Positions 1-64,000 of a stretch of DNA of 64,000 bases are shown here, in pieces. Location: the NCBI RefSeq assembly GCF_024218775.1, contig NZ_CP100404.1, positions 806,001 to 870,000 of the forward strand, written 5' to 3'. The position numbers and the translations under genes are program-made. The notes under the pieces are model-generated. The model did not search any database, was not told where the DNA came from, and saw only the letters and a program-made list of their open reading frames with translations. Within the stretch, counting starts at the first letter, position 1. The number at the start of each line of letters is the position of its first letter. The stretch comes from Haloarcula marina. GTDB taxonomy: Archaea > Halobacteriota > Halobacteria > Halobacteriales > Haloarculaceae.

Positions 1-951
1 CTTCCGGGGGTCGTCCCACGCCGACCCGGGGATGGAGACGCCGTCGAGTTCCTGAATCTCCATCAGCGCCTTGTCCCACTCGTCGGGGCTGGGCTGCGGG
101 TGGACTCGGTACATCGCCTCGACGCCGCGGTCCCACATGAGTTCGTGCGTGACGGCCTTGTTGGCCTTCAGCATGCACTCCTCGATGATGGTGTGAGCGC
201 GGTCCCGCGCGGGGTTGAGGACGAGCGACCCGTCCTCCTTTCGCTGCTGGTGCATCCGGTCGGCCAACTCCCAGACGAGTTCCGTCTTCTCGGCGAGGTC
301 GACGCTCGTGTCCTCTAAGAGGTCGTCGGCGCTGTCGGGGTCGTCGAGCAGGTTCTCGGCCTCGGTGTAGGTGAGGCGGGCGTCGCTCTCGATGACGGAC
401 TTGTAGATGTCGATGGTCTCGTAGGAGAGCGTCTCCTTGTCGAGGTGCATCTCGACGGTGTGGGCCAGTCGGTCCTCGTTGGGGACCAGCGAACAGACGG
501 TTTCGGCCAGCACCGGCGGGAGCATGTGGATAGTGTAGCCCGGCAGATACACCGTATTGCCCCGCTCGACGGCCTCGGTCCACATCGCCGTCTCGGGGTT
601 GACGTAGTGAGTCACGTCCGCGATGTGGACCCAGAGGACGTACTCGTCGTCGTGTTCCTCGACCGAAATCGCGTCGTCGAAGTCCTGCGCGTCGATGGGG
701 TCGGTCGTCCACGTCGTCATGTCCCGCAGGTCGCGACGCTCGTCGACTTCGTCGGCTATCTCCTGTTGCACGTCGGTCGTCCGTTCCTCGGCCTCGTCGA
801 GCACTTCCTGCGGGAACTCGTCGCGGATGTCGAACTTCTCGAACAACTCCTCGCGCTTGTTCGCCATGTGGCGGGCCAGTTCCTCGTCGATTTCGACCGG
901 CCCTTGGCCTTCGGCGGTTCCCGCCGCCGACTGGGCGTCCTCGGTAGTCAT
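1..951 (-). CDS. RNase II/R (RNB) family exoribonuclease, C-terminal part cut by window edge
   Basis: This is the 5' portion (317 codons) of a 3'-5' exoribonuclease of the RNase II/R family; the reading frame is open to base 1. The start is the ATG whose complement is at 949-951. After a charged N-terminal stretch, the RNB catalytic motif DPIDAQDFDDAIS lies at about residues 84-96, carrying the acidic metal-binding residues, followed by the typical WVHIADVTHYV segment. Further on come the family features PGYTIHMLPP and an SLVPNEDR-like stretch. No N-terminal cold-shock domain is visible, as usual for haloarchaeal members. RNA decay in the cytoplasm is inferred from the family. The C-terminal S1-like region, if present, is outside the window. 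Confidence 0.9.
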   Translation of the reverse strand, partial: MTTEDAQSAAGTAEGQGPVEIDEELARHMANKREELFEKFDIRDEFPQEVLDEAEERTTDVQQEIADEVDERRDLRDMTTWTTDPIDAQDFDDAISVEEHDDEYVLWVHIADVTHYVNPETAMWTEAVERGNTVYLPGYTIHMLPPVLAETVCSLVPNEDRLAHTVEMHLDKETLSYETIDIYKSVIESDARLTYTEAENLLDDPDSADDLLEDTSVDLAEKTELVWELADRMHQQRKEDGSLVLNPARDRAHTIIEECMLKANKAVTHELMWDRGVEAMYRVHPQPSPDEWDKALMEIQELDGVSIPGSAWDDPRK

Positions 952-1020
952 GCCCCGGGCTACGCCCACGGTGTAGTTAGGACTGTCGGGGTGGCCGCCG
1001 AGGCGGGCCGGGACCGTCGA

Positions 1021-1305
1021 TTACTCGCGGCCGACGCCGCGGTCTTCGGCGAGTTCGCGATAGCGGCGGAGGAAGGTCTCGCGGTCGGTCTCTCCGGCCC
1101 CGGCGGCGTCCAACGTCGCTTCGAGGTCGTCCCGTGGCTGTCTGGAGATGTCGCCGAAACAGGCCTTACAGAGGAATTCGAACTCCTTGTCCCGGCGGTC
1201 CCACCGGTCGCCGTGCTTGTCGTACTCGCGGGCGTCCGACCGGGCGAGACGGTCGCCGCAGGCGATGCAGGTCACCGTCTCCCGGTCCGTCCGGGACCCG
1301 AACAT
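1021..1305 (-). CDS. Small zinc-ribbon protein, DUF7562-like
   Basis: A 94-residue protein beginning MFGSRTDRETVTCIAC. Two CxxC pairs (C13/C16 and C46/C49) can form one zinc ribbon, and the C-terminal half is a charged helix. Small two-knuckle proteins like this (DUF7562 type, as I recognise it) are common in haloarchaea and have no assigned role. A longer open frame extends upstream to 1554, but it would overlap the divergent regulator gene and lacks the acidic composition, so the ATG at 1305 is preferred. It sits 69 bp downstream of the RNB exonuclease on the same strand, so co-transcription is unlikely to be tight. Function unknown. Confidence 0.75.
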   Translation of the reverse strand: MFGSRTDRETVTCIACGDRLARSDAREYDKHGDRWDRRDKEFEFLCKACFGDISRQPRDDLEATLDAAGAGETDRETFLRRYRELAEDRGVGRE

Positions 1306-1391
1306 ACGTACCGGTAGCGGGGGCCACGGTATAGAGTGTTGTGCCGACTCGTCGCCCGGACCCGACCGACTCCGATACCGATTTGTTTCGG

Positions 1392-1448
1392 GTGTAAGCC
1401 ACACGCTTATGCGGACGCCGCCGCTATCTCGTGTAACGGCGGTTACAC
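1392..1448. promoter_or_regulatory. Operator-like inverted repeats before the PAS/GAF regulator
   Basis: GTGTAAC-ggcg-GTTACAC at 1431-1448 is a perfect 7-bp inverted repeat, ending 14 bp before the ATG. A related half-site, GTGTAAG at 1392-1398, is followed by GCTTATGC at 1405-1412, an imperfect partner. The two half-sites lie 39 bp apart. The placement suggests binding of a dimeric regulator, possibly the product of the downstream gene; that link is inference. Confidence 0.5.
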
Positions 1449-1462
1449 GCCGGGGAAACCGA

Positions 1463-3040
1463 ATGAAGCCACCACAGACGCTCGCGCACTCGACGCTCGA
1501 TACGCTCCCCATCAACATCGCCGTTCTCGACGAGTCGGGGACGATTCTGTTCACGAACCGGGCGTGGCGTGAGTTCGCTGGCGTCGACCGCGGCGAGATG
1601 CAGGGCGTGAACTACTTCGAGACGAGCGACGTGGAAGCAGACGAGTACGCCGGTCGTGCCGTCGAAGGGATCAAAGCCGTCATCGACGGCGAGCGGGACC
1701 TGTTCACGCTGGAGTACCCCTGTCACTCGCCCGAAGAGAAGCAGTGGTTCCTGATGCGAGTCGCGCCGCTCCCCGAGGAAGAGGCCGGGAGCGTCGTCGT
1801 CGCGCACATCGACATCACACAACGGAAACTGGCCGAACTGGCGGCCGAACGACGCAGCGAGCAGTTACAGGCCGAACGCTCGAACCTCCGGCACCTCGTC
1901 GACCGACTCGACGGACTGGTCACGGCGGTCATGGCCGACGTGCTGACGGCGGACTCGCGGGCGGCTATCCAGCAGTTAGTCGTCGACCGACTGGCGACCG
2001 TCGACTCCTACCGGTTCGCGTGGATTGCGACGTTCGACCTCCGGGACGAGACGCTCCGCCCGGCGGCGCTCTCGGCGGAACGGGACGTCGACGCCGCGAT
2101 AGCGCTCGACGACGACGACCCGGTGGCGCTGGCGGCCCGGACCGAGGACATTCAGGCCGCGACAGACGCGGGACCGATACACGACGAGATGTGCGGTGCG
2201 CCCGTCGACGCCGTCGCCGCGGTTCCGCTCGTCGCGGGCGAGTCGCTGTACGGGGTCCTGACGGTGTACGCCGACGACCCGGACGTGTTCGACGAGCGCG
2301 AGCGAGCGGTTTTAGGGGCGGTCGGACAGGCCATCTCGGCGGCCATCAACGCCCGCGAGACGAGCAGACTCCTGACCGCTGACAACCTCACCGAACTGGA
2401 ACTGCAGACGCGCGACACGGACGTGTTCTTCGTCGCGCTTGCCCGCGAACTCGGCTGTCGGATGACCTACGGCGGGAGCGTCGCCGACGGGGAGGAGACG
2501 GCCATGTTCTTCCTCGTCGAGACGGACGACCCGTCGGCGGTCTGTGCCGCGGCGACCGACCACCAGCAGGTGTCGGCGGTGACTCACGTCTCGACGGCGG
2601 AGGACTGCTCGCTGTTCGAGTTCACTGTGGAGACGGCGCCGCTCGTCTCGCTGCTGGCCGACAGGGGGGCCGAGACCCGAGATATCGTCGTCACGCCGGA
2701 CAACGCGACGGCCACGGTGACGCTCCCGGCGGCCACCGAGACGCGCGCGGTGGTCGAACACGTTCGCAGGCGGTACCCTGACGTGGAACTGCTGTCGGTT
2801 CGAGAGCGCGACGAACCGCCGATGACCCGACAGGCGTTCCTCGCGACGCTCGAAGACAGGCTGACCAACCGCCAGTTGACGGCGCTCCGGAAGGGGTATC
2901 TCGGGGGCTTTTTCGACTGGCCGCGGGACGTTTCCGGGGAGGAACTGGCCGAGTCGATGGACATCTGCCCGTCGACGTTCCATCAGCATCTGCGGGCCGG
3001 TGAACGGAAGCTACTCGAAGCCGTCTTCGAGACGTGGTGA
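1463..3040 (+). CDS. PAS/GAF sensor with bat-type HTH-10 domain (bacterio-opsin activator-like regulator)
   Basis: A 525-aa one-component regulator. Residues about 10-120 form a PAS domain (NIAVLDESGTILFTNRAW near the start) ending in a short PAC-like part (VVAHIDITQRK). A short coiled stretch follows. Residues about 150-300 are GAF-like (VDRLATVDSYRFAWIATFD, then AAVPLVAGESLYGVLTVY). Residues about 310-460 match the bacterio-opsin-activator middle region. The C-terminal 60 residues are an HTH-10 domain (LTNRQLTALRKGYLGGFFDWPR). No histidine kinase is present, so signal sensing and DNA binding are in one polypeptide. The ATG at 1463 is chosen because homology begins there; the open frame upstream reads non-acidic sequence. 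An inverted repeat at 1431-1448 lies just before the start and may be an autoregulatory operator. Confidence 0.88.
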   Translation: MKPPQTLAHSTLDTLPINIAVLDESGTILFTNRAWREFAGVDRGEMQGVNYFETSDVEADEYAGRAVEGIKAVIDGERDLFTLEYPCHSPEEKQWFLMRVAPLPEEEAGSVVVAHIDITQRKLAELAAERRSEQLQAERSNLRHLVDRLDGLVTAVMADVLTADSRAAIQQLVVDRLATVDSYRFAWIATFDLRDETLRPAALSAERDVDAAIALDDDDPVALAARTEDIQAATDAGPIHDEMCGAPVDAVAAVPLVAGESLYGVLTVYADDPDVFDERERAVLGAVGQAISAAINARETSRLLTADNLTELELQTRDTDVFFVALARELGCRMTYGGSVADGEETAMFFLVETDDPSAVCAAATDHQQVSAVTHVSTAEDCSLFEFTVETAPLVSLLADRGAETRDIVVTPDNATATVTLPAATETRAVVEHVRRRYPDVELLSVRERDEPPMTRQAFLATLEDRLTNRQLTALRKGYLGGFFDWPRDVSGEELAESMDICPSTFHQHLRAGERKLLEAVFETW

Positions 3041-3104
3041 GACCGCCGAAAACCCGCTGATGTCGCCGTCGCCCTCGTGGGGTCCAAAGTAGTTTGGTGT
3101 TGAG

Positions 3105-3110
3105 TTTAAA
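3105..3110 (+). promoter_or_regulatory. TATA-like box in the crtB upstream region
   Basis: TTTAAA in an otherwise GC-rich 255-bp spacer (3041-3295). It lies about 185 bp before crtB, so it would imply a long leader. A weaker candidate (acgtatcac near 3259) lies about 35 bp before the ATG. I cannot decide which is used. Confidence 0.35.
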
Positions 3111-3295
3111 GTGGCGCGACCCGAAGTAGTATGTAGACGATGTGTCATCCTGTTTCGGGTCGAATGAACCAGCAGAGTTCCGACGCGGCGGATGCCTCCC
3201 GTTTGCGGGACGGACGGCCCGCGTCGGCGTGCCCGAAACCGGATTCTACCCCGGTGAGGACGTATCACTAGCCGAGTAGCCCGTCGCCCCAATCA

Positions 3296-4267
3296 ATGCA
3301 ATCTGACAACATCCGAACGAGCAAATCGATTCAACAGCAGACCGGTCGCACGTTCCACCTCGCGACTCGCGTCCTTCCCGAGCGCACCCGCTATCCGACC
3401 TACGTGATGTACGCGTTCTTCCGGGTCGCCGACGAAGTCGTCGACCAACCCGACGGCCCGCCGCCGACGGTCCAACACGAGCGACTGGAACAGATTCGGG
3501 AGACGGCACTGGGTAACCGCGACCCGGAGGACACCGAGGACGGGGCCGTTTTGGAAGCGTTCCGGGAACTGGTCGTGGAACACGACATCCCCGACGAGGA
3601 GATAAACGTCTTCATCGACGCGATGGAGATGGACATCGCGCAGGCCCGCTACGAGACGTTCGCAGACCTCCGGGAGTACATGCGCGGGTCGGCCGTCGCC
3701 GTCGGCAACATGATGACGATGGTGATGGACCCGCCGCGGAAAGAGGAGGCCCTGCCGCACGCCGAAGCGCTCGCCGAGGCGTTCCAACTGTCGAACTTCC
3801 TGCGCGACGTTCGCGAGGACATCCACGACTACGGGCGCGTCTATCTCCCCCAGGAGACGCTAAAGCGCCACGGCGTCACGGAGGACCAACTCGCCAACGC
3901 CGAAGTCGACGAGGGCTTTCGCGCGGTGATGCAGGAGGAACTGGCCCGCACTGACGACCTCTACCGCGAGGGCGTCGCGGGCATCCGATACCTGCCCGAG
4001 GACTGCCAGTTCGGGGTCCTGTTGTCGGCGGTGCTGTACGCCGAACACCACCGCCTCATCCGTGACCGGGGCTACGACGTGCTGACCGAAACGCCGCAAC
4101 TGACTCGCCGCCGTCGCCTCTGGTTGCTCGCCCGCACGTGGTGGCACTGGCGGCGCAACGGCGACCCCGAGGCGACGTTCTACTCGGTCAGCGCCGTCTC
4201 CGAGCGACGGCCGGAGCGGATGCAGGCCGACATCCCGAGTCACGGCAAACCGACGTGGCGCGGGTGA
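3296..4267 (+). CDS. crtB: Phytoene synthase
   Basis: A 323-aa member of the squalene/phytoene synthase family, which condenses two geranylgeranyl diphosphates to phytoene, the entry step to bacterioruberin-type carotenoids. Both Asp-rich Mg-diphosphate motifs are present: DEVVD at 46-50 and DVRED at 171-175, the second within LSNFLRDVREDIHDYGRVYLP-type family sequence. Length and the N-terminal SKSIQQQTGRTFHLATR segment fit haloarchaeal CrtB. The gene stands alone here: no lycopene cyclase, desaturase or elongase gene is next to it. The ATG at 3296 fits the family start. Membrane association is expected from its lipophilic substrate but no TM helix is obvious. Confidence 0.93.
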   Translation: MQSDNIRTSKSIQQQTGRTFHLATRVLPERTRYPTYVMYAFFRVADEVVDQPDGPPPTVQHERLEQIRETALGNRDPEDTEDGAVLEAFRELVVEHDIPDEEINVFIDAMEMDIAQARYETFADLREYMRGSAVAVGNMMTMVMDPPRKEEALPHAEALAEAFQLSNFLRDVREDIHDYGRVYLPQETLKRHGVTEDQLANAEVDEGFRAVMQEELARTDDLYREGVAGIRYLPEDCQFGVLLSAVLYAEHHRLIRDRGYDVLTETPQLTRRRRLWLLARTWWHWRRNGDPEATFYSVSAVSERRPERMQADIPSHGKPTWRG

Positions 4268-4400
4268 GGCGCGAGACGTAGAACGGCGCCGGTAGCGGAG
4301 TCCGCCGGGACCGCAGGCGAGTCCCGCGTCCGGACGTCGGTGGAAGGGACCGCACCTGCGGCTACTGGGAACGAGAAACCGAGAGAACGGACTGCAGTTG

Positions 4401-4991
4401 TTACTTGCCCTTGCCGCGGTTGCTGCGGAGCGACGGTCGGGTCTTCTCTGCGCCCTTCCCCTTCGTGCTGAGGCCGCGGTTCCGGCGGCCAGCGCCGGTC
4501 AGACCGCGGAAGACGCGGTCGGTCTGCTGGGGCTCACAAATCCACGAGAGGTCGTCGTCGTTCTGGATTGCGGGGTGCTCCGGGTCCACGAGGATGACCT
4601 CGTGCCACTTCTGTCGGCCGTCCTGGCCGACGGAGTAACTGTTCAGGACGCGGAGGTTCGTGAAGACCCGCGCGGCGCGTTCCTCGGCGACGCGCTGGAT
4701 GTCCTTGCGGCGGGTGATGCGGGTGACGCCCTGTCGCTTCGAGCGTCGCCCGGCCTTGTGGCGGCGCTTGCGGGCGCTGCCTTTCCGGACGGAGACTCGG
4801 GCGACGACGACGCCCTGCTTGGCCTTGTAGCCCTGCGAGCGGGCCTTGTCGAGGCGGGTCGGGCGCTCGATGCGCTCGACGGCGCCCTCGGTGCGCCACT
4901 CCTGCTGGCGCTGCCACTGCAGTTCCGCCAGTTTGCCTTCCTTGGGGCTCTGCCACGCGTCTCGGATGTACGAGTATGCACTTCGTGCCAT
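4401..4991 (-). CDS. rpl15e: 50S ribosomal protein L15e
   Basis: A 196-aa basic ribosomal protein of the large subunit, archaeal/eukaryotic type. It begins MARSAYSYIRDAW and ends in a Lys/Arg-rich tail (SLRSNRGKGK), with the conserved RQEW, RPTRLDKARSQGYKAKQG and WHEVILVDP-type segments. Length matches the family. Its basic character stands out against the acidic proteome. The start codon is preceded by GGTGA at a Shine-Dalgarno-like distance. The nearest good TATA-like element (revcomp TTTAAG near 5118-5123) implies a leader of roughly 100 nt. Confidence 0.97.
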   Translation of the reverse strand: MARSAYSYIRDAWQSPKEGKLAELQWQRQQEWRTEGAVERIERPTRLDKARSQGYKAKQGVVVARVSVRKGSARKRRHKAGRRSKRQGVTRITRRKDIQRVAEERAARVFTNLRVLNSYSVGQDGRQKWHEVILVDPEHPAIQNDDDLSWICEPQQTDRVFRGLTGAGRRNRGLSTKGKGAEKTRPSLRSNRGKGK

Positions 4992-5200
4992 TGTGTTTCA
5001 CCACGGGCGTTGCGTGGTTCAAGTCGCGTCGGCGACTCACATCCCGACCTGCACACGCAGGTGCCCGCTGGTGCCCGTCGTCCAGCGAGTTGTCTCAGCT
5101 TTTCCGTTCGCGCCCTTAAACCGTTCGAAGCCGAATCGGGTGTGCGGGTGCTGGGCACACCGTCGGCGGGTTCCTGCGGACTGGGAACGGCCGCGGGCCG

Positions 5201-5208
5201 TTATATAG
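5201..5208 (+). promoter_or_regulatory. TATA box for the 2-hydroxyacid dehydrogenase gene
   Basis: TTATATAG centred about 26 bp before the ATG at 5230, the spacing expected of a leaderless haloarchaeal transcript. Confidence 0.65.
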
Positions 5209-5229
5209 GGGGCGTCCGTTGTCCCGCGT

Positions 5230-6192
5230 ATGCCACGAGTGGTCGCCAGCGACGACCCGATGATAGACGTCGAGTTGCTCCGCGCCGAACTGGACGCCGA
5301 AGTGGTCGCCGCCGATACGAGTTCCGAGGCGGCCCTGCTGGATGCGGCCCGGGGCGCTCACGCTCTCGTCGTCGACGTGAACACGCCCATCACCGCCGCC
5401 GTGCTGGACGAACTCGACCGCCTGAAAATCGTCGCCCGCGCTGGCGTCGGTATCGACAACGTCGACGTGGTCGCGGCCGCCCGGAACGACGTGGCAGTCA
5501 CGAACGCCCCCGACTACTGCACCGAGGAGGTGGCGACCCACACGGCGACGCTCTTGCTCGACTGCATCCGTACCGTCGCCGCCTACGACCGCGACGTTCG
5601 CGCGGGCGAGTGGGGCTGGGACCGCACTCGGGCGGTCCACCGCATCCGGGGGCGGACGCTCGGCCTCGTCTCTTACGGCCCTATCGCGCGGCGGACGCTC
5701 GACAGACTGCGCGGATTCGACTTCGACGTGGTCGCCTACGACCCCTACGTCGACGCAGACGAGATGGCCGACGACGGCGTCGAGAAGGTCGAACTGGACG
5801 AACTGTACGAGCGTGCGCACTACGTCTCCCTGCACGCGCCGCTGACCGACGACACCCGTGAGATGGTGGACGGCGACGCGTTCGACCGGATGCGCGACGA
5901 GGCGGTCCTCGTCAACACCGGCCGCGGTGGGCTTATCGACGAGGACGCCCTCTACGCGGCGCTCACCGGCGGTGACATCGCGGCCGCGGGTCTCGACGTG
6001 CTCTGCGAGGAGCCACCGAGCGACGACCACCCGCTCGTCGGACTGGACAACTGCATCGTCACGCCCCACGCTGGGTGGTACTCCGAGGAGGCCCGTCTCG
6101 ACCTGAACACCACCGTCGCGGCGAACGTGAAAGCCGCGCTGGCGGGCGAGCGACCGCCGCAGTACATCGACCCAGAGACCGACTGGCTCTGA
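5230..6192 (+). CDS. D-isomer-specific 2-hydroxyacid dehydrogenase (CtBP / phosphoglycerate dehydrogenase-like)
   Basis: A 320-aa NAD-dependent dehydrogenase. The N-terminal substrate domain contains VARAGVGIDNVDV. The catalytic triad of the family is present: Arg232 in NTGRGG, Glu261 in CEEPP and His280 in TPHAGW. The nucleotide-binding loop is unusual: where the family has GxGxxG this protein reads SYGPIA (148-153), so two glycines are replaced. The substrate is unknown. It lacks the C-terminal ACT domain of true SerA, so 3-phosphoglycerate dehydrogenase activity is not supported and the C-terminal-binding-protein subgroup is the better label. The gene is monocistronic with its own TATA box. 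Confidence 0.85.
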   Translation: MPRVVASDDPMIDVELLRAELDAEVVAADTSSEAALLDAARGAHALVVDVNTPITAAVLDELDRLKIVARAGVGIDNVDVVAAARNDVAVTNAPDYCTEEVATHTATLLLDCIRTVAAYDRDVRAGEWGWDRTRAVHRIRGRTLGLVSYGPIARRTLDRLRGFDFDVVAYDPYVDADEMADDGVEKVELDELYERAHYVSLHAPLTDDTREMVDGDAFDRMRDEAVLVNTGRGGLIDEDALYAALTGGDIAAAGLDVLCEEPPSDDHPLVGLDNCIVTPHAGWYSEEARLDLNTTVAANVKAALAGERPPQYIDPETDWL

Positions 6193-6261
6193 GTCGGCGT
6201 CCGGTGTCGTCGGGATGCGCAACTGGGACGGACCCGGCGACCGAATCGTATCAATCATACT

Positions 6262-6270
6262 AGCTTATGT
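6262..6270 (+). promoter_or_regulatory. TATA-like box for the 6295 lipoprotein gene
   Basis: AGCTTATGT about 28 bp before the ATG at 6295; fits a leaderless start. Confidence 0.5.
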
Positions 6271-6294
6271 CGCGGTGCCTCCTCAGTACAGGGG

Positions 6295-7188
<894 letters not shown>

Positions 7189-7562
7189 ATCGCCCCGGGT
7201 GAGCGTGGTCCGCACGTCCCGCGCGATATTTGCGAGGTACGCGCGGAGGCCGGGCGCGCAGGCCCCGGCGCGCCGCGATTGCAGGTAGTCACAACACAGC
7301 GCCACGGGGAGGACCGGACCGGTGAACACGCCGACCACGGCGACCCCGATTTCGAGGGGGTTTCCGGCGGGAACGAGAGTCGCGGCGACAGCTAGCACGA
7401 CCCAGAGCAGCGCCCCGTGGACCACCGTCGGCCGCCAGTTGTGCGGCGGGAACCGGCCCACGGCGGCGTCGCTCCCCGCCCCTGACTGCGACGGTTCGCC
7501 ACTCGCTCCGGCGCGTGGACACGACATATCCGTACGAAGGGGGCCGACCGGTATGGCTTCCC

Positions 7563-7580
7563 GTTCGGCACACGCCGAAC
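7563..7580. promoter_or_regulatory. Palindrome in divergent promoter region of the HTH-10 regulator
   Basis: GTTCGGC-acac-GCCGAAC is a perfect 7-bp inverted repeat, ending 11 bp upstream of the regulator's TATA box. A near copy (16 of 18 positions) lies at 8424-8441 in front of tfb. Candidate operator. Confidence 0.55.
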
Positions 7581-7591
7581 GTCTGCGGGGG

Positions 7592-7598
7592 CTATAAG
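7592..7598 (+). promoter_or_regulatory. TATA box for the HTH-10 regulator at 7624
   Basis: CTATAAG about 29 bp before the ATG at 7624. Confidence 0.6.
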
Positions 7599-7623
7599 CC
7601 GCTCCGCGTTGTACGGCCGGTAG

Positions 7624-8409
7624 ATGCGCGAGTTCATCTTCACTATCGACTACGAGCGGGGGGTCGACCCGCTGATGGACGTGTTTATCGACTACCCCGA
7701 GACGCACTCTCGGACTATCGCCTGTAACGTCACCCACGACGGAATGTGGCGACTGGAACGGGTCGCTGGCTCCGAGGCGGCGCTGGACCGACTCGACGAG
7801 GTGTTCGACAGCCCCGTCCAGTGTACGGAGTGCATCGGTACCCACGAGTGCGAGACGGAGTGGCACTACGAAGTCATCGCGGCCGAGGCGGGCCGCCGCA
7901 CCGTCTACAGCTATCGCTCGGAGGCCGGTGACTGCCACTCTATCCCCCGACTCGCAATCGAACACGTCGGCAACGGCGTCCTCTGCGAGACGGAACGACG
8001 CGGCAGTCGCTGTGAGTGGCGACTCCTGCTGTGTAGCGACGCTGGCGTCGACGACCTGTTCGCGGCGCTCGAGACGGAACTCCGGCCCGGCCTCACCGTC
8101 GAGTTCCGACAACTGGGCGAACCGGCCTACTGGGCCGACGAGGCCGTGTCGCTGGCGGAACTCCCGCCGGAACAGCAGGCCGCCGTCGAGGCCGCCGTCG
8201 AACACGGCTACTACCGGACGCCGCGGGACGTGTCGCTGACCGAACTCGCGGAGCAACTCGACGTGTCTCGCTCGACCCTCCAGTACCGCCTCCAGCGGGC
8301 CGAAGCGTGGATTGTCCGGTCGTTCGTCACGCGGTCGATGGGACCGGTCGAAGCCGACGAGTCGGTGGCCGAGGGGACCCGTCTTCGGGTCGGTCGAACC
8401 GGCGTGTAA
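7624..8409 (+). CDS. Bat-type HTH-10 transcriptional regulator
   Basis: A 261-aa regulator. The N-terminal about 150 residues form the bacterio-opsin-activator-like sensor region. It holds a Cys/His cluster, C67, C70, H74 and C76 (CTECIGTHEC), which could bind metal or respond to redox. The C-terminal HTH-10 domain spans about 160-225 (LPPEQQAAVEAAVEHGYYRTPR, then LTELAEQLDVSRSTLQYRLQRAE). It is preceded by a palindrome and a TATA box, and the next gene downstream (tfb) carries a near copy of the palindrome, which suggests autoregulation plus control of tfb. The ligand is unknown. Confidence 0.87.
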   Translation: MREFIFTIDYERGVDPLMDVFIDYPETHSRTIACNVTHDGMWRLERVAGSEAALDRLDEVFDSPVQCTECIGTHECETEWHYEVIAAEAGRRTVYSYRSEAGDCHSIPRLAIEHVGNGVLCETERRGSRCEWRLLLCSDAGVDDLFAALETELRPGLTVEFRQLGEPAYWADEAVSLAELPPEQQAAVEAAVEHGYYRTPRDVSLTELAEQLDVSRSTLQYRLQRAEAWIVRSFVTRSMGPVEADESVAEGTRLRVGRTGV

Positions 8410-8423
8410 CTATGCCGACAGTA

Positions 8424-8441
8424 GTTCGGCATACGCCAAAC
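8424..8441. promoter_or_regulatory. Second copy of the palindrome, upstream of tfb
   Basis: GTTCGGC-atac-GCCAAAC differs from 7563-7580 at two positions. It also overlaps a longer hairpin, TATGCCGA (8411-8418) with TCGGCATA (8426-8433). It sits 76 bp before the tfb ATG. Confidence 0.5.
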
Positions 8442-8481
8442 GAGTGCTGATACCCGAAGCAGTCGTTCGATAGAGTACACA

Positions 8482-8507
8482 CGCGAGCGGCGATTCCGTC
8501 GCTCGCG
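8482..8507 (+). promoter_or_regulatory. Stable hairpin in the tfb leader
   Basis: CGCGAGCG (8482-8489) pairs perfectly with CGCTCGCG (8500-8507) across a 10-nt loop, ending 9 nt before the tfb ATG. It is GC-rich enough to fold in mRNA and may affect initiation; that effect is inference. Confidence 0.5.
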
Positions 8508-8516
8508 ACCCCCATC

Positions 8517-9527
8517 ATGCCCACACTCAGCACATACGACGCCGACGAACGCGGGCGTACCGTCGACGAGGAGACGAAGACGGCGAGTGTCGACCACGTC
8601 TGTCCGGACTGTGGCGGCAACCTCACCCGCGACGAGACGCGCGGTGAGACGGTCTGTGCGGACTGTGGCCTCGTCGTCGACGAGGACAGCATCGACCGCG
8701 GCCCCGAGTGGCGCGCCTTCGACTCCGCCGAACGCGACCAGAAGTCCCGGGTCGGCGCGCCGACGACGAAACTCATGCACGACGAGGGGCTGTCGACCAA
8801 CATCGGCTGGCAGGACAAGGACGCGAAGGGCAACACCCTCTCCTCGAACCAGCGCGAGAAGATGCAACGGCTTCGGACGTGGAACGAGCGGTTCCGCACC
8901 CGAGACCACAGCGAGCGCAACCTCAAGCAGGCGCTCGGCGAAATCGACCGGATGGGGAGCGCCCTCGGCGTCCCCGAGAGCGCCCGCGAAACGGCCGGTG
9001 TCGTCTACCGCCGCGCGCTGGACGAGGGCCTCCTGCCCGGCCGCTCCATCGAGGGCATCGCGACGGCGTCGCTGTACGTCGCCATCCGGCAGGCGAACCT
9101 CCCGCAGACTATCGACGACATGGTCGTCGTGAGCCGCGTCGGCGAACAGGAGTTCACGCGCGCCTACCGCTACATCAACCGTGAACTCTCCTTAGAAATC
9201 GGCCCGCCGGACCCCGCGAACTACCTCACGAAGTTCGTCTCCCAACTGGACGCCAGCGACGAACTCTCCATGCGCGCCCACGAACTCATCGAGACGGGCA
9301 AGGCGGCCAACGTCCACAGCGGCAAGAGTCCCGTCGGCCTCGCCGCCGCCGCCATCTACGCCGCGGGACTGCTCGTCAACGAGGAACTGACACAGGAGAC
9401 CATCAGCGAGGCCACCGACGTGAGCACGGTCACGATTCGGGACCGCTACCGCGAACTGCTGGAAGCAGAGGCCGGCGGCGACGCCGTCGAAGCCAGCGCC
9501 GGGTCGGAGTCCGGCGCGAGCGCCTGA
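8517..9527 (+). CDS. tfb: Transcription initiation factor IIB (TFB)
   Basis: A 336-aa general transcription factor that bridges TBP-bound promoter DNA and RNA polymerase. The N-terminal zinc ribbon has CPDCG and CADCG pairs (about residues 31-54), followed by the B-reader/linker (EWRAFDSAERDQKSRVGAP) and two cyclin-like repeats (about 120-210 and 215-310). The second repeat contains YLTKFVSQLD and the recognition helix region VSTVTIRDRYREL. Haloarchaea usually encode several TFBs, so this is one paralogue. The short acidic C-terminal tail is typical. The palindrome upstream and the leader hairpin suggest it is regulated rather than constitutive. Confidence 0.96.
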   Translation: MPTLSTYDADERGRTVDEETKTASVDHVCPDCGGNLTRDETRGETVCADCGLVVDEDSIDRGPEWRAFDSAERDQKSRVGAPTTKLMHDEGLSTNIGWQDKDAKGNTLSSNQREKMQRLRTWNERFRTRDHSERNLKQALGEIDRMGSALGVPESARETAGVVYRRALDEGLLPGRSIEGIATASLYVAIRQANLPQTIDDMVVVSRVGEQEFTRAYRYINRELSLEIGPPDPANYLTKFVSQLDASDELSMRAHELIETGKAANVHSGKSPVGLAAAAIYAAGLLVNEELTQETISEATDVSTVTIRDRYRELLEAEAGGDAVEASAGSESGASA

Positions 9528-9596
9528 GTCCGCGAGCGGTACGCCGTTCCTACCTCACTCCGTACGTTTTTACTCCCCGGCCGCTGAGAGTTCGCT

Positions 9597-10544
9597 ATGA
9601 CACGGACCGACGGGGACGCCGACTCGACACCGACGGCCGACCTCGTCGCCGTCCTCGCGGCCGTCGCGGTGGCCGCGCTCGTCGTCTTCTCGCCGCTCGG
9701 CGAGTGGCGGCCGCTCGCCGTCGCCGTCGGCGTCCCCTTCGCGCTCGTCGTTCCGGGATACGCCCTCGTCTCGGCGGCGTTCCCCCGGGCGGGCGACGTT
9801 GCACCGACCGCGTCGACGCGCACCTCGTGGGTCGCTCGCCTCGGCCTGAGCGCCGCCGGGAGCGTCGTGGCCGTCGCTATCGTCGGATGGACCCTCGACT
9901 TCACCGTCTGGGGCTTCCAGCGGAGCGCCGTCGTCGCCGGTCTCTGTCTGCTGACGGTGGCGGCGACGGCCCTCGCGTGGGGTCGCCGCCGTCGGCTGAC
10001 AGACGGTCGCCCGGCCGGGGCCGACCGCCGCGCCGTCGCGTCTCGCGTACGAACCGTCGTCGCTGGCGAGGGCGTCCTCGGCATCGCGCTGACGCTTGTC
10101 GTCGTCGTGGCCGCCGCGGCCGCCGTCGGCGTCGTCGCCGACGCCTCGACGGACCGCGGCGACGTAACGGAGTTCTACGTCCTCGGCGAGAACGACAGCG
10201 GCGCGCTCACGGCCGGGAGCGTCCCCAGTGAGATGACCGTCGACCGTCCGACGACGGTGGGTATCGGCGTCGGCGCGTACGGTTCGAACGGGTTCGAGGG
10301 AACCGTCGTCGGGCGACTCGAACGCGTGACCGTCGACGGCGACGCGGTCACCGTCGAAGACTCGCGCGAACTGGTGTCGTTTCCGGTGGCCGTCGACGCT
10401 GGCGAGTCGACGGTGACCCGCCACACCGTCAGTCCGCAGCGGGCGGGTGACCGACTTCGCCTCACCTACCGATTGTACCGAGAGGGGACCGACGCGCCGA
10501 CCCGCGCCGTCCACGTCTGGGTGACCGTCGAGCCGCCCGCGTGA
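9597..10544 (+). CDS. DUF1616 membrane protein
   Basis: A 315-aa protein with hydrophobic segments at about residues 17-37, 42-62, 80-103, 108-128 and 158-180, then an extracytoplasmic beta-rich domain of about 130 residues (from DRGDVTEFYVL). The PLAVAVGVPFALVVPGYALVSAAF motif region is characteristic of DUF1616. Genes of this family often lie in archaeal glycan and N-glycosylation clusters, and here it heads such a locus, but the biochemical role is unknown. A T-run (gtttttac, 9564-9571) 30 bp before the ATG may be its TATA element. Confidence 0.82.
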   Translation: MTRTDGDADSTPTADLVAVLAAVAVAALVVFSPLGEWRPLAVAVGVPFALVVPGYALVSAAFPRAGDVAPTASTRTSWVARLGLSAAGSVVAVAIVGWTLDFTVWGFQRSAVVAGLCLLTVAATALAWGRRRRLTDGRPAGADRRAVASRVRTVVAGEGVLGIALTLVVVVAAAAAVGVVADASTDRGDVTEFYVLGENDSGALTAGSVPSEMTVDRPTTVGIGVGAYGSNGFEGTVVGRLERVTVDGDAVTVEDSRELVSFPVAVDAGESTVTRHTVSPQRAGDRLRLTYRLYREGTDAPTRAVHVWVTVEPPA

Positions 10545-10592
10545 CCGTTCGACACTCGGCAGTTATAAGATAGTATTACGCGTAGTAGTGAC

Positions 10593-10620
10593 ATACAAAT
10601 CGGGTGCGAGTGGTTTGTAT
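10593..10620. promoter_or_regulatory. Inverted repeat upstream of the GT2 gene
   Basis: ATACAAA (10593-10599) and TTTGTAT (10614-10620) form a perfect inverted repeat with centres two helical turns apart, between an AT-rich promoter-like stretch (AGTTATAAGATAGTATTA, 10561-10578) and the ATG at 10635. The spacing suits binding of a dimeric regulator. Confidence 0.45.
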
Positions 10621-10634
10621 AGGGGAATGGTAGC

Positions 10635-12410
10635 ATGACAGCGCCGAGATACGTACAGCAGGACGGCATTTCCGTGACGAAGACCACGAACGATGTCGGG
10701 TCGGGAACCCACCTCGTCGAGCTATCGGTGACGACGGCGGGCGACGGCCCGGTCCGCGTCGCCGTCTCGGACCCCGTCCCGGAGTCGCACGCGCTCGCGG
10801 AACCGGACGGCGGTACCGAGAGCGACAGCGACGGCGCGGCCTACACCGACGGCCGACTGACCGTCGAACACGTCGTCCGACCCGGCGAAGACACCAGGCT
10901 CGGCTACCTCCTCGACGGCCCCGACGAGGAACTTCCCGACCCGACCGTCGAGCGAGTCGAGCGAGTCGAGCGCATCGCCTCTGACGCCGACCTGCTCCCG
11001 GCGACGGTTCGGTGGGTCGGGACCGACGGCGAGACGCGGACGCTCGACGTGACCGACGCGAACGCAGCGGGCGTCGACGACGCTGTCCCGCTGGTCCGAC
11101 GGGCCGCGGAACTCGACCAGTTGCAGAACGCCGCCGTCGGCGTGGTCCTCACGCCGGGCAACGAGGACGCGGCCTACCGGACCGTCCTCCGCGCGACCCG
11201 TCGGGGCCACTCGGTCTTCGTGACCTACAGCGGCGTGGACGTGGCCGACGAGGCTCTCGATACGCTCGCCTCGCTCGGTGCGACCGTCGTCGACCCGCCC
11301 GCGGGACGCCAGCCACAGGCGGCGCTCCACCGCCTGCTGTCACAGGAGGCGCGAGAGTACGGCCACGCGGGTATCGTCCTCCAGACGCGGGACTGCCCAC
11401 GTATCGACTACGAGCGGACCGCCGCCGCGTTCGAGCGGGCCGACTACGAGGTGGTCGCTATCCCCGAGGAATGGGGCGAATCGACGGACGCGCCGACGGT
11501 CATGGTGGCGATACCGGCGTACAACGCCGCGCGGAGCATCGGCGACGTAGTCGAGCGAACCCTCGCTTTCGCGGACGAAGTCGTGGTCATCGACGACGGA
11601 AGTCGCGACGAGACGGCCGCCGCCGCCCGCGAGGCGGGTGCCACTGTCGTCGTCCACGACCACAACCGCGGCTACGGCGGCGCGCTCAAGACGGCGTTCC
11701 GCGAGGCGGCCTCGCGCGACGCGAAACACCTCGTCGTCATCGACGCCGACGGCCAACACGACCCGGCGGACATCCCGTTGCTCGTGGAGGCCCAGCGTCA
11801 GGACGCCGCCGACATCGTCATCGGGAGCCGATACGCCGAGGGGTCGAAGACGAAGATACCGTTCGTCCGGTCGCTCGGCCTCGCAGTCATCAACAACCTG
11901 ACCAACGTCAGCCTCGGCAACCTCCGGCCGAGCGGGTGGGTCCGGGACACGCAGAGCGGGTACCGGGCGTACAGTCGCCGGGCCGTCCGCTCGCTCGCCG
12001 CCGACCCGAGCATCGGGAACAACATGGGTGCGAGCACGGACATCCTCTATCACGCCCACCGCAACCGACTCAGCGTCGGCGAGGTGGGGACGACCATCAC
12101 CTACGACGTCGAAGAGTCGAGCACGCAGGGGTCGCTCTCGCACGGCCTCGACCTCGTTCGGAACATCGTCTGGACCGTCGAGTACGGCCGCCCGCTGCTC
12201 ATCGTCGGTATCCCAGGGGCCGTCACCACCCTCCTCGGCGTGAGCCTCACGCTCTTTTTCGTCGCGTACTACGTCGAGACGGGGGCGCTGTTGGCGGTCC
12301 AACTCGGCATCGCCGTCCTGTTCGCCATCGGCGGACTGCTCCTCTGTACCACGGCGCTGACGATGCACGTCCTGAACGGCCACCCGACGCTCAAGCGACT
12401 GGAACAGTGA
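10635..12410 (+). CDS. Membrane GT2 glycosyltransferase (dolichyl-phosphate-sugar synthase-like) with extra N-terminal region
   Basis: A 591-aa protein. The catalytic GT2 domain starts near residue 290 (VMVAIPAYNAARSIGDVVERTL) and has the nucleotide-sugar motif DDGS, then DADGQHDP and the family segment RDTQSGYRAY. It ends with two TM helices (about 520-545 and 550-580). This matches polyprenyl/dolichyl-phosphate hexose synthases, which load a sugar on the lipid carrier. The first 290 residues are extra: a beta-rich stretch (1-110) and an alpha/beta domain (about 150-285, LQNAAVGVVLTPGN then RATRRGHSVFVTYSG) of unknown role. It lies in the glycan locus, so a role in S-layer or surface glycan assembly is likely; the sugar is not predictable. 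Confidence 0.83.
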   Translation: MTAPRYVQQDGISVTKTTNDVGSGTHLVELSVTTAGDGPVRVAVSDPVPESHALAEPDGGTESDSDGAAYTDGRLTVEHVVRPGEDTRLGYLLDGPDEELPDPTVERVERVERIASDADLLPATVRWVGTDGETRTLDVTDANAAGVDDAVPLVRRAAELDQLQNAAVGVVLTPGNEDAAYRTVLRATRRGHSVFVTYSGVDVADEALDTLASLGATVVDPPAGRQPQAALHRLLSQEAREYGHAGIVLQTRDCPRIDYERTAAAFERADYEVVAIPEEWGESTDAPTVMVAIPAYNAARSIGDVVERTLAFADEVVVIDDGSRDETAAAAREAGATVVVHDHNRGYGGALKTAFREAASRDAKHLVVIDADGQHDPADIPLLVEAQRQDAADIVIGSRYAEGSKTKIPFVRSLGLAVINNLTNVSLGNLRPSGWVRDTQSGYRAYSRRAVRSLAADPSIGNNMGASTDILYHAHRNRLSVGEVGTTITYDVEESSTQGSLSHGLDLVRNIVWTVEYGRPLLIVGIPGAVTTLLGVSLTLFFVAYYVETGALLAVQLGIAVLFAIGGLLLCTTALTMHVLNGHPTLKRLEQ

Positions 12411-12488
12411 GAGGAACACATAAGCCCGCGGCGGGACTGCAGGGCGGTATGACGCTCGCCTCTCTCGGCACTTCAGCGGTGACCCTCC

Positions 12489-13154
12489 GTGGATGAACCC
12501 GTCCACGCGGCGGCGGGGACTCGGCGCTGGCGTCGCCTCGGGAAACGCAACTCGGCGGCGGTGTTCGCACTCGTCGGCGTCGGCCTCGTCGCCGCCGCCG
12601 TCGCGGTCCCTGCGTTCGAGACGATACTGTTCGTCTGGGGCGGCACCGCGCTGTTCGTCGCCCTCTTACTCCGGTTCGTCACGACGGGCGCGACGGTCCG
12701 AGCGACGGCCGCGACGGACGTGTACGCGACGTTTGCCGGGAACGCCCGTCGACTCGCCGGGACGGGTCCACAGCGGTACGTCCCCGACGGTGACGCCGTC
12801 TCGCTCGTCGTCGGCGAGGCCGACGGACAGACGACGTTCGCCCCCGTCGGCGAGCGCCTGACTGCGGCGGTCCCCGGCCCGGCGACGGACGCCGCGCCCG
12901 GCGACCGACTCGCCGTCCTCGTCGATGCGCTGGTCAACGACCTCGAACTGGTCGAGAGCGCGACGGCACGGACCACCGAGTCGGGGGCCGAGGTGACCGT
13001 CACCGACAGCTACGTCGGGACGGCGGAGCTATTCGACCACCCCGTCGCGTCGGTTCTGGGCGTCGGTCTCGCACGGGCGCTCGACGCGCCGGTGACCGTC
13101 GAATCGACGGCTGAGGGCGACCGCCTGGTCGTCACCTGCCGCTGGGACTCATAG
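12489..13154 (+). CDS. Hypothetical membrane protein
   Basis: A 221-aa protein with a GTG start (GTG GAT GAA). A basic N-terminus precedes two adjacent hydrophobic segments (about 25-43 and 45-63), then a cytoplasmic-looking alpha/beta domain of about 155 residues (TATDVYATFAGNARRLAG, then SVLGVGLARALDAPVTVES). The ATG four bases downstream is in another frame whose product is Arg/Ser-rich and unlikely. I do not recognise a family with certainty. Its position between a GT2 and small membrane genes suggests a minor part in the envelope locus. Confidence 0.6.
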   Translation: MDEPVHAAAGTRRWRRLGKRNSAAVFALVGVGLVAAAVAVPAFETILFVWGGTALFVALLLRFVTTGATVRATAATDVYATFAGNARRLAGTGPQRYVPDGDAVSLVVGEADGQTTFAPVGERLTAAVPGPATDAAPGDRLAVLVDALVNDLELVESATARTTESGAEVTVTDSYVGTAELFDHPVASVLGVGLARALDAPVTVESTAEGDRLVVTCRWDS

Positions 13155-13421
13155 CGAGGCCACGAACTTCTGGAGCGTCCGCACCGTGACGAACGCGAGG
13201 AAGACCAACCCACCGACGAGCAACGGCCAGCGAAGCCGTCGTCGCCAGCGGGGCGCGACGTGGACCGGCGCGGTCAGCGCCGTGAGCAACACCAGCCCGA
13301 GAAACCCGACGACGAAGGCGCGTTCGAGCGTCAGGGCGTCGGCCGTCGCCAGCAGCGCCGCGCCGCCGAGTACCCACCCCACCAGTGCGAACAGGAATCG
13401 GCGCTGTCGCGGTGTCGTCAT
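13149..13421 (-). CDS. Small three-TM membrane protein
   Basis: A 90-aa protein, almost wholly hydrophobic, with segments at about 8-27 (FLFALVGWVLGGAALLATA), 32-52 and 64-84. It is antisense-oriented to its neighbours and overlaps the end of the gene at 12489 by 6 bp. The start is ATG at 13421. No family is recognised. The opposite-strand open frames here are Arg-rich shadows. Confidence 0.6.
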   Translation of the reverse strand: MTTPRQRRFLFALVGWVLGGAALLATADALTLERAFVVGFLGLVLLTALTAPVHVAPRWRRRLRWPLLVGGLVFLAFVTVRTLQKFVASL

Positions 13422-13515
13422 CGTCGACGCCTACGCCGGGGGTGCGCATAATCGCTGTGGGTGTGGTCCGCGAGCGGCGGCTTCAAGAGTACGCCTCCCG
13501 TTGCACTCGCTATCG

Positions 13516-14040
13516 ATGTATCCGTGGACGCACGCCGCTTTCGGCTACCTCTTGCTCGTCGTTCTCGCCGTGCTGTTGTGGCGGCGCGTCTCGCGGCTGG
13601 AACTGGCGGCCGTCGTCGTGGCGACCCAGATACCCGACGTGGTGGACAAACCCCTCGCGTGGTGGCTTACCGTCCTCCCGTCGGGCCGGTCGCTCGCCCA
13701 CTCGCTGGTGCTCGCCGTGCCGCTCTCGGTGCTCGTCCTCGCGGTGGCGTGGCGGCGCGCGCACCCCGAAATCGGACTCGCGTTCGCGCTGGGCTACGCG
13801 AGCCACCTCCTCGGGGACACGTACGACGCGCTGTACTACTGGCGCGTCGAGGAGTTCACCTTCTTGCTGTGGCCCTTCGCCCCGGCGTATCCCTACGACC
13901 CGAGCGAGAACCTCTTCGAGGTGGTGCGGGCAATCGAACTGACCGGGAGCGTCGCGCTCCAACTGGGACTGGCCGCCGTCGGCGGCCTCGTCTTCCTCGC
14001 GCACTTCCTGTACGCGCCGTGGGTCCGCCCGACGGCCTGA
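13516..14040 (+). CDS. YdjM/DUF457-like membrane metal-dependent hydrolase
   Basis: A 174-aa membrane protein beginning MYPWTHAAFGYLLL. The N-terminal WTHAAFGYL, the internal QIPDVVDKP and RSLAHSLVLAVP, and YASHLLGDTYDALYYW supply the His/Asp residues typical of the LexA-binding, inner-membrane-associated hydrolase (DUF457) family. Four to five TM helices are predicted. The reaction is unknown for the family. The ATG at 13516 gives the canonical start; upstream in-frame sequence is non-acidic and rejected. Confidence 0.78.
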   Translation: MYPWTHAAFGYLLLVVLAVLLWRRVSRLELAAVVVATQIPDVVDKPLAWWLTVLPSGRSLAHSLVLAVPLSVLVLAVAWRRAHPEIGLAFALGYASHLLGDTYDALYYWRVEEFTFLLWPFAPAYPYDPSENLFEVVRAIELTGSVALQLGLAAVGGLVFLAHFLYAPWVRPTA

Positions 14041-14063
14041 CGAGCGCGGCCGTGCCACCGGCG

Positions 14064-14070
14064 GCTTATT
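14064..14070 (+). promoter_or_regulatory. TATA box for the epimerase gene
   Basis: GCTTATT 25-31 bp before the ATG at 14095; a leaderless start is likely. Confidence 0.6.
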
Positions 14071-14094
14071 GGCCCTCGCTGTCTCACTCTGCGT

Positions 14095-15009
14095 ATGACC
14101 GATTCAGTCGCCGGACAGACGGTTCTCGTGACGGGCGGCGCGGGCTTCATCGGGAGCCACCTCGTCGATGCCCTCCTGCCGGACAACGACGTTCGAATCC
14201 TCGATAGCTTCGTCAGCGGCGACCGGTCGCGCCCGCCCGCCGACGCGACCGTCGTCGAGGGCGACGTGCGCGACGAGGCCGCCCTCGCGCGAGCGATGGA
14301 CGGCGTCGACACCGTCTTCCACGAGGCCGCTATCGTCAGCGTCGCCCAGTCCGTCGCGGACCCGACCACCAGCCACGCGGTCAACGTCGACGGGACGCTC
14401 TCGGTGCTGGAATCGGCCCGCCGACGCGATGCCCGGGTCGTGTTCGCGTCGAGCGCGGCCATCTACGGCGCGCCCGAATCGGTCCCCGTGAGCGAGACGG
14501 CCCCGAAACAGCCGTCGTCGCCGTACGGACTGGAGAAGCTCTCCGGGGACCACTACTGCCGACTGTACGCCGACCTCTACGACCTGCCGACGGTGGCGCT
14601 GCGCTACTTCAACGTCTACGGCCCGCGCCAGTCGGGCGGCGACTACGCCGGGGCCATCACCGCCTTCACCGAACAGGCCCGCGCTGGCGGGCCGCTGACC
14701 GTGCAGGGCGACGGCGGGCAGACGCGGGACTTCGTCAACGTCGCCGACGTGGTGCAGGCGAACCTCCGGGCGGCCGCCACCGACGCGACGGGCGAGGCGT
14801 TCAACGTCGGGACGGGCGCGCGGACGACGATACGCGACGTGGCCGAGACGATTCGGGACCGGGTCGCGCCCGACGCCGAGATAGCGACCGTCGACCCGCG
14901 GCCGGGCGACATCCGCGACAGCGTCGCCGACATCGGGAAGGCCCGAGAGAAACTGGGGTACGAACCGACCGTCTCGCTGGAGGCGGGCCTCGCGGACTAC
15001 CTCGGCTGA
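14095..15009 (+). CDS. NAD-dependent sugar epimerase (UDP-glucose 4-epimerase-like)
   Basis: A 304-aa extended short-chain dehydrogenase. The NAD site TGGAGFIGSHL is at about residues 12-22. The catalytic Ser/Tyr/Lys set is seen in SSSAAIYG and SPYGLEK. The substrate segment RYFNVYGPRQ and the C-terminal GDIRDSVADIGKAREKLGYEP are typical of UDP-hexose and UDP-hexuronate epimerases in archaeal glycan loci. It should supply an epimerised nucleotide sugar for the glycosyltransferases nearby. Whether the substrate is UDP-Glc, UDP-GlcNAc or a uronate cannot be told. Confidence 0.88.
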   Translation: MTDSVAGQTVLVTGGAGFIGSHLVDALLPDNDVRILDSFVSGDRSRPPADATVVEGDVRDEAALARAMDGVDTVFHEAAIVSVAQSVADPTTSHAVNVDGTLSVLESARRRDARVVFASSAAIYGAPESVPVSETAPKQPSSPYGLEKLSGDHYCRLYADLYDLPTVALRYFNVYGPRQSGGDYAGAITAFTEQARAGGPLTVQGDGGQTRDFVNVADVVQANLRAAATDATGEAFNVGTGARTTIRDVAETIRDRVAPDAEIATVDPRPGDIRDSVADIGKAREKLGYEPTVSLEAGLADYLG

Positions 15010-15058
15010 GCGACGCACGGAGTAATCCCTTTCCGTCGGCGCTCGGTACCCTGCGTCC

Positions 15059-15442
15059 ATGCTTCCCGAAGCCGTGACGGACGCCCTCCTCGGCGTCGCC
15101 ATCGCCGGATTCTTCCTCTTCGTCGGGTCGGCCTCGTGGTACTTTCCGACGGTTTTCCTGTACCTGTTCGACGGCGAGAACGTGTCGCCCTGGCCCCAAC
15201 TCCTCTTCTCGCCCGCCGCGTTCGTCGGCGGCTACGTCCTCGCGCTGGTGGTCGGATTGGGCCTGTACGCCGTCCACGGCTTCGCCGCGTTCGCCATCGG
15301 CGGGGCCGTCGTCCTCCGGTATCGACGGTCGGCCGCGGACCCGGTGTCGCTGTGGCCGCCCCGCTGGACCGGCCAGGCCCTCGTCGGTCTCGGCGTCGGA
15401 TTCGTCCTGTTCTCGGTGGCCCGACGGGTCGGGCTGGCGTGA
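15059..15442 (+). CDS. Hypothetical four-TM membrane protein
   Basis: A 127-aa protein with hydrophobic segments at about 9-32 (LLGVAIAGFFLFVGSASWYF), 48-72, 73-88 and 104-122. An aromatic loop (WYFPTVFLYLFDGE) separates the first two. No family is recognised. It is separated by 1 bp from the converging halocyanin gene, so both stop within two bases of each other. Confidence 0.55.
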   Translation: MLPEAVTDALLGVAIAGFFLFVGSASWYFPTVFLYLFDGENVSPWPQLLFSPAAFVGGYVLALVVGLGLYAVHGFAAFAIGGAVVLRYRRSAADPVSLWPPRWTGQALVGLGVGFVLFSVARRVGLA

Positions 15443-15443
15443 C

Positions 15444-15890
15444 TCACTCGACGACGACGGTCCCGCGCATCCCCGACTCGTGGGGGATGCAGAAGTAGGG
15501 GAACTCGCCCGCGGTGTCGAAGGTGTGGCTGTACGTCTCACCCGACCCGACGCTATCGTCGGGGTAGGCCTGCCGGGCGGCCGACTCGCTCTCGAAGTCG
15601 CCGGAGGCGAAATAGGCCGCGCCGTCGGGCAGGTCGTCCTCGTAGGCGGTGGCGCTGTGGGCCACGGACCCCGTGGTCTCCCAGACGACGGTGTCGCCGA
15701 CGGCCACCGTCACTTCCGTCGGGTCGAACTGCAGGTCGTCGGTCATCGCCACGCGCGTCTCGCTCGGGTCGCTCCCGCCGTCACCGTCGCTACTGCCGCC
15801 ATCGCCGCCGTCGCTCCCCGCTCCCGAACATCCGGCGAGCGCGACCGACGCGCCGCCGACGAGCGCGAGGAACCTCCGTCGCGTGTCCAT
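15444..15890 (-). CDS. Halocyanin-type blue copper lipoprotein
   Basis: A 148-aa secreted cupredoxin. MDTRRRFLALVGGASVALAGC combines a Tat-like RRRFL motif with a lipobox (Cys21), so it should be exported and lipid-anchored. After a Ser/Gly/Asp linker comes a type-1 copper domain with ligands His78, Cys134, His137 and Met141 (YFCIPHESGM). It likely shuttles electrons on the outside of the membrane, for example to a terminal oxidase; the ba3 oxidase 36 kb away has its own fused halocyanin. A TATA-like box lies at 15911-15920. Confidence 0.9.
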   Translation of the reverse strand: MDTRRRFLALVGGASVALAGCSGAGSDGGDGGSSDGDGGSDPSETRVAMTDDLQFDPTEVTVAVGDTVVWETTGSVAHSATAYEDDLPDGAAYFASGDFESESAARQAYPDDSVGSGETYSHTFDTAGEFPYFCIPHESGMRGTVVVE

Positions 15891-15910
15891 ACCCGCTCGA
15901 CGCCCGCCAG

Positions 15911-15920
15911 TAGGATAAGC
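15911..15920 (-). promoter_or_regulatory. TATA box for the halocyanin gene
   Basis: On the minus strand GCTTATCCTA lies 21-30 bp before the ATG at 15890. Confidence 0.55.
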
Positions 15921-15978
15921 CTAGTCGGCGACTGCAACACTTTTGCTGGCCGGTGCGAAAGAGAGACACAGTTCGTCG

Positions 15979-17961
15979 ATGGTCTCGCTCTCACGCGTCG
16001 CTCGTCCCGCATCCGTCCCTCTCGCCGTCTGTCTGCTGGCGGCAATCGGCCTCGCCGCGCTCGATTTCCTCGCGGTGCTCGAACGGCCGACGCTCCTCCG
16101 CGCGGGCTTTACGCTCGTCGGGGCCGTCGTGGCGCTCGTCCTGTTCTACGCCTCGCGGGGTGAACGCCCCGTCTCCGCGCGACGGTTGCCGCCCGGCGCG
16201 ACGACCAAGGTGGTCCTCGTGGCCGCCGCGGCCGCCGTCGTCGCCAGCGCGGAACTCGGCGCTCGGGTGCTCCCGCTGGCCGTCCTCCTGCCCGTCGGGT
16301 TCCTGCTCGTCGCGCTCCAGATTCGCGGTGAGCCCTCGGTACCCGCGGTGCTGACCCAACTCTCGGCGCTGTTTCTCGCCGCGCGACTCGCCAAGTACGT
16401 CACGACCGGCTTCTACTTCGCCGGGACGGACACGTTCGCCCACGTCGCGGCCGTCGACACGCTCACCGAAGTCGGCTACACGACGGTCATTCCCCACGGC
16501 TACGACCTCTACCCGGTCTTTCACTTCCTCGTCGGCGCGGTCACGTACCTGACCGGCCTCCGGGCGTACGACGCGCTGGTGCTCGCGGGCATCGGCGTCT
16601 ACACGCTGGTCGTCCCGATTGCGTACCTCGTGGGCGCGTCGGTGTTCGAGTCGCGACGCCTCGGACTCACGGCCGCGCTCGGGGTCACGCTGTTCGAGTT
16701 CGCGGCGTACCACGCGGTGTACTTCTACCCGCAGGCGCTCGCCATCGTCCTGCTGTTCGTCGCCGTCTACCTCAACAGCCGCCTCCTCGCGGCCGACGAC
16801 GAGCGGACCTACCGCCGCCTCTCGGTGGCCGTCGTCGCGTTGGTGGCGACGATGGTGGTGGCACACCACCTGACGTACATCCTCTTTGCGGGCATCGTCG
16901 CGGCGGCCGTGCCGGTGGCGCTGGCCCGACCGTCCGTCTTCCCGGACCGGTCGTCGGTCACCGAGGCCCTCGGCGGCCGCTTCGGTGCGTTCCGCTACCG
17001 CTGGCTGTTCCCCGGCATCGTCGGCGCGGTGTTCCTCTTGGCGTACTGGACGTACACGCCGAGCATCATCGCCGTCGGTATCGTGGAGTTGACGCTCGGC
17101 GTCCTCTTCGACGTGGCGACGGTGCCCGGGTCGCAACTGTACGTTTACGGCACCGCGCTTCCGCCCGACAGCATCGCGCGGGCGGTCCGCTGGCTGACGA
17201 CGGCGACGGGCGTCTACGCCGTGGGACTGGGAGCCGTGTTACTCCTCGCTGGCTACGAACTGCTCGACCACCTCGGCCGCTACCGCCAGGGGTTCACCCT
17301 CGCCGTCACGGGACTCGGACTGTCGGCGGTACTGCTCCCCCTGCCGATTCCGATTCCGCAGTTAGAGCGCCTGAAGTTCACGGTTATTCTCGTCGCGGTG
17401 TTCCCGCTCGCCATCGGCCTCGACCGGGCGCTCTCCGTAGACCGGCGAGCAGTGGTCGTCGCGCTCCTCCTCGTCTCATCGCTCGGCACCGCCACGGCGT
17501 TTACCGTCGTCTCCGCGGACGACGTCTCGGGCATCTACACCGACGAGCGACGCGAGCAAGTGGCGATGTCCGACGACGAGTACCGCTCGGTGCAGGCCAC
17601 ATCGGCGTTCGTCCAGACCTACGCCGACGGCCCCGCGGCCACGGACAAGGTGACCAACCGCGCCTTCGAGACGACGGGATACAACGCGACGCGCGCCCTG
17701 CGGGCGCGACCCGGCGGCTTACGGGCGGACGCGCCGTTCTTCGTCGTCCGCGAGCGGTGGACCGACCACGTCGTCGCGCTCGGACAGGGCCTCCGTAGCG
17801 GCGACCTGAACCGCTTCGTGGTCGGTGACGACCGCTTCGCGGCGGCGGACGCGACGGCCGACAAGGTGTACACGACGGACCACGTGCGGGTGTACCACCG
17901 CGCCGACGGCTACCGGGGCTTCTACGGCGAGAACGTGACCGCGAACGCCACGAGTCAGTAG
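15979..17961 (+). CDS. Large polytopic membrane protein of the glycan locus
   Basis: A 660-aa protein with about 12-13 TM helices in its first 520 residues and an extracytoplasmic tail of about 140 residues (from SADDVSGIYTDERREQ). Between TM helices 4 and 6 it has TDTFAHVAAVDTLTE and HGYDLYPVFHFLVGAV, with conserved acidic/His loop residues reminiscent of GT-C membrane glycosyltransferases or oligosaccharyltransferase-like proteins. That resemblance is by layout only. The ATG at 15979 is preferred to an in-frame TTG at 15943. Its neighbours (flippase, GTs) favour a role in transfer or processing of lipid-linked glycans. Confidence 0.68.
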   Translation: MVSLSRVARPASVPLAVCLLAAIGLAALDFLAVLERPTLLRAGFTLVGAVVALVLFYASRGERPVSARRLPPGATTKVVLVAAAAAVVASAELGARVLPLAVLLPVGFLLVALQIRGEPSVPAVLTQLSALFLAARLAKYVTTGFYFAGTDTFAHVAAVDTLTEVGYTTVIPHGYDLYPVFHFLVGAVTYLTGLRAYDALVLAGIGVYTLVVPIAYLVGASVFESRRLGLTAALGVTLFEFAAYHAVYFYPQALAIVLLFVAVYLNSRLLAADDERTYRRLSVAVVALVATMVVAHHLTYILFAGIVAAAVPVALARPSVFPDRSSVTEALGGRFGAFRYRWLFPGIVGAVFLLAYWTYTPSIIAVGIVELTLGVLFDVATVPGSQLYVYGTALPPDSIARAVRWLTTATGVYAVGLGAVLLLAGYELLDHLGRYRQGFTLAVTGLGLSAVLLPLPIPIPQLERLKFTVILVAVFPLAIGLDRALSVDRRAVVVALLLVSSLGTATAFTVVSADDVSGIYTDERREQVAMSDDEYRSVQATSAFVQTYADGPAATDKVTNRAFETTGYNATRALRARPGGLRADAPFFVVRERWTDHVVALGQGLRSGDLNRFVVGDDRFAAADATADKVYTTDHVRVYHRADGYRGFYGENVTANATSQ

Positions 17962-17987
17962 CCGGTTCGACGCCGCCAGCGACGCGG

Positions 17988-19460
17988 CTACCCGCCGAAC
18001 TGCCGCACGTTGGCGAGCAGTTTGGCCCGGAGCGTCGGCGAGGCGAGGACGAGGCTCCCGTAGACGACGCCGCCGACGAGTATCTGTGCGACCAGTCCGG
18101 GAAGCGTCGCGGGGACGAACCGACCGGCCACGAGGAGGACGCCGCCCATCACCGCGGCCGCACCCGCACACCACGCGACGGGACCGGTCGGGAACGACAG
18201 CGGGACGAACCGGTTGAGGAATCCGCCGAGGACGAGGGTGTTGACGGTCATTGCGATGCCCGTCGCGGCCGCCGCGCCGACGAGTTCGTACCGGGGGACG
18301 AGCAGGAAGTTCAGGACGACGTTCAGCGTCAGCGACGCCGCCGTCGCGTACGCGCCCACGTCCGGCCGGTCGACGGCCCGCACCGTCGCGTCGAAGACGT
18401 TGTTGACCGCGGCGACCAACTTCTCGGCCATCAGGACGACGAACGCCACCGCCGCGAGCAGGAACTCGGGACCGAAAATGAGACCGAGTATCTGTTCGGA
18501 GAGGAGCGCCACGCCGACGAACGAGGGGACGACGAGGACGAGCGACGCCGTCAGACCGTCCCGCACAGTGGGCGCGATGCGCTCGCGCTCGCCCGCCGCG
18601 TCCCACGCGCTCATCTGGGCGAAGATGGTGTTCGAGACGACGACGCCGACGATACCGGTCATCACCGTCACCCGCCACGCGAGTTCGTAACTCGCGACGT
18701 GCGCCCCCGAGAGGAACAGGCCGACGACGAGGAGGTCCATGCTGTTGTAGACGTGCCCGCCCAATCCCCAGACGCCGTTGAACTTCGCGTAGTCGACGAG
18801 CGTTCGGAGGTGGCGCGTCGACGGCCGGGCCAGTCCCGTCTCCATCCGTCGGACCCCTGCGGCCAGCAACACGACGTAGCCCGCGATGAGGCCGTAGACG
18901 AGCGCCAGCGCCCCCATCTCGAACTGGACGAGGGCGACGGCGACGACGACGTAGGTAGCCAGACGCAGGAACTGGAGGATTGCCGTCTCGTCGGCCCGCA
19001 TCTCCGCTCGGAGGACGTGGAGCGTGAGCATCGACAGTTGGTACAACACCGCCGCGACGAGGAGGGGAAGGACGACCCGCGCGCCGACGTAGTCGTTGAC
19101 CGCGCCGCGGAAGGGGATGACGAGGGCGGCCAGTCCGAGTAGCAAGCCCCCCTTCAACACGAGTGCGGCCGCGAGGACGCTGTCGGCGTCACCGCCCTCG
19201 CTGATGCGCTTTTCCACCGCGCCGTTGACGCCGAAGTCGGCGAACGTCCCGAGCGTGCTCAACACCGCTTCGAACAGGAAGAAGACGCCGAGCGCAGTCG
19301 CGCCCAGCGCCCCGGCGAAGTACACCGTCGACCCGAACCCGATGACGACGCCGACCACTTCCAGCGCCAGCAATAGCCCGCCCGCTCTGGCGAAGTTGAG
19401 TTTGCGGGGCATCGTCGGCCGCCCGACGGGGCCGCTCTCGGGGTCACTGTCGCTGCTCAT
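17988..19460 (-). CDS. Oligosaccharide flippase (Wzx/AglR-like, MATE/MOP superfamily)
   Basis: A 490-aa membrane protein with about 14 TM helices. Family features are the N-terminal LNFARAGGLLLALEVVGVVIGFG, ALGVFFLFEAVLSTLGTFADFGVNGAVEKRIS, and the internal AEKLVAAVNNVFDATVRAVDRPD with the repeat-like second half. Members flip lipid-linked glycans across the membrane or export polysaccharide. It lies first in a minus-strand row facing the large membrane protein. A TATA-like GCTTTAATC on the minus strand near 19544-19552 would give a leader of about 60 nt. Confidence 0.88.
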   Translation of the reverse strand: MSSDSDPESGPVGRPTMPRKLNFARAGGLLLALEVVGVVIGFGSTVYFAGALGATALGVFFLFEAVLSTLGTFADFGVNGAVEKRISEGGDADSVLAAALVLKGGLLLGLAALVIPFRGAVNDYVGARVVLPLLVAAVLYQLSMLTLHVLRAEMRADETAILQFLRLATYVVVAVALVQFEMGALALVYGLIAGYVVLLAAGVRRMETGLARPSTRHLRTLVDYAKFNGVWGLGGHVYNSMDLLVVGLFLSGAHVASYELAWRVTVMTGIVGVVVSNTIFAQMSAWDAAGERERIAPTVRDGLTASLVLVVPSFVGVALLSEQILGLIFGPEFLLAAVAFVVLMAEKLVAAVNNVFDATVRAVDRPDVGAYATAASLTLNVVLNFLLVPRYELVGAAAATGIAMTVNTLVLGGFLNRFVPLSFPTGPVAWCAGAAAVMGGVLLVAGRFVPATLPGLVAQILVGGVVYGSLVLASPTLRAKLLANVRQFGG

Positions 19461-19589
19461 CGGCGACCGAGACGCGTCGCGTCACAGCCACAACTCCCGA
19501 CCCGCGGCCACCACTGGTCCATACCCAGTCGTCGCGTATCTCGGGATTAAAGCTACGGGTCCCGGTTCGTCCCCGCCGTTCGCTCCGGG

Positions 19590-20369
19590 TCACCGGAACG
19601 CACGCGAGACCAGCGCTCGCAGAAGATGGACCAGCGTCGCGGGGTGCGGCGAGATGCGCAACGCCCGCAGGAAGTACGCGACGGCGCGGTCGTACTCGCC
19701 CTCGCGCTGGCAGGCCTGCCCGACGGTGGTGAACAGTTGGACGTAGTACGTGCCCACGTAGGGGTGGGCCTCCGGCACCCGCCGGTCGACGAGGTAGCCG
19801 AAGCGTTTCGCCTGCGCGAGGTACTCGTCGACGGCCATACCCGACGCCATCATGCTCTGGTCGTGGTGGCGGCGCGTGAACAGGTCCGGGCAGAGACAGA
19901 CGCCCGCGGCGCTGGCCGCTTCGAGGACGTACAGCGTGTCCTCGCCGCGCCGCAGCGTCGACTCGAAGCGGGTGTCGACGCGGTCGGTGTCGACGAGGAT
20001 GGCCGAGGTGACTTCGTCCAACTCGCCGACGAAGGCCTCGTAGACGAAGTCGTCGAGGGTCATCGGTTCGCCCGCGAGACAGAGGCCAGCGCCCGTCTCT
20101 CGCATCCGGGCCAACTGCCGGTCGAGTTTGTCCGGTTCCCACAGGTCGTCGGCGTCGAGGAAGGCGACGTAGCGCGTCTCGGCCCGGTCGAGTCCGGCGT
20201 TCCGGGCGTCCGCGGGACCGGTGTCCACGTCGTCGACGACGAGGAGTTCCGTCGGGACGGTCTGTGCCGCGACGGTCGCTTTCGCCTCTTCGAGCATCGC
20301 TTCGGGGGTGTACTTGGGGCTGTACGGCACGACGACCGACACCGTCTGCTCGGTGGGGTCGCTCACCAT
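19590..20369 (-). CDS. GT2-family glycosyltransferase
   Basis: A 259-aa protein starting at the ATG complementary to 20367-20369 ([18 protein letters not shown]). GT2 features: VVVPYS, LLVVDDV and [20 protein letters not shown]. The C-terminal 80 residues contain a possible helical repeat ([20 protein letters not shown]). No TM helix is obvious. It overlaps the upstream GT4 by 7 bp and is the last gene of a four-gene overlapping transcription unit (23749 to 19590). Sugar and acceptor unknown. Confidence 0.83.
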
Positions 20370-21592
20370 TCGGCCATCACCCGGCGGTGAACCTCGTTCA
20401 GTCGCTCGGCGTGGTGGTCCCACGTCCACCGCTCGTCGAGCAGACGCTGATGGCCCGCCGCGCCCATCTCTCGGAGTCGGGCGGGGTCGTCCAGCAGCGA
20501 ATCCAGCGTCCGCGAGAGCGTCTGCGGGTCTTTCGGGGGGACGAGGACGCCGGTGTCGCCGTCGACGACCATCTCGGGGATGCCGCCGACGTTCGAGGCC
20601 AGCACCGGGGTCTTGGCGGCCATCGCCTCGTAGATGACCGTCGGCCGCCCTTCGGTCCAACTCGGGTGGACCAGCAGGTCCGCCGCGATGTGCCAGCGCC
20701 GGAGCGCCACGGGGTCGAGTTGCCAGAACGACCGCGCCGGGTGCCGCAGTTCGCCGAGTTCGTTCAGCAGCCACCACCGCAGGTCGCCCTCGTGACCCAC
20801 CGTCACCAACAGCACGTCCTCGCGGTCAAGCGCGTCGACGGCCGTCACCAGTTCCCGCAGGCCCTTCTCTTTCGTGTAGGCGCCGACCGACAGCAGGACC
20901 TTCGTGTCGGGGTCGATACCCAACTCGTCGCGTATCTGGTCGCGCCGGTCAGTCGGGAACCGCGCGGGGTTCTCGCCGATGGGGACGGTGGTCACCTTCT
21001 CGGCGGGCGCAAAGCGCCGGGCGGCGGCCCCGAGTTCGTCGCTGACGACGAGGATGTGGGCGGCGTAGTCGATGGTCTCGCGGATGCGTTTTTGGGCCTC
21101 GTCGTTGAACGAGTCGTAGTTGTGCAGGTCGACGGCGTGGCTGTTGACCACCAGCGGCAGGTCGTGCCGCCGACAGTACTTCAGCATCCCGTAGCCGTCG
21201 AGGTAGATGTCCGAGGCGTGGACCACGTCGTGGGGCGTCTCGAAGGTCCGTTCGACGTACTTCGTGACGCGCTTCTGGATGGAGTCGCCCGACAGGTGGT
21301 AGCCGTAGCGCTTCGGGATGACGTACAAAAACCGGGGATAGTGGGCGACGTAGGTGCCCCAGCGCTCGGTCTTCGGGACCCGCGAGTACTCCGAGTACGG
21401 ACCGACGGGCGGGGCGAAGGGCGTCGGGACGACGACATCGAGGTCGGCGGCGGTGCGGTTCAGCGCGTCGAACGACCGGTGATTGAACGGCGAGCGAACC
21501 GGCAGGGCGTGGCTCTGGTGGTGGACGGAGCAGGCCAGCACGCGATAGGGGTCGCCGCCGTCGCCGGTGACGGAGAGGCGGTCGTCGCTCAC
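20363..21592 (-). CDS. GT4-family glycosyltransferase (paralogue of 22508-23749)
   Basis: A 409-aa glycosyltransferase with a GTG start that overlaps the preceding gene by 4 bp (GTGA). The C-terminal donor domain has the GT4 hallmark [33 protein letters not shown] and the phosphate-binding [13 protein letters not shown]. The N-terminal domain begins after [24 protein letters not shown]. It is clearly paralogous along its full length with the protein from 22508-23749, for example [14 protein letters not shown] in both, with one GT2 gene between them. It likely adds one sugar to a lipid-linked glycan; donor unknown. Confidence 0.87.
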
Positions 21593-22515
21593 TCTGGACC
21601 TCCCGCGGCGAGTGCACGGAGGCCGAGTACCGACCAGAACACGACCCGCGCGAGGTCTTTCGGCCGGGCGAGCGCCCCCACGTCGAGGTAGTCGGTGGCC
21701 TCGTCGAAGCGGCCCTCGGCGAGGAAGTGGCCGACGAGTCCCATCCGGTGGACGCGCCGGACCGGGATTCCTTCGGCCTCCAGTTCGGCCACGAGGGCGG
21801 CGTTCCGGTCGAGGTAGCGCCGGTCGTTCTCGACGTAGGCCGCGGCGGGCGCGTCGCCGGTGAAGTGGGTCAGCGCCAGCGGTTCGTCCACGTACGCCAG
21901 TTTCCCGGCCGCGAGGACTCGCAGGACGAGGTCCCAGTCCTCGTAGATGGAGAGGTCCTCGTCGAACCCGCCCGTCTCGTCGAGGACCGCCCGCTCGACC
22001 ACCAGGGTCGACCCCGGCCCCATGAACACCTGCATCGAGAGCAGCGAGGCGGCCAGTTCCCGCCCGCCCTCGCGGGGCGCGCTCGACCGGAACAGGCGGT
22101 CGGAGACGACAGTGGCGAGTCGACCGAGCGCCGACAGGCCCGCCGTCGCCACGTCGCAGTAGGCCCCGACCCACTCCTTGCCCCGGTCGTCGAGGACGGC
22201 GAGTTGCCGTTCGAGTTTCCGGGGAAGCCACTCGTCGTCCGAATCGAGGAAGGCGACGTACGCCCCCGTCGCGGCGTCGACGCCGGTGTTCCGGGCGGCG
22301 CTGACCCCGCGGTTCGTCTCGTGGGACAGATACCGCACCCGGGGGTCGTCGTATCCCTCGACCACCGCCCGCGTGTCGTCGCCGCTGCCGTCGTCGACGA
22401 CGAGGACTTCGGTGTCGTCGACCGTCTGTGCGAGGGCGCTGTCTATCGCGCGGCCGATAACGTCGCCCCGCTCGTAGGCCGGAATCACGACGCTCACGCG
22501 AGGCGAGTCAGTCAC
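21589..22515 (-). CDS. GT2-family glycosyltransferase
   Basis: A 308-aa protein with a GTG start (VTDSPRVSVVIPAYERG), overlapping the upstream GT4 gene by 8 bp and the downstream one by 4 bp. The GT2 core runs from residue 6 with VVIPAYERGDVIGRAIDSAL, VLVVDDGSGDD, YVAFLDSDDEWLPRKLERQL and DEDLSIYEDWDLVLRV. The last 60 residues form a helical tail with a short hydrophobic end. It may extend the same glycan as its neighbours. Confidence 0.85.
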   Translation of the reverse strand: MTDSPRVSVVIPAYERGDVIGRAIDSALAQTVDDTEVLVVDDGSGDDTRAVVEGYDDPRVRYLSHETNRGVSAARNTGVDAATGAYVAFLDSDDEWLPRKLERQLAVLDDRGKEWVGAYCDVATAGLSALGRLATVVSDRLFRSSAPREGGRELAASLLSMQVFMGPGSTLVVERAVLDETGGFDEDLSIYEDWDLVLRVLAAGKLAYVDEPLALTHFTGDAPAAAYVENDRRYLDRNAALVAELEAEGIPVRRVHRMGLVGHFLAEGRFDEATDYLDVGALARPKDLARVVFWSVLGLRALAAGGPE

Positions 22516-23749
22516 CCATGACCTCCCGGTGAATCTCGTTGAGGCGCTCGGCGTGGCGTCGCCACGTCCACTGCTGGTCGACCAGTCGCCGGTGGCCCGC
22601 CGCGCCCATCTCCCGCAACCGCTCGGGGTCGTCCAAGAGGTAGTCGAGCGTCTCGGCCAGCGTCTCGGGGTCGTGCGGTGTGACGAGGACGCCGGTTTCG
22701 CCGTCGACGACCATCTCTGGAATGCCGCCGACGTTCGAGGCCAGCACGGGCGTCTGGGCGGCCATCGCCTCGTAGATGACCGTCGGCCGGGCCTCGAAGT
22801 GACTCGGGTGGACGAGCAGGTCCGCGGCCACGTGGAGACGGCGGACGGCGATGGGGTCCAGTTGCCAGTAGGCGTGGGCGGGGTGGCGCAGTTCGCCCAG
22901 TCTGTCGAGGAACCACCAGTGGAGCGCCCCGCCGTGGCCGACGGCGGCCACGGCCACGTCGTCGCGGTCCAGCGATTCGAGCGCGGCGACGAGGTCACGG
23001 ACTCCTTTCTCCTTCTCGAAGCGGCCGACGTACAGGAGGAGTTTCGTCTCGGGGGCGATACCGAGTTCTCGGCGGATGGCGTCCCGGCGGTCGGTCGGGT
23101 AGTTCTCGGGGTCCTCGCCGATGGGGAGCGTGGTCACCTTGCTGGCGGGCGCGAACCGCCGCGCAATCGCGCTGAGTTCGTCGCTGACGGTCAGGACCGC
23201 CGAGCAGTAGTCGATGGTCTCGCGGATGTGGGACTGGACGGTGTCGTTGAACCGGTCGAAGTTCTTCAGGTCGCCCGCGTGCGAGAGGGCCACCAGCGGC
23301 ACGTCGTGGCGCTTGCAGTACTCCAGCGTGGCGTAGCCGTCGAGGTAGAACCCGCAGGCCTGCACCACGTCGTGGGGCGTCTCGAAGGTGTCTTCGACGT
23401 AGTTCGTGACGCGTTTCCGGGCGGAGTTGCCCGAGACGTGGTAGAAATACCGCTTCGGAAGCATGTACAGGAAACGCGGGTAGTGGACGCGATAGGACCC
23501 CCACTGTTCGGTCGTGGGGACGTGGCGGTACTCCGAGTACGGGCCGACGGGCGGGGCGAAGGGCGTCGGCGAGACGACGTCTAAGTCGACGCCGGTGGCG
23601 TTCAGGGCGTCGAACGACCGGTGGTTGAACGGCGTTCGGACCTGAAAGACGTGATTCGGGTGTTCGGTCGCACAGCCGAGGACGCGGTAGGTCGGGTCGT
23701 CGCTCGCTGTCGTCTCGTGGCCGGTTCGGGCAGAAGGTTCGTCTGACAT
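22508..23749 (-). CDS. GT4-family glycosyltransferase (paralogue of 20363-21592)
   Basis: A 413-aa protein, first gene of the overlapping GT operon, with an ATG start at 23749. The GT4 motif [24 protein letters not shown] and LLLYVGRFEKEKG are present. It shares the N-terminal [13 protein letters not shown] and [14 protein letters not shown] blocks with its paralogue. A TATA-like CCTTAAC on the minus strand near 23817-23823 gives a leader of roughly 45 nt or more. The duplication with divergence suggests two different linkages in one glycan. Confidence 0.87.
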   Translation of the reverse strand: MSDEPSARTGHETTASDDPTYRVLGCATEHPNHVFQVRTPFNHRSFDALNATGVDLDVVSPTPFAPPVGPYSEYRHVPTTEQWGSYRVHYPRFLYMLPKRYFYHVSGNSARKRVTNYVEDTFETPHDVVQACGFYLDGYATLEYCKRHDVPLVALSHAGDLKNFDRFNDTVQSHIRETIDYCSAVLTVSDELSAIARRFAPASKVTTLPIGEDPENYPTDRRDAIRRELGIAPETKLLLYVGRFEKEKGVRDLVAALESLDRDDVAVAAVGHGGALHWWFLDRLGELRHPAHAYWQLDPIAVRRLHVAADLLVHPSHFEARPTVIYEAMAAQTPVLASNVGGIPEMVVDGETGVLVTPHDPETLAETLDYLLDDPERLREMGAAGHRRLVDQQWTWRRHAERLNEIHREVMGD

Positions 23750-23929
23750 GAGGGCGAAATGGGCGTCTCCGGTCCGAGAGACGGTATGTTCGTCCTACTG
23801 TAACGACGAGCCATGTGTTAAGGCTTTCCGGGAGAGGGCGGGGGTCTGTATGTGTGCCAATACTTTTCCTGAGCGACGCCAGACTCCTGGTCGTGTGTTT
23901 CTCCTCGCTCCGAACCGTTGGTGGGACCT

Positions 23930-25102
23930 GTGACCGGGTTCGACCGCCGGTCGTATCTCGCGCTGGTTCTCGCGTCGACGATGGCTGGCTGTTCGCTGCC
24001 CGAGGATGAGTCGATGCCCGATCAGATAGTGACGGACGCGGCGTCGATAGCCGACCTCGCGGCGGGCGACGTGGTCGCCGTCGCGAACGGTCTGGACCGG
24101 ACGGCGATTCGGACCGACGAGACCGAGACGCCGGTACAGGACGCGCTGGATAGGGTCGCCGAGCGAGGGGGCGGACGCGTCTATCTCCCGCCGGGACTGG
24201 TCCGCGAGCGCGGGCCGGTGCGCCCGCACCCGAACACGGGCGTCTACGGCTTCGGCATGAACGTCTCGGTCCTCCAGATAACCGAGTCGGGGACCGACGG
24301 CATCCGATTCGACCGCGACACGAAGACCCAGCGGGTGCAACTCGACGGGTTCGAACTCCGCGGGCCGGGACTTGGCGTCGAGACGGGGGTCGCCCTCCAC
24401 TTCGTCTCGAACCCCGCCGACCCGGCCACGGACCCCGCGGACTTCTACGTCGGCCGCCTGTACTGCCGCGAGTGGGCGAACTCGGTGTACCGCGTCGATT
24501 CGGACGTGGGGCCGTTCCAGTGCCGCCACGACTTCCTCCGGATGGACGACTGCGACGCCGGGAACGAGAACGGTCTGTTGGAGTGGCGCTCCTCGTACGG
24601 CCCGGCCAACCGCTTCGGAACTGTTGTCGCCTATCCGACGGCGTCTCGAAGCGGCGCGAACACGGACCTCCTCTATCAGCGCGGCGGCGAACTCGCAGTC
24701 GGCGACATCACGACGGGCGGCACGTCGGGAACGCTCGTCGACACCCGCGCGGGTCGGCTTCACGTCGGCCGGTTGCACTACGAACCGGAGCGACAACCGA
24801 GCGTCCCCCGCACGCTGGTCCGCATCGGCGGCGGCGGCGCGACACGGTTCGACGACGTGGTCGTCGACGCCGGGGCGGTCGGGTACGTCTACGAACTGGG
24901 CGCGGGGGCCGGGAACGCGCTGTTGTTCGGACCGCCGGGCGGCCGCGGCGAGGTCCGACGCAACGTCGTCAACATCGCAGGCACCCTCGACCGGACCCGC
25001 CGCTCGTGGTATTTCGGCAGGCCCGCCGAGGTGGACGTGACTCGCGGGTCCCAAACTGGAAGTCTCCGCGTCCTCGGGACGGCCGGGCAGGGGATGGGCT
25101 GA
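23930..25102 (+). CDS. Exported parallel beta-helix (pectate lyase-like) lipoprotein
   Basis: A 390-aa protein. The GTG at 23930 is chosen because it gives DRRSYLALVLASTMAGC, a Tat-like export signal with a lipobox (Cys21); in-frame TTG (23918) and GTG (23921) codons lie just upstream. The body has TPVQDALDRVAERGGGRVYLPPG, the usual entry of single-stranded right-handed beta-helix proteins such as tailspikes and pectate lyases. A block around NSVYRVDSDVGPFQCRHD and CDAGNENGL is shared with the protein from 27333-28658. The C-terminal SLRVLGTAGQG is also shared. No catalytic residues can be assigned. It may bind or trim the glycan made by the locus. Confidence 0.75.
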   Translation: MTGFDRRSYLALVLASTMAGCSLPEDESMPDQIVTDAASIADLAAGDVVAVANGLDRTAIRTDETETPVQDALDRVAERGGGRVYLPPGLVRERGPVRPHPNTGVYGFGMNVSVLQITESGTDGIRFDRDTKTQRVQLDGFELRGPGLGVETGVALHFVSNPADPATDPADFYVGRLYCREWANSVYRVDSDVGPFQCRHDFLRMDDCDAGNENGLLEWRSSYGPANRFGTVVAYPTASRSGANTDLLYQRGGELAVGDITTGGTSGTLVDTRAGRLHVGRLHYEPERQPSVPRTLVRIGGGGATRFDDVVVDAGAVGYVYELGAGAGNALLFGPPGGRGEVRRNVVNIAGTLDRTRRSWYFGRPAEVDVTRGSQTGSLRVLGTAGQGMG

Positions 25103-25145
25103 GCCACCGACAAGACTATTCGCCGGTGGTACAGACTGCTTACTC

Positions 25146-26168
25146 GTGCCGACTTCCCGTGACGAGACGGCCCGACCCTTCGTGTCCGTCGTCATCGTCA
25201 CCTACAACTCCGAACAGACGGTCGCAGAGACGCTGTCGTCCCTCGCCGACCAGACGTACCCCGCGGACCGCTACGAGGTTCTCGTCGTCGACGGCGGGTC
25301 GACCGACCGAACCGAGGATATCGCGGCCGCACACGGCGTCGAGTTCCGGGTCGCGGCGGACGCGACCATCGGCGAGTGTCGGAACCACGGCGTCGACGCC
25401 GCTCGCGGCGAGTACGTCGCCTTCACCGACTCGGACTGTGCGGTCCCGTCGACGTGGCTCGACTCGCACGTCGACCGCATCGAGAGCTATCCAGACCGCG
25501 TGGACATCGCGGGCGTCGGGGGGCCGAACCGGCCGTTCCCCGACGACCCGCCGTTCGCGAAACTCGTCGGGAGTCTGCAGGGGACCGTCTTCGGGTCCGG
25601 CGGGTCACCGCAGTCTCACGCCATCGGGAAGGTCCGACTCGTCGGTTCCGTCGCGGCCTGTAACGTCCTCTACGACGCCAGCGTGTTCGAGGAACATCGG
25701 TACGACGACGAGGTCAACGTCGGTGAGGACGCCGAGTTCCACTTCCGCCTGAGTGAGGCGGGCTACCGGTTCGTCTTCGACCCGGCCATCGCCGTCTCGC
25801 ACCACCTCTCGGCCGACTGGGGTGCGTTCTGCAAGAAGAGCCGTTCGTACGGCTACGCGATGGCCCGCATCCAGCGTCGCCACGGCAAGGTCATCCGCTG
25901 GTACTCCGCGCTCCCGTCGCTGGCGCTCGGCGGCGGCGTCCTCGCGGTGGCCGACGACCTGCGGAGTCGGCGGGCGCGCAACGTCCCGTTGCTGGCGCTC
26001 GCGTTCCTCGTCGTCACCGCCTTCGCCACCGCGCAGGTGTACCGCGACCGGCGGACGCCGCTGGCGGTGCTCGTCCCGGTCATGCTGGCCGCCCAGTACG
26101 GCTACTACGGCCTCGGTTTCCTCGAAGGACTGACGGCGCCCGACCCGGTCCCGCAGGACCTCCCTTAA
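25146..26168 (+). CDS. GT2-family glycosyltransferase with C-terminal membrane anchor
   Basis: A 340-aa protein with a GTG start. The GT2 core has VSVVIVTYNSEQTVAETLSSL, VLVVDGGSTDRT, YVAFTDSDCAVP and EDAEFHFRLSEAGYRFVFDP. The C-terminal part holds three hydrophobic segments (about 252-268, 275-293 and 297-318). A TATA-like element (gactattcg near 25112) is about 30 bp upstream. It converges on the gene at 26165 with a 4-bp overlap. It is likely to act at the cytoplasmic membrane face on a lipid-linked acceptor. Confidence 0.85.
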   Translation: MPTSRDETARPFVSVVIVTYNSEQTVAETLSSLADQTYPADRYEVLVVDGGSTDRTEDIAAAHGVEFRVAADATIGECRNHGVDAARGEYVAFTDSDCAVPSTWLDSHVDRIESYPDRVDIAGVGGPNRPFPDDPPFAKLVGSLQGTVFGSGGSPQSHAIGKVRLVGSVAACNVLYDASVFEEHRYDDEVNVGEDAEFHFRLSEAGYRFVFDPAIAVSHHLSADWGAFCKKSRSYGYAMARIQRRHGKVIRWYSALPSLALGGGVLAVADDLRSRRARNVPLLALAFLVVTAFATAQVYRDRRTPLAVLVPVMLAAQYGYYGLGFLEGLTAPDPVPQDLP

Positions 26169-27283
26169 GCCCGGTAGATGCCGACGGCCCAGTGGTGTTC
26201 GCCGAGGACCTGATACCCCAGTCCGAGAGTCCCGTCTACCGCGCAGTGCCACCCCTCGCCGTCGTACCACGCGTCGACCTGATGCATGGACCCGGAGTTC
26301 CACCCGAGGCCGCCGGTCCCCTCGACGGCGGGCGAGTCGTGGCGCTCCTCGTCGGCGAACGCCGTCGGCGTCAACTCCGAAATCTCGTACAGTCGGACCT
26401 TCTCACCGTAGCGGGCGGCGCAGTCCTGATAGAACGCGAGGACGCGGTCCTCGAAGACGAGGGGACGACCGCCGGGTCGCCCGGCGCGCACCCGGTTCTC
26501 GACGACGGGGTTCTCGGCGTGGGGCGTCCAGTCGGGTGCCTCGAGGTCGTCGCTGTAGTACGCGTAGAGGTCGCGGCCGTCGCCGACGAGCGCCCACCAG
26601 CGGTCCTCCCACCGGAAGGGGCTGAAGTCGTGCAGCGGCGTCGACGGCCGCACGAGGTCCGCGACGGGGGTCCACTCGTGGGGGAACGACTCGGCGCGGT
26701 ACAGCGTCACGCCCGCCGGTCCCCGCTCTTTGGCCCACCGGTCGGGAACCATGTAGTAGTCGCCGTCCCAGCGAAAGACGTAGGGGTACGAGAGGTGCTC
26801 GTCGGTTTCGAGGACCACGCGGTCGTAGGTCCACTCGTAGCCGTCGTCGCTCTCGGCGTGGGCGATAGCCGCCGTCGGCGTTCGGCGGTGGTTGTACACC
26901 TCGACGAACATGTGCCAGCGGCCGTCGGCGACCAGTAAGAACGGGTCGGCGACGCAGTCGGCGTGGCCGAAGTCCGTCACGTCTCCCGCCGTGAGGACGG
27001 GGTTGACGTCGCCCGCCGGTTCGAACAGCGACGGCGCGCGGTCGGCGTCGTAGGGGTACGTGGGGACCGTGTCGCCCTCGTGGCGACCGGTCAGGTCGAC
27101 GGGGTCCGGTACCCGAGAGGCCGGTGGCGTCCGCATGTGGAGACGCTCTCCGGCGTGCCACGCGACTCGTTCGGCCAGCGTCGACTTCGCGAGGGTCTCG
27201 CGGGCCGAGCGCACGACGGGGTCGAACCGGTACTGCGCGTGTGCGAGCAATCGCGTTCGGGACGTGTCCTCGCCGATAGTCAC
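26165..27283 (-). CDS. GINT1-like (glucosamine inositolphosphorylceramide transferase N-terminal type) beta-propeller protein
   Basis: A 372-aa protein with a GTG start. The sequence is rich in aromatic residues and shows five-blade-propeller-like repeats: CVADPFLLVADGRWHMFVEV, DEHLSYPYVFRWDGDYYMVP and LHDFSPFRWEDRWWALVG. Such repeats are typical of the GH43-like domain annotated as glucosamine inositolphosphorylceramide transferase family in prokaryotes. In polysaccharide loci these proteins accompany glycosyltransferases; the actual reaction in archaea is unknown. A minus-strand TATA-like GTTAAGT lies 25-31 bp before the start, indicating a leaderless transcript. Confidence 0.75.
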   Translation of the reverse strand: MTIGEDTSRTRLLAHAQYRFDPVVRSARETLAKSTLAERVAWHAGERLHMRTPPASRVPDPVDLTGRHEGDTVPTYPYDADRAPSLFEPAGDVNPVLTAGDVTDFGHADCVADPFLLVADGRWHMFVEVYNHRRTPTAAIAHAESDDGYEWTYDRVVLETDEHLSYPYVFRWDGDYYMVPDRWAKERGPAGVTLYRAESFPHEWTPVADLVRPSTPLHDFSPFRWEDRWWALVGDGRDLYAYYSDDLEAPDWTPHAENPVVENRVRAGRPGGRPLVFEDRVLAFYQDCAARYGEKVRLYEISELTPTAFADEERHDSPAVEGTGGLGWNSGSMHQVDAWYDGEGWHCAVDGTLGLGYQVLGEHHWAVGIYRA

Positions 27284-27307
27284 TGCCTACCCGTCCGCTC
27301 CCGGGGT

Positions 27308-27314
27308 ACTTAAC
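27308..27314 (-). promoter_or_regulatory. TATA box for the GINT1-like gene
   Basis: Minus-strand GTTAAGT, 25-31 bp before the GTG at 27283. Confidence 0.55.
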
Positions 27315-27332
27315 CACATACGACCGACACGG

Positions 27333-28658
27333 TCAGAATCCGGTTCCGGCCGTCCCGAGTGCCCGCAGTCCGCCGGTGTTGCCGTCGTTGTGGGTCACGG
27401 TCACGTCGTTGGGCGACCCCTGATACAGCGATGGGTTACTCGGGTCGCCCGGAGCAGAGAGGTTGATCACGTTCGAGGCGATGTCGGCGTCCGCGCCGAG
27501 TTCGATGTACGGGCCGAGCACCTTCCGCGCGGGGCCGCGGCCGTTGTAGTCGTCGTAGCCCAGTTCGTACACGTAGTCGGCGGTGCCGGTGACGTGCTTG
27601 ACCGCGCCGACGAGGGCGGTGCCGTGGCCGCGGAGGCGGACGATAGCGGACGGATTCGAGGGGTTCGTGGTCGGTTCCCAGTGGACGTGACCGAACTCGA
27701 CGACGCTGTCCCACGTCTGGTCGACGGCGACACCCGCCGACCCCCCCATCGTGAGGTAGTCGACCGTCTGGGTGCCGCCGCGGGAGAAGAACACGGTGGT
27801 GTTCTGCCCGCTCACGTTCGCGCTCGGGTAGGCCGCGATGGTCCCGAACCAGTTCGCGGGACCGTACCACGACCGGAACTCGAACAGGCCGTCCTGGTCG
27901 CCCGCGTCACACTCGTAGATGGTGAGTTGGTCGTGGCGGCACTGGAACGGGCCGACGCCCTCGTCGACGCGGTAGACGGAGTTGTTCCACCCCCACAGGA
28001 GGAGGCGACCGACTTTGAGGTCTTGCGTGTCCCTGTTGGTGTGATGGATGGCGACGCCAGTGGGGCCGGTTCCCGCCGGGCCGTTGAGCGCGAACCCGTC
28101 GAGGGCGACGCGACTCACGCCGGACTCGCGGTCGAACAGGATGCCGTCGGCGTCGCGGTCGGTGATGGAGATTTTCGTTATCTCGACGCCGAGACCGATG
28201 ATCTGGGTCTCCTCGTAGGGGCGAATCGGCCCCGTCTCCTCGACGACGCCCGCCGGGAGGCGCACCTCGCCGCCGCCGTTGGCCGCGACGAGGTCCAGTG
28301 CGTCCTGTATCGGGGTGTCGGTCCCCGCTGGGTCGATGGACTGCGGGGCCGAGAGGTTCCGCGCCAGTGCGACTACGTAGCCGTCGAGGAGGAGCGATGT
28401 GATGCCGCTCCCCTCGACGGCCGCCGCGTCGGTCCCGATGGTCCCGAGTTGGGCCCACGAGCCACCGTCGCCGATGTAGACGTTGCCCGTGTCCGTCGCG
28501 AGGAACTTCGCGCCGGATTTGGCGGTGTAGTTCGAGCGGTTGGCATCCGTATCGCGTATCTCCACGTCCGTGTCGATGCGTTCGAAGTTGCGGTTCAGCG
28601 GGAGGTGCCAGTCCAGCGTTCCCGCCGGTGGCGTCTCGTATTGATGGTTGTCTGTCAT
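27333..28658 (-). CDS. Parallel beta-helix protein with tailspike-like N-terminus
   Basis: A 441-aa protein with no visible signal peptide or TM helix. Residues 1-75 resemble the attachment part of viral tail or fibre proteins: GTLDWHLPLNRNFERIDTD, then AKFLATDTGNVYIGDGGSW. The beta-helix entry (TPIQDALDLVAANGGGEVRLPAG) follows. The body then aligns with the lipoprotein at 23930, including NSVYRVDEGVGPFQCRHD, CDAGDQDGL, YGPANWFGT and the C-terminal LRALGTAGTG. It starts 2 bp after the double-LamG gene, so the two are surely co-transcribed, which suggests the products work together. A polysaccharide-binding or -cleaving surface protein is the best guess; the export route is unclear. Confidence 0.72.
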   Translation of the reverse strand: MTDNHQYETPPAGTLDWHLPLNRNFERIDTDVEIRDTDANRSNYTAKSGAKFLATDTGNVYIGDGGSWAQLGTIGTDAAAVEGSGITSLLLDGYVVALARNLSAPQSIDPAGTDTPIQDALDLVAANGGGEVRLPAGVVEETGPIRPYEETQIIGLGVEITKISITDRDADGILFDRESGVSRVALDGFALNGPAGTGPTGVAIHHTNRDTQDLKVGRLLLWGWNNSVYRVDEGVGPFQCRHDQLTIYECDAGDQDGLFEFRSWYGPANWFGTIAAYPSANVSGQNTTVFFSRGGTQTVDYLTMGGSAGVAVDQTWDSVVEFGHVHWEPTTNPSNPSAIVRLRGHGTALVGAVKHVTGTADYVYELGYDDYNGRGPARKVLGPYIELGADADIASNVINLSAPGDPSNPSLYQGSPNDVTVTHNDGNTGGLRALGTAGTGF

Positions 28659-28660
28659 GG

Positions 28661-30673
28661 TCAGGATGTGTCGAGGAAGCCGCCGTACCCGTAGCTTCCG
28701 TAGCCGCGTTCGCCGAACTCGTCGTTCGGTATGGGCGTCGCCGTGGCCGTCGCAGTCGGGGTGAGCGTCTCGGTCAGCGTCTCCGTTATCGTCGGCGTTT
28801 CGCTCGGTGTCGGCGTTGGCGTCGCCGTTTCGGTCGGTGTCGCGGTTGGTGTTTCGGTCGGCGTGGGTGTCGGCGTCGCCCCGCTCTCTTCGACCAGCGC
28901 CGTGACCTCGCTCGCGGTCAGCGCCACGTCGTAGACGCGCACGTCGTCGACGCTCCCCACCAGACCGTAGTAGGAGGTGTAGCCGTTGTCGCCGCGGCCG
29001 ACGTACAGCGAGCGGTCGGTGTGGACCACCGGCCCGGACTGGGAGGTGTCGCGCCCGACTTCCTCGCCGTCGAAGTACACGACGAGAGCCGCGCCGTCCC
29101 ACGTGCAGAAGACGTGATGCCACCGGCCGTCGTTCGTGTCGAGGCCGAAGGGGTTCACCGAGGCGCGGCCGCTCTCGGCGCCGACGTGGGCGCGGAGGCT
29201 GTTCGGCGTCTGCACGTCGACGGCGTAGCCTTCCTCGCCGAAGCGGGAATCGGCCTTCTGGACGACCGTCTGGCTGTTGATGCCGCTGTCGGTGCGGAAC
29301 CACCCGCCGAAGGAGAGTTCGGCGGGCCGGAGGGCGGCGGCGTCGGCCACCTCCACGTAGTCGCTGTTCGAGTCGAACGCGACGCCGGAGGTCCCGAACA
29401 CGCCGTCCGTGTCGAGCGTCGGCGCCCCGCGGAGGAAGCCGTCGGCGGCCCCGACGGCGTCGGCCGCGACGGTCCCACCCGTCTCCTCGAAGCGCCAGCG
29501 GGCGACCGGGGTGGGGCCGTTATCGGGCGTGGGCGTCGGCGTGGGCGTCGCTGTCGGCGTGGGGGTAGGTGTGGCCGTGGGTGTCGGAGTTGGCGTGGGT
29601 GTCGGCGTTGGCGTCGGCGTCGGGGTAGGTGTGGCCGTGGGTGTCTCCGTTGGCGTCGGAGTCGGCGTGGGCGTGGGCGTCGCTGTTGGGGTTGGCGTCG
29701 GGGTTTCGGTCGCCGTGGGTGTCTCCGTCGGCGTGGACGTCTCGGTAGCCGTGGGCGTCGCGGTGGCTGTCGCGGTCGGCGTCGCAGTGGCCGTCGGCGT
29801 CTCGCTCACGCCCTCGGACAGCGCGGTGACCTCGCTCGCCGAGAGCGCCCGGTCGTAGACGCGAACGTCGTCGATAGCGCCGTCCATGTCGTAGTAGGTA
29901 GTGTAGCCGTTGTCGCCGCGGCCGACGTACAGCGAGCGAGTCGTGTGGACGACCGCACCCGACTGCGAGGTGTCCCGGTCGACCTCGGCGCCGTCGAGGT
30001 ACATCACGAGGGCCGTGCCGTCCCACGTGCAGAACACGTGGTGCCACTCTCCATCGTTGGTCCCGATGCCCCACGGATTCACGGCGGCACGCCCGCTCTC
30101 GACGCCGACGTGGGCGCGTAGACTGTTGGGGGTCTGGACGTCGACGGCGTAGCCTTCCTCGCCGAAGCGCGAGTCGGCTTTCTGGAGAACCGTCTGACTG
30201 TTCGCACCGCTGTCGGTGCGGAACCATCCGCCGAAGGAGAGTTGGGCGGGCCGGAGGGCGGCGGCGTCGGCCACCTCCACGTAGTTGTCGGCGCTGGTCC
30301 CGAACTCGTAGGCGCGCGTGTCGTAGACGCCGGGGACGCCCTGCTGGGGTGACCCGCGGAGCGCGCCGTCGTTCCCGCCGACAGCGTCAGTCGCCGTCGC
30401 CCCGGTCCCGTCCAGCGGCCAGTGCGCGCGGAGGCCGTCCCCTGCTCCGACGAGCGCGGGAAGGTGGGGCGCGAACGCCGCCGCCGGTACGTCGTCCGTG
30501 ATGCGCCACGGGAATCCCCCGTAGCCCAGGCGACGTTCACCGTCTCGCGCGCCGAGGCACCCGGCGACAGACGTCGTTCCGAGAGCGGTGAGACCGGTCA
30601 GTTTGAGGAGCGACCGACGACTGAGTTCGGTGCGCTCCCCGTCGTCACCGTCTGGCGGCGGGTCTGGTTCCAT
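28661..30673 (-). CDS. Tat-exported lipoprotein with two LamG domains and Thr-Pro linkers
   Basis: A 670-aa protein. The N-terminus carries [22 protein letters not shown], a Tat motif plus lipobox with Cys39. Two LamG/concanavalin-like domains at about 60-285 and 388-590 are near duplicates ([25 protein letters not shown] and its copy; [22 protein letters not shown]). A Thr-Pro-rich linker of about 100 residues joins them, and a second one (about 598-648) leads to a Gly/Tyr-rich C-terminus ([11 protein letters not shown]) that echoes YGGF just after the lipid anchor. LamG domains usually bind sugars, so it may hold glycan at the cell surface. A minus-strand TATA box is at 30697-30704. Confidence 0.85.
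28930..30285 (-). repeat. Duplicated LamG-coding segments
   Basis: Segments at about 28930-29345 and 29840-30285 are DNA-level repeats: for example, the stretch gtagccgttgtcgccgcggc occurs at about 28980 and 29906. They encode the two LamG domains, so the gene grew by internal duplication fairly recently. Confidence 0.75.
29524..29815 (-). repeat. Low-complexity Thr-Pro-coding tract
   Basis: About 290 bp of imperfect hexamer-type repeats (gtgggcgtcggc and variants on the plus strand) encode the main Thr/Pro/Glu/Ala linker. A smaller tract lies at about 28735-28880. Thr-rich linkers of secreted haloarchaeal proteins are possible O-glycosylation sites. Confidence 0.85.
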
Positions 30674-30696
30674 GTACCCCTCAGTTTCTTCCCAGC

Positions 30697-30704
30697 AAAT
30701 ATAT
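30697..30704 (-). promoter_or_regulatory. TATA box for the LamG/beta-helix operon
   Basis: Minus-strand ATATATTT 24-31 bp before the ATG at 30673. Confidence 0.65.
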
Positions 30705-30797
30705 CCTTTTCTACCACGATTGTCGAAATATTCTCCGGGGCGTTGCGTCCGGTCCCCCGAATTCGCCGAATCGACGTAGATGCCGCTTTCGGAGGCG

Positions 30798-32597
30798 TTA
30801 CTCGACGGTGACGCTCTTCGCGAGGTTTCGCGGCCTGTCGATTGGACGCTCCTTGGTGTCGGCGACGCAGTAGGCGAACAACTGGAGGTAGACGTTGGCG
30901 ACGAGCGGTTCCAGCAGGCCGAGTTCGGGCACGCCGAAGCCCACCTCGTAATCGCCCTCTCGCCCCGACTCGGAGGCGATGGCGATGACGGGCGCGCCGC
31001 GGGACTGGACCTCCTTGACGTTGTTGTGGGTCTCCTCCGGGCGCGCGCCGTCGGTCAGGACGGCCAAGACGGGCGTTCCCTCGGTGACCAGCGCCAGCGG
31101 CCCGTGTTTGAGTTCGCCCGCCGGGAACCCCTCGGCGTGGTCGTAGGATATCTCCTTGAGTTTGAGCGCCCCTTCCAGCGCGACGGGGGTGGCGAACCGG
31201 CGACCGATGAAGAAGAACGCCTCGCCGCCCGCGTAGGCGTCGGCGACGGCGGCCACTTCGTCCTCGCGGTCGAGGATGGTCTGGACGGCCCCGGGGAGCG
31301 CCTGCAGGTCGTCGAGCAACTGCGCGCCGACCGCGAGGTCGAGTTCCCCGCGGGAGTCGGCCACCGAGAGCGCGAACAGCGCGAGGGTGACGACCTGCGA
31401 GGCGAACGTCTTGGTCGCGGCGACGCCGATTTCCGGCCCGGCCTGAATGTAGAGGGCGTCGTCGCACTCGCGGGCGACGGTACTCCCGACAGTGTTGGTC
31501 ACGCCGAGCGTCCGAATCCCGGTCCGGCGGGCCATCCGCAACGCCCGGAGGGTGTCGGCCGTCTCGCCGCTCTGACTGACGCCGACGACGAGCGTTCGTT
31601 CGGGGTCGCGGCCGCTGCCGACGGTGTACTCGCTGGCGAACTCGACGGTGGCCCGCACGTCCGCGAGCGTCTCCAGCAGTTGCTTCCCGTACAGACAGGC
31701 GTGGTAGGACGTGCCGCAGGCGACCAGTTGAATCTCGTCCACGTCGTCGAGGAAGGACGCCGACAGCGAGAGGTCGAGGTCCACCCGTTCCTCCAGCGGG
31801 TCGATGCGCCCGGCGATGGCCTGCCGGAGCGCCTGTGGTTGCTCGTGAATCTCCTTGAGCATGTAGTGCTCGTAGCCGCCCTTCTCGGCGGCGTCGGCAT
31901 CCCATTCGATGGTCTTGACCGTCCGCTCTACCGGGTCGCCGTCGTGCCACACGGAGACGCCCTCCCGGGTGATGTGTGCCACGTCGCCGTCCTCCAGATA
32001 CGACACCGAGCGGGTGTGTTCCAGCAGCGGCGTCACGTCGCTGGCGATGAAGTTGCCGTCGCTCCCGTGGCCCACGACGAGGGGGCTGTTTCGCCGCGCG
32101 GCGACGATACCGTCGTAGCCCGCCGCGACGACGCCCAGGGCGTAGCTTCCCTCGATGCGGTCGACGACGGCCGCGACGGCCTCGCGGAGGTCGTCGGTCC
32201 GCGTCAGTTCCTCCTCGACGAGGTGGGCGACGACTTCGGTGTCCGTCTCGCTCCGGAACTCGTGGCCGGGCAACTCGGCGCGCAAGTCGTCGTAGTTGCC
32301 GACGATGCCGTTGTGGACGACGGCCACATCACCCGTGCAGTCGGTGTGCGGGTGGGCGTTCGCGTCGGTCGGTTTCCCGTGGGTGCTCCAGCGCGTGTGT
32401 CCGATGCCGCAGGTCTGGGACGAGTCGGCGGGCAGGTCCAACTCGCCGACGAGGCCCACCTGTTTGTACACCGAGAGCGCGTCGTCGACCAGCGCGATAC
32501 CGGCCGAGTCGTAGCCGCGGTACTCCAGTTTCTGCAACCCCGCCACCAGACGTGGCTGGGCGGACTGTTCGCCGACGTAGCCGATGATTCCACACAT
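30798..32597 (-). CDS. glmS: Glutamine-fructose-6-phosphate aminotransferase (isomerizing)
   Basis: A 599-aa enzyme making glucosamine-6-phosphate from fructose-6-phosphate and glutamine. The N-terminal nucleophile Cys2 in MCGIIGYVG begins the glutaminase domain; [17 protein letters not shown] is the family block. Two SIS domains follow ([34 protein letters not shown]), and the C-terminus ends [13 protein letters not shown] as usual. It lies 3 bp downstream of the GlmU-like gene, so the two form an operon feeding UDP-GlcNAc synthesis for the glycan locus. Confidence 0.95.
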
Positions 32598-32600
32598 GAA

Positions 32601-33761
32601 TTACCCTCTCCGTATCCGCTCGCCACTGTCGATTCGTCCGCGCAGCACGGTGCCGGTGTCTGCCGTCACGTCACGCCCGACGACGGTGCCCGGTGCGACG
32701 GTCACGTTCCCGCGAAGGGTCGTCCGGTCGCCGAACACCGCGCCGAGACCCACCTCGTCGTGGACGGCGTCGCCGATTCTGACCGTCGCGGGGCCGCCCT
32801 CGACGGTGGCGTTCGGGCCGATGACGACCGATTCCCCGACGACGCAGTCGTGGAGCACAGCGCCGTCGCCGATACTCGCGTCCGCCATCACGACGGCGTT
32901 CGAGACGGTCACGCTCGACCCGATGCGGACGTTCTGTCCCAGTGCGGTCCCCGGCAACAACGTGGCCTGCGGGCCGACCGTGACGCCCTCGGCGGCCGCG
33001 ACGCCGTCCGACACCGCCGCCGTCTCGTGGACGCGGGCCGCGTCCACGTCGGCCTCGCGTCCCCGGAGCGCGGCGGCGTTCGCCGTCAGCAGGTCCCACG
33101 GGAAGGTGAGGTCCTGCCACGGCCCGCGGTGCTGGACCGCCGAGAGCGCGCCCGCGTCCGCGAGTCGCTGGAGCGCCGTCGCCATCCCGTAGTCCCCGTG
33201 GTCGCTCGATTCGATGTCCCGGACCGCGTCGAACACCCGAGAGTCGAAGACGTACGCCCCGGCGTTGACGAGGAACGGCGGGTCCGTCGTCGGCGCGGCA
33301 GACACCGAGACGACCGATTCGGCGTCGACTTCGACCGCGCCGTACTCCGTCGGGCGGTCGGACTGGGCCGTCGCGATGGTCGGGGTGCGGGTCGCGTCCC
33401 AGCGGTCCAGTAGCCGCCGGACCAGTTCGGGGCCGACCGGTTGGTCGCCGTGGAGGACGAGGAACGGGCCGCCGACGATGGACTCGGTCTGTGCCAGCGC
33501 GTGGGCCGCGCCGAGTTGGTGGTCTTGCACGACGTACCGAATCGGCACGCCCCAGTCGTCGCCGTCGCCGAAGTGGTTCTGGATGCGCTCTCTGGCGTAG
33601 CCCACCACGAGCACTACCTCGTCGACGCCCGCGTCGACGGCGGCCGTGACCACGGATTCGAGGACCGGTCGATTTCCGACGGGGACCATCGGTTTCGGCC
33701 GTCCTTCGGTCATCGGCCCGAGTCGGCGGCCTTCCCCCGCCGCGAGTATCACCGCACGCAT
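32601..33761 (-). CDS. Bifunctional sugar-1-phosphate nucleotidyltransferase/acetyltransferase, GlmU-like
   Basis: A 386-aa protein starting at ATG (MRAVILAAGEGRRLGPMTEGRPKPM) rather than at an in-frame TTG 15 bp upstream. The N-terminal 230 residues are the nucleotidyltransferase domain with the signature loop at 6-25 and LVLHGDQPVG. From about 240 the left-handed beta-helix of hexapeptide repeats follows (VTVGPQATLLPGTALGQNVRIG; VVIGPNATVEGG). Archaeal members make UDP-GlcNAc or other UDP/dTDP sugars; the exact substrate is uncertain. Operon with glmS. Confidence 0.88.
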   Translation of the reverse strand: MRAVILAAGEGRRLGPMTEGRPKPMVPVGNRPVLESVVTAAVDAGVDEVVLVVGYARERIQNHFGDGDDWGVPIRYVVQDHQLGAAHALAQTESIVGGPFLVLHGDQPVGPELVRRLLDRWDATRTPTIATAQSDRPTEYGAVEVDAESVVSVSAAPTTDPPFLVNAGAYVFDSRVFDAVRDIESSDHGDYGMATALQRLADAGALSAVQHRGPWQDLTFPWDLLTANAAALRGREADVDAARVHETAAVSDGVAAAEGVTVGPQATLLPGTALGQNVRIGSSVTVSNAVVMADASIGDGAVLHDCVVGESVVIGPNATVEGGPATVRIGDAVHDEVGLGAVFGDRTTLRGNVTVAPGTVVGRDVTADTGTVLRGRIDSGERIRRG

Positions 33762-33855
33762 TCGTCTACCGTCCAAATAAGCATATCTTACCGGTTGTCT
33801 CCCGGCGGCTTATATATTTCCGATGGTCGATGTAGGGCGGTAGGCTCCGACAAAC

Positions 33856-33862
33856 GGTTATC
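33856..33862 (+). promoter_or_regulatory. TATA-like box for the sugar dehydrogenase gene
   Basis: GGTTATC about 27 bp before the ATG at 33886. A second AT-rich stretch (cttatatattt, 33811-33821) between the two divergent genes may also serve as promoter. Confidence 0.45.
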
Positions 33863-33885
33863 TGTCTCCGTCCCCCGGTATCGGT

Positions 33886-35304
33886 ATGGACTTACCGAAC
33901 CGGCAATCGCCCGATTCGCCGCCCGGCCCGTCGCGCCGACGGTTCCTGACGGCGCTCGGGGCCGTCGCGGGGACGGGTGCGCTCGCGGGGTGTTCGTTCG
34001 GGAACCGCGACGCGGCCCGCGACGAACAGACAGACAGTGAGACGGCTGACGGGGGCGACGGCGGCAGCGACACCGGCGGGTCCGGCGGCAACTACTTCGA
34101 ACCCGGGCCGACCGTTCGACTCGAAGAAGTCGCGACCGGTCTCGTCTCGCCGAGCGCCCTCGTCACCGCCGACGACGGAATGGACCGTCGGTTCATCCTC
34201 GACCAAGTGGGCGTCGTGCACGTCCACGACGCCGAGGGCCTCCGCGAGGACCCGTTTCTGGACCTCTCGGACCGACTCGTCGCGCTCGGTGAGGACCTGC
34301 CCAACTGGGTCGCCTACGACGAGCGCGGTCTGTTGGGGTTGGCCTTCCATCCCGAGTTCGCCTCGAACGGCCTGTTCTACGTCCGGTACAGCGCGCCCGC
34401 CGACGACCCGGAACTGGACCACCGCGAACGCCTCTCGGAGTTCCGAGCAACCGAGGACGGCGAGCGCGGCGACCCGGACAGCGAGCGCGTCCTGTTGGAC
34501 CTCCCGTGGGAACGGCCCATCCATCAGGCCGGAAGCATCGAGTTCGGGCCCGACGGCTACCTCTATGCCGCCCTCGGCGACGGCCTGAACCCGTTCAACG
34601 GACAGGACCTCACGCACAACCTCAAGGGAAGCGTCCTGCGACTCGACGTGGACGGCCGCACCGACGACAAACCCTACGGCGTCCCCGAGGACAACCCGCT
34701 CGTCGGGCAGGACGGCCGGGACGAACACTACGCGTGGGGCCTGCGGAACCCGTGGAAGATGGCCTTCAGCGGCGACCAGTTACTCCTCGGCGACGTGGGC
34801 CAAGCCACGTGGGAGGAGGTAAACGTCGTCGAGAAGGGGGCGAACTACGGGTGGCCGCTGAAGGAGGGGTATCACTGTCACGACCCGCAACTGGGGACCA
34901 GCGAGGACGGCGAGTGCGTCGTCGAGTCCGACCGGGGCGAACCGCTGGTCGACCCCGTCTTGGAGTTCCCGCACTTCGACGAGGCGGGCGACGCCGTCGG
35001 GTTCGCCGTCATCGGCGGCCACGTTCACACCGGGTCGGTCGACGCAATCCGCGACTCGTACGTCTTCGGCGTGTTCACGAGTTCGTTCACCGCGGCCGCG
35101 GGCCGCCTCGTCGCGGCGACGCCCCGCGAGGACGGCCGCTGGCCGATGCGAGAGATTCGGGTCGCGGGCGGTCTCGACATCCAGGTCCTCTCGCTCGGCG
35201 TCGACGGCGACGACAGCTACGTCCTCGGGACGCGCGCGGCGCTGAGCGACGGCCCGCTCACGAAACGCGAGGGCGTCGTCTACCGCGTCCGCCCTCCGCA
35301 GTAA
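33886..35304 (+). CDS. PQQ-dependent sugar dehydrogenase-type lipoprotein
   Basis: A 472-aa exported protein. SRRRFLTALGAVAGTGALAGC gives a Tat motif and a lipobox (Cys36). After a Ser/Gly/Asp linker comes a six-bladed propeller of the glucose/sorbosone dehydrogenase family: RGLLGLAFHPEFASNGLFYV, RPIHQAGSIEFGPDGYLYAALGDG, HYAWGLRNPWKMAFSGDQLLLGDVGQATWEEVN and GANYGWPLKEG. Members oxidise aldoses with PQQ, but haloarchaea are not known for PQQ synthesis, so cofactor and substrate are open. It is divergent from the GlmU-like gene. Confidence 0.86.
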   Translation: MDLPNRQSPDSPPGPSRRRFLTALGAVAGTGALAGCSFGNRDAARDEQTDSETADGGDGGSDTGGSGGNYFEPGPTVRLEEVATGLVSPSALVTADDGMDRRFILDQVGVVHVHDAEGLREDPFLDLSDRLVALGEDLPNWVAYDERGLLGLAFHPEFASNGLFYVRYSAPADDPELDHRERLSEFRATEDGERGDPDSERVLLDLPWERPIHQAGSIEFGPDGYLYAALGDGLNPFNGQDLTHNLKGSVLRLDVDGRTDDKPYGVPEDNPLVGQDGRDEHYAWGLRNPWKMAFSGDQLLLGDVGQATWEEVNVVEKGANYGWPLKEGYHCHDPQLGTSEDGECVVESDRGEPLVDPVLEFPHFDEAGDAVGFAVIGGHVHTGSVDAIRDSYVFGVFTSSFTAAAGRLVAATPREDGRWPMREIRVAGGLDIQVLSLGVDGDDSYVLGTRAALSDGPLTKREGVVYRVRPPQ

Positions 35305-35461
35305 CGCGAGACGGTTCGCGAGGCGGAAGTCGTCCAGAGACTGGCGTTCGGGTGGCCGGACCGCCTATCGATGCACAGTCCGAGACAGCCAGTTCCCGAC
35401 TGGGTCGATACGAGAGACGGCGACGGAATCCGCTGCCGTCTACGCCCGGGCCTTCGGTCGG

Positions 35462-35806
35462 TTACGAAAACTCTTTAGCGAGTTCGGCTTCCTGACTGTC
35501 CAGCAGGGCTCCGGCGTAGTCGTCCGTAGAATCTGGGCTGTACCGTGCCGTCTCCGTCCGCCTATCGAAGTCGATTAAACCGCAGTCAGCCAGCATCGGC
35601 AAATGCTTGTGGTACAGCGCGATGGCGACGCGTGTACTGTCTGGCGCTGACGAGTTCGCCTCTTGGGAAACGATGTAGTCTACGAAGTCGTCCAGTGATG
35701 CCACTCCATCCTCAGTACGGTGGAGGTAGTAGAGTATCATCCGCCGACGTTTATTCGCAAGGCATCGATGCAAGGTATCCAGCGTGTTTTCCTTGCTTGT
35801 GCTCAT
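35462..35806 (-). CDS. Small winged-helix regulator, DUF7344-like
   Basis: A 114-aa protein starting MSTSKENTLDTLHRCLANKRRRMILYYL. The sequence fits the small haloarchaeal DUF7344 winged-helix (ArsR-like) group: ALYHKHLPMLADCGLIDFDRRTE is the recognition helix and wing region. Its coding region is less GC-rich than its neighbours. It has a leader with a GGAGGAT Shine-Dalgarno (complement of 35818-35824) and a strong AT-rich promoter (35861-35876), both unusual here. Targets unknown; the adjacent HTH-10 gene is on the same strand upstream. Confidence 0.8.
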   Translation of the reverse strand: MSTSKENTLDTLHRCLANKRRRMILYYLHRTEDGVASLDDFVDYIVSQEANSSAPDSTRVAIALYHKHLPMLADCGLIDFDRRTETARYSPDSTDDYAGALLDSQEAELAKEFS

Positions 35807-35817
35807 CACGGAACATT

Positions 35818-35876
35818 ATCCTCCGGTCGCAGAAGGACGTGCGGCATCACAAACTGATTGTTTTATATATGTTTTG
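35818..35876 (-). promoter_or_regulatory. Promoter and Shine-Dalgarno for the DUF7344-like gene
   Basis: Minus-strand ACATATATAAAA (35861-35872) is the strongest TATA element in this part of the window, and GGAGGAT (35818-35824) is a full Shine-Dalgarno 11 nt before the ATG at 35806. This gene is therefore leadered, unlike most genes around it. Confidence 0.6.
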
Positions 35877-35885
35877 AGGGCTGCA

Positions 35886-36632
35886 CTACGACGCGTCGAA
35901 TCCGGCGGTGTCGGATGGCCCGATGGTCAACGTGTTCTTGACGAGGCTCGTCTGCCCGCGCCGGAGTCGTTCGGACGTGGCTCGAGCGGAGATGCCGAGC
36001 GACTCCGCGACGTCTTCGAGGGTGGCCTGGCGAGGAATCTCGAAGTACCCCATCGCTAGCGCCCGAATCAAGGCCTCGCGTTGCTTCTCGGAGAGGTCGT
36101 ACTCACCCAGTTTCGGGGCGGTCATGTCGTAGAGGCGAATGACGCGTTGGTCGATGCCTCGCTCGTCACAGAACGTTCGGAAGCCAGCGAGGTGTGCTCG
36201 CGTCTGAAACCGGAGTTTCAGGACCCACTCGTCCGCCTGCCCGGTTGCACCGAGAACGGCGGTCCGTTCGTGGTTGCCCTCGGCCCACCCGAGCAGTCCG
36301 TCGCTGTCTTCCGTCCACGTCACGCCGTACAGGTTTCCCCCCTCGAACGTGGCCGCTCTCTGCACGCGGTCCACGTGGGGGTCCTCGGCGATGCCCTTCC
36401 GAAACGCGGGCGCCGTCTCGTCGGTGGCCCAGAAGTACGGCAACGGGGTGTGGTTCGTGGGTATCAACTGCTCGAACTCGACGACAATGTCGGGGAACTC
36501 GCCGAGCACGTCGGCGAACGCCAGTTCCTCGGCTGGGACCGCAAATTCGTAGACGACCATCGGTTCGTCGGAGCGCTGGTCGGCACTCGACGGTGTCGCG
36601 GGGCTACCGGTGTTGGAAGTGGAGTCGGTCAT
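35886..36632 (-). CDS. Bat-type HTH-10 transcriptional regulator
   Basis: A 248-aa regulator starting MTDSTSNTGSPATPSS. The N-terminal sensor-like region (about 25-175) contains EFAVPAEELAFADVLGEFPDIVVEFEQLIP. The HTH-10 domain is at about 180-235 (LSEKQREALIRALAMGYFEIPRQATLEDVAESLGISARATSERLRRG). No cysteine cluster like that of the 7624 regulator is seen. Upstream in-frame sequence up to 36818 lacks homology features and is not included. It probably controls a nearby gene set; the target is unknown. Confidence 0.85.
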   Translation of the reverse strand: MTDSTSNTGSPATPSSADQRSDEPMVVYEFAVPAEELAFADVLGEFPDIVVEFEQLIPTNHTPLPYFWATDETAPAFRKGIAEDPHVDRVQRAATFEGGNLYGVTWTEDSDGLLGWAEGNHERTAVLGATGQADEWVLKLRFQTRAHLAGFRTFCDERGIDQRVIRLYDMTAPKLGEYDLSEKQREALIRALAMGYFEIPRQATLEDVAESLGISARATSERLRRGQTSLVKNTLTIGPSDTAGFDAS

Positions 36633-36953
36633 GCTGGCTGGTCGCTGTTGCGAAACGCGTGGGTGTGTGATGCGTTCCGCGTCACGGCGACGCGAGGAGA
36701 ACGAGAGACTGCCTGTTTGCCCGGGTATCCGGCTCAAACGACCCCATTGCGGAGGGGGTACGAGCGCATAGTGTGCAACCGTGGTTCCGTACTGGGAACC
36801 TTGGTCAACCAAGGCCATAAGGGTTTGCTATCCCGTCTCACGATAGGGCCGACAGGTGACCGCCCGCTACGGGCGCTGGGACCGGTGTACTCGCTCGACG
36901 GTGCCCTTTCGAGGTCACTGACCCTTCGCAGAACGGACACCGAATCGGGCGAC
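36633..36953. other. 321-bp intergenic region with clustered inverted repeats
   Basis: No coding sequence is supported here. It holds three adjacent inverted repeats: GGTTCC/GGAACC (36783-36800), CCTTGGT/ACCAAGG (36799-36814) and GCTATC/GATAGGGC-type arms (about 36827-36849). A minus-strand TATA-like CCCTTATGG lies near 36815-36823. They lie about 150 bp upstream of the HTH-10 gene and beyond the end of the epimerase gene, so they may be regulator sites or a bidirectional terminator-like structure. Confidence 0.5.
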
Positions 36954-37874
36954 TTAGAGCAATCCCACCGAATCGTACCACGCCACCGTCTCGGCAAGCG
37001 CGGCCTGCCACGACCGCTGGCGCACCGGGGCCCGTTCGGTCAGGTCCTCGCGGACGGTCCCGAAGTCGCCGCGCTGGACGAGGCCGTCGCCAGGGACCGG
37101 TGAGACGCCGACCCGATGCAACGCGTCCAGCGTCGGTTTGACGACCCATCGGGCGACGCCGTAAGGCACGTCGACGACCCGGCAGTTTCCGGGGGTGTGC
37201 TGTGCGATGGTTCGGAGCACCTGCTTGTACGAGAGGTTCGGCCCGGTAATCAGGTGGCGACCCGCCGCCGCCGATTCGAGGCAGTGGCGGATGCTCCCGA
37301 CCACGTCGTCGACGTGGACGACGTTGTACTCGTCGTGGGTGTACAGCGGCGGGACGAGGACGCGGTTGTTGGCGACGGGCGTGATGTGCTCGCTCCGGGT
37401 CAGGCGGTAGTCCCGCGGGCCGAAGATGTACGTCGGGTACAGCGCCGACACCGAGAACGGATGGTCCCTGTCGAACAGCAGTTCCTCGGAGGCGAGTTTC
37501 GACTGCTGGTACGGGGAATCGGGGTCGGCGGGCACCTCGGGATGTGCGCCGATGGTGCTGAGGAAGACGAACCGCTCGACGCCCGCCTCTGCGGCCGCCT
37601 CGACGAGGCGTTCGGTCCCGGCGGTGTTGGTCCCGGCCATCGCCCCCGCGTCGTACACGGCGGCCGCGAGGTGGACGACCGAGTCGACGCCGTCGAGCGC
37701 GGCGGCCAGCGAGTCGGGGTCCGAGAGGTCCGCTTCGACGGTTTCGACGCCGTCGGGAAGCCGTGCCGTCGACGCCGTCGGGCGTACCATCGCCACCGCG
37801 TCGTGGTCGTCGCCCAGACCGGACAGGAGGTTCAGGCCGATGAAACCGGTCGCCCCGGTCACGAGGACGGTCAT
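36954..37874 (-). CDS. NAD-dependent epimerase/dehydratase family protein
   Basis: A 306-aa extended SDR. VTGATGFIGLNLL at about 4-16 binds NAD(P). Catalytic residues are in FLSTIGA and SPYQQSK (YxxxK). HPFSVSALYPTYIFGPRD is the substrate block. The C-terminal third is closer to dihydroflavonol-reductase-like or sterol-dehydrogenase-like members than to GalE, so a reductase is possible. It overlaps the Gfo/Idh/MocA gene by 4 bp (ATGA), so the two act from one mRNA and may perform consecutive sugar oxidations. Confidence 0.82.
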   Translation of the reverse strand: MTVLVTGATGFIGLNLLSGLGDDHDAVAMVRPTASTARLPDGVETVEADLSDPDSLAAALDGVDSVVHLAAAVYDAGAMAGTNTAGTERLVEAAAEAGVERFVFLSTIGAHPEVPADPDSPYQQSKLASEELLFDRDHPFSVSALYPTYIFGPRDYRLTRSEHITPVANNRVLVPPLYTHDEYNVVHVDDVVGSIRHCLESAAAGRHLITGPNLSYKQVLRTIAQHTPGNCRVVDVPYGVARWVVKPTLDALHRVGVSPVPGDGLVQRGDFGTVREDLTERAPVRQRSWQAALAETVAWYDSVGLL

Positions 37875-38872
37875 CGCTTTCCTCCCTCGGCCAGTTCGTA
37901 GGCCGCGTCGATGACCTCGGCGACGGCGACCCCCCGACTGGCAGGGGCGGCCGTTTCTCTATCGCCCGCCGCGGCGTGGTCCGCGAAGTCGTGGACCCGC
38001 GTCGCGTGGGCGTCCTCGTCACTGGCCGGAAACAGCGACGCGATGCCGATGTCGACCAGCGACCGCTCCCCGTGTTCGAACTCGAACGGGCGGCCGTGCA
38101 CGTCGCCCTGTAAGGTCTCGGCGTCCAGTTCCAGCCAGCCCTCCGTGCCGACGACGAGGAGGCGACTGACCCCCTCGGCTTGGGTCCACGTCGCCGAGAG
38201 GTCGACCGGGACGCCGTCGAACTCAAGCGAGACGCGGGCGGCGTCCTCGACGGCGTCGCCCCGGAGGTGGCGCACGCTCGCGTCGGTGACGGTCGGGTCC
38301 CCCCCGAACACCTCGAACAGCACGTCGAGCGAGTGGGGAAACAGGTCCCGCGCGACGCCGCCGCCCGCGAGGTCCGGGTCGTAGTACCACCCCTGACGCG
38401 GCGGCGTCGAGTGGTGGGCGACGGTGACCTCCACCACGTCGCCGAGCATGTGGTTCGACAGCAGCCTCAGCGCGCGCTGGTAGTTCCGGTAGTACCGGTG
38501 GAGATAGCCGACCTGCGTGACGACGCCCGCCTCGGCGGCGGCGTCGGCCATCCGCCGAGCGCTCTCTGCGGTCAGCGCCAGCGGCTTCTCACAGAGGACG
38601 TGACACCCCGCGTCGACGGCGTCGAGAAAGATTCCTTCGTGGGTACTCGGCGGCGTGCAGATGCTGACGATGTCGAGGTCGTGAGCGGCGAGCATCGCGG
38701 CCGCGTCGGGGTACCCCGGCAGCGATAGCTCAGATTCGGCGCTCGCCCGTCGCGTGTCGTCGCGTTCGGCGAACGCCACGACGCGAGTGTCGGGGTGGCT
38801 GTCGAACCCCGGTACGTGGTAGTCGGTCGCCATCCACCCCGCCCCGACGACGCCGACGGCCAGTTTGGTCAT
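37871..38872 (-). CDS. Gfo/Idh/MocA family oxidoreductase
   Basis: A 333-aa NAD(P)-dependent oxidoreductase. The Rossmann start VGVVGAGWMATDYHVPGF is followed by VSICTPPSTHEGIFLDAVDAGCHVLCEKPLA, which contains the catalytic-type EKP lysine. The C-terminal beta-sheet domain has ARVSLEFDGVPVDLSATW. Members often oxidise UDP-sugars or inositols in glycan pathways; the substrate is not predictable. A minus-strand TATA-like box (GGGTTTATCC) at 38895-38904 gives a leaderless start. Confidence 0.88.
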   Translation of the reverse strand: MTKLAVGVVGAGWMATDYHVPGFDSHPDTRVVAFAERDDTRRASAESELSLPGYPDAAAMLAAHDLDIVSICTPPSTHEGIFLDAVDAGCHVLCEKPLALTAESARRMADAAAEAGVVTQVGYLHRYYRNYQRALRLLSNHMLGDVVEVTVAHHSTPPRQGWYYDPDLAGGGVARDLFPHSLDVLFEVFGGDPTVTDASVRHLRGDAVEDAARVSLEFDGVPVDLSATWTQAEGVSRLLVVGTEGWLELDAETLQGDVHGRPFEFEHGERSLVDIGIASLFPASDEDAHATRVHDFADHAAAGDRETAAPASRGVAVAEVIDAAYELAEGGKR

Positions 38873-38894
38873 GGGGTACCGACGCTCGTGGTCG

Positions 38895-38904
38895 GGATAA
38901 ACCC
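38895..38904 (-). promoter_or_regulatory. TATA box for the Gfo/Idh/MocA-epimerase operon
   Basis: Minus-strand GGGTTTATCC, 23-32 bp before the ATG at 38872. Confidence 0.6.
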
Positions 38905-38977
38905 ATCTCTAAGGTCGTCTTACCGCCCGGCCGCGGCGACCATACAGTTAGGACCCCGGCGGGTGAACCGACTGGCG

Positions 38978-40030
38978 ATGACCGACCTCACGACTTCGGT
39001 GCACCGCTCTATCACCGAGGTCAAACGGGGCGAGTGGAACGCTATCGTCGCCCAGCAGTCCCGGACCGGGAGCGTCTTCGAGCGCTACGAGTGGCTCGAC
39101 GCCTACGAGCGAGCGACCGGCGCCGACGCCCGCCACGTGCAGGTCCGCAAGAACGGGACGCTCGTCGGCGTCCACCCGACGTTCGTTCGGCCGCTCCCGG
39201 GGACGCCGTTTCGGTTCCTCGGCCCGGCCAAACCCGGGACGAACGGTGCGCTGATAGCCACCGACGAGGACGCCGTCTTCGCCGCGCTCGCCGACCGGAT
39301 GGCCGACTTGACCGGCGGCCGGACAATCGGCCACCTGCTCCGCCCCGCCTCGGGGCGGTCGGTTCGGTACGCGACGCGCCTTCGCGACCGGAACTACTAC
39401 CCGTCGGTCCGGGACTGCCAGTTCGTTCTCGACACCGACCGCCCGTGGGACGCCGTCGAGAGCGACCTCTCACAGAAGAAGCGGCGCAACCTCCGGAAGG
39501 CCGACGAAGCGGGCGTCACCGCCACCGACGTTCCCGTCACGGCCGACAGCGTCGATTCGTTCGCCGAGCGACACGCCGCGCACGTGGCGCGCCTCGACGG
39601 CGACGGCGCGTCCCCCGAACTCCTGCGAGCGCTGCACGCGACAATCGGCGACCGCCTCAAACTGTTCCGGACCGCCGTCGACGGCGACCCGGCGGGCGAA
39701 CTGCTGGCGGTCTGTGACGACGAACGCGACAGCCTGTTCCTCCTCTTTCCCGCCTACGACCCGACGAACTTCGAGCACTTCCCGTCGGAGGTACTGTATC
39801 GGGCCGCCATCAAGTGGGGCATCGACAACGGCTACGCCACCTGCAACTTCGGCGAGACGACGCCGGACTTCGAAGACGGGACGTTCGCGTTCAAGACCGC
39901 GTTCGGCGGGCGGGCCGTCCCGACGCTCCGGTGGGAGCGGATAGATTCGCTGGTCGGCCGCGTCCTCTACCTCCTCGGGAGTGACCGCGTCGTCGCCCGT
40001 CTGTTCCGGTCCGCGACGGGGAACGCCTAG
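38978..40030 (+). CDS. GNAT/FemAB-like acyltransferase
   Basis: A 350-aa protein starting MTDLTTSVHRSITEVKRGEWNAIVA (an in-frame GTG at 38963 is a possible alternative). The fold is the BioF2/FemAB-type double GNAT: GSVFERYEWLDAYERATG, DLSQKKRRNLRKADEAGV and ELLAVCDDERDSLFLLFPAYD, then YATCNFGETTPDFEDGTFAFKTAFGG. Such proteins transfer acyl or aminoacyl groups, often onto cell-wall or exopolysaccharide sugars. It sits next to sugar-modifying genes, which fits surface glycan acylation. It converges on the NUDIX gene with a 4-bp overlap. Confidence 0.8.
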   Translation: MTDLTTSVHRSITEVKRGEWNAIVAQQSRTGSVFERYEWLDAYERATGADARHVQVRKNGTLVGVHPTFVRPLPGTPFRFLGPAKPGTNGALIATDEDAVFAALADRMADLTGGRTIGHLLRPASGRSVRYATRLRDRNYYPSVRDCQFVLDTDRPWDAVESDLSQKKRRNLRKADEAGVTATDVPVTADSVDSFAERHAAHVARLDGDGASPELLRALHATIGDRLKLFRTAVDGDPAGELLAVCDDERDSLFLLFPAYDPTNFEHFPSEVLYRAAIKWGIDNGYATCNFGETTPDFEDGTFAFKTAFGGRAVPTLRWERIDSLVGRVLYLLGSDRVVARLFRSATGNA

Positions 40031-40458
40031 TCGCCGCTCGGACGGGCGACCGACCCCGCGGCGAGGGCGCGCTCTACGGCCGTCGACTGCGGGGTACTCA
40101 GGCGTTCGCGCAGGTCTGACTCGGGGAGCCACGCCCAATCCGTGTGTTCGTGGCTCAGCGTCACGTCGGGTCCCTCCGTCCCGTTCGTGGTGCAGTGATA
40201 GTACACCGCGAAGCGCCCCTGACTCCGGTCGTTGTGCCACGTGACGGCGTGGACCGGTTGGTGGACCTGCACGGTCAGTCCCGTCTCCTCCAGTATCTCG
40301 CGTTCGAGGCCCTCGACGACGGCCTCGCCGTCGTTGATCCGCCCGCCGGGGAGCTCCCAGCCGCCGTCGCTCGCGCGTCGAATAGTGAGGACGCGACCGT
40401 CGGGCGCGCAGATGGCCCCTCGGAGGCTCACCGTCGCTTCGAGGAACTGCTCGTCCAT
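40027..40458 (-). CDS. NUDIX hydrolase
   Basis: A 143-aa pyrophosphohydrolase. The NUDIX box GGRINDGEAVVEGLEREILEETGL is complete: the Gly, Glu, REILEE core and terminal Gly are all present. Substrates of the family are nucleoside diphosphates linked to other groups; the sequence does not tell which. It converges with the FemAB-like gene. Confidence 0.9.
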   Translation of the reverse strand: MDEQFLEATVSLRGAICAPDGRVLTIRRASDGGWELPGGRINDGEAVVEGLEREILEETGLTVQVHQPVHAVTWHNDRSQGRFAVYYHCTTNGTEGPDVTLSHEHTDWAWLPESDLRERLSTPQSTAVERALAAGSVARPSGD

Positions 40459-40549
40459 ACACGCCGATGGATAGGCGGTAGTGTCAGTCTACCGGTCGCA
40501 CGACTCCGTTGCCAGCGTTCATGTTACTGGCCTGCGAAGAGGGCGACGA

Positions 40550-40984
40550 ATGTACTCCCGCGACCACGCGATTCTCTCGCTGTTGACGGGCCTCGCTGTC
40601 GTCGTGGCGACGACGCCGCCGGGACACCCGATGGCGGTCGTCGCCGTCGCCCTCGCGGTGGGTGTCGGTATCGACTTCGACCACTTCCTCGTCGCCTACC
40701 TCCACACCGGGTCGGCGAAGAACGCCCGGCGCCTCCTCGCCAATCCCCGCTTGGCGGTCACCGACCAGCGGGCGCTGTTCGACGACGCCGACCTCTCGCG
40801 ACTCCAACGACTGCTCAGTCACGCCCTCATCGCGGGACTCCTCGTCGGCGGTCTGTGGGTCCTCGGGGCGACGTACTGGGCGTTCGTCGTCGGCGTGAGC
40901 CTGTACGTCCACGTGGTCGCCGACCTCTACGCCGACGTGCGAGACACCGCTGGCGAGTCCGGTCGGCACGCCGGAGACGCCTGA
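40550..40984 (+). CDS. Small membrane protein, metal-dependent hydrolase-like
   Basis: A 144-aa protein starting MYSRDHAILSLLTGLAVVV. Conserved acidic/His residues occur in VGIDFDHFLVAYLHTG, RLLSHALIAG and LYVHVVADLYADV, with about four hydrophobic segments. The layout is like a short DUF457 or phospholipase C/P1-like membrane hydrolase, similar in spirit to the gene at 13516. The ATG at 40550 begins the homologous part. Function unknown. Confidence 0.65.
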   Translation: MYSRDHAILSLLTGLAVVVATTPPGHPMAVVAVALAVGVGIDFDHFLVAYLHTGSAKNARRLLANPRLAVTDQRALFDDADLSRLQRLLSHALIAGLLVGGLWVLGATYWAFVVGVSLYVHVVADLYADVRDTAGESGRHAGDA

Positions 40985-41173
40985 GGACCGACCGGCGCTT
41001 TGGGCTCCGGACCGTCGCTCGGCCGCTGTCTCTCCCCTCGCTCCGTCGCTGACCAGGGTTGCCGGACCGACGCACGCTGACGCGCTTTGGGAACACAACC
41101 GCAAGTGCGGAGAACGTCCCGCCCGACAGTGTAGACGAACCGGTGTCGAGAGCGACGGCAGTCTCTCAATACG

Positions 41174-41887
41174 ATGATCGGACACGCACTCTCTCCCCAG
41201 CTAGCACAGCCACTCGAACCAGTCCGGACGGAACTGCGGACGGTCCTCGCAGAGCCGACCCTGCTGTTCGGCTGGGTCGCCGTCGTCGCCTGCTCGGTGG
41301 CGGTCCTGTGGTGGGACATCCGGCGGCACAACCGCGCGCTCCCGTCGATGATGAAGGGCGTGTGGTCGCTCGTCGTCTGTTACTCCGGGCCGTTCGGCCT
41401 CGCCGTCTACTGGTACGCGGGCCGGACGCAGATCTCCCGGGACTCGCTGTGGCGGCGCGGCCTCCGGTCGACGGCGCACTGCTACTCCGGATGCGGTGCG
41501 GGTGAAGTCGTCGGCCTCCTCCTCGCACAGGGGCTCCTCGGCCTCGCGGTCGGCTGGGTCGCCGCCGTCACCTTCGGGTTCGCGTACACCTTCGGCTACG
41601 CGCTCACCGTCGGCCCGCTGATGCAAGAGGGGGTGAACTTCTCGACGGCGATACGCGACGCCTTCTACAGCGAGACGCCCTCGATTACGGTGATGGAAGT
41701 CGTCGCGGTCGGTTCGGACCTCCTGCTCGCGGCCGAAGCGGGCCTCACGGACGCCCTGTTCTGGTCGTCGCTGGTCCTCTCGCTCTCGCTCGGCTTCCTC
41801 GCGGCGTTCCCCGTCAACCTCGCCCTCGTCCGCTTCGGCGTCAAAGAGGGGATGGAGAATCCCGCGGAGATGGGCCAGTCGGCCTGA
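41174..41887 (+). CDS. DUF4396 membrane protein
   Basis: A 237-aa membrane protein with about six TM helices. The DUF4396 features are visible: MMKGVWSLVVCYSGPFGLAVYW, STAHCYSGCGAGEVVGLLLAQGLL and FGYALTVGPLMQEG. The Cys/His residues in the HCYSGCG loop may bind metal. Function unknown. A decayed heavy-metal exporter gene follows directly on the same strand, so the pair might once have formed one unit. Confidence 0.82.
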   Translation: MIGHALSPQLAQPLEPVRTELRTVLAEPTLLFGWVAVVACSVAVLWWDIRRHNRALPSMMKGVWSLVVCYSGPFGLAVYWYAGRTQISRDSLWRRGLRSTAHCYSGCGAGEVVGLLLAQGLLGLAVGWVAAVTFGFAYTFGYALTVGPLMQEGVNFSTAIRDAFYSETPSITVMEVVAVGSDLLLAAEAGLTDALFWSSLVLSLSLGFLAAFPVNLALVRFGVKEGMENPAEMGQSA

Positions 41888-41928
41888 GCGTCGGTTCTGT
41901 ATAGCACGGACCAGTTTACGGATGCCCG

Positions 41929-42470
41929 GTGGTCGATGGCCGCTCGGGACCCCAGGCCACGAAACCGACCGCCTCGCCCCCGCTGAAGACGACTGTTCGC
42001 CGAGACACTGCCACCGTGCGGTCGAACCACCGGACCGCTCGTTTTCCGGTAGCCAACGAGCGGATGCAACTCGTCGCGGGCGCGCTACTCGGCCTGACCC
42101 CGGGGTGTGGCGGCGCGATTATGGCGATGCCGCTGTACATCCGCGGGACGGTCAGTTTCCGAACCGTGGTCGCGGCACTCGCGACCGCGTTGGCGTGTCG
42201 ACTCCAATCGGGGGTGCGCTGTTGGGTTTCGCCACGGGGTGTGGGCCACAAATCGTCTTCCCCCGGATATCCCTACAGGGCGGCATTCCCTTCTCGGCGC
42301 TGACCGCGAACGCCATCAGTCAGGACGGCGACGCGCTGTTCCCGCTGATGGCTATCGACATGAAAGCGGCCATCGTCGCAACCATCTATACGACCATTCC
42401 CGCGCTCGTCGTGGGCATCGCGGTGTACCACGTCTGGCCGTTCGGGAGTTTCCGCTTCGGCGTGCTCTGA
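41929..42470 (+). pseudogene. Decayed 10-TM heavy-metal (putative manganese) exporter gene
   Basis: Two pieces of one transporter lie in different frames. The first (about 42061-42185) reads VAGALLGLTPGCGGAIMAMPLYIRG. The second (about 42190-42470) reads GALLGFATGCGPQIVF, then IPFSALTANAISQDGDALFPLMAIDMKAAIVATIYTT and ends WPFGSFRFGVL. They match the two inverted halves of the putative manganese transporter (ArsP_2-like) family. The frame shifts near 42185-42210, and much of the family's length (usually over 350 residues) is missing between the halves. No start of normal family type is seen. It is therefore a truncated, frameshifted remnant. Confidence 0.7.
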
Positions 42471-42955
42471 GGCGGTCGCCGTTTCGACCGACGCGCGGGT
42501 GACCGCACCACCACCGTCGACGCTGTCGCATCGGCCCCAACACGCGACGCGTATTCTCTCGATAGTCCTATTTCGGATGCGTCGACGACTGCGGTTCCCT
42601 GCCATAGCGATTTCGGGCGGGCCTGACTGCCGGTTCGTGGGAGCGCCGCGAAACGCGGTCGCCGGTGCGACGAACGTCCCCGACACGGTCACCCTCACCC
42701 GCAGGGACACCCGACACGTCCGAGCGTCCGGGACACCGCTATCGAGGATTCGAAACCCGAGATTCGTCGTCGCCGTTTTCGGGAGACCCCGAATTCAGCC
42801 GTTCTGCCCTTCCTCCAGCCAGTCCCGCTGCAACCGGACTCTCGCTTCGCCACGCCAATTTCATATCGCGATATGGCGTTTATCAGTCGCGTACTGCGCG
42901 GTCCACAGACCCGTTGCTCACTGGCGAAAAACCGCGAAATCGAGAAATACGGGGG
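42471..42955. other. 485-bp region without a supported gene
   Basis: Open frames here are Arg/Ser/Pro-rich with no acidic bias and no recognisable motif. A 14-bp perfect palindrome, CATATCGCGATATG, lies at 42862-42875. Several AT-rich patches (e.g. cgatagtcctatttcgg near 42559) break the high GC. It lies between the decayed exporter and the 3' end of rio2, and may be further decayed sequence or hold regulatory sites. Confidence 0.5.
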
Positions 42956-43864
42956 TCAGGGAGAGTAGTTCGCCACCGTCTCGAAGGCGTCGTCGGCCAC
43001 CGCGTCGGCAAGGGCGTCGACGTCCACGTCGTCGACCTCGGCGGGATACTTCCGCTGGAAGTAGCTCACGATGTTGTCCACGTCTCGGGTCAACAGTTCG
43101 CGCGCGTTTTCGTGGTCGGTCGGCACCGCCTGCGGCCAATCGAAGACGACGACCCCCTGGGTCGTGACGAAGACGTTGTACTCGCTCATGTCCGCGTGGA
43201 CGAACCCCTCCCGATAGGCCGTCTGCATCTCGTCGAGGACTAACCCCAAGACCGGGACTACCTGTTCCGGTTCGAGACCGGTTCGGGAGAGTTCGACGCC
43301 GTCGACTTTCTCCATCACGATTGCGTGGCGGTTCGTGTCTATCGGCTGGGGGACTGAAACCTCGGGGTACAGCGTCTCCAGCGCGTCGTACTCGCGCTCG
43401 GCGGCCTTTCGGGCGGTGTAGAGCCACGAGACGTGGTCGCGGTCGGACGTGTAGTCCCGTTCGCGCATCACTTCGCGGAAGTTCGTGTACCCTTCGCGGT
43501 GGTACTTCAGCGCCAGCGGTTTGTACGACTGAACCTCGTACACGTCGCTCTCCTTGCCGACGCCCAACGGCGCGCCGAATCCCTCGATGCTCCCGCGTTC
43601 GACGAAGGTGTGGAGTGCGAGCGCGTCGTACCCCTCGAAGGTGAGTTTGAACCCCTCGTACTGGATGGTCTTTCGCTCGACGAGGCCGCGGTCCTCACAG
43701 CGGTCCAGCCGATAGTCGACGTTCTCCTCGGTCAGGCGGGAGAAGTCGGTCAGTTTCTCGCGGTTGACGTACTCGGAGAACCGCATCCCCTGTTCGACGC
43801 CGGACAGCAGATGGAAATCCTCGGCTTCCAGTTCCGGCAGCACAGAAGCCACGTTCTGGACCAT
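42956..43864 (-). CDS. rio2: RIO2-family serine/threonine protein kinase
   Basis: A 302-aa atypical kinase starting MVQNVASVLPELEAEDF. The N-terminal winged helix (about 1-90) is typical of RIO2. The nucleotide loop is in GVGKESDVYEV, the catalytic loop in FVHADMSEYNVFV, and the metal-binding Asp in VFDWPQAV. In archaea and eukaryotes RIO2 acts in late 40S/30S subunit maturation. The 22 codons upstream of this ATG are in frame but do not fit the family. It has a minus-strand TATA-like CTTTTAC near 43891-43897. Confidence 0.93.
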   Translation of the reverse strand: MVQNVASVLPELEAEDFHLLSGVEQGMRFSEYVNREKLTDFSRLTEENVDYRLDRCEDRGLVERKTIQYEGFKLTFEGYDALALHTFVERGSIEGFGAPLGVGKESDVYEVQSYKPLALKYHREGYTNFREVMRERDYTSDRDHVSWLYTARKAAEREYDALETLYPEVSVPQPIDTNRHAIVMEKVDGVELSRTGLEPEQVVPVLGLVLDEMQTAYREGFVHADMSEYNVFVTTQGVVVFDWPQAVPTDHENARELLTRDVDNIVSYFQRKYPAEVDDVDVDALADAVADDAFETVANYSP

Positions 43865-44091
43865 TAGCGCTCCATAGCCGCCCGACTCGTAAAAGTTCGA
43901 CGCGTCGCGGTCTGCGCGGTAGTATATCAAATAACGCTATACAGAATGGCCGTCGAGGGCATCGGCCTCCAGTATCTCGACGATCCCGAGACGTTCGAGT
44001 TCGACGGCGGCTACGTCGCTTGCCCGACGGACGAACGCGGAAATTGTTGACTGAGGCGAATAACGAAGTGGGTTCCCGCCCTCCTTCCGGT

Positions 44092-44565
44092 ATGCGCGTC
44101 TTCGAAACGGACCTTCCGGGCGTCGGCCGCCGGTACACCGTGACGTTTCCCGATGGTGGGCAATTGACCGTTCTCGTCCAGAATGACGGGCCTCGCGAGA
44201 CGTACTGGCGGGGTGACGACGACGGTGACAGCGCCCGCCTGTTCTCGCTCTCGCCGGCACAGGCGCGAAAACTCGCCGAGATATACGACGGGACGTATTT
44301 CGAACCGGCGCGAGAGGGCATCGACCACGCGCTCGAAGACGCCCGCATTCGCTGGGTCGAGGTGGCCGACGACGACCCGGTGGCCGGTCGGACCCTCGGC
44401 GAAAGCGCGATACGGAGCGAGACGGGCGTCCTCGTACTGGCCGTTCAGCGCGGCGACCGCACGCTCTCGAGTCCGGACGCGGACACTCGAATCGAAGCCG
44501 GGGACGTGCTGGTCGCGGTCGGAACGGACGAGGCCCACGCGAAACTGGCCGACCTGCTCGAGTGA
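44092..44565 (+). CDS. KhtT-like regulatory subunit with TrkA-C domain
   Basis: A 157-aa cytoplasmic protein starting MRVFETDLPGVGRRYTV. The N-terminal part has the YTVTFPDGGQLTVLVQNDG layout of KhtT-like regulatory proteins. The C-terminal TrkA-C (RCK_C) domain spans about 75-157 (IRWVEVADDDPVAGRTLGE, then VLAVQRGD, IEAGDVLVAVGTDEAHAKL). It is followed 3 bp later by the antiporter gene. By family precedent the pair forms a K+/H+ antiporter gated by nucleotides or pH. Confidence 0.85.
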   Translation: MRVFETDLPGVGRRYTVTFPDGGQLTVLVQNDGPRETYWRGDDDGDSARLFSLSPAQARKLAEIYDGTYFEPAREGIDHALEDARIRWVEVADDDPVAGRTLGESAIRSETGVLVLAVQRGDRTLSSPDADTRIEAGDVLVAVGTDEAHAKLADLLE

Positions 44566-44568
44566 GCC

Positions 44569-45762
44569 GTGGCGAATCCGCTGCTCGTCGCCGGCGCGGT
44601 GCTCTTGGCGCTGGTCGCCCTCGCACTCGCGGCCCAGCGAATCGGCCAGTCGGTCATCCCCACGTACATTCTTGCCGGCGTCGTCGTCGGGCCGTTCGGC
44701 ATCGGCTTGGGCGCGGATACCGTGGGTGTCCCGCTCCCAGCGTTGCTCGCGCTCCCGGCCGCGCTCGGGGTCGTCCTCTTGCTGTTTTTCGTCGGACTGG
44801 AGTTGAGCGTCGGCGAACTGCTCGCGGACCGTCGCGCGTTCGCCCGCGCCGGGGCCGTCGACGTGGGGGTCAGCCTGCCGCTGGGCTTTCTGGTCGGCAT
44901 CGTCGCCGGCTTCTCGCCGTTGGAAGCGACGTTTCTCGCGCTGGTCGTCTTCAACTCATCGACGGTCATCATCGCCAAGTCCGTCGTCGACGCGGGGTGG
45001 GTCGGCAGTCGGGTCAGCGACGCCGTCTTCGGCGTCGTCGTCGTCGAGGACGTCGTGACTGCGCTCCTGTTCGCCGTCGTCTCGACGCTCGTCGTCGGCG
45101 GGTCAGGCGTCACGCTGGCCCGGTCGCTCGTGGTCAGTATCGCCTTCCTTGTGGCGCTCGTGGCGGTTGTCCTCCGCGGGGCCGAACCGGTGCGGCGCGC
45201 CTTCGGCCCGCTCCGGGGAGAACTGTTCGTCGTCGCGTCGCTCGGGGCGGCCGCGTTCGTCGCGGGAGTCGGGACGCTCACTCGGACGAGCGAGGCAGTC
45301 GCCGCCTTTCTCGTCGGCGGCCTGTTCCAACGCGCGGACCTCCTCGCGGAGGCGGAGCGATACCTCGCGCCGGTCCGTGACGTGTTCGCCGTCGTGTTCT
45401 TTCTCTGGGTCGGCGTCCAGACCGACCCCCGGGTGGTCGCCGACGCCGCGCCGTTCGTCCTCGGAATCGGGCTCGTGACGCTCGCGGGCCAACTCGTCAG
45501 CGGCTACTACGCGGGCAGAGCGTTCGGTCTGGACGCGGACGCGGCGGTGCGGATGGGGGCCGCGCTGACCCCGCGCGGCGAGTTCTCGCTGGTCATCGCC
45601 GCGTTCCTCGCCGTCGAGGGGACGACGCCGACGCTGTCGGAGACGATTCCGGCGATAACCGTCGGCTACGTCCTCCTCACCAGCGTCGGCGGGAGTGTCC
45701 TCTTACACCGCGCCGACGACATCGCGGCACTCAGACGACGGCTCCGACCATCGCGTCGATAG
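44569..45762 (+). CDS. Cation/proton antiporter, CPA2 (KefB/KhtU-like)
   Basis: A 397-aa membrane protein with a GTG start and about 12 TM helices. The CPA2 features are present: QSVIPTYILAGVVVGPFGIG, LLLFFVGLELSVGEL, FNSSTVIIAKSVVDAG, VVVVEDVVTALLF, and AALTPRGEFSLVIAAFL near the C-terminus. It lacks a C-terminal TrkA-N domain, consistent with regulation by the separate small subunit upstream. K+ or Na+ export coupled to H+ uptake is inferred. Its end overlaps the converging esterase gene by 32 bp. Confidence 0.88.
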   Translation: MANPLLVAGAVLLALVALALAAQRIGQSVIPTYILAGVVVGPFGIGLGADTVGVPLPALLALPAALGVVLLLFFVGLELSVGELLADRRAFARAGAVDVGVSLPLGFLVGIVAGFSPLEATFLALVVFNSSTVIIAKSVVDAGWVGSRVSDAVFGVVVVEDVVTALLFAVVSTLVVGGSGVTLARSLVVSIAFLVALVAVVLRGAEPVRRAFGPLRGELFVVASLGAAAFVAGVGTLTRTSEAVAAFLVGGLFQRADLLAEAERYLAPVRDVFAVVFFLWVGVQTDPRVVADAAPFVLGIGLVTLAGQLVSGYYAGRAFGLDADAAVRMGAALTPRGEFSLVIAAFLAVEGTTPTLSETIPAITVGYVLLTSVGGSVLLHRADDIAALRRRLRPSRR

Positions 45763-46375
45763 CCGAAATCTGCTCGTCGTTGATGGCATGCCCGAGGCCG
45801 TCGTACACCCGTTCGGTCACGTCGGCGTCGAGGCGGCGGAAAGCGTCGGCAGTCGTGGCCACGCGGTCGGCCGAGACGTGCGGGTCGTCGTTCCCGCATC
45901 CGACGAACACGGGCGTCCCGGAGAGCGACCCGGACCGCTCGGCGGCGGGGTCCGGCCCGAGCAGTCCACCGGCGAGCATCGTCAGGCCGCCGTATCGCTC
46001 GGGATTGCCCGCGACGTACTCGCCCGCGAGACTCGCCCCCTGCGAGAAGCCCACGAAGACGGTCCGCTCGCGCGGCACTCCGGCGGCCGCGGCCCGGTCG
46101 AGCGTGCGGTCGACGAGCGAAACGGCCGAGGAGAGCCACGGTTCCCGGCGCTCTCTCGGTGCGTCGACCGGACCGGGGAACCACGCTTTGCCCGCCGCTT
46201 CGGGTGCGAGATACATCGCGCCGTGGTGGTGGAACTCGTCGGCGAGTCTGAGGAAGTGTCGGGCCGAGTCGCCGCGGCCGTGAAGCAGTACGACGGCGGC
46301 CGTCGCGGCTTGGGGCGGCGCGCCCGCGGTGACGATTTCCGCTCCGGCGTGCGGCCCGTCGTCGTTCTCGCTCAC
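45731..46375 (-). CDS. Phospholipase/carboxylesterase family alpha/beta hydrolase (MhqD-like)
   Basis: A 214-aa hydrolase with a GTG start (VSENDDGPHAGAEIV). The oxyanion region VVLLHGRGDSARHF, the nucleophile GFSQGASLA and the terminal catalytic segment YDGLGHAINDEQ give a Ser-Asp-His triad layout. It directly follows the ring-cleaving-type dioxygenase, the arrangement of mhqO/mhqD-like pairs. It may hydrolyse products of the dioxygenase. It converges on the antiporter gene. Confidence 0.83.
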   Translation of the reverse strand: MSENDDGPHAGAEIVTAGAPPQAATAAVVLLHGRGDSARHFLRLADEFHHHGAMYLAPEAAGKAWFPGPVDAPRERREPWLSSAVSLVDRTLDRAAAAGVPRERTVFVGFSQGASLAGEYVAGNPERYGGLTMLAGGLLGPDPAAERSGSLSGTPVFVGCGNDDPHVSADRVATTADAFRRLDADVTERVYDGLGHAINDEQISAIDAMVGAVV

Positions 46376-46379
46376 CGTC

Positions 46380-47312
46380 TCACCACGCTGGCATCGACAG
46401 CGGCGGCAGTTGCGGGGCAATCATCTCGCGGTCTTCTTCGAGCCACGGCGGCAGTCGGAGCGTGTCGGCGGGTGCGTCGTCCGCCGGGGAGACGCCCAGA
46501 CCGGGCCGTTCGGTCGCCAGTTCGAACAGGATGCCTCCGGGGTCCCGAACGTACAGCGAGTGGAAGAAGTGGCGGTCCTTCACGCGGGAGACGGTGAATT
46601 CCCGGTCGTCGAGCAGGTCCCGCCACTCGCGGAGTTCGGCCTCGCTGTCGACGCTGACGGCGACGTGGTGAATCGACCCCGCGCCCTCGCGGCCGAACGG
46701 CGCGTCGTCTTTCAGGATGTCGACGGTCGACCCGCGCTCGGCGACGCGATAGCGCACCGCCTCGGCCGTCTCGTCGACCAGTTCGAACCCGAAGGTATCC
46801 AGCAGGCTGGCGGTCACGTACGGACTCATCGACCGAAGGGTGATGCCGCGGACGCCGCGAACGGCCTTCGAATCGGGAACCGGGCCGCCACCGACGGGAC
46901 GCCCGTGGTCGCCGTCGGCGACGAGTTCGACGTGCGTGCCGTGCGGGTCCCTGAACTGGCGGACGCGCTCGCCGAAGCGAGTTCGGGGGTCGTCAACCTC
47001 CGCACCGTGGTCGGCGAGACGGTCGGCCCAGTAGTCCAGAGTCCCCTCGGGGACGGCGAGGAGGAACGAGTGGATGTCGGGGCGGCCGACGCGCCCGGCC
47101 AGTTCGGCGGGCGAGGCGAAGAACGTCACCACGGACCCCGGAGTGGCGGCGGCGTCGCCGTAGTAGAGGTGGTAGGTGAACTTGTCCTCGAAGTTGACGG
47201 TGCGGACGACCGGTCGAAGACCGAGGCCGCGGACGTAGAAGTCGGCGTTCTCCTGCGGGTCACCGGCGAGTGCCGAAACGTGGTGGATTCCCGGTGTGTC
47301 GGAGAGCGTCAC
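46380..47312 (-). CDS. VOC-family ring-cleaving dioxygenase (MhqO-like)
   Basis: A 310-aa protein with two vicinal-oxygen-chelate modules (about 1-145 and 150-300). Candidate iron ligands lie in GIHHVSALAGD, HVELVAD, IHHVAVSVD and GILFELATE. I prefer the GTG at 47312, which overlaps the thioesterase stop by 4 bp (GTGA); a GTG at 47318 is also in frame. Homologues are annotated as ring-cleaving dioxygenases, and in bacteria MhqO acts in hydroquinone and catechol detoxification. Confidence 0.83.
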   Translation of the reverse strand: MTLSDTPGIHHVSALAGDPQENADFYVRGLGLRPVVRTVNFEDKFTYHLYYGDAAATPGSVVTFFASPAELAGRVGRPDIHSFLLAVPEGTLDYWADRLADHGAEVDDPRTRFGERVRQFRDPHGTHVELVADGDHGRPVGGGPVPDSKAVRGVRGITLRSMSPYVTASLLDTFGFELVDETAEAVRYRVAERGSTVDILKDDAPFGREGAGSIHHVAVSVDSEAELREWRDLLDDREFTVSRVKDRHFFHSLYVRDPGGILFELATERPGLGVSPADDAPADTLRLPPWLEEDREMIAPQLPPLSMPAW

Positions 47313-47731
47313 TGCCACTCGAACTGGCTGATGGCGTCGCGCCAGTCGTCGGGAATCGCCTGCGGGGCTTCGGCCTCGCGGTCGTAGGTGACCTGCGTGC
47401 TCTCGCCGGTGGCGACGACGCCCGCCTCGTCGCGGACCTCGTACTCGAACGGGAAGCTCTTGGTCCCGAGGTTCGGGACCCGAACGCCGACGGTGACGCT
47501 GTCGACCGACCGAACCGGCCGTTCGTAGTCGATTTCGAGGTTCGCGACGACGATACCGGTCCCCTCGCCGTCGGCCGCGAGGAACGACCGGTCGCCGCGG
47601 CCGACGACTTCGGCGAGGTAGTCGATGCGGGCCTCCTCGAAGTAGGTCCCGTAGCGGACGTTGTTCACGTGGCCGTAGGTGTCGAGGTCGTCGTAGCGGA
47701 CGTCGACCGCGGTGGTGAACTCGAAACTCAT
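47309..47731 (-). CDS. 4HBT/hotdog acyl-CoA thioesterase
   Basis: A 140-aa hotdog-fold protein starting MSFEFTTAVDVRYDDLDTYGHVNNVRY, which holds the YDDLDTYGHVNN active-site motif (Asp with His/Asn) of 4-hydroxybenzoyl-CoA-type thioesterases. The start overlaps the msrA stop by 4 bp and the end overlaps the dioxygenase start, so translation is likely coupled. It would hydrolyse an aromatic or acyl-CoA thioester; the substrate is not known. Confidence 0.87.
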   Translation of the reverse strand: MSFEFTTAVDVRYDDLDTYGHVNNVRYGTYFEEARIDYLAEVVGRGDRSFLAADGEGTGIVVANLEIDYERPVRSVDSVTVGVRVPNLGTKSFPFEYEVRDEAGVVATGESTQVTYDREAEAPQAIPDDWRDAISQFEWQ

Positions 47732-48252
47732 GCCAGCAGCTCCGCGTGCTTCTGTTTTAGCTTGTCCAGTTTCGGCGGGATGGTCATCCGGCAGTAGGCC
47801 TGATTCGGGTTCTTCTCGAAGTAGTCCTGGTGGTAGGCCTCGGCGGGATAGAACACGTCGAGCGGTTCGACCTCGGTGACGATGTCGTCGTCGTAGCCCG
47901 GTTGAATCTCCTCGATGAACGCCTCGACGGTCTCGCGCTGGTCGTCGTCGTGGTAGAAGACAGCCGAGCGGTACTGCGTCCCCACGTCGTTGCCCTGTCG
48001 GTTCAGCGTCGTCGGGTTGTGCGTCGTGAAGAAGACGGCCAGCAGGTCCTCGTAGCTCACCACGTCGGGGTCGTAGGTCACCTGCACGCACTCGGCGTGG
48101 CCCGTCTCCTCGCGGCAGACGGCTTCGTAACTCGGATTCTCGACGTGGCCGCCAGCGTACCCTGACACCACGTCCTCGACCCCGTTCACCTGCTTGAAGA
48201 CGGACTCGGTACACCAGAAACAGCCACCGGCGAACGTCGCTTGCTCGGTCAT
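47728..48252 (-). CDS. msrA: Peptide-methionine (S)-S-oxide reductase
   Basis: A 174-aa enzyme repairing methionine-S-sulfoxide in proteins. The catalytic GCFWCTES motif is at residues 10-17, with GYAGG, GHAECVQVTYDP and NDVGTQYRSAVFYH following, and AYHQDYFEKNP near the C-terminus. It heads a tight four-gene minus-strand set ending with the esterase, which links it to oxidative or quinone stress. Confidence 0.95.
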   Translation of the reverse strand: MTEQATFAGGCFWCTESVFKQVNGVEDVVSGYAGGHVENPSYEAVCREETGHAECVQVTYDPDVVSYEDLLAVFFTTHNPTTLNRQGNDVGTQYRSAVFYHDDDQRETVEAFIEEIQPGYDDDIVTEVEPLDVFYPAEAYHQDYFEKNPNQAYCRMTIPPKLDKLKQKHAELLA

Positions 48253-48298
48253 CGCTAGCCGGTAGGCGCGGGACGCACAAAAGGAGACGGCCAGCGCG

Positions 48299-50671
48299 TC
48301 AGTCGGCCTCAGCGGCCCCGTGCGTGACCGGCCGGGCGCGTCCGTCCGGTGGTGCGCCGTCACCCACCGACCGGGCGGAGTTGCCCACCACTAGCAGACT
48401 GCTGGCGGTCATCGCCAGCGCGGCGAACAGCGGGTTCAACGCGCCGACCAGCGCAAGCGGGAGTGCGACGGCGTTGTAACAGAACGCCCACGCGAGGTTC
48501 TGCCGGATGCGCCGCCGCGTCGCGGCGGTGTACTCGAACACCCGCGGTACGGCACGGAGGTCGTCGGCGGTGACCACGGCGTCGGCGGCGTCGGCGGCCA
48601 GTTGCGTCCCCGAGGCCATCGAGATACCGAGGTCGGCGCGGCCCAGCGCCGGGGCGTCGTTGGCGCCGTCCCCGACCATCGCGACGGTCCCCCGGGACTG
48701 CAGTCGGTCGACGACTTCGGCCTTCGCTTCGGGTGGGACGCCCGCGAACACCTCCGAAACCGCCTCGTGGTCGGCGAACCGCGACGCCGCCTCGGGGCTG
48801 TCGCCGGTGACGACGACCACCTCGTGGGCCGCCGCGAGGTCGGTGACGACCGCCGCCCACGAGTCGCGCGGCCGGTCGCCCCCGACCACGAGGTCCCGTG
48901 CGCGGCCGTCCCACCCGACGAGCGCGGGCACCTGTCCCTCGCTCCGGGCCGCGTCGAACCGCTCAGCGAGTCCCTCCGGGACCGCGAACCCGCAGTCGGC
49001 CAACAGGGACTGGGTCCCGACGACGACGCGTTCGCCGTCGACCGTCGCGCTGACGCCTCGGCCGGGATGTCGCTCGAACCCCTCGACGACGGCGTCGTCC
49101 GCGGTGGCCGCGTCGGTGACCGCAGACGCCAGCGGGTGGTCGGCGAACTGCTCGACGGCCGCCGCCCGCCGCATCGCCTCCTCATCGGCCCGTTCACGTA
49201 GCGTCATCTCGCCCGTGGTCAGGGTCCCGGTCTTGTCGAACGCGACCACGTCGACGGCCGACGCCGTCTCGAACACCGAGCTATCGGTGACGACGATGCC
49301 GTCGTCCAAGGCGGTCCGGACGCCGGCGGCCGTCGCCAGCGGCGTCGCCAGCCCCAGTGCGCACGGACAGGAGACGACGAGCACGGCCAGTCCGGTCAGG
49401 AGCGCGTCGGTCACCGACGCGCCCAGCGCCAGATGCCCGACGGTCGCGAGGGCGGCCAGTCCGACCACGAGTGGGACGAACACCGCGGCGAGGCGGTCGA
49501 CGAGTCGCTGGATACCGCCCCGGTCGCTCTGGACGGTCCACAGCAGTTCGGTCAGGCGGTCGACTGTACTCTCTGCCTCGGGACCGACGCGGACCACCAG
49601 CGCGCCGTCGGTGACCAGCGACCCGCCGACGACGCTCGACCCGGGGGTCTTCCGCACGGGGACGGCCTCGCCGGTCGTCAGCGACTCGTCGGCGGCGGCG
49701 GTCCCCTCGAGGACGGTCCCGTCGACGGGGACGCGTTCGCCGGTCCTGACGAGGAGTTCGTCGCCAGGCCCGAGCGCCGAGATGTCGACCGTCTCGGTCC
49801 CGTCTTCGACCCGGCGGCGGGCGGTGTCGACGCGCTGTCTCGTGAGGTCGGTCAACCGCCCGGCCGCGGCACGGCGGACGCGGTCCTGATAGTAGTCGCC
49901 GAGCGAGACGGCCAGCACGATGACGGTGGCGACGTCGAAGTACACCTCCGTCTCTCCGAGGAGGATGGCGAGGACGCTGTACCCGAACGCCGTCGTCGCG
50001 GCCATCGCCACCAGCAAGTCCATGTTCGGGCGGCCCGCCCGGAGGCTGACGTACGCGCCGCGCAGGAGCGGCCACCCGGTGTAGCCGACGACGACGGCGG
50101 TCATCACCGCCATGTTCCACAGGAGGTAGGCACCGGCGGCCCCCCCGAGGTCGACCAACAGGAACCGGTCGGCCAGTCCGAGGTAGGCGGGATAGAGAAA
50201 GAGGAGGTACCACAGCATCGTCATCATCCCGAAGAACCCGCCGACGACCAGACGGCCTTCGAGTTCGTGGTCGTCGTCGGCGTCGACGGTCTGGAAACTC
50301 GCCTCGTAGCCGGTTCCGGCGACGACGCTCGGCAGGTCGTCTTCCGAGCACAGGTCGGGGTCGTAGGTGAGTTTCATCGTCCCCGTCGCGTAACTGGCCG
50401 CCGCGCCGGTGACGCCCTCGTGGTCGGTGGCGCGGGCTTCGAGGAACGTCTCGCAGGTCGCACAGTGCATGCCTTCGACGGAGAGAAATGCCGTCTCCCC
50501 CTCTGCGTCGGCCGGGTCCGGACCGGTCTCGGCGTCCGCGACCGACTGCTCTGCGGGGGCGTCCAGCGTCCGGGCGACTTCCAGACAACCGCGACAGCAG
50601 AAGGTCCCGGCCACGTCGCTGTCGGCGACGGGCGAGTCGACGGCCAGTCCACAGAGCGTGCAGTCGGTCAT
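48299..50671 (-). CDS. Heavy-metal P-type ATPase (Cu+-type, CcoI/FixI-like)
   Basis: A 790-aa membrane transporter. The N-terminus has a Cys-rich metal site (C4, C7, C25, C26, C29), then an HMA domain with GMHCATC (C70/C73). Eight TM helices include the metal-binding CPC at 435-437. Catalysis uses DKTGT (Asp479), TGDS and GDGANDAPALG. The extra N-terminal Cys region is typical of ATPases that supply copper for oxidase assembly. Its gene lies 4 bp after the SafE-like gene and divergent from ba3 oxidase genes, so copper delivery to CuA/CuB and halocyanin is likely. Confidence 0.92.
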   Translation of the reverse strand: MTDCTLCGLAVDSPVADSDVAGTFCCRGCLEVARTLDAPAEQSVADAETGPDPADAEGETAFLSVEGMHCATCETFLEARATDHEGVTGAAASYATGTMKLTYDPDLCSEDDLPSVVAGTGYEASFQTVDADDDHELEGRLVVGGFFGMMTMLWYLLFLYPAYLGLADRFLLVDLGGAAGAYLLWNMAVMTAVVVGYTGWPLLRGAYVSLRAGRPNMDLLVAMAATTAFGYSVLAILLGETEVYFDVATVIVLAVSLGDYYQDRVRRAAAGRLTDLTRQRVDTARRRVEDGTETVDISALGPGDELLVRTGERVPVDGTVLEGTAAADESLTTGEAVPVRKTPGSSVVGGSLVTDGALVVRVGPEAESTVDRLTELLWTVQSDRGGIQRLVDRLAAVFVPLVVGLAALATVGHLALGASVTDALLTGLAVLVVSCPCALGLATPLATAAGVRTALDDGIVVTDSSVFETASAVDVVAFDKTGTLTTGEMTLRERADEEAMRRAAAVEQFADHPLASAVTDAATADDAVVEGFERHPGRGVSATVDGERVVVGTQSLLADCGFAVPEGLAERFDAARSEGQVPALVGWDGRARDLVVGGDRPRDSWAAVVTDLAAAHEVVVVTGDSPEAASRFADHEAVSEVFAGVPPEAKAEVVDRLQSRGTVAMVGDGANDAPALGRADLGISMASGTQLAADAADAVVTADDLRAVPRVFEYTAATRRRIRQNLAWAFCYNAVALPLALVGALNPLFAALAMTASSLLVVGNSARSVGDGAPPDGRARPVTHGAAEAD

Positions 50672-50675
50672 GGTC

Positions 50676-51449
50676 TCACAGCCACGGCATCGGGAGGGGC
50701 GGTCTCGGGACGGCGACGCCGAACGCCGCCAGCCCGTTCGAGAGCGGGACCAGCGCGAGGACGAGGAAGACGGCCCCGAGCGCTCGGTGGAACGCCGCCC
50801 GACGGGTCGGCGCGAACGACCCGAACGCCGTCCCGTAGGCGAACACGAGCGGTATCGTCCCGAGGCTCAACGCCGCGAGCGAGAGGCCGCCGGTGACGGC
50901 AGACCCGCTGGCGAAGGCGTAGAGGAACGCCGGGTACAACAGCGGACACGGGAGCAGTCCGTGCATCGCGCCGAGCGCGACCATCCCCGGACCGTCGACG
51001 AGGGCGTCGAGTCGAGCGACAAGCGTCCCAGCGAGTCGCTGGAACAGGGTCCCGACGACCGGAACCGACGACGCGACGTCGACTGCGCTGGCCCGGGTCA
51101 GGTAGCCAGCCCCGACTGCGAGGATGAACAGGCCGACGCAGACGCCGACGACACCGCGGACGGTGGTCGCGAGTCGGGCGAGACCGGCGGCGTCGTAGAG
51201 CACGCCCCCCAGCAGCCCGAACGCCACGCCGAGGGTCGTGTAACTGAGGCCGCGGCCGACGTTGAACAGGACCTGCTGGCGGATTTCGTGTCCGGAGAGC
51301 GGGCCGCCGTCGTCGAGCCGGTCGGCGTAGGTGGTGACCAGCGGGCCGCACATCCCCAGACAGTGGACGCTCCCGAGGAGTCCGAGGCCGGCGAAGGCGG
51401 CGACGCCCGCCGTCTCGCTCGCGGTCAGTCCGAGTCCGTCGAGGGGCAT
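50676..51449 (-). CDS. SafE/TauE-family membrane protein (CcoH/urease-accessory-like)
   Basis: A 257-aa membrane protein with about six TM helices. SVHCLGMCGPLV at about 27-38 and GMVALGAMHGLLPCPLLYPAFL are the paired Cys/Met motifs of the SafE-like group next to copper ATPases, suspected to bind or move copper across the membrane. It starts 1 bp downstream of the 58-aa oxidase subunit gene and is followed 4 bp later by the ATPase, so all three share an mRNA. Confidence 0.82.
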   Translation of the reverse strand: MPLDGLGLTASETAGVAAFAGLGLLGSVHCLGMCGPLVTTYADRLDDGGPLSGHEIRQQVLFNVGRGLSYTTLGVAFGLLGGVLYDAAGLARLATTVRGVVGVCVGLFILAVGAGYLTRASAVDVASSVPVVGTLFQRLAGTLVARLDALVDGPGMVALGAMHGLLPCPLLYPAFLYAFASGSAVTGGLSLAALSLGTIPLVFAYGTAFGSFAPTRRAAFHRALGAVFLVLALVPLSNGLAAFGVAVPRPPLPMPWL

Positions 51450-51450
51450 C

Positions 51451-51627
51451 CTAGGCGGTGGTCGCGTCCGAGGGCGACGCCATCAGGAACAGCGCCGCCG
51501 CGATGACGACGACGCTGACGAGTGAGAGCGCGACGACGGTCCGACCGGTTCCCTGTAAGTAGTACGCGACGGGCGCGAGGCCCGCGAGAACGAGCAGTGT
51601 CACGAGGCGCGGACTCGAAGTGGCCAT
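51451..51627 (-). CDS. Tiny ba3-oxidase-type membrane subunit (CbaE-like)
   Basis: A 58-aa protein, MATSSPRLVTLLVLAGLAP to the end SPSDATTA, with two hydrophobic segments (about 8-23 and 30-49). Small proteins of this kind are encoded beside haloarchaeal ba3 oxidases and are annotated as oxidase subunits. It has a minus-strand TATA-like ACTTTTTAAC (51651-51660) 24-33 bp before its ATG and diverges from the halocyanin-oxidase genes. Identity rests on size and context. Confidence 0.65.
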   Translation of the reverse strand: MATSSPRLVTLLVLAGLAPVAYYLQGTGRTVVALSLVSVVVIAAALFLMASPSDATTA

Positions 51628-51649
51628 GAACGCCCGTACGCCGTGGTCC

Positions 51650-51704
51650 CGTTAAAAAGTGGGTCCCGGTTCTTACTCCGTAGGAACGCCGACCCCCCTT
51701 TTTG
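51650..51704. promoter_or_regulatory. Divergent promoters between the copper and oxidase operons
   Basis: CGTTAAAAAGT (51650-51660) serves the minus-strand operon, and CTTTTTG (51698-51704) lies about 27 bp before the ATG at 51730 on the plus strand. The two promoters share a 102-bp intergenic region, so one regulator could switch both directions. Confidence 0.6.
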
Positions 51705-51729
51705 TGGCTCGGGTGGGTCTCGGCGGAGT

Positions 51730-52977
51730 ATGGGACAGGCACGTACCGACTCCGAGACGACGCGGTCGGACGGTCCGGCGACGACGCTGGGACGGCGGCA
51801 GTTCCTCGGGAGCGCCGTCGGCGCGGCCGCGCTGAGCGCAGTCGGCACGGCGACAGCACAGTCGGAACCGGACTACGGCGGATGGTTCGACGACGTCTCG
51901 AACTACGACGGCACCGTCGATAGACGGGGACAGGACACCGTCGAGATAACGGTCGGCGCGGAGGGGAACAACGGCGCGTTCGCCTTCGCACCGGCGGCGG
52001 TGATGGTCTCCCCCGGAACCGAAGTGGTCTGGACGTGGACCGGCGATGGCGGCGGGCACAACGTCGTCTCCGACGGCGACGGCCCGCTCGACTCCGGTGA
52101 CCCCGTCGCCGAGAGCGGCACCACGTACAGCCACACCTTCGAGAATGAGGGTATCTTCAAGTACGTCTGTGAGCCACATCTCTCGCTCGGCATGAAGGGG
52201 GCCGTCGTCGTCCGACCGGGCGGTGGCGGTGGCGGCGACGCCGGCCAGCAGGGACCCCCGGCGAACCCCGACTACGGCGGATGGTTCGACGACGTCTCGA
52301 ACTACGAGGGCGAGACGGTCGACCGGACGGGACAGGACACCGTCGAAGTGACGGTCGGCGCGGCGGGCAACAACGGCGCGTTCGCGTTCGACCCCCCGGC
52401 AGTCCGCGTCTCGCCGGGGACGGAAGTGGTCTGGACGTGGAACGGCGAGGGCGGGGGCCACAACGTCGTCTCGGACGGCGACGGACCGCTGGACTCGGGC
52501 GACCCCGTCGCCGAGAGCGGAACCACGTACAGCTACACGTTCGAGGAGACTGGCATCTACAAATACGTCTGTGAGCCACACCTCTCGCTCGGCATGAAGG
52601 GGGCCGTCGTGGTCGGCGGCCCGCCCGGCGGGAGCGGTGGTGACGGCGGCGGTGGCGGTCGGACCGGGTCGCAGGTGTCGGGGCCGACGTGGCTGTTCAC
52701 CGCTCCGGTCGCGTTTGCCTTCTTCACGCCGCTGTTGTACGCCGCGGCGATGCGGCGGCGACGGCAGACGACGCCGCCGGCCGAGATGGTCGACGCGGAC
52801 GGGACGGTCCGCGTCGAGGAGGCGGCGGCGACCGACCCCGAGACGGAACTCGGACACGAGGAGTTCGACCCGACGGGGACGGCGGCGCTCATCGCCTTCT
52901 ACTTCGTCCTCATCGCGCTCCTGTGGGTGTTCATGTACTTCGTCGAGTTCCTCGGTCGCGTCTCCGTGATAGGGTGA
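51730..52977 (+). CDS. Double-halocyanin membrane protein fused to oxidase-type TM anchor
   Basis: A 415-aa protein. A Tat signal (GRRQFLGSAVGAAALSA, cleavage after about ATAQ) precedes two nearly identical cupredoxin domains. Ligands in the first are H110, C147, H150 and M155; in the second H244, C281, H284 and M289. Then come a Gly-rich linker, a TM helix (about 320-340) and a second one near the C-terminus (LIAFYFVLIALLWVFMYFV). Two copper sites on a membrane tether, encoded directly before CuA subunit II, suggest an electron wire from the respiratory chain into the ba3 oxidase. The two domains arose by recent duplication. Confidence 0.88.
   Translation: MGQARTDSETTRSDGPATTLGRRQFLGSAVGAAALSAVGTATAQSEPDYGGWFDDVSNYDGTVDRRGQDTVEITVGAEGNNGAFAFAPAAVMVSPGTEVVWTWTGDGGGHNVVSDGDGPLDSGDPVAESGTTYSHTFENEGIFKYVCEPHLSLGMKGAVVVRPGGGGGGDAGQQGPPANPDYGGWFDDVSNYEGETVDRTGQDTVEVTVGAAGNNGAFAFDPPAVRVSPGTEVVWTWNGEGGGHNVVSDGDGPLDSGDPVAESGTTYSYTFEETGIYKYVCEPHLSLGMKGAVVVGGPPGGSGGDGGGGGRTGSQVSGPTWLFTAPVAFAFFTPLLYAAAMRRRRQTTPPAEMVDADGTVRVEEAAATDPETELGHEEFDPTGTAALIAFYFVLIALLWVFMYFVEFLGRVSVIG
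51871..52615 (+). repeat. Tandem halocyanin-domain duplication
   Basis: Segments 51871-52213 and 52270-52615 are DNA-level tandem copies. For example, gactacggcggatggttcga occurs at 51871 and 52270, and the stretch after gtctgtgagccaca is almost identical at 52165 and 52567. The spacing is 399-402 bp, a whole number of codons. Confidence 0.9.
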
Positions 52978-52981
52978 TATC

Positions 52982-53509
52982 ATGCAGGTCCACAACTTCG
53001 AGAAAATCTGGCTCGGTGCAGCGATACTGCTCATCGTCGGCTTCATCGCCACCATCTCCTACGGCACGGTGGGGGCGGGCATCCAGATGGTCGACGACTC
53101 GGGCGGACAGATAAGCGCACAGGCGGTCCAGAACGGCGAGTCCGGCACGCAGTTCGACGACCCCGGCGTCGTCAGGCAGAACGACAGCCACTACGTCGTC
53201 TACGTCGTCGCCCAGCAGTTCCAGTTCGTCCCCGGGAGCGGCGACAACCCGATTCGCATCCCGGCGGACACGCGCGTCACCTTCCGGGTGACTAGCGCCG
53301 ACGTGTTACACGGGTTCTCCATCGTCGAGACGAACGTCAACACGATGGTCATCCCCGGACAGGTCGCCGAGGTGACCGTCCGGTTCGACGAACCGGGGAC
53401 CTACGGCCTCGTCTGTCACGAGTACTGTGGCGCGGCCCACCACACGATGGGTGGGTCCGTCGAAGTCGTGCCACGGTCCCAATACGACTACCAGGAGGTG
53501 AGCGACTGA
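52982..53509 (+). CDS. cbaB: ba3-type cytochrome c oxidase subunit II
   Basis: A 175-aa CuA subunit with one N-terminal TM helix (about 8-28, IWLGAAILLIVGFIATISYG) and an extracytoplasmic cupredoxin domain. CuA ligands are His110 (VLHGF), Cys145, Cys149, His153 and Met156 in CHEYCGAAHHTM. Length and single helix fit the short ba3-type subunit II. It starts 4 bp after the halocyanin fusion gene and overlaps subunit I by one base. Confidence 0.93.
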   Translation: MQVHNFEKIWLGAAILLIVGFIATISYGTVGAGIQMVDDSGGQISAQAVQNGESGTQFDDPGVVRQNDSHYVVYVVAQQFQFVPGSGDNPIRIPADTRVTFRVTSADVLHGFSIVETNVNTMVIPGQVAEVTVRFDEPGTYGLVCHEYCGAAHHTMGGSVEVVPRSQYDYQEVSD

Positions 53510-55197
53510 TGGTGTTCGTCGATTCCTATCCAAAGACTTCGAAACTCGTCCGCAGCGAGTTCCTCGTCGCGTTCGCCGCGCTCGGACTCGGTGCGCTGTT
53601 CGGTATCGTGCAGGCACTCCACCGCACGGGCCTGTTCCGTGGCTTCGTCAGTTCGGCCGACTACTACACGCTGCTGACGGGCCACGGCGTCCTGTTGGCG
53701 CTCGTGTTCACGACGTTCTTCATCGCGGGCCTGTTCGCGTGGGCCACGACGAACAGTTTAGAGCGTGAACTGCCACAGCGGCTCTCGTGGTCCGCGTTCT
53801 GGCTGATGCTGACCGGGACGGTGCTCGCGGCCGTCGCCATCATCGGCGGCATCGTCGGCGCGCCGACCGTCTTCGGCCACGACCTGCAGGCCGACGTGCT
53901 GTTCACGTTCTACGCGCCGATGAAGGCCCACCCCGCGTTCTACGTCGGGGCCGCGCTCATCATCGTCGGGTCGTGGCTCGCCGGTCTCGCGTACTTCAAG
54001 TCGCTGTGGGACTGGCGCAGCGAGAACCCCGACGAGCGAATCCCGCTCCGGGCGTTCATGGTCGTGACGACGATGCTGATGTGGTACATCTCCACCATCG
54101 GCGTCGCCGTCGAGGTGGTCGCGCTCCTCATCCCGTGGTCGCTGGGCCTCATCCAGAGCGTCGACCCCTTGCTGACCCGGACGCTGTTCTGGTACTTCGG
54201 CCACCCCGTCGTGTACTTCTGGCTGATGCCAGCGTACCTGGTCTGGTACACGGTGCTGCCGAAACTGGCTGGCGGGCGACTGTTCAGTGACCCCCTCGCC
54301 CGGGTCGTGTTCGTCCTCTTCCTCCTGCTGTCGACGCCGGTCGGGTTCCACCACCAGTACGTCGACCCCGGCATCCCGGAGGGGTTCAAGTTCATCGCGA
54401 TGACGAACACGATGTTCCTCCTGTTGCCGTCGCTACTGACTGCCTTCACCGTCGTCGCCTCTATCGAACACGGGGCTCGCCAACGCGGCGGTGAGGGGTA
54501 CTTCGGATGGCTTCGCTCGCTCCCGTGGGGCGACCCGGCTTTCGCCGGGTGTATGCTCGCGGGGCTGATGTTCGCCGCTGGCGGGTTCTCCGGGATGATA
54601 AACGCCGGGATGAACATCAACTACCTCATCCACAACACGCTGTGGGTCCCGGGACACTTCCACCTCACCGTCGGCACGGCGTTCGCGCTGACGGCCATGG
54701 CCATCAGTTACTGGCTGGTCCCGCAGATTACTGGCAAACGGCTCCGCCAGCGGACGGTGGCGCTCGCCCAGCCCTACGTCTGGTTCGTGGGGATGGCGCT
54801 GATGTCCAACGCGATGCACCGGGCCGGGTTGGCGGGTATCCCGCGCCGGACCGCAGAGCCGAACTACGACGAGTTCGCCTTCGAGGGACTCGTCGGAACC
54901 GTGGGCGAGATGCGCCTGCAAATCGCCATCGGCGGCCTCCTGCTGTTCCTCGGGGCCGCGATGTTCCTGTTCGTGATGGCCGAGACGTGGCTGGCACACC
55001 GCGGCGGGACCCTCTCGGTCAACAGCGAGTTCCCCGACCCGCTGTCGGGGCCGGAACACAGCCCGCGAATCCTCGACAACTACAAACTGTGGACCGCTAT
55101 CGCGCTGGTGCTCATCGTCATCGCCTACGGGCCGCCGCTCGCGAGCATGGTCGCCGACGGCATCGCGGTGCCCGGAAGCCCGCCGATACCGGTCTAA
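53509..55197 (+). CDS. cbaA: ba3-type cytochrome c oxidase subunit I
   Basis: A 562-aa haem-copper oxidase core with about 13 TM helices. HGVLLALVFTTFFIAGLF carries a low-spin haem ligand region. The CuB region is FWYFGHPVVYFWLMPAYL. VGFHHQYVDPGIPEGFK holds further His ligands, and NTLWVPGHFHLTVGTAFALT the haem ligands of helix X. This sequence is of the B (ba3) oxidase type. It reduces O2 to water and pumps protons, with electrons probably from halocyanin. Confidence 0.95.
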   Translation: MVFVDSYPKTSKLVRSEFLVAFAALGLGALFGIVQALHRTGLFRGFVSSADYYTLLTGHGVLLALVFTTFFIAGLFAWATTNSLERELPQRLSWSAFWLMLTGTVLAAVAIIGGIVGAPTVFGHDLQADVLFTFYAPMKAHPAFYVGAALIIVGSWLAGLAYFKSLWDWRSENPDERIPLRAFMVVTTMLMWYISTIGVAVEVVALLIPWSLGLIQSVDPLLTRTLFWYFGHPVVYFWLMPAYLVWYTVLPKLAGGRLFSDPLARVVFVLFLLLSTPVGFHHQYVDPGIPEGFKFIAMTNTMFLLLPSLLTAFTVVASIEHGARQRGGEGYFGWLRSLPWGDPAFAGCMLAGLMFAAGGFSGMINAGMNINYLIHNTLWVPGHFHLTVGTAFALTAMAISYWLVPQITGKRLRQRTVALAQPYVWFVGMALMSNAMHRAGLAGIPRRTAEPNYDEFAFEGLVGTVGEMRLQIAIGGLLLFLGAAMFLFVMAETWLAHRGGTLSVNSEFPDPLSGPEHSPRILDNYKLWTAIALVLIVIAYGPPLASMVADGIAVPGSPPIPV

Positions 55198-55210
55198 CTC
55201 TCCCACCTCC

Positions 55211-55753
55211 ATGCTCGACGACGTCGAAGGCCCGCAGAAGACGCGGTTGGTTCGGCTCCTGATAGTGCTCGCTATCGGCATCCCGATACTCATCGAGGTG
55301 ATCACCTTCGGTGGCCTCATCGGGCACTACGTGGCCGGGAGCGGCGGTGGAGGCGGAGCGGCCGGGACGCCCACGCCAGCGATAGCGGGAGCGAGCACCG
55401 GCGACGAGATACTCGAACAGACACCGGCCGTAGAGCGCATCGACGACGCCACCGTGGTCGTCGCCGAGGACGGCTGGGAGTTTTCCCTCACGGTCGCGGT
55501 GAACAACACCGGGCAGGGTCCCTACGAACTCCGCCTCGGACCGGTCACGACCAGAGCGGGCGAAACGGTGGCTGGGAGCGGGCCGACGACGGGCGAACTC
55601 GCCGCTGGCGACACCGGGTCGGTGACGGGGCGATGGCTCCTCCCGAAGGGCCAGCGGCCAGACGCCGTCGCAGTGACCGTCGTCACCGGCGACGGGGAAC
55701 CGACCACCAGCGAGTACACCGTCGAACTCGGCGACATCCCGGTCTCGGCTTGA
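55211..55753 (+). CDS. Small membrane-anchored protein of the ba3 operon
   Basis: A 180-aa protein: an N-terminal TM helix (about 13-40, LVRLLIVLAIGIPILIEVITFGGLIGHYV), a Gly/Pro-rich linker, and an extracytoplasmic beta-sandwich-like domain from about 78 (ATVVVAEDGWEFSLTVAVNNTG). It lies 13 bp after cbaA, in the operon. It could be an assembly or accessory subunit; no copper ligands are seen. It converges on nuoCD (21-bp gap). Confidence 0.65.
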   Translation: MLDDVEGPQKTRLVRLLIVLAIGIPILIEVITFGGLIGHYVAGSGGGGGAAGTPTPAIAGASTGDEILEQTPAVERIDDATVVVAEDGWEFSLTVAVNNTGQGPYELRLGPVTTRAGETVAGSGPTTGELAAGDTGSVTGRWLLPKGQRPDAVAVTVVTGDGEPTTSEYTVELGDIPVSA

Positions 55754-55774
55754 GTAGGGTCCGGGCTTCGGGGG

Positions 55775-57418
55775 CTACCGGTCCACGTCGCCCATGATGG
55801 GGTCCAGACTCCCGAGCGTCGCCACGAGGTCCGGGACGTACTCGCCGACGGCCATCTCGGGGAGCGTCTGGACGTGCGAGAAGGAGGGGCCGCGAATCTT
55901 GAAGCGGGCGGGCGTGTCGGTCCCGTCCGAGCGGATGTAGATGCCGAGTTCCCCCTTCGCGGCCTCGACGGCGCGGTATATCTCCGTGTCCGGGTCGGGC
56001 CGAATCGTCCGGGGGACGTTGGCCTGTATCTCGCGGTCGGCCTCGGGCCACCCCCGCAGGAGGTCGGCACACTGCTCGACGATGCGGGCGGACTCCTCGA
56101 CTTCCCGCAGGCGGACGAGCAGTCGTGAGAAGTTGTCGCCCTCCGATTCGGTGACGACCGACCAGTCGAGTTCGTCGTAGTAGCCGTAGGGGTCGTCGCG
56201 GCGCAGGTCGTAGTCGACGCCCGACCCGCGGGCGACCGGCCCGGTACAGCCGTAGGCCTTCGCGGTTTCGGCCGAGAGATGGCCCGTGTCGACGGTCCGT
56301 AGCTGGATGATTTCGTTCTCTGTCAGCAGTTGGTGGTACTCTTCGAGTTTCTCCGGGAGACCGTCGAGGAAGGCGTCGATTTTCTCGAAGAACGCGTCCC
56401 GTGGCGTCGGAACGTCCCACGCGACCCCCCCGAGGCGGAAGTAGTTGAACATCAGGCGCTGGCCGGTGAGGTCTTCGAGGATTTCCTGGACGAGTTCGCG
56501 GTCGCGAACCCCCCACTGGAAGACGGGCGTGAACTCGCCGACGACGTCCAGCGCGTACGTCGCGACGGCGAGCAGGTGGCCGAGGATACGGGAGAACTCG
56601 CCGCACATCGTCCGAACGACCTGCGCGTACTCCGGGACTTCGATGCCGACCATCTCCTCGGCGACCCGCGCGTAGGCCCACTCGTTCAGCAGGCCCGCAC
56701 CGCTCCAGTCCCAGCGGTCGGGGTACGGCATTATCTGGTGGCGGTAGGTCTTCGACTGGCACATCTGTTCCTCACAGCGGTGGATGAAGCCGATGTCCGG
56801 GTCGATGGCCGCGACCTGTTCGCCGTCGAGTTCGACGTTCAGGTGGAGGACGCCGTGGGTCGAGGGGTGGTGCGGGCCGACGTTGAGGTGCATCCGGTCC
56901 GGCCCGACGCGTTCGTCTTCGAGGAGTCGCTGGTGTTCGCGGAACGTGACGATTTGTGGCTGTCCCTGGTCGTACTCTCGGGAGAGCGGGTGGCCCTGCC
57001 ACGTCTCGGGCAGGAGGAGGCGGCGGAGGTCCGGATGGTCGTCGTACTCGATACCGACGAGGTCGTAGGCCTCGCGCTCGTGCCACTCGGCGGCGGGGAA
57101 GACGGGCGCGCCGGACTCGCTCTCGGGAGCCGAACTCGGCGTCGGCACGACCACCGATAGCTCTCTGGTGGGGTCGTCGTAGCTCCGCAGGTGGTAGATG
57201 GACTCGTAGCGGTCCGCGTACTCTTGGGCCGTGACGCAGGCACAGTGGTCCAGTCCGGCCTCGGTCCGCAGGGTGGAGAGGACGGTCTGCACCTCGTCGG
57301 CGCGGACGACGACGGCGGGCGCGTTCAGGTGGTCGTCCTCGCGGACGACGTACTCGCGTATCGGGTCGAGGAGGTCGGAGCGGTGGTCCGCTCGCCGCTC
57401 CGCGACTGTCTGGGACAT
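55775..57418 (-). CDS. nuoCD: Isolated, divergent NADH-quinone oxidoreductase-type subunit C/D fusion
   Basis: A 547-aa fusion. Residues 1-165 are the NuoC part (ADRYESIYHLRSYDDPTRELSVVVP and EREAYDLVGIEYDDHPDLRRLLLPETWQGHPL). The NuoD part follows (GPHHPSTHGVLHLNVELDGEQV, then CEEQMCQSKTYRHQIMPYPDRWDWSGAGLLNEWAYAR). The last half (VPRTIRPDPDTEIYRAVEAAKGELGIYI) is also present, so it is not a remnant. No other nuo gene is near it. It likely belongs to a second or alternative complex, or feeds the ba3 branch; that is inference. Confidence 0.88.
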   Translation of the reverse strand: MSQTVAERRADHRSDLLDPIREYVVREDDHLNAPAVVVRADEVQTVLSTLRTEAGLDHCACVTAQEYADRYESIYHLRSYDDPTRELSVVVPTPSSAPESESGAPVFPAAEWHEREAYDLVGIEYDDHPDLRRLLLPETWQGHPLSREYDQGQPQIVTFREHQRLLEDERVGPDRMHLNVGPHHPSTHGVLHLNVELDGEQVAAIDPDIGFIHRCEEQMCQSKTYRHQIMPYPDRWDWSGAGLLNEWAYARVAEEMVGIEVPEYAQVVRTMCGEFSRILGHLLAVATYALDVVGEFTPVFQWGVRDRELVQEILEDLTGQRLMFNYFRLGGVAWDVPTPRDAFFEKIDAFLDGLPEKLEEYHQLLTENEIIQLRTVDTGHLSAETAKAYGCTGPVARGSGVDYDLRRDDPYGYYDELDWSVVTESEGDNFSRLLVRLREVEESARIVEQCADLLRGWPEADREIQANVPRTIRPDPDTEIYRAVEAAKGELGIYIRSDGTDTPARFKIRGPSFSHVQTLPEMAVGEYVPDLVATLGSLDPIMGDVDR

Positions 57419-57472
57419 ACCGGGGCGTCGTCGCCCGCCCACCTCGTCGTACTGCCTCGTCGACGGGGCACA

Positions 57473-57479
57473 TTTATAT
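57473..57479. promoter_or_regulatory. TATA box of the HTH-10 regulator, shared with nuoCD region
   Basis: TTTATAT lies within CACATTTATATGTG (57469-57482), an imperfect palindrome. It is 24 bp before the GTG at 57500, so the regulator transcript is leaderless. The element is readable in both directions and is the only AT-rich box before nuoCD. Confidence 0.6.
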
Positions 57480-57499
57480 GTGGCGGCGGAACGGCCGGT

Positions 57500-58174
57500 G
57501 TGAAGTACGTCAGGCTCTCGCTGTCGATGGCGCCCGAGGTGCGCCACCCGATGCACCAGTTCGTCGTGGAGCGAGACGGGTACCGCGCGAGCTATCTCCT
57601 TCGTGGGAACGACGTGGGTGAGGCTGTCCAGACGCTCCTCTTTCACGTCGACGGCTTTCCGCCGGACCCATACCGAGAGGCCCTAGAGCGGACCGACCAC
57701 GTCGAGGAGTACGCCATCTCGACGTGTCCGGACGACACCTTCTACCTCTACGTCCGCGACCGACCTTCCGAGACTGGTACGGAACTGGTCGAGGCGCTCA
57801 CGACCGCCGGATTGGTCGTCGTCTCCCCCATCGCCTACCGCGCGGACGGGACGGTGGGACTGACGCTCGTGGGGCCGGGCGGGACCGTCCAGCGAGCGGT
57901 CGAGGCCGTTCCGGACGGTGTGGGCGTCGACGTTCGCGAGGTCGGCGAGTACGACAGCAGACGGTTCGAGTCGGGGGCGGGGCTGACCGACCGCCAGTTC
58001 GCGGCCGTCGCCGCCGCCGTCGACTGCGGCTACTACGAGACCCCGCGGAGCGGGACCACCGCCGATGTCGCGGACCGACTCGACTGCGCACCGGGGACGG
58101 CCGCCGAACACCTCCGGAAGGCCGAATCGCACGTGATGGCTCGGGTCGTCGACCGCTACGACGGTCCCGCGTGA
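57500..58174 (+). CDS. Bat-type HTH-10 transcriptional regulator
   Basis: A 224-aa regulator with a GTG start (MKYVRLSLSMAPEVRHPMHQF), typical of haloarchaeal members. The N-terminal sensor part is followed by HTH-10 at about 160-215 (LTDRQFAAVAAAVDCGYYETPRSGTTADVADRLDCAPGTAAEHLRKAE). It is divergent from nuoCD and close to the ba3 genes, so regulation of respiration genes is plausible but unproven. Confidence 0.88.
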   Translation: MKYVRLSLSMAPEVRHPMHQFVVERDGYRASYLLRGNDVGEAVQTLLFHVDGFPPDPYREALERTDHVEEYAISTCPDDTFYLYVRDRPSETGTELVEALTTAGLVVVSPIAYRADGTVGLTLVGPGGTVQRAVEAVPDGVGVDVREVGEYDSRRFESGAGLTDRQFAAVAAAVDCGYYETPRSGTTADVADRLDCAPGTAAEHLRKAESHVMARVVDRYDGPA

Positions 58175-58217
58175 CCGTCTCGGAACCGATAACACGTCCC
58201 ACGTCCTACCGCCGACG

Positions 58218-59012
58218 ATGACACTGGCGGAGTTAGAGTGGCGCGTCGTCGGCGAGGAACGTCACGAGGGGCCACTGACGATGGGCTTAGAGGAGATAGC
58301 CGCCGAGACGGCCGCCAGCGGTGGTCCGGCGACGGTCCGCGTCTACACGTGGCCGGATACGCTCTCGCTCGGGTACGGACAGGACCCCGACACGATAGAT
58401 TGGGCGTTCTGCGAGCGCGAGGGTATCGGCGTGACTCGGCGACCGACCGGCGGCGGCGCAATCTATCACGATAGCTACGCCGACCTCTCCTACGGCATCG
58501 TCGCGCCCGCAGGCGCCGTCCCCGGCAACCTGATGGAGTGCTACGAACTGTTCTGCGAACCGATACTCGACGCCTTCGAGCGGATGGGCGTCGACGCGTC
58601 GTTCGTCGACGGGAAGCGCGAGGCGGTCCACCAACCCGCCTGTTACCTCCGGGAACTCCACCCGGCCCACGACATCGTGGGTCCCGACGGCCGGAAACTC
58701 GCCGGGAACGCCCAGTACCGACAGAAGGACGCCGTCATCCAGCACGGGTCCCTGTCGGTGTCCCTGGAACCGGACCGGCACTGTGGTTGTTTCACCGGGA
58801 ACCCCGACCCAGCGGATTTCCGGGAACGCGTCGGCGCAATCGACGAGTACGTCGACATCGACCGCGAGTCGGTCGTCGCGACGCTTCGCGAGACGCTCTC
58901 GGAGTGGGTCGACGCAGACGAGGGCGCGTGGACCGACGACGAACTTTCGCGAGCGCGCGAGCGCGCTCAGAGCAAGTACGCCACCGACGAGTGGGTCCGA
59001 CGGGACCCCTGA
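58218..59012 (+). CDS. Lipoate/biotin-protein ligase family protein
   Basis: A 264-aa BPL/LplA-fold protein. [16 protein letters not shown], the signature [12 protein letters not shown] and [24 protein letters not shown] (the catalytic lysine region) are all present. These enzymes activate lipoate or octanoate and attach it to E2 or GcvH domains. Whether it acts as ligase, octanoyltransferase or another role is open. A TATA-like GATAACAC lies about 30 bp upstream. Confidence 0.87.
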
Positions 59013-59070
59013 CCGCGCAGTCGCCGCCGACTCCGGAACCTCTTTGGACACCCGAACCCGACCGGGTGGC

Positions 59071-59904
59071 ATGGTCAAAGTCGGTGCTCACACGTCTATC
59101 GCGGGTGGTGCGTACAACGCCGTCTCCGAGCAGGTCGAGTACGGCGGCAACTGCGGACAGATATTCTCCCACTCGCCGCAGGTGTGGCAAGACCCCAACA
59201 TCGAGGACGACGAAGCCCAGCAGTTCCGGGACCTGAGCGAGGAGAACGGCGTCGGTCCGTGGGTCATCCACTCGTCGTACCTCGTCAACCTCTGTACGCC
59301 GAAAGACGACCTGCGCGAGAAGTCTCTCGATTCGATGCAGAAGGAAGTCGACGCCGCCGCGAAGTTGGGCGTTGAGTACGTCAACGTCCACCTCGGCGCA
59401 CACACCGGCGCGGGCGTCGACGGCGGCCTCGACAACGCCGCCAGCGTCTTGGACGACCTCGAAGTGCCCGACGACGTGACGGTGCTCATCGAGTCCGACG
59501 CCGGGAGCGGAACGAAACTCGGCGGCCAGTTCGAGCATCTGGCGACGGTCCGCGAGCGAACCGACCAAGACATCGAGTTCTGTCTGGACACCGCCCACAT
59601 GTTCGCGGCGGGGTACGACCTCTCGACGGCCGACGGCGTCGACGAGACGTTCGCGGAGTTCGACGACGTGGTCGGTCTGGACGACCTCGCCTGCGTCCAC
59701 CTCAACGATTCCAAGCACGCCTGCGGGACGAACAAGGACGAACACGCCCACGTCGGCGAGGGCGAAATCGGCGAGGAGGGCATGCGTGCCTTCCTCAACC
59801 ACGACGCCGTTTCCGACGTGCCGCTGGTCTTGGAGACGCCGACCGAGAACGGCAAGAGCTTCGAGTGGAACATCCAGCGCGTTCGCGAACTGCGCGACGA
59901 GTAG
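59071..59904 (+). CDS. nfo: Deoxyribonuclease IV (AP endonuclease, endonuclease IV)
   Basis: A 277-aa base-excision-repair enzyme that nicks DNA at abasic sites. The start [18 protein letters not shown] carries the first metal His. [34 protein letters not shown] and [26 protein letters not shown] supply the other zinc ligands. Length matches the family. A TATA-like CTCTTTGG lies about 28 bp upstream. Confidence 0.95.
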
Positions 59905-59968
59905 GTTCCCACGACGGACTCAGCGCGCGACCGCTGACTTTTTGCTCTCGAACCGACTCGGACAGCGT

Positions 59969-60757
59969 GTGCGCACGTTCTCCACCGACTACCTCGACGC
60001 GACCCGCGAGGGGATGTGGGCCGACTCCCGAGAGGCGCTGGTGGACCTCGAACTCGGAGAGTGTGACCGCATCCTCGACGTGGGGTGCGGGACCGGCGAA
60101 CTCACGCGCGTCCTCCGCGAGGAGTCGGGCGGCCCCGTGGTCGGCCTCGACGCCGACGCGACGCTTCTCGAATCCGTCGCCGGACCGGTCGTGCGAGGAG
60201 ACGCGACGCGACTCCCCTTCGCCGACGACGCCTTCGACCTCGTGGTGTGTCAGGCACTGCTCATCAACCTCCCCGACCCCGAGGCCGCCGTCAGGGAGTT
60301 CGCCCGCGTCGCGAGCGACCGCGTCGCGGCGGTCGAACCCGACAACGGGGCCGTCTCGGTCGAGTCGACCGTCGAGAGCGAACCCGCACTCGCGCGGCGC
60401 GCCCGCCGGTACTTCCTCGACGGCGTCGAGACGGACGTGACCCTCGGCGGGGACGCCGCGGAAGTCTTCGAATCCGCGGGCCTCTCGGTCGTCTCGACCC
60501 GGCGGTACGACCAGCGGCGGACCGTCGAACCGCCCTACGACGAGACGGCGGTCTCGACCGCACGGCGAAAGGCCACGGGGGAGGGACTGGCGAGCGACCG
60601 CGAGACGATTCTCGCAGGGGCGACGACGCCCGAAGAGTACGACGCGCTCCGCGAGCGCTGGCGGGCGATGGGGCGGACCGTCGTGGACCAGATGCAGCGG
60701 TCGGCGTACGAGCGGGTCGAGACGGTCCCCTTCTTCGTCACGGTCGGTCGGGTGTAG
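59969..60757 (+). CDS. Class I SAM-dependent methyltransferase
   Basis: A 262-aa protein with a GTG start (VRTFSTDYLDATREGMW). Motif I is ILDVGCGTGELTRVL; the acidic Asp of motif II is in GLDADAT, and DDAFDLVVCQALLINLPDP is motif III/IV. The C-terminal 60 residues form a helical cap (VVDQMQRSAYERVETVPFFVTVGR). Methyl acceptor unknown. It converges with the gene at 60738 (20-bp overlap). Confidence 0.86.
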   Translation: MRTFSTDYLDATREGMWADSREALVDLELGECDRILDVGCGTGELTRVLREESGGPVVGLDADATLLESVAGPVVRGDATRLPFADDAFDLVVCQALLINLPDPEAAVREFARVASDRVAAVEPDNGAVSVESTVESEPALARRARRYFLDGVETDVTLGGDAAEVFESAGLSVVSTRRYDQRRTVEPPYDETAVSTARRKATGEGLASDRETILAGATTPEEYDALRERWRAMGRTVVDQMQRSAYERVETVPFFVTVGRV

Positions 60758-61262
60758 TCGGCGTCCCCCGCCGCTCGTCGACCACCGCCGGGAGCGCGTA
60801 CCCCGATGCCCGGTAGAGCGCCACGTCGACGGCGCCGAAAAAGAGACCGACGAGTGCTCCGACGACGGCGGCGAACGGCGTGGCGATAGCGGTGAAAAGC
60901 AACCCGGAGAGCGGTTCCGCGGGGCCGACGAGGACGAGTGGAACGACCACGACGAGGGCGAGCACCAGCAGTGTAACCAGACCGGCGACCGACCCGGCGA
61001 CCAGACCCCGCTTGGCGAGCGTCCACAGCGACGACTTCGCGAGTGAGGCATCGGCGAGGGCCCACCGGACCGCGAGGACGAACAGCGCCCACAGTCCGAG
61101 GAAGGCCGCGACGCCGACCAGCGTGCTCAGTCCCGCCAGCAGGTCGTCGAGGCCGCCGACGGCGTGTATGCCTACGAGGGCGAGAACGACGAACAGCGCG
61201 ATGTCGACCGTCGCGAGCGTCCACGCGCGGAGCGACAGCCACTCAGACTCGGCATCAGACAT
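60738..61262 (-). CDS. Hypothetical membrane protein
   Basis: A 174-aa protein, MSDAESEWLSLRAWTLATVDIALFVVL, with four hydrophobic segments (about 16-36, 44-67, 87-112 and 119-147). The C-terminus is basic and Pro-rich. No family is recognised. Its start overlaps the CopD-like gene stop by 8 bp, so the two are co-transcribed and may act together. Confidence 0.65.
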   Translation of the reverse strand: MSDAESEWLSLRAWTLATVDIALFVVLALVGIHAVGGLDDLLAGLSTLVGVAAFLGLWALFVLAVRWALADASLAKSSLWTLAKRGLVAGSVAGLVTLLVLALVVVVPLVLVGPAEPLSGLLFTAIATPFAAVVGALVGLFFGAVDVALYRASGYALPAVVDERRGTPTTPDRP

Positions 61263-61689
61263 GTGCCAACACCTCCGCGAGGACGACGAGTGCGAGCAGT
61301 GCCGTCGCGGTCACGCCATAGGCACGGCCGAATGCGGTGTGGGTCGACCGACCCGTGGCCCGGTCGAGGTGGTCACTGACGCGGACGACCGAGAGCGTCC
61401 GGACGGCCGACCCGAGGACGAGGCCGAGGATGACGAGGAGTTTCACGAGGAGCGTCCGCCCCCAATCGGTGGCGGGTCCGGGCGGGCCGAGCGCACCGAG
61501 GTTGCCGACGCCGGTGAGCACGAGGACGCCCAGCAGCGCCCAGAAGAGCCACTCGTACTGTCGGGCGGCGCGCAGGGAGGTGAGCGCGCCGGACCGATAA
61601 CCGTACCAGAGGGCGACGGTGCCGCCGACCAGCACCGTCACCGCGAGGACGTGGAGGGTCCGTATCGCGAGGGAGACCAGTGGGGCCAT
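61255..61689 (-). CDS. CopD-like small membrane protein
   Basis: A 144-aa protein with four TM helices. The pattern IRTLHVLAVTVLVGGTVALWYG, then LTGVGNLGALGPP and LLVKLLVILGLVLGSAVRTLSVV, resembles the CopD domain (copper uptake/resistance, DUF2269-like). The His in the first helix is conserved in that family. Copper transport is family-based inference. A minus-strand TATA-like CTTTTGG lies about 28 bp upstream. Confidence 0.7.
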   Translation of the reverse strand: MAPLVSLAIRTLHVLAVTVLVGGTVALWYGYRSGALTSLRAARQYEWLFWALLGVLVLTGVGNLGALGPPGPATDWGRTLLVKLLVILGLVLGSAVRTLSVVRVSDHLDRATGRSTHTAFGRAYGVTATALLALVVLAEVLAHV

Positions 61690-61732
61690 CGGTTCCGCTA
61701 CGCGGGCCGGACCAAAAGTTCTGTGTCGTCGC

Positions 61733-62386
61733 CTACACCACGTCGCCGCGGACGCTCGGCCCGTCCTGTCGTTCGCGGTAGGCCCGGACGGCGTCAGCGG
61801 CGGTGTCCGCTTCGTCGGCGTCCATTCCCAGCATCTCCAGCGCGCCCGAGAGCGTCGGCAGGACGAACTCGCCCTCGCGGAGTTTCTCGAAGGCTTCCTC
61901 GGAGCGCTGACCCTCTACCCAGAGGCAGGCCCCGCGCGGGTCGAGAATCTGCTCGTAGTCGTCGCGGGCCATCGCGCCCTTCAGTCGCTGGGTGACGTTG
62001 TCGTCGAAGGACGCGTTGCAGACTTCGAGGTGAATCGGTTCGTCCGTCTCCGGCAGGAGGTGCGCGGCGAGACACTTCTCGGGCGCGGCGTGGCCGTTTG
62101 CGTTCGCCCGCAGGTACTCGGGGTACTCGTCGGCCCACGCCGCGCGCACCGTCTTGCCCACGCCGTCGACGCCGTGACTCCGCCGGAACTCCTCGGCGCG
62201 GTCCGGCGCGTCTTTGAACAGGATGTCCTTGGTGACGTACACGTCGAGTCGCTCGACGGGGTCCAGTCCGAGGGCGATGTCGCCGAACACCCACACCTCC
62301 CGGACCGGAACCGGCATCGTCTCGGACTCGACGGTGTCGACGATGTCTTCGACCCGTTCGACGGCCGCCGCGCGGTCCATGCTCAT
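61733..62386 (-). CDS. DUF7095-like conserved protein
   Basis: A 217-aa soluble acidic protein starting MSMDRAAAVERVEDIVDTVESETMPVP. It includes REVWVFGDIALGLDPVERLDVYVTKDILF, a nucleotidyltransferase-like pattern (GDIALGLDPVERLDV), then AVAW-type aromatic regions and an LEVCNASFDDNVTQRLKGAMARDDYEQILDP block. I recognise it as the haloarchaeal DUF7095 group, without assigned function. A nucleotidyltransferase fold is a guess from the early acidic motif. Confidence 0.75.
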   Translation of the reverse strand: MSMDRAAAVERVEDIVDTVESETMPVPVREVWVFGDIALGLDPVERLDVYVTKDILFKDAPDRAEEFRRSHGVDGVGKTVRAAWADEYPEYLRANANGHAAPEKCLAAHLLPETDEPIHLEVCNASFDDNVTQRLKGAMARDDYEQILDPRGACLWVEGQRSEEAFEKLREGEFVLPTLSGALEMLGMDADEADTAADAVRAYRERQDGPSVRGDVV

Positions 62387-62551
62387 CGTCGCTGAGTAGT
62401 GGCCGGGTCGGCAAATCGCTGACGCTCCGTCGGGACCGATTCGTCGGCTCCGAATCACACGACTGATGTCCTGCTGGCGGGCGTGGGAAACCCCCGGCCG
62501 CGTGCGTCCGGTTCACACGCCCTTTTGTCCCCCGATGACGAAGGCTCGGCC

Positions 62552-63250
62552 ATGCAGGTCAGGGTGTACGACGACGGCGCGGACCGCGACTGCGTGCTCG
62601 TCCTCGGGTGGGGGAACCGCTGTCGCCACGAGAACGTCCAGTGGCTCATCGACCAAATCGCCGAGCGCTATCGGGTCCACGCCGTCGAACTGCCGACGCA
62701 CATCACGGACGTGCAACGCGAGTGGGTCGACCCGGTCCGGGAGTACGCGAGCGAGTTAGACGAGTTCGCACTGCTCGCCCACAGCGCCGGGGGCCTGACC
62801 ACCGCCCACATCGACTTCGACGGCGTCACTCAGCGCGTCTACCTGAGTCCGTGGTGGGGGAGCGACTTCCCGCTCCCCGATTCGGTGATGGACCTCCTCA
62901 CGCGCCTCCCCGTCGAGCGACCGTTCCTCCCGACCGGCGACCTCGAACCCGACGCCATCGGTGACCTCGCCACCGAAGCGCAGTTCGCTGACGGCCCGGA
63001 CGCCGCCTCGCCCGCGTTCCTCCGGACGACGCGGCGCGCTCACGCCACGCTCCCACCGGCCCGCGAGAACGCCGTCGCGTTCTGTACGTTCACCGACAGG
63101 GTGGTCGACCCGCGGGCAATCGGCGAGCGACTGCCCGCCGACCGAATCCGCCTGTACGACGGCGGCCACGAACTGTTCTCCTCCAGTTCGCGGGACCGGC
63201 ACGTCGACACCGTCCTCGCCGCTCTCGACGACGGTCCCACGGCCCTCTGA
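62552..63250 (+). CDS. Alpha/beta hydrolase
   Basis: A 232-aa hydrolase starting MQVRVYDDGADRDCVLVLGWGNRCRHENVQW. The nucleophile elbow is LLAHSAGGLTTAHI, and the C-terminal YDGGHELFSSSSRD holds the catalytic His. The acidic member sits in the CTFTDRVVDPRAIG segment. Substrate unknown. A TATA-like CCTTTTGTC lies about 28 bp upstream. Confidence 0.78.
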   Translation: MQVRVYDDGADRDCVLVLGWGNRCRHENVQWLIDQIAERYRVHAVELPTHITDVQREWVDPVREYASELDEFALLAHSAGGLTTAHIDFDGVTQRVYLSPWWGSDFPLPDSVMDLLTRLPVERPFLPTGDLEPDAIGDLATEAQFADGPDAASPAFLRTTRRAHATLPPARENAVAFCTFTDRVVDPRAIGERLPADRIRLYDGGHELFSSSSRDRHVDTVLAALDDGPTAL

Positions 63251-63260
63251 ACGGGTCGCG

Positions 63261-63728
63261 TCAGGCCCGCTTCTCGTCGTTCGTACTGACGTGGACCGTC
63301 TTCTCGACCGTCGCGTACGTCGTCCCGGACTCGTCGACCAAATCGACGGCGTACTCCCTGTCGACGGAGTCGCTGTCTTCGAGGGCCGATTCGACGGCGG
63401 CCACCTCCGCGTCGGAGATTTCGAAGGTCGCGTACAGCGTCTCGGTGCCGGGCTTGCGAAACTGAATCGAGGCGGCCTTGTCCCAGACGACGTACGAGTC
63501 GTCGAGTCGGCGCAGCAGCATCATCATGTAGAAGGGGTCGACGGCGCTGTAGAGACTCCCGCCGAAAATTGTGCCGACGACGTTTCTGGTCCGCCAGGAC
63601 AGCGGGAGTGTCACCCGAATCTCCGACCAGTCGTCCTCGATGTGTGTCACGCGGCCGCCGGTCCCGAGGTACGCGGGGTACCAGTTGAACACCACCCGCT
63701 CCAGTCTCGTCCGCAGGGACTCACCCAT
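63261..63728 (-). CDS. DUF4442 hotdog-fold protein
   Basis: A 155-aa protein, MGESLRTRLERVVFNWYPAYLGTGG, with NVVGTIFGGSLYSAVDPFYMMMLLRRL, which fits the DUF4442 (thioesterase-like hotdog) family. Length fits. The catalytic residues are not settled for the family, so thioesterase activity is a possibility only. It converges on the alpha/beta hydrolase gene (10-bp gap). Confidence 0.82.
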   Translation of the reverse strand: MGESLRTRLERVVFNWYPAYLGTGGRVTHIEDDWSEIRVTLPLSWRTRNVVGTIFGGSLYSAVDPFYMMMLLRRLDDSYVVWDKAASIQFRKPGTETLYATFEISDAEVAAVESALEDSDSVDREYAVDLVDESGTTYATVEKTVHVSTNDEKRA

Positions 63729-63840
63729 CGTCTACGTGAGGTGACCCGACCGCAAAGACGGTTTCCCTCGCCAAACAACTTCGAAGTGGTTCACAACCGA
63801 GACGAAACGCTCACCACTCCTCGCACGAATCGTCGACACG

Positions 63841-64000
63841 ATGGAGTGTGACAAGTGCGGCGACCATGCGGTGTTGCACGCGGCCTACTCCGGCCTCTAC
63901 CTCTGTGAACACCACCTCTGCCGGACGGTCGAGAAGCGGTTGCGCCGCCGGGTTCGCGAGGACGGCCTCGTGCCCGACGACGCCACGCCGGAGGACCCGG
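63841..64000 (+). CDS. ncsA: NcsA-like tRNA 2-thiolation (TtuA/NcsA) protein, N-terminal end
   Basis: Only the first 53 codons lie in the window. They read MECDKCGDHAVLHAAYSGLYLCEHH, a Cys/His zinc site (C3, C6, C22, H25), then CRTVEKRLRRRVREDGLVPDDATPEDP. This is the N-terminal zinc-ribbon start of the archaeal NcsA/TtuA group (PP-loop sulfur transferase of tRNA position 34/54). The PP-loop itself is beyond the window. Confidence 0.82.
   Translation, partial: MECDKCGDHAVLHAAYSGLYLCEHHLCRTVEKRLRRRVREDGLVPDDATPEDP

Follow-up and report, generated by a model that had tools for sequence, protein, structure and literature searches.

HTH_10-type regulators and palindromic promoter motifs are already known from haloarchaea (PMC11218638, PMC10062603). 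The regulators include Bat, NarO and DmsR, which share the HTH_10 domain with the regulator studied here (PMC11218638). Bat proper carries PAS and GAF domains besides its HTH domain, while NarO and DmsR have neither (PMC11218638). Our regulator resembles the latter two and differs from Bat in this respect, since a search for PAS or GAF domains gave no match at E values up to 0.001. The targets also differ: NarO, DmsR and Bat act on respiration or bacteriorhodopsin genes, whereas the apparent targets here are the regulator gene itself, a TFB gene and the gene of a DUF7127 protein.

Two described DNA elements can be compared with the palindrome reported here. The GvpE element consists of two half-sites with a 4-nt spacer and lies beside the BRE, as does our palindrome, but its half-sites measure 8 nt instead of 7 nt (PMC4390858). 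GvpE is leucine-zipper-like (PMC4390858), whereas our protein combines HVO_2928_N and HTH_10 domains. In Haloferax mediterranei, denitrification promoters carry a semi-palindromic motif, CGAAYATDKTYG, and mutagenesis shows that it matters for nor and nosZ (PMC10062603). Both this motif and our palindrome are short palindrome-like elements upstream of haloarchaeal start codons, but the Haloferax motif has another sequence, serves denitrification genes and is not assigned to a named regulator in the accessible text (PMC10062603). Finally, combinations of TBP and TFB in haloarchaea are said to confer a degree of promoter specificity (PMC7289017). The tfb gene described below is one of seven TFB-like genes in its genome, yet it has a seemingly dedicated and conserved regulator and operator. 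In the titles and abstract openings of the literature that we searched, whose coverage leaves out most subscription journals, we found no report of a dedicated regulator or operator of a haloarchaeal tfb gene, or of this palindrome; HVO_2928, the namesake of the regulator family, is named there in a single paper, for an antisense transcript.

The locus lies in a 64-kb window (G000:C1:806001-870000), by which we mean the whole stretch of DNA analyzed, on the main contig of a 3.74 Mb haloarchaeal genome. A preliminary description of this DNA had reported two near-identical palindromes, one 11 bp before the TATA box of a regulator gene and one upstream of tfb. Both are present (Table 1) and identical to each other at 16 of 18 positions, and their placement relative to the TATA-like element and to tfb is as described. 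The regulator passes the curated cut-offs of both Pfam families, with 226.6 bits for PF24281 (cut-off 27) and 54.1 bits for PF04967 (cut-off 23.1), and it is the one HVO_2928_N protein of its genome. Its closest relatives in named genomes belong to Haloarcula and its group (84-92% identical). The tfb product contains PF08271 and two stretches of PF00382, that is, the zinc ribbon and the two cyclin-like repeats of a TFB, and scores below the NCBIfam subfamily cut-off (358.5 versus 384 bits). Upstream of the regulator, positions 6295-7188 encode a DUF7537 protein whose lipoprotein-like start is followed, early in the chain, by a low-complexity segment with many Gly, Asp and Ser residues. At 8411-8433, an extra half-site forms a second arrangement, TATGCCGA-N7-TCGGCATA, which overlaps palindrome 2 and is absent from the closest relatives.

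Table 1. Features of the regulator-tfb locus (positions within the window)
Feature	Position	Strand	Basis and remarks
Palindrome 1, GTTCGGC-ACAC-GCCGAAC (GTTCGGCACACGCCGAAC)	7563..7580	+	Exact in sequence; proposed operator in the regulator's own promoter
TATA-like element of the regulator, CTATAAG	7592..7598	+	Sequence; a TATA-like element is conserved here across aligned orthologues
Regulator, HVO_2928_N + HTH_10, 261 aa	7624..8409	+	Pfam PF24281 and PF04967
Palindrome 2, GTTCGGC-ATAC-GCCAAAC (GTTCGGCATACGCCAAAC)	8424..8441	+	Exact in sequence; proposed operator of tfb
tfb TATA candidate 1, TGATAC (weak)	8448..8453	+	6 bp past palindrome 2; bases conserved in the footprint
tfb TATA candidate 2, GATAGAG	8469..8475	+	Sequence; 27 bp past palindrome 2
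tfb, transcription initiation factor IIB, 336 aa	8517..9527	+	Pfam, NCBIfam; TFIIB repeats and zinc ribbon

Matches to the palindrome with up to 3 mismatches are no commoner in the window than in shuffled sequence (10 versus a shuffle mean of 13.1). Such loose matches thus carry no meaning; they were dropped as evidence, and the analysis was limited to exact or near-exact matches. A genome-wide search for the motif had been proposed as a check in the preliminary description. In the whole 3.74 Mb genome, GTTCGGC-N4-GCC(A/G)AAC (GTTCGGCNNNNGCCRAAC) occurs at 2 places, which are precisely the regulator and tfb promoters, against 0 for the reversed control. Allowing up to two mismatches to the 18-mer GTTYGGCRYRYGCCRAAC gives 8 places versus 1 for the control, and one of these 8 sits 37 nt before a DUF7127 gene, referred to below as copy 'a'. 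Of the one-mismatch palindromes in this genome, judged by eye, C1:2524742 apparently lies within a coding stretch and C2:321122 between genes. The latter (TTCGGCAGATGCCGAA, at C2:321122-321137 on the second contig) is a possible further target.

Species comparison yielded the degenerate pattern TTYGGC-RYRY-GCCRAA (TTYGGCRYRYGCCRAA), which we then searched in 32 genomes of the genus. It was found at 55 exact places in 25 of the 32, while the reversed pattern was found in none (0/32). Base composition alone predicts about 2 places (assuming 64% G+C and 127 Mb of DNA; the listed genome sizes total about 123 Mb). Sorting by location relative to the regulator gene and DUF7127 'a' puts 25 of the 55 places before the regulator, 17 between the regulator and tfb and 13 before DUF7127 'a', with 0 left over. 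The preliminary description had named a frequent and randomly placed motif as the outcome that would speak against its proposal; what we find is that 55 of 55 exact matches in the genus fall at three promoters. In a sample of 116 family genomes, 7 of the 102 outside the genus contain the exact pattern, at one place each, and 3 contain the reversed pattern, so that these occurrences amount to noise.

The two sites flanking the regulator gene are kept across the genus. An orthologue of the regulator (83-100% identical) is present in 28 of the 32 genomes, and tfb follows it in all 28. Upstream of the regulator, the best 18-mer shares 16-18 of 18 positions with the palindrome consensus in 28/28 genomes and always lies 40-45 nt from the start codon. 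For tfb, 27 of 28 loci have an upstream 18-mer that agrees with the consensus at 15-18 of 18 positions and lies 67-77 nt away from the start codon; the exception (L053) comes from a genome that is 58% complete and in which the regulator frame runs into tfb. Among shuffled window stretches, 14/5000 of 150 bp and 21/5000 of 200 bp reach 15/18 or more; these shuffles, like those used below for homologues and tfb upstream regions, preserve base composition and not dinucleotides. The intergenic gap between regulator and tfb varies from 102 to 525 bp among orthologues, and the distance of the palindrome to tfb is maintained. All 28 regulator sites and all 27 tfb sites keep GGC and GCC unchanged, and all but one of them have purine-pyrimidine-purine-pyrimidine as their four central bases. 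Because it is conserved at fixed positions across 28 genomes, the site is far beyond chance.

The third group of sites precedes a small DUF7127-family gene (PF23444), copy 'a', which is unlinked to the regulator and accounts for the 13 remaining exact places in the genus. Copy 'a' was found in 26 of the 32 genomes, and in 26/26 its upstream region carries a palindrome that agrees at 15-18 of 18 positions and lies 37-40 nt from the start codon, upstream of a TATA-like box. In several species the central four bases of this site lose the purine-pyrimidine alternation. The site in our own genome is degraded, with two mismatches, yet recognizable (GTTCGGCACAGGCCGACC). A second copy, 'b', has no palindrome in the nine loci inspected, where the best match reaches 10-13 of 18. 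The preliminary description had proposed that the regulator controls itself and tfb. According to our comparison, the palindrome does behave as an operator common to both; that description had overlooked the third target and, as described below, the recurrent occurrence of tfb genes beside regulators of this family.

In the four genomes of the genus that lack the regulator (G005, G006, G014 and G017), the exact palindrome does not occur anywhere. A close copy of this tfb was not found in them either, the best match being 67-68% identical, which is the level of paralogues, and of the DUF7127 copies they have 'b' only. A protein search had suggested that DUF7127 is wholly missing from these four genomes, but the family search showed the other copy, so that the absence concerns copy 'a' alone. 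The two further genomes without a detected copy 'a' (G025 and G028) are 80% and 71% complete. The joint absence may represent a single event in one lineage, and it is no test of the site apart from its genes, since tfb and DUF7127 'a' are absent too.

Comparison thus establishes the sites, their restriction, their fixed positions and their co-occurrence with the regulator, together with the related sites of homologues presented below. We consider it likely that the HTH_10 regulator binds the palindromes, regulates its own gene and controls the dedicated adjacent TFB; a shared, conserved docking site before both genes suggests as much. The HVO_2928-type protein would recognize the 18-bp element GTTYGGC-RYRY-GCCRAAC, probably as a dimer; the two 7-bp half-sites of this element are 11 bp apart, about one helical turn. 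Through this element the protein would control its own gene, the adjacent tfb and the unlinked gene of the small DUF7127 protein. The conserved Cys and His residues would probably receive the signal, which may be a metal, a redox change or thiol-reactive compounds. Seven cysteines (34, 67, 70, 76, 104, 130 and 137) and three histidines (28, 105 and 114) are invariant in 13 close orthologues, and Cys34, 67, 70, 76 and 104 and His114 are common family-wide (46-64 of 77 alignment rows). This conservation fits a sensor role. A structure model built from the 13 close orthologues was poor (mean pLDDT 51).

The position of the sites bears on the direction of control. At the regulator and DUF7127 'a' promoters the palindrome lies just upstream of the BRE/TATA region, and at tfb it does so under one of two TATA assignments. 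Candidate 1 is weak in our genome, but some relatives in other genera have ATATAAC or TTATAAC at roughly the same offset; near the position of candidate 2, part of the orthologues have TATAATT or TACAATT. Since the sites are upstream of the promoter box, in a position similar to that of the GvpE element (PMC4390858), an activator is more probable than a repressor if control is exerted at all. The regulator would then probably act by recruiting TFB/TBP, and the circuit would be a self-reinforcing switch through which a single dedicated TFB becomes more abundant. We also noted an inverted repeat, GCGAGCG...CGCTCGC, immediately 5' of the start codon in the tfb leader (8483-8509). It looks alike by eye in relatives, but RNAalifold gave no consensus pairs (19 of 28 loci aligned) and a conserved hairpin was rejected.

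To place the locus within its family we turned to distant homologues. We searched 293 genomes of the order and obtained related regulators at E values up to 1e-60 from 70 genomes, 16 of them from the genus. We took 76 distant homologues, 62 from this search and 14 from the genus search, and dropped one (L156) for which too little upstream sequence was available. An exact TYGG-N6-CCRA core is present within 100 bp of the homologue's own start in 43 of the remaining 75, against 0.5% in shuffles. These cores fall into two main classes, with 20 at 6-11 nt and 21 at 30-43 nt before the start (2 are elsewhere), and the classes cluster on the family tree (17 changes versus a shuffled mean of 39). Orthologues in Haloarcula have the upstream class of site, and their sister clade has mostly the near-start class.

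Two of these results count against our main reading: 32 of the 75 distant homologues have no exact core, and 20 of the 43 cores are at a distance that looks repressor-like. The same regulator might use the same sites to repress its own gene and tfb, releasing both once its cysteines become modified or it binds a metal. A protein bound 6-11 nt before the start codon would block transcription, the sister clade mostly shows this arrangement, and with TATA candidate 2 the distance between site and box at tfb would tell no direction. Because so many homologues carry the site near the start codon we retain this alternative, and we regard it as unlikely for the Haloarcula locus, where the regulator and DUF7127 'a' sites lie upstream of the TATA-like box and not over it, as in the GvpE element (PMC4390858).

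Association with a tfb gene also extends beyond the genus. A tfb gene is present within the examined flanks (about 1.5-3 kb) of 22 of the 75 homologues, and of none of the 14 genus paralogues; we estimate the chance expectation of such a neighbour at about 1%, on the basis of seven tfb genes per 3.7 Mb genome. The exact core lies within 220 bp upstream of the adjacent tfb in 14 of the 22, a count in which several TFB start codons are uncertain. Under a stricter limit of 150 bp it is found in 11 of 21 (shuffles 0.9%), where L079 was left out for missing upstream sequence, the site at L119 is one of the regulator side, and L120 and L155 were given other start codons than in the first count. On a TFB tree, the regulator-adjacent TFBs do not form a single clade. 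One ancient, inseparable regulator-TFB pair is therefore unsupported, and the pairing may have formed or been reshuffled repeatedly. As a control, we inspected 195 other ORFs near the homologues, of which 12 have an exact core, above the level in shuffles. Most of these core-bearing neighbours look like real co-targets located beside the regulators, so that the control is not clean.

A conserved site before the regulator gene is no proof that the gene's own product binds there, and another DNA-binding protein could recognize the palindrome, with the HTH_10 regulator merely one of its targets. We find this improbable, given that related palindromes precede the 43 homologues of the same regulator in several families of the order, that the four genus genomes without the regulator are also without an exact site, and that beyond the genus the exact pattern is noise. 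It is very improbable that palindrome 2 is an RNA hairpin, for instance one at which the regulator transcript is terminated or processed, instead of a tfb operator: it is self-complementary and starts 14 nt past the regulator stop codon, but no T-run follows it, its spacing to tfb is kept whatever the length of the intergenic gap, and both the regulator and the unlinked DUF7127 'a' have this motif upstream as well.

Under the preferred reading, in which the regulator itself binds the palindromes, the genes next to its homologues suggest what it may sense. Ten of the 12 core-bearing neighbours were scanned: they encode two heavy-metal P-type ATPases, an NADH:flavin oxidoreductase, a luciferase-like monooxygenase, two MFS transporters and four amidohydrolases. 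These neighbours and those of the Haladaptatus locus described below, which may resemble bacterial quinone-stress genes, suggest that the signal may be metal or thiol-reactive stress. At three loci in genomes of the genus (L173, L174 and L175), more distant paralogues that are 33-35% identical adjoin a P-type ATPase gene, and a TTTGGAATATTCCAA-like palindrome lies 32-35 nt before that gene; the ATPase has a heavy-metal domain in L173 and L175, both of which were scanned.

On a plasmid of Haladaptatus pallidirubidus (L236; NZ_CP085302.1, 450847-457560), a homologue is divergent from an annotated tfb-spt4-rpoP operon (1353-3723), which is an accessory set of basal transcription parts. Beyond this operon lie another HTH gene, DoxX and a ring-cleaving dioxygenase. 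Counting this place in, relatives of the HTH gene occur at five loci and relatives of spt4 at 2 of the 76 homologue loci (L116, which is the same place, and L129).

Tentatively, and with somewhat more doubt than confidence, we suggest that the locus could represent a widespread haloarchaeal module, in which a cysteine-rich HVO_2928/HTH_10 sensor and its own dedicated TFB (accompanied by spt4 and rpoP on the Haladaptatus plasmid) are linked through a palindrome specific to the family. As in bacterial sigma-factor circuits that depend on a signal, the sensor would turn on one TFB and thereby redirect RNA polymerase to a stress gene set, and the site in the sensor's promoter would have shifted between activator-like and repressor-like positions by lineage.

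To our knowledge, little is known of how the amount of any single haloarchaeal TFB is controlled. A conserved module of sensor, operator and TFB, with an 18-bp site at just two or three promoters per genome, makes control at the level of a TFB directly testable in a genetically workable species. For the large HVO_2928 regulator family, the analysis adds a DNA motif along with a group of neighbouring genes.

Follow-up and report, generated by a model that had tools for sequence, protein, structure and literature searches.

How proteins that resemble parts of virus tails come to be encoded among polysaccharide biosynthesis genes, and where in the cell they act, is the question raised by two genes in a 64,000-nucleotide stretch of the Haloarcula marina genome (contig NZ_CP100404.1, positions 806,001 to 870,000; referred to here as the window). 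An earlier note described their products, here termed A and B, as paralogous beta-helix proteins, one lipid-anchored and one tailspike-like, and proposed either a tailspike-type glycan depolymerase taken over by the host or a virus-derived receptor-binding pair.

Two beta-helix paralogues in a conserved glycan cassette

A and B are indeed paralogous right-handed beta-helix proteins. BLASTP aligns them over 374 aa at 44% identity (267 bits), a similarity far beyond chance, and AlphaFold predicts a right-handed beta-helix for each (mean pLDDT 85.8 for A and 82 for B, with residues 91-420 of B mostly ~90 or more). The two blocks that had been singled out, NSVYRVD..VGPFQCRHD and the C-terminal LR.LGTAG.G, occur in A as well as B and are conserved across both paralogue clades, and E328, D251, H326, R230 and R241 are invariant within the A/B alignment. 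In the models the parallel, pectate-lyase-like helix occupies the cores of A and B, which match AlgE6 with a VIA Z of 27.9 and many tailspikes with Z of 24-27 over ~280-320 residues. A and B matched PHROG and Pfam families only weakly, the cut-off of PF12708 (Pect-lyase_RHGA_epim) was not reached (11.4 bits for A against 27; B not listed), and a profile search against solved structures returned no match to any solved chain or enzyme at E up to 10.

The Tat/lipobox signal previously assigned to A is borne out by its N-terminus (MTGFDRRSYLALVLASTMAGC), in which a twin arginine is followed after 13 residues by the cysteine of an MAGC lipobox. In haloarchaeal Tat lipoproteins this cysteine lies 12-21 residues after the second arginine (PMC2945643), a range that includes both A and the LamG-domain protein encoded upstream of B (18 residues). 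No signal peptide is visible in the sequence of B, again as the note had it.

Both genes lie within a conserved ~20-kb haloarchaeal glycan cassette (Table 1), whose membrane protein without a Pfam match is possibly, at a guess, the polymerase. Among the 391 genomes searched, a further 18 encode a B orthologue with 63-88% identity over its full length, nearly always together with A in this same cassette, and no viral genes flank the A/B pair. In a tree, A and B belong to an old cellular clade to which viral sequences are joined by long branches only, and a direct takeover of a virus gene is not supported in the form proposed. The same observations argue against A and B deriving from a provirus tail gene that was captured recently or persists as a remnant, without a function in the host; although viral relatives exist for both core and N-terminal module, this explanation was already disfavoured and is very improbable.

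Table 1. Features of the glycan cassette in the window, including A, B and the lipoprotein upstream of B
Feature	Position	Strand	Detail
Membrane protein, no Pfam match, conserved in cassette	15979..17961	+	
Polysaccharide flippase, Polysacc_synt_3/MurJ-like	17988..19460	-	
Four glycosyltransferases (two GT4-type, two GT2-type)	19590..23749	-	
Protein A: Tat lipoprotein, right-handed beta-helix core	23930..25102	+	390 aa; RR + lipobox MAGC; GTG start at 23930, stop ends at 25102
GT2-type glycosyltransferase	25146..26168	+	
GINT1_N-like protein, conserved neighbour of B	26165..27283	-	PF24793 E 2.4e-36
Protein B: N-terminal tail-fibre-type module + right-handed beta-helix	27333..28658	-	441 aa; ATG at 28658, stop at 27333
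Beta-helix core of B, aa 84-441	27336..28409	-	AlphaFold model, fold matches
N-terminal module of B, aa 1-75, MTDNHQYETPPAGTLDWHLPLNRNFERIDTDV...GAKFLATDTGNVYIGDGGSW	28434..28658	-	alignment of 16 rows, 23 invariant columns
Tat lipoprotein, two LamG domains + P/T-rich linker; proposed anchor/export partner of B	28661..30673	-	Laminin_G_3 E 3.9e-50
C-terminal tag of LamG lipoprotein, pentapeptide-spaced [FY]G	28679..28723	-	
GlmS	30798-32597	-	
Sugar-1-phosphate nucleotidylyltransferase	32601-33689	-	
Tat-type lipoprotein, glucose/sorbosone dehydrogenase family, conserved in cassette	33886..35304	+	GSDH E 2.7e-32

Epimerases, adhesins and tailspikes all match the fold to the same degree, and the depolymerase assignment is not supported as worded. 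That A and B are nevertheless glycan-cleaving enzymes of the tailspike depolymerase or lyase type, trimming the cassette polysaccharide with anchoring incidental, is a serious possibility, if one we consider less probable than its opposite: the core matches tailspike depolymerases, alginate lyase/epimerase and fructotransferases, and a PL14 polysaccharide-lyase domain follows the N-terminal module of B in proteins from other loci, but non-catalytic adhesins such as PfbA share the fold at equal score and the profile search found no solved enzyme. The best fold matches are the A-modules of the mannuronan C5-epimerases AlgE6 and AlgE4, similar in helix length (Foldseek E 4e-3 to 5e-3; Z 27.9 and 27.7; 12-14% identity), which would fit AlgE/AlgG-like epimerases with uronic acids in the polysaccharide as their substrate. 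However, the match is not discriminating because these Z values lie within ~3 units of those for tailspikes and adhesins, and we regard this activity as improbable. The tailspikes and pectate-lyase-like proteins of tailed phages (HK620, Sf6, CBA120 TSP2, phi29 gp12) resemble A and B in a right-handed beta-helix extending over nearly the whole core (VIA Z ~24-27), in its helix-capped start (GTDTPIQDALD..GGG.V.LP) and, for B, in possessing an N-terminal module of the virion-attachment type; they differ in that identity is only ~10% and in that A and B, one of them a lipoprotein, are encoded in the cellular glycan cassette and not in a virus tail module.

A tail-fibre-type module at the N-terminus of B

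The new element at this locus is the first ~75 residues of B. This module forms the start of many otherwise unrelated haloarchaeal proteins, in ~90 of 391 genomes, where it is followed by domains that include beta-helices, C1q-like domains and endosialidase-chaperone domains, and its first ~30 residues also open tail-fibre proteins of tailed viruses. A motif, xP..G..DW..PLN.NF..iD, is found at the N-termini of both B and tail-adhesin or tail-fibre proteins in viral contigs, and it is because of this motif that the virus-tail-like N-terminus reported for B is considered real, not because of the match to Pfam PF18454 (Mtd_N), which stays below the 26.3-bit cut-off in B (18.0 bits) and in other module proteins (15.6-16.7 bits). 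The module, which A does not possess, is modelled poorly by AlphaFold in B (pLDDT mostly 29-58 over residues 1-80).

The beta-helix family also has distant relatives in haloarchaeal virus contigs: relatives of the core come from contigs that encode a tape measure (L059/L153) or a terminase and a portal (L154), and from a virus-like element of 11.5 kb (L067). A kinship with viral receptor-binding or tail proteins, as the earlier note had suspected, is thus seen for the core as well as for the module. Full-length B had no relative in IMG/VR or among 50,697 phage records, nor did the 80-aa module match the phage records, indicating that a close viral source is absent from those sets; the L067 spike protein matched nothing convincingly in the phage records. 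Proteins of HRTV-4 and HRTV-29 match the C-terminal head domain of the L059 protein, a part that A and B lack.

A C-terminal tag on the lipoprotein encoded upstream

Upstream of B, in a conserved operon, is the gene for the LamG lipoprotein, the stop codon of which ends 2 nt ahead of the B start. The tag at its C-terminus is conserved on the proteins encoded upstream of other module genes (D-D-[FY]Gxx-GYGxx-GYGG). In 49 of 113 cases a tagged gene lies directly upstream, its end falling anywhere from 160 nt ahead of the module gene's start to 4 nt past it. In loci picked from matches and not at random, 74 of the 9,747 ORFs scanned carried the tag, compared with 7 for a reversed-pattern control. 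The upstream partners differ, and include LamG proteins and short linker-only lipoproteins; among the 43 recovered with a strict tag pattern, 41 contain an RR motif (38 of them RR plus lipobox) and the other two are ORFs that, as called, start late. Module and Y-type tag occurred together in 52 genomes, the tag only in 18, the module only in 39 and neither in 282 (Fisher p 9e-25, shared ancestry ignored), and a Phe-only control pattern showed no genome-level association with the module. The proposition that the module is always paired with a tag was rejected by counting module genes: for ~50 of the 113, including the PL14 family, the locus as fetched contains no recognisable tag. The tag is thus not a universal companion, and the module may act with other partners or serve a different function. 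Tags without an adjoining module were likewise found, on membrane peptides and ParA/MinD-like proteins; in the window's own genome the pattern at 2,178,119 falls on a spurious-looking frame. A programmed frameshift joining the LamG protein to B was also considered, and dropped because the junction varies from -18 to +4 nt among genomes.

Bacterial capsule kinases of the CpsD type carry YGX repeats that are tyrosine-phosphorylated, and the GYG tag could by analogy be a phosphorylated tail that regulates polysaccharide synthesis and not a docking peptide. Some tags do terminate ParA/MinD-like proteins (L106, L127, L144) and several tag loci are polysaccharide clusters, but most tags end Tat-exported lipoproteins, beyond the reach of a cytoplasmic kinase after export, the tag gene directly precedes the module gene, and the first Tyr is replaced by Phe in 27 of the 49 tags, all of which makes such a role improbable.

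In viruses the evidence for the tag comes from two lineages: only two of 1,687 ORFs in 47 pattern-matched viral loci are tagged, one in L168, where it encodes a 1,120-aa tail protein, and one in L195, which is the same contig as L069 and whose tagged protein has a homologue in L068 that matches PHROG baseplate families. In both, the tagged ORF is located two genes upstream of the motif-bearing adhesin, with a small protein between them (matching phrog_5417 in L168 and L068), and the spacing of the tag is similar to that in haloarchaea. L069 additionally encodes a reverse transcriptase ORF resembling that of diversity-generating retroelements. The viral tail adhesins (L068/L069, L168, L170 and others; Mtd-like) parallel the haloarchaeal proteins in the motif at the extreme N-terminus and, in the two lineages, in the tagged tail or baseplate protein upstream. 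In contrast to theirs, the haloarchaeal module is longer (~75 aa, with GAKFLATDTG.VY.GDG) and fused to many cellular domains, and the haloarchaeal tag is borne not by a baseplate protein but by a Tat lipoprotein.

Proposed docking, export and display

We propose, at even confidence, that B reaches the cell surface as a passenger. A would be exported by Tat and held at the membrane by its own lipid, and B would dock through its virus tail-fibre-type module of ~75 residues onto the [FY]GxxGYGxxGYGG tag of the LamG lipoprotein, pass the Tat channel together with it and remain bound to it on the surface, where A and B may recognise or process the polysaccharide made by the cassette. An anchor protein and a displayed enzyme are likewise joined through a peptide-domain pair in cohesin-dockerin display, although the sequences are unrelated and the haloarchaeal pairs lack a scaffoldin, each anchor as a rule having a single partner. 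Most haloarchaeal lipoproteins are exported by Tat (PMC2945643), which is able to carry signal-less partners (PMC4273604). As in the E. coli hitchhiker complex PaoABC (PMC4273604), a signal-less protein (27333-28658) is encoded beside one with a Tat signal (28661-30673); the haloarchaeal pairs differ in their short C-terminal tag and modular N-domain, which reappear among unrelated partners, and in that co-export is here what we infer.

Docking of this kind would place A and B both on the surface. The earlier contrast between a lipid-anchored and a tailspike-like protein stands as a description of A and of the N-terminus of B, but it probably does not mean two locations, given that B looks docked to the LamG lipoprotein and that B-type copies with a lipobox occur in two genera. 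In these B-clade tandem copies, from Natronomonas and one genome of the window's genus, a Tat lipobox replaces the module, so that module and lipid anchor look interchangeable. Alternatively, B could be cytoplasmic or exported by another route, module and tag being neighbours merely through shared surface-polysaccharide operons and the module serving only to trimerise. Mtd-like and tail-fibre N-domains frequently oligomerise, B lacks a signal peptide and many module proteins have no nearby tag; nevertheless, the strict order of tagged gene then module gene, with tight spacing across unrelated domain contents, the identical gene order in two virus lineages and the lipobox copies within the B clade render this unlikely.

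The combination of a virus tail-fibre module on B with a lipid-anchored partner suggests that cells have reused a virus part for surface display. Slightly short of even confidence, we suggest that docking of B is one instance of a general haloarchaeal display system, acquired from virus tails or held in common with them, in which signal-less module proteins dock on tagged Tat lipoproteins, leave the cell with them and decorate its surface. Beta-helices, C1q-like domains and fibre-chaperone domains would serve as its exchangeable heads, as might lyases, for which no tag adjoins the module gene; the tag on the Tat lipoprotein would be of baseplate type, and the pair in the window would be the LamG lipoprotein and B. 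A literature search returned no paper on haloarchaea combined with tail fibre, exopolysaccharide and lipoprotein, with hitchhiker Tat export or with major tropism determinant.

If docking is true, it would explain by what path many haloarchaeal proteins that have tail-fibre-like N-termini but no signal arrive at the surface, and would name the peptide and the domain that join them to their anchors; cells would then have put an attachment device of virus adhesins to new use next to genes for polysaccharide biosynthesis. It would also hint at how some archaeal and bacterial virus tail fibres attach to the baseplate, an uncharacterised step that would become testable with two short sequences, and may provide a salt-stable peptide-domain pair for displaying proteins.

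The beta-helix cores of A and B

The paralogous proteins A and B lie in a window locus of polysaccharide type, within a conserved ~20-kb cassette (table). They share 44% identity across 374 residues, and the sequence blocks that the earlier note described as common to both are kept in every A and B orthologue of the alignment. A opens with a Tat signal and lipobox (MTGFDRRSYLALVLASTMAGC), with 13 residues between the second Arg and the lipobox Cys, inside the 12-21 spacing of haloarchaeal Tat lipoproteins (PMC2945643); B carries no signal peptide, also as first read. Among 391 haloarchaeal genomes searched, 18 others encode an orthologue of B over its full length (63-88% identity), in nearly all cases with an A-type paralogue close by, and the same cassette, with RefSeq names, is found on a Halobaculum plasmid. 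In most cassette genomes, the LamG lipoprotein gene abuts or overlaps that of B.

Features of the window and of compared loci (cassette genes from gene calling and Pfam)
Feature	Locus	Position	Strand	Remarks
A	window	23930-25102	+	GTG start; long ORF, real
GINT1_N-like protein	window	26165-27283		plant sphingolipid glycosyltransferase N-domain family; conserved neighbour of B
B	window	27333-28658	-	ATG start; long ORF, real
LamG Tat lipoprotein	window	28661-30673	-	tagged
GSDH-type Tat lipoprotein	window	33886-35304		kept across cassette; predicted surface sugar dehydrogenase adjoining glycan genes
Sugar transfer/export	cassette			GT4- and GT2-type glycosyltransferases; flippase
Large membrane protein	cassette			no Pfam match
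Sugar precursors	cassette			GlmS; sugar-1-phosphate nucleotidylyltransferase; NAD-dependent epimerase; Gfo/Idh/MocA oxidoreductase
Tail-region protein	L059	9673-11109		directly upstream of beta-helix; opens with repeated TYGG/FGG motifs (GVTFGGAMGATYGGATGSVYGG)
Tail-tube/module pair	L070	5541-6849		T4 gp19-like gene directly 5'
Short-module genes	L018	6934-8477		window's genome, G000:C1 ~2,959,900-2,961,500; tandem pair

AlphaFold models of both proteins are right-handed beta-helices. The core matches AlgE-type epimerases (Foldseek, VIA; Z 27.9, 14% identity), with near-equal scores for phi29 gp12, the adhesin PfbA and many tailspikes, so that the fold is sure and the chemistry is not. A profile search against solved chains gave no match for the core, and Pfam PF12708 scored under its cut-off. 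BFVD returned tail spikes and phage pectate-lyase-like proteins (best E 2e-4). The viral likeness first proposed is supported by distant relatives in viral contigs. The core profile detected L059, the same region as IMG/VR contig L153 (37 kb), with a tape-measure protein among its neighbours (PHROG E 7e-17), the 11.5-kb virus-like element L067 and two cellular outliers (L054, L058); a viral-contig scan added L154, where a beta-helix follows terminase (PHROG E 6e-53) and portal (E 3.5e-55) genes. Besides its beta-helix spike, which is related to A and B, L067 (G159:C42, 11,562 bp) encodes an integrase, an ATPase-like product and small candidate capsid proteins. In the tree, the A clade is sister to the B clade and viral sequences fall outside on long branches, their exact position being unsure. 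The core family is thus common to cells and haloarchaeal viruses, which may have exchanged it in either direction, early or late.

The N-terminal module of B

The first 75 residues of B also open many haloarchaeal proteins with no other kinship to one another, in ~90 of 391 genomes, and 23 columns are invariant across 16 diverse rows. The AlphaFold model is poor in this part. It is fused to beta-helices, a C1q-like domain (weak match), a polysaccharide lyase 14 domain (E 1.7e-20), an endosialidase-type chaperone (E 2.6e-9) adjoining a T4 gp19-like tail-tube gene, and other domains of no known family. The viral-type N-terminus ascribed to B was recovered: its first ~30 residues match adhesin N-termini of viruses (L068/L069, L168, L170, L171, L172, L188 and others). 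The remainder of the L168 adhesin matches a PHROG tail fibre (E 1.3e-32), and L069 encodes a reverse transcriptase ORF resembling that of a diversity-generating retroelement. In tailed viruses of haloarchaea, adhesins are known to determine host range (PMC8651126); the searched text of that paper yielded no description of the module or the tag.

The tail-tube gene directly precedes the module/chaperone gene in L070 and L096, with no obvious provirus around, and the two may belong to a contractile or tail-like device. The L018 genes (TENRxYNLPQEGDADW..PVNENW..ID) have no Mtd-like part and no tag nearby. Haloarcula polysaccharide loci on pHH400-type replicons (L048, L049, L061, L071) hold convergent pairs of module paralogues (419-430 aa), only one member of each downstream of a tagged lipoprotein; the same region encodes a membrane peptide (57-84 aa) with a C-terminal GYG tag.

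Pairing of module and tag

Very often, D[DE][FY]GxxG[YF]GxxG[YF]GG forms the C-terminus encoded by the gene directly 5' of a module gene, preceded by a P/T/S-rich linker regardless of the remainder of the protein. Among 113 non-duplicate module genes, many from loci of closely related Haloarcula genomes, 49 have a tagged upstream gene that ends at most 160 nt ahead of their start or at most 4 nt past it. This count is descriptive, the regex having been tuned on the data in which it was counted. Another 14 lie in a locus that also contains a tagged gene. Across genomes, the Y-type tag co-occurs with the module (Fisher p 9e-25, which ignores shared ancestry). More independent checks came from the reversed pattern (7 occurrences, against 74 of the tag, in the same 9,747 ORFs), from a Phe-only control pattern, which showed no such association, and from viral loci. 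Across 47 viral loci fetched via the module motif, the tag occurs in two of 1,687 ORFs, both tail proteins with the adhesin two genes downstream; the small intervening gene matches phrog_5417 in L168 and L068 (sister contig of L195/L069).

An RR signal motif is present in 41 of 43 inspected tagged proteins, 38 of these also having a lipobox, and GYGG directly follows the mature start in nearly all 43; those of L057 and L062 are hardly more than signal, linker and tag. Since around 50 of the 113 module genes lack a neighbouring tag, the module must also have other partners or roles. A tag of the same GYG type closes ParA/MinD-like ATPase ORFs in L106, L127 and L144 (480, 615 and 567 aa), some of them close to a module gene, and may hint at a regulatory or assembly role.

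Proposed docking and exchange of surface anchors

Most haloarchaeal lipoproteins use the Tat route (PMC2945643), by which signal-less partners can be carried (PMC4273604). As read from sequence, the LamG protein has a signal and B none, and operon order, tag and module are in place. It is proposed that the LamG tag binds the module of B, that the folded pair would pass through the Tat channel, and that the LamG lipid would then keep both on the surface, with the beta-helix of B turned toward the glycan, which A and B may bind, cut or epimerise. In a tandem B-type copy of Natronomonas (L011, L012) and of a genome of the window's genus (L032), a Tat lipobox replaces the module. These copies fall within the B clade, not with A, which argues that lineages exchanged one surface anchor for the other, or kept one each; docking of B predicts either outcome.
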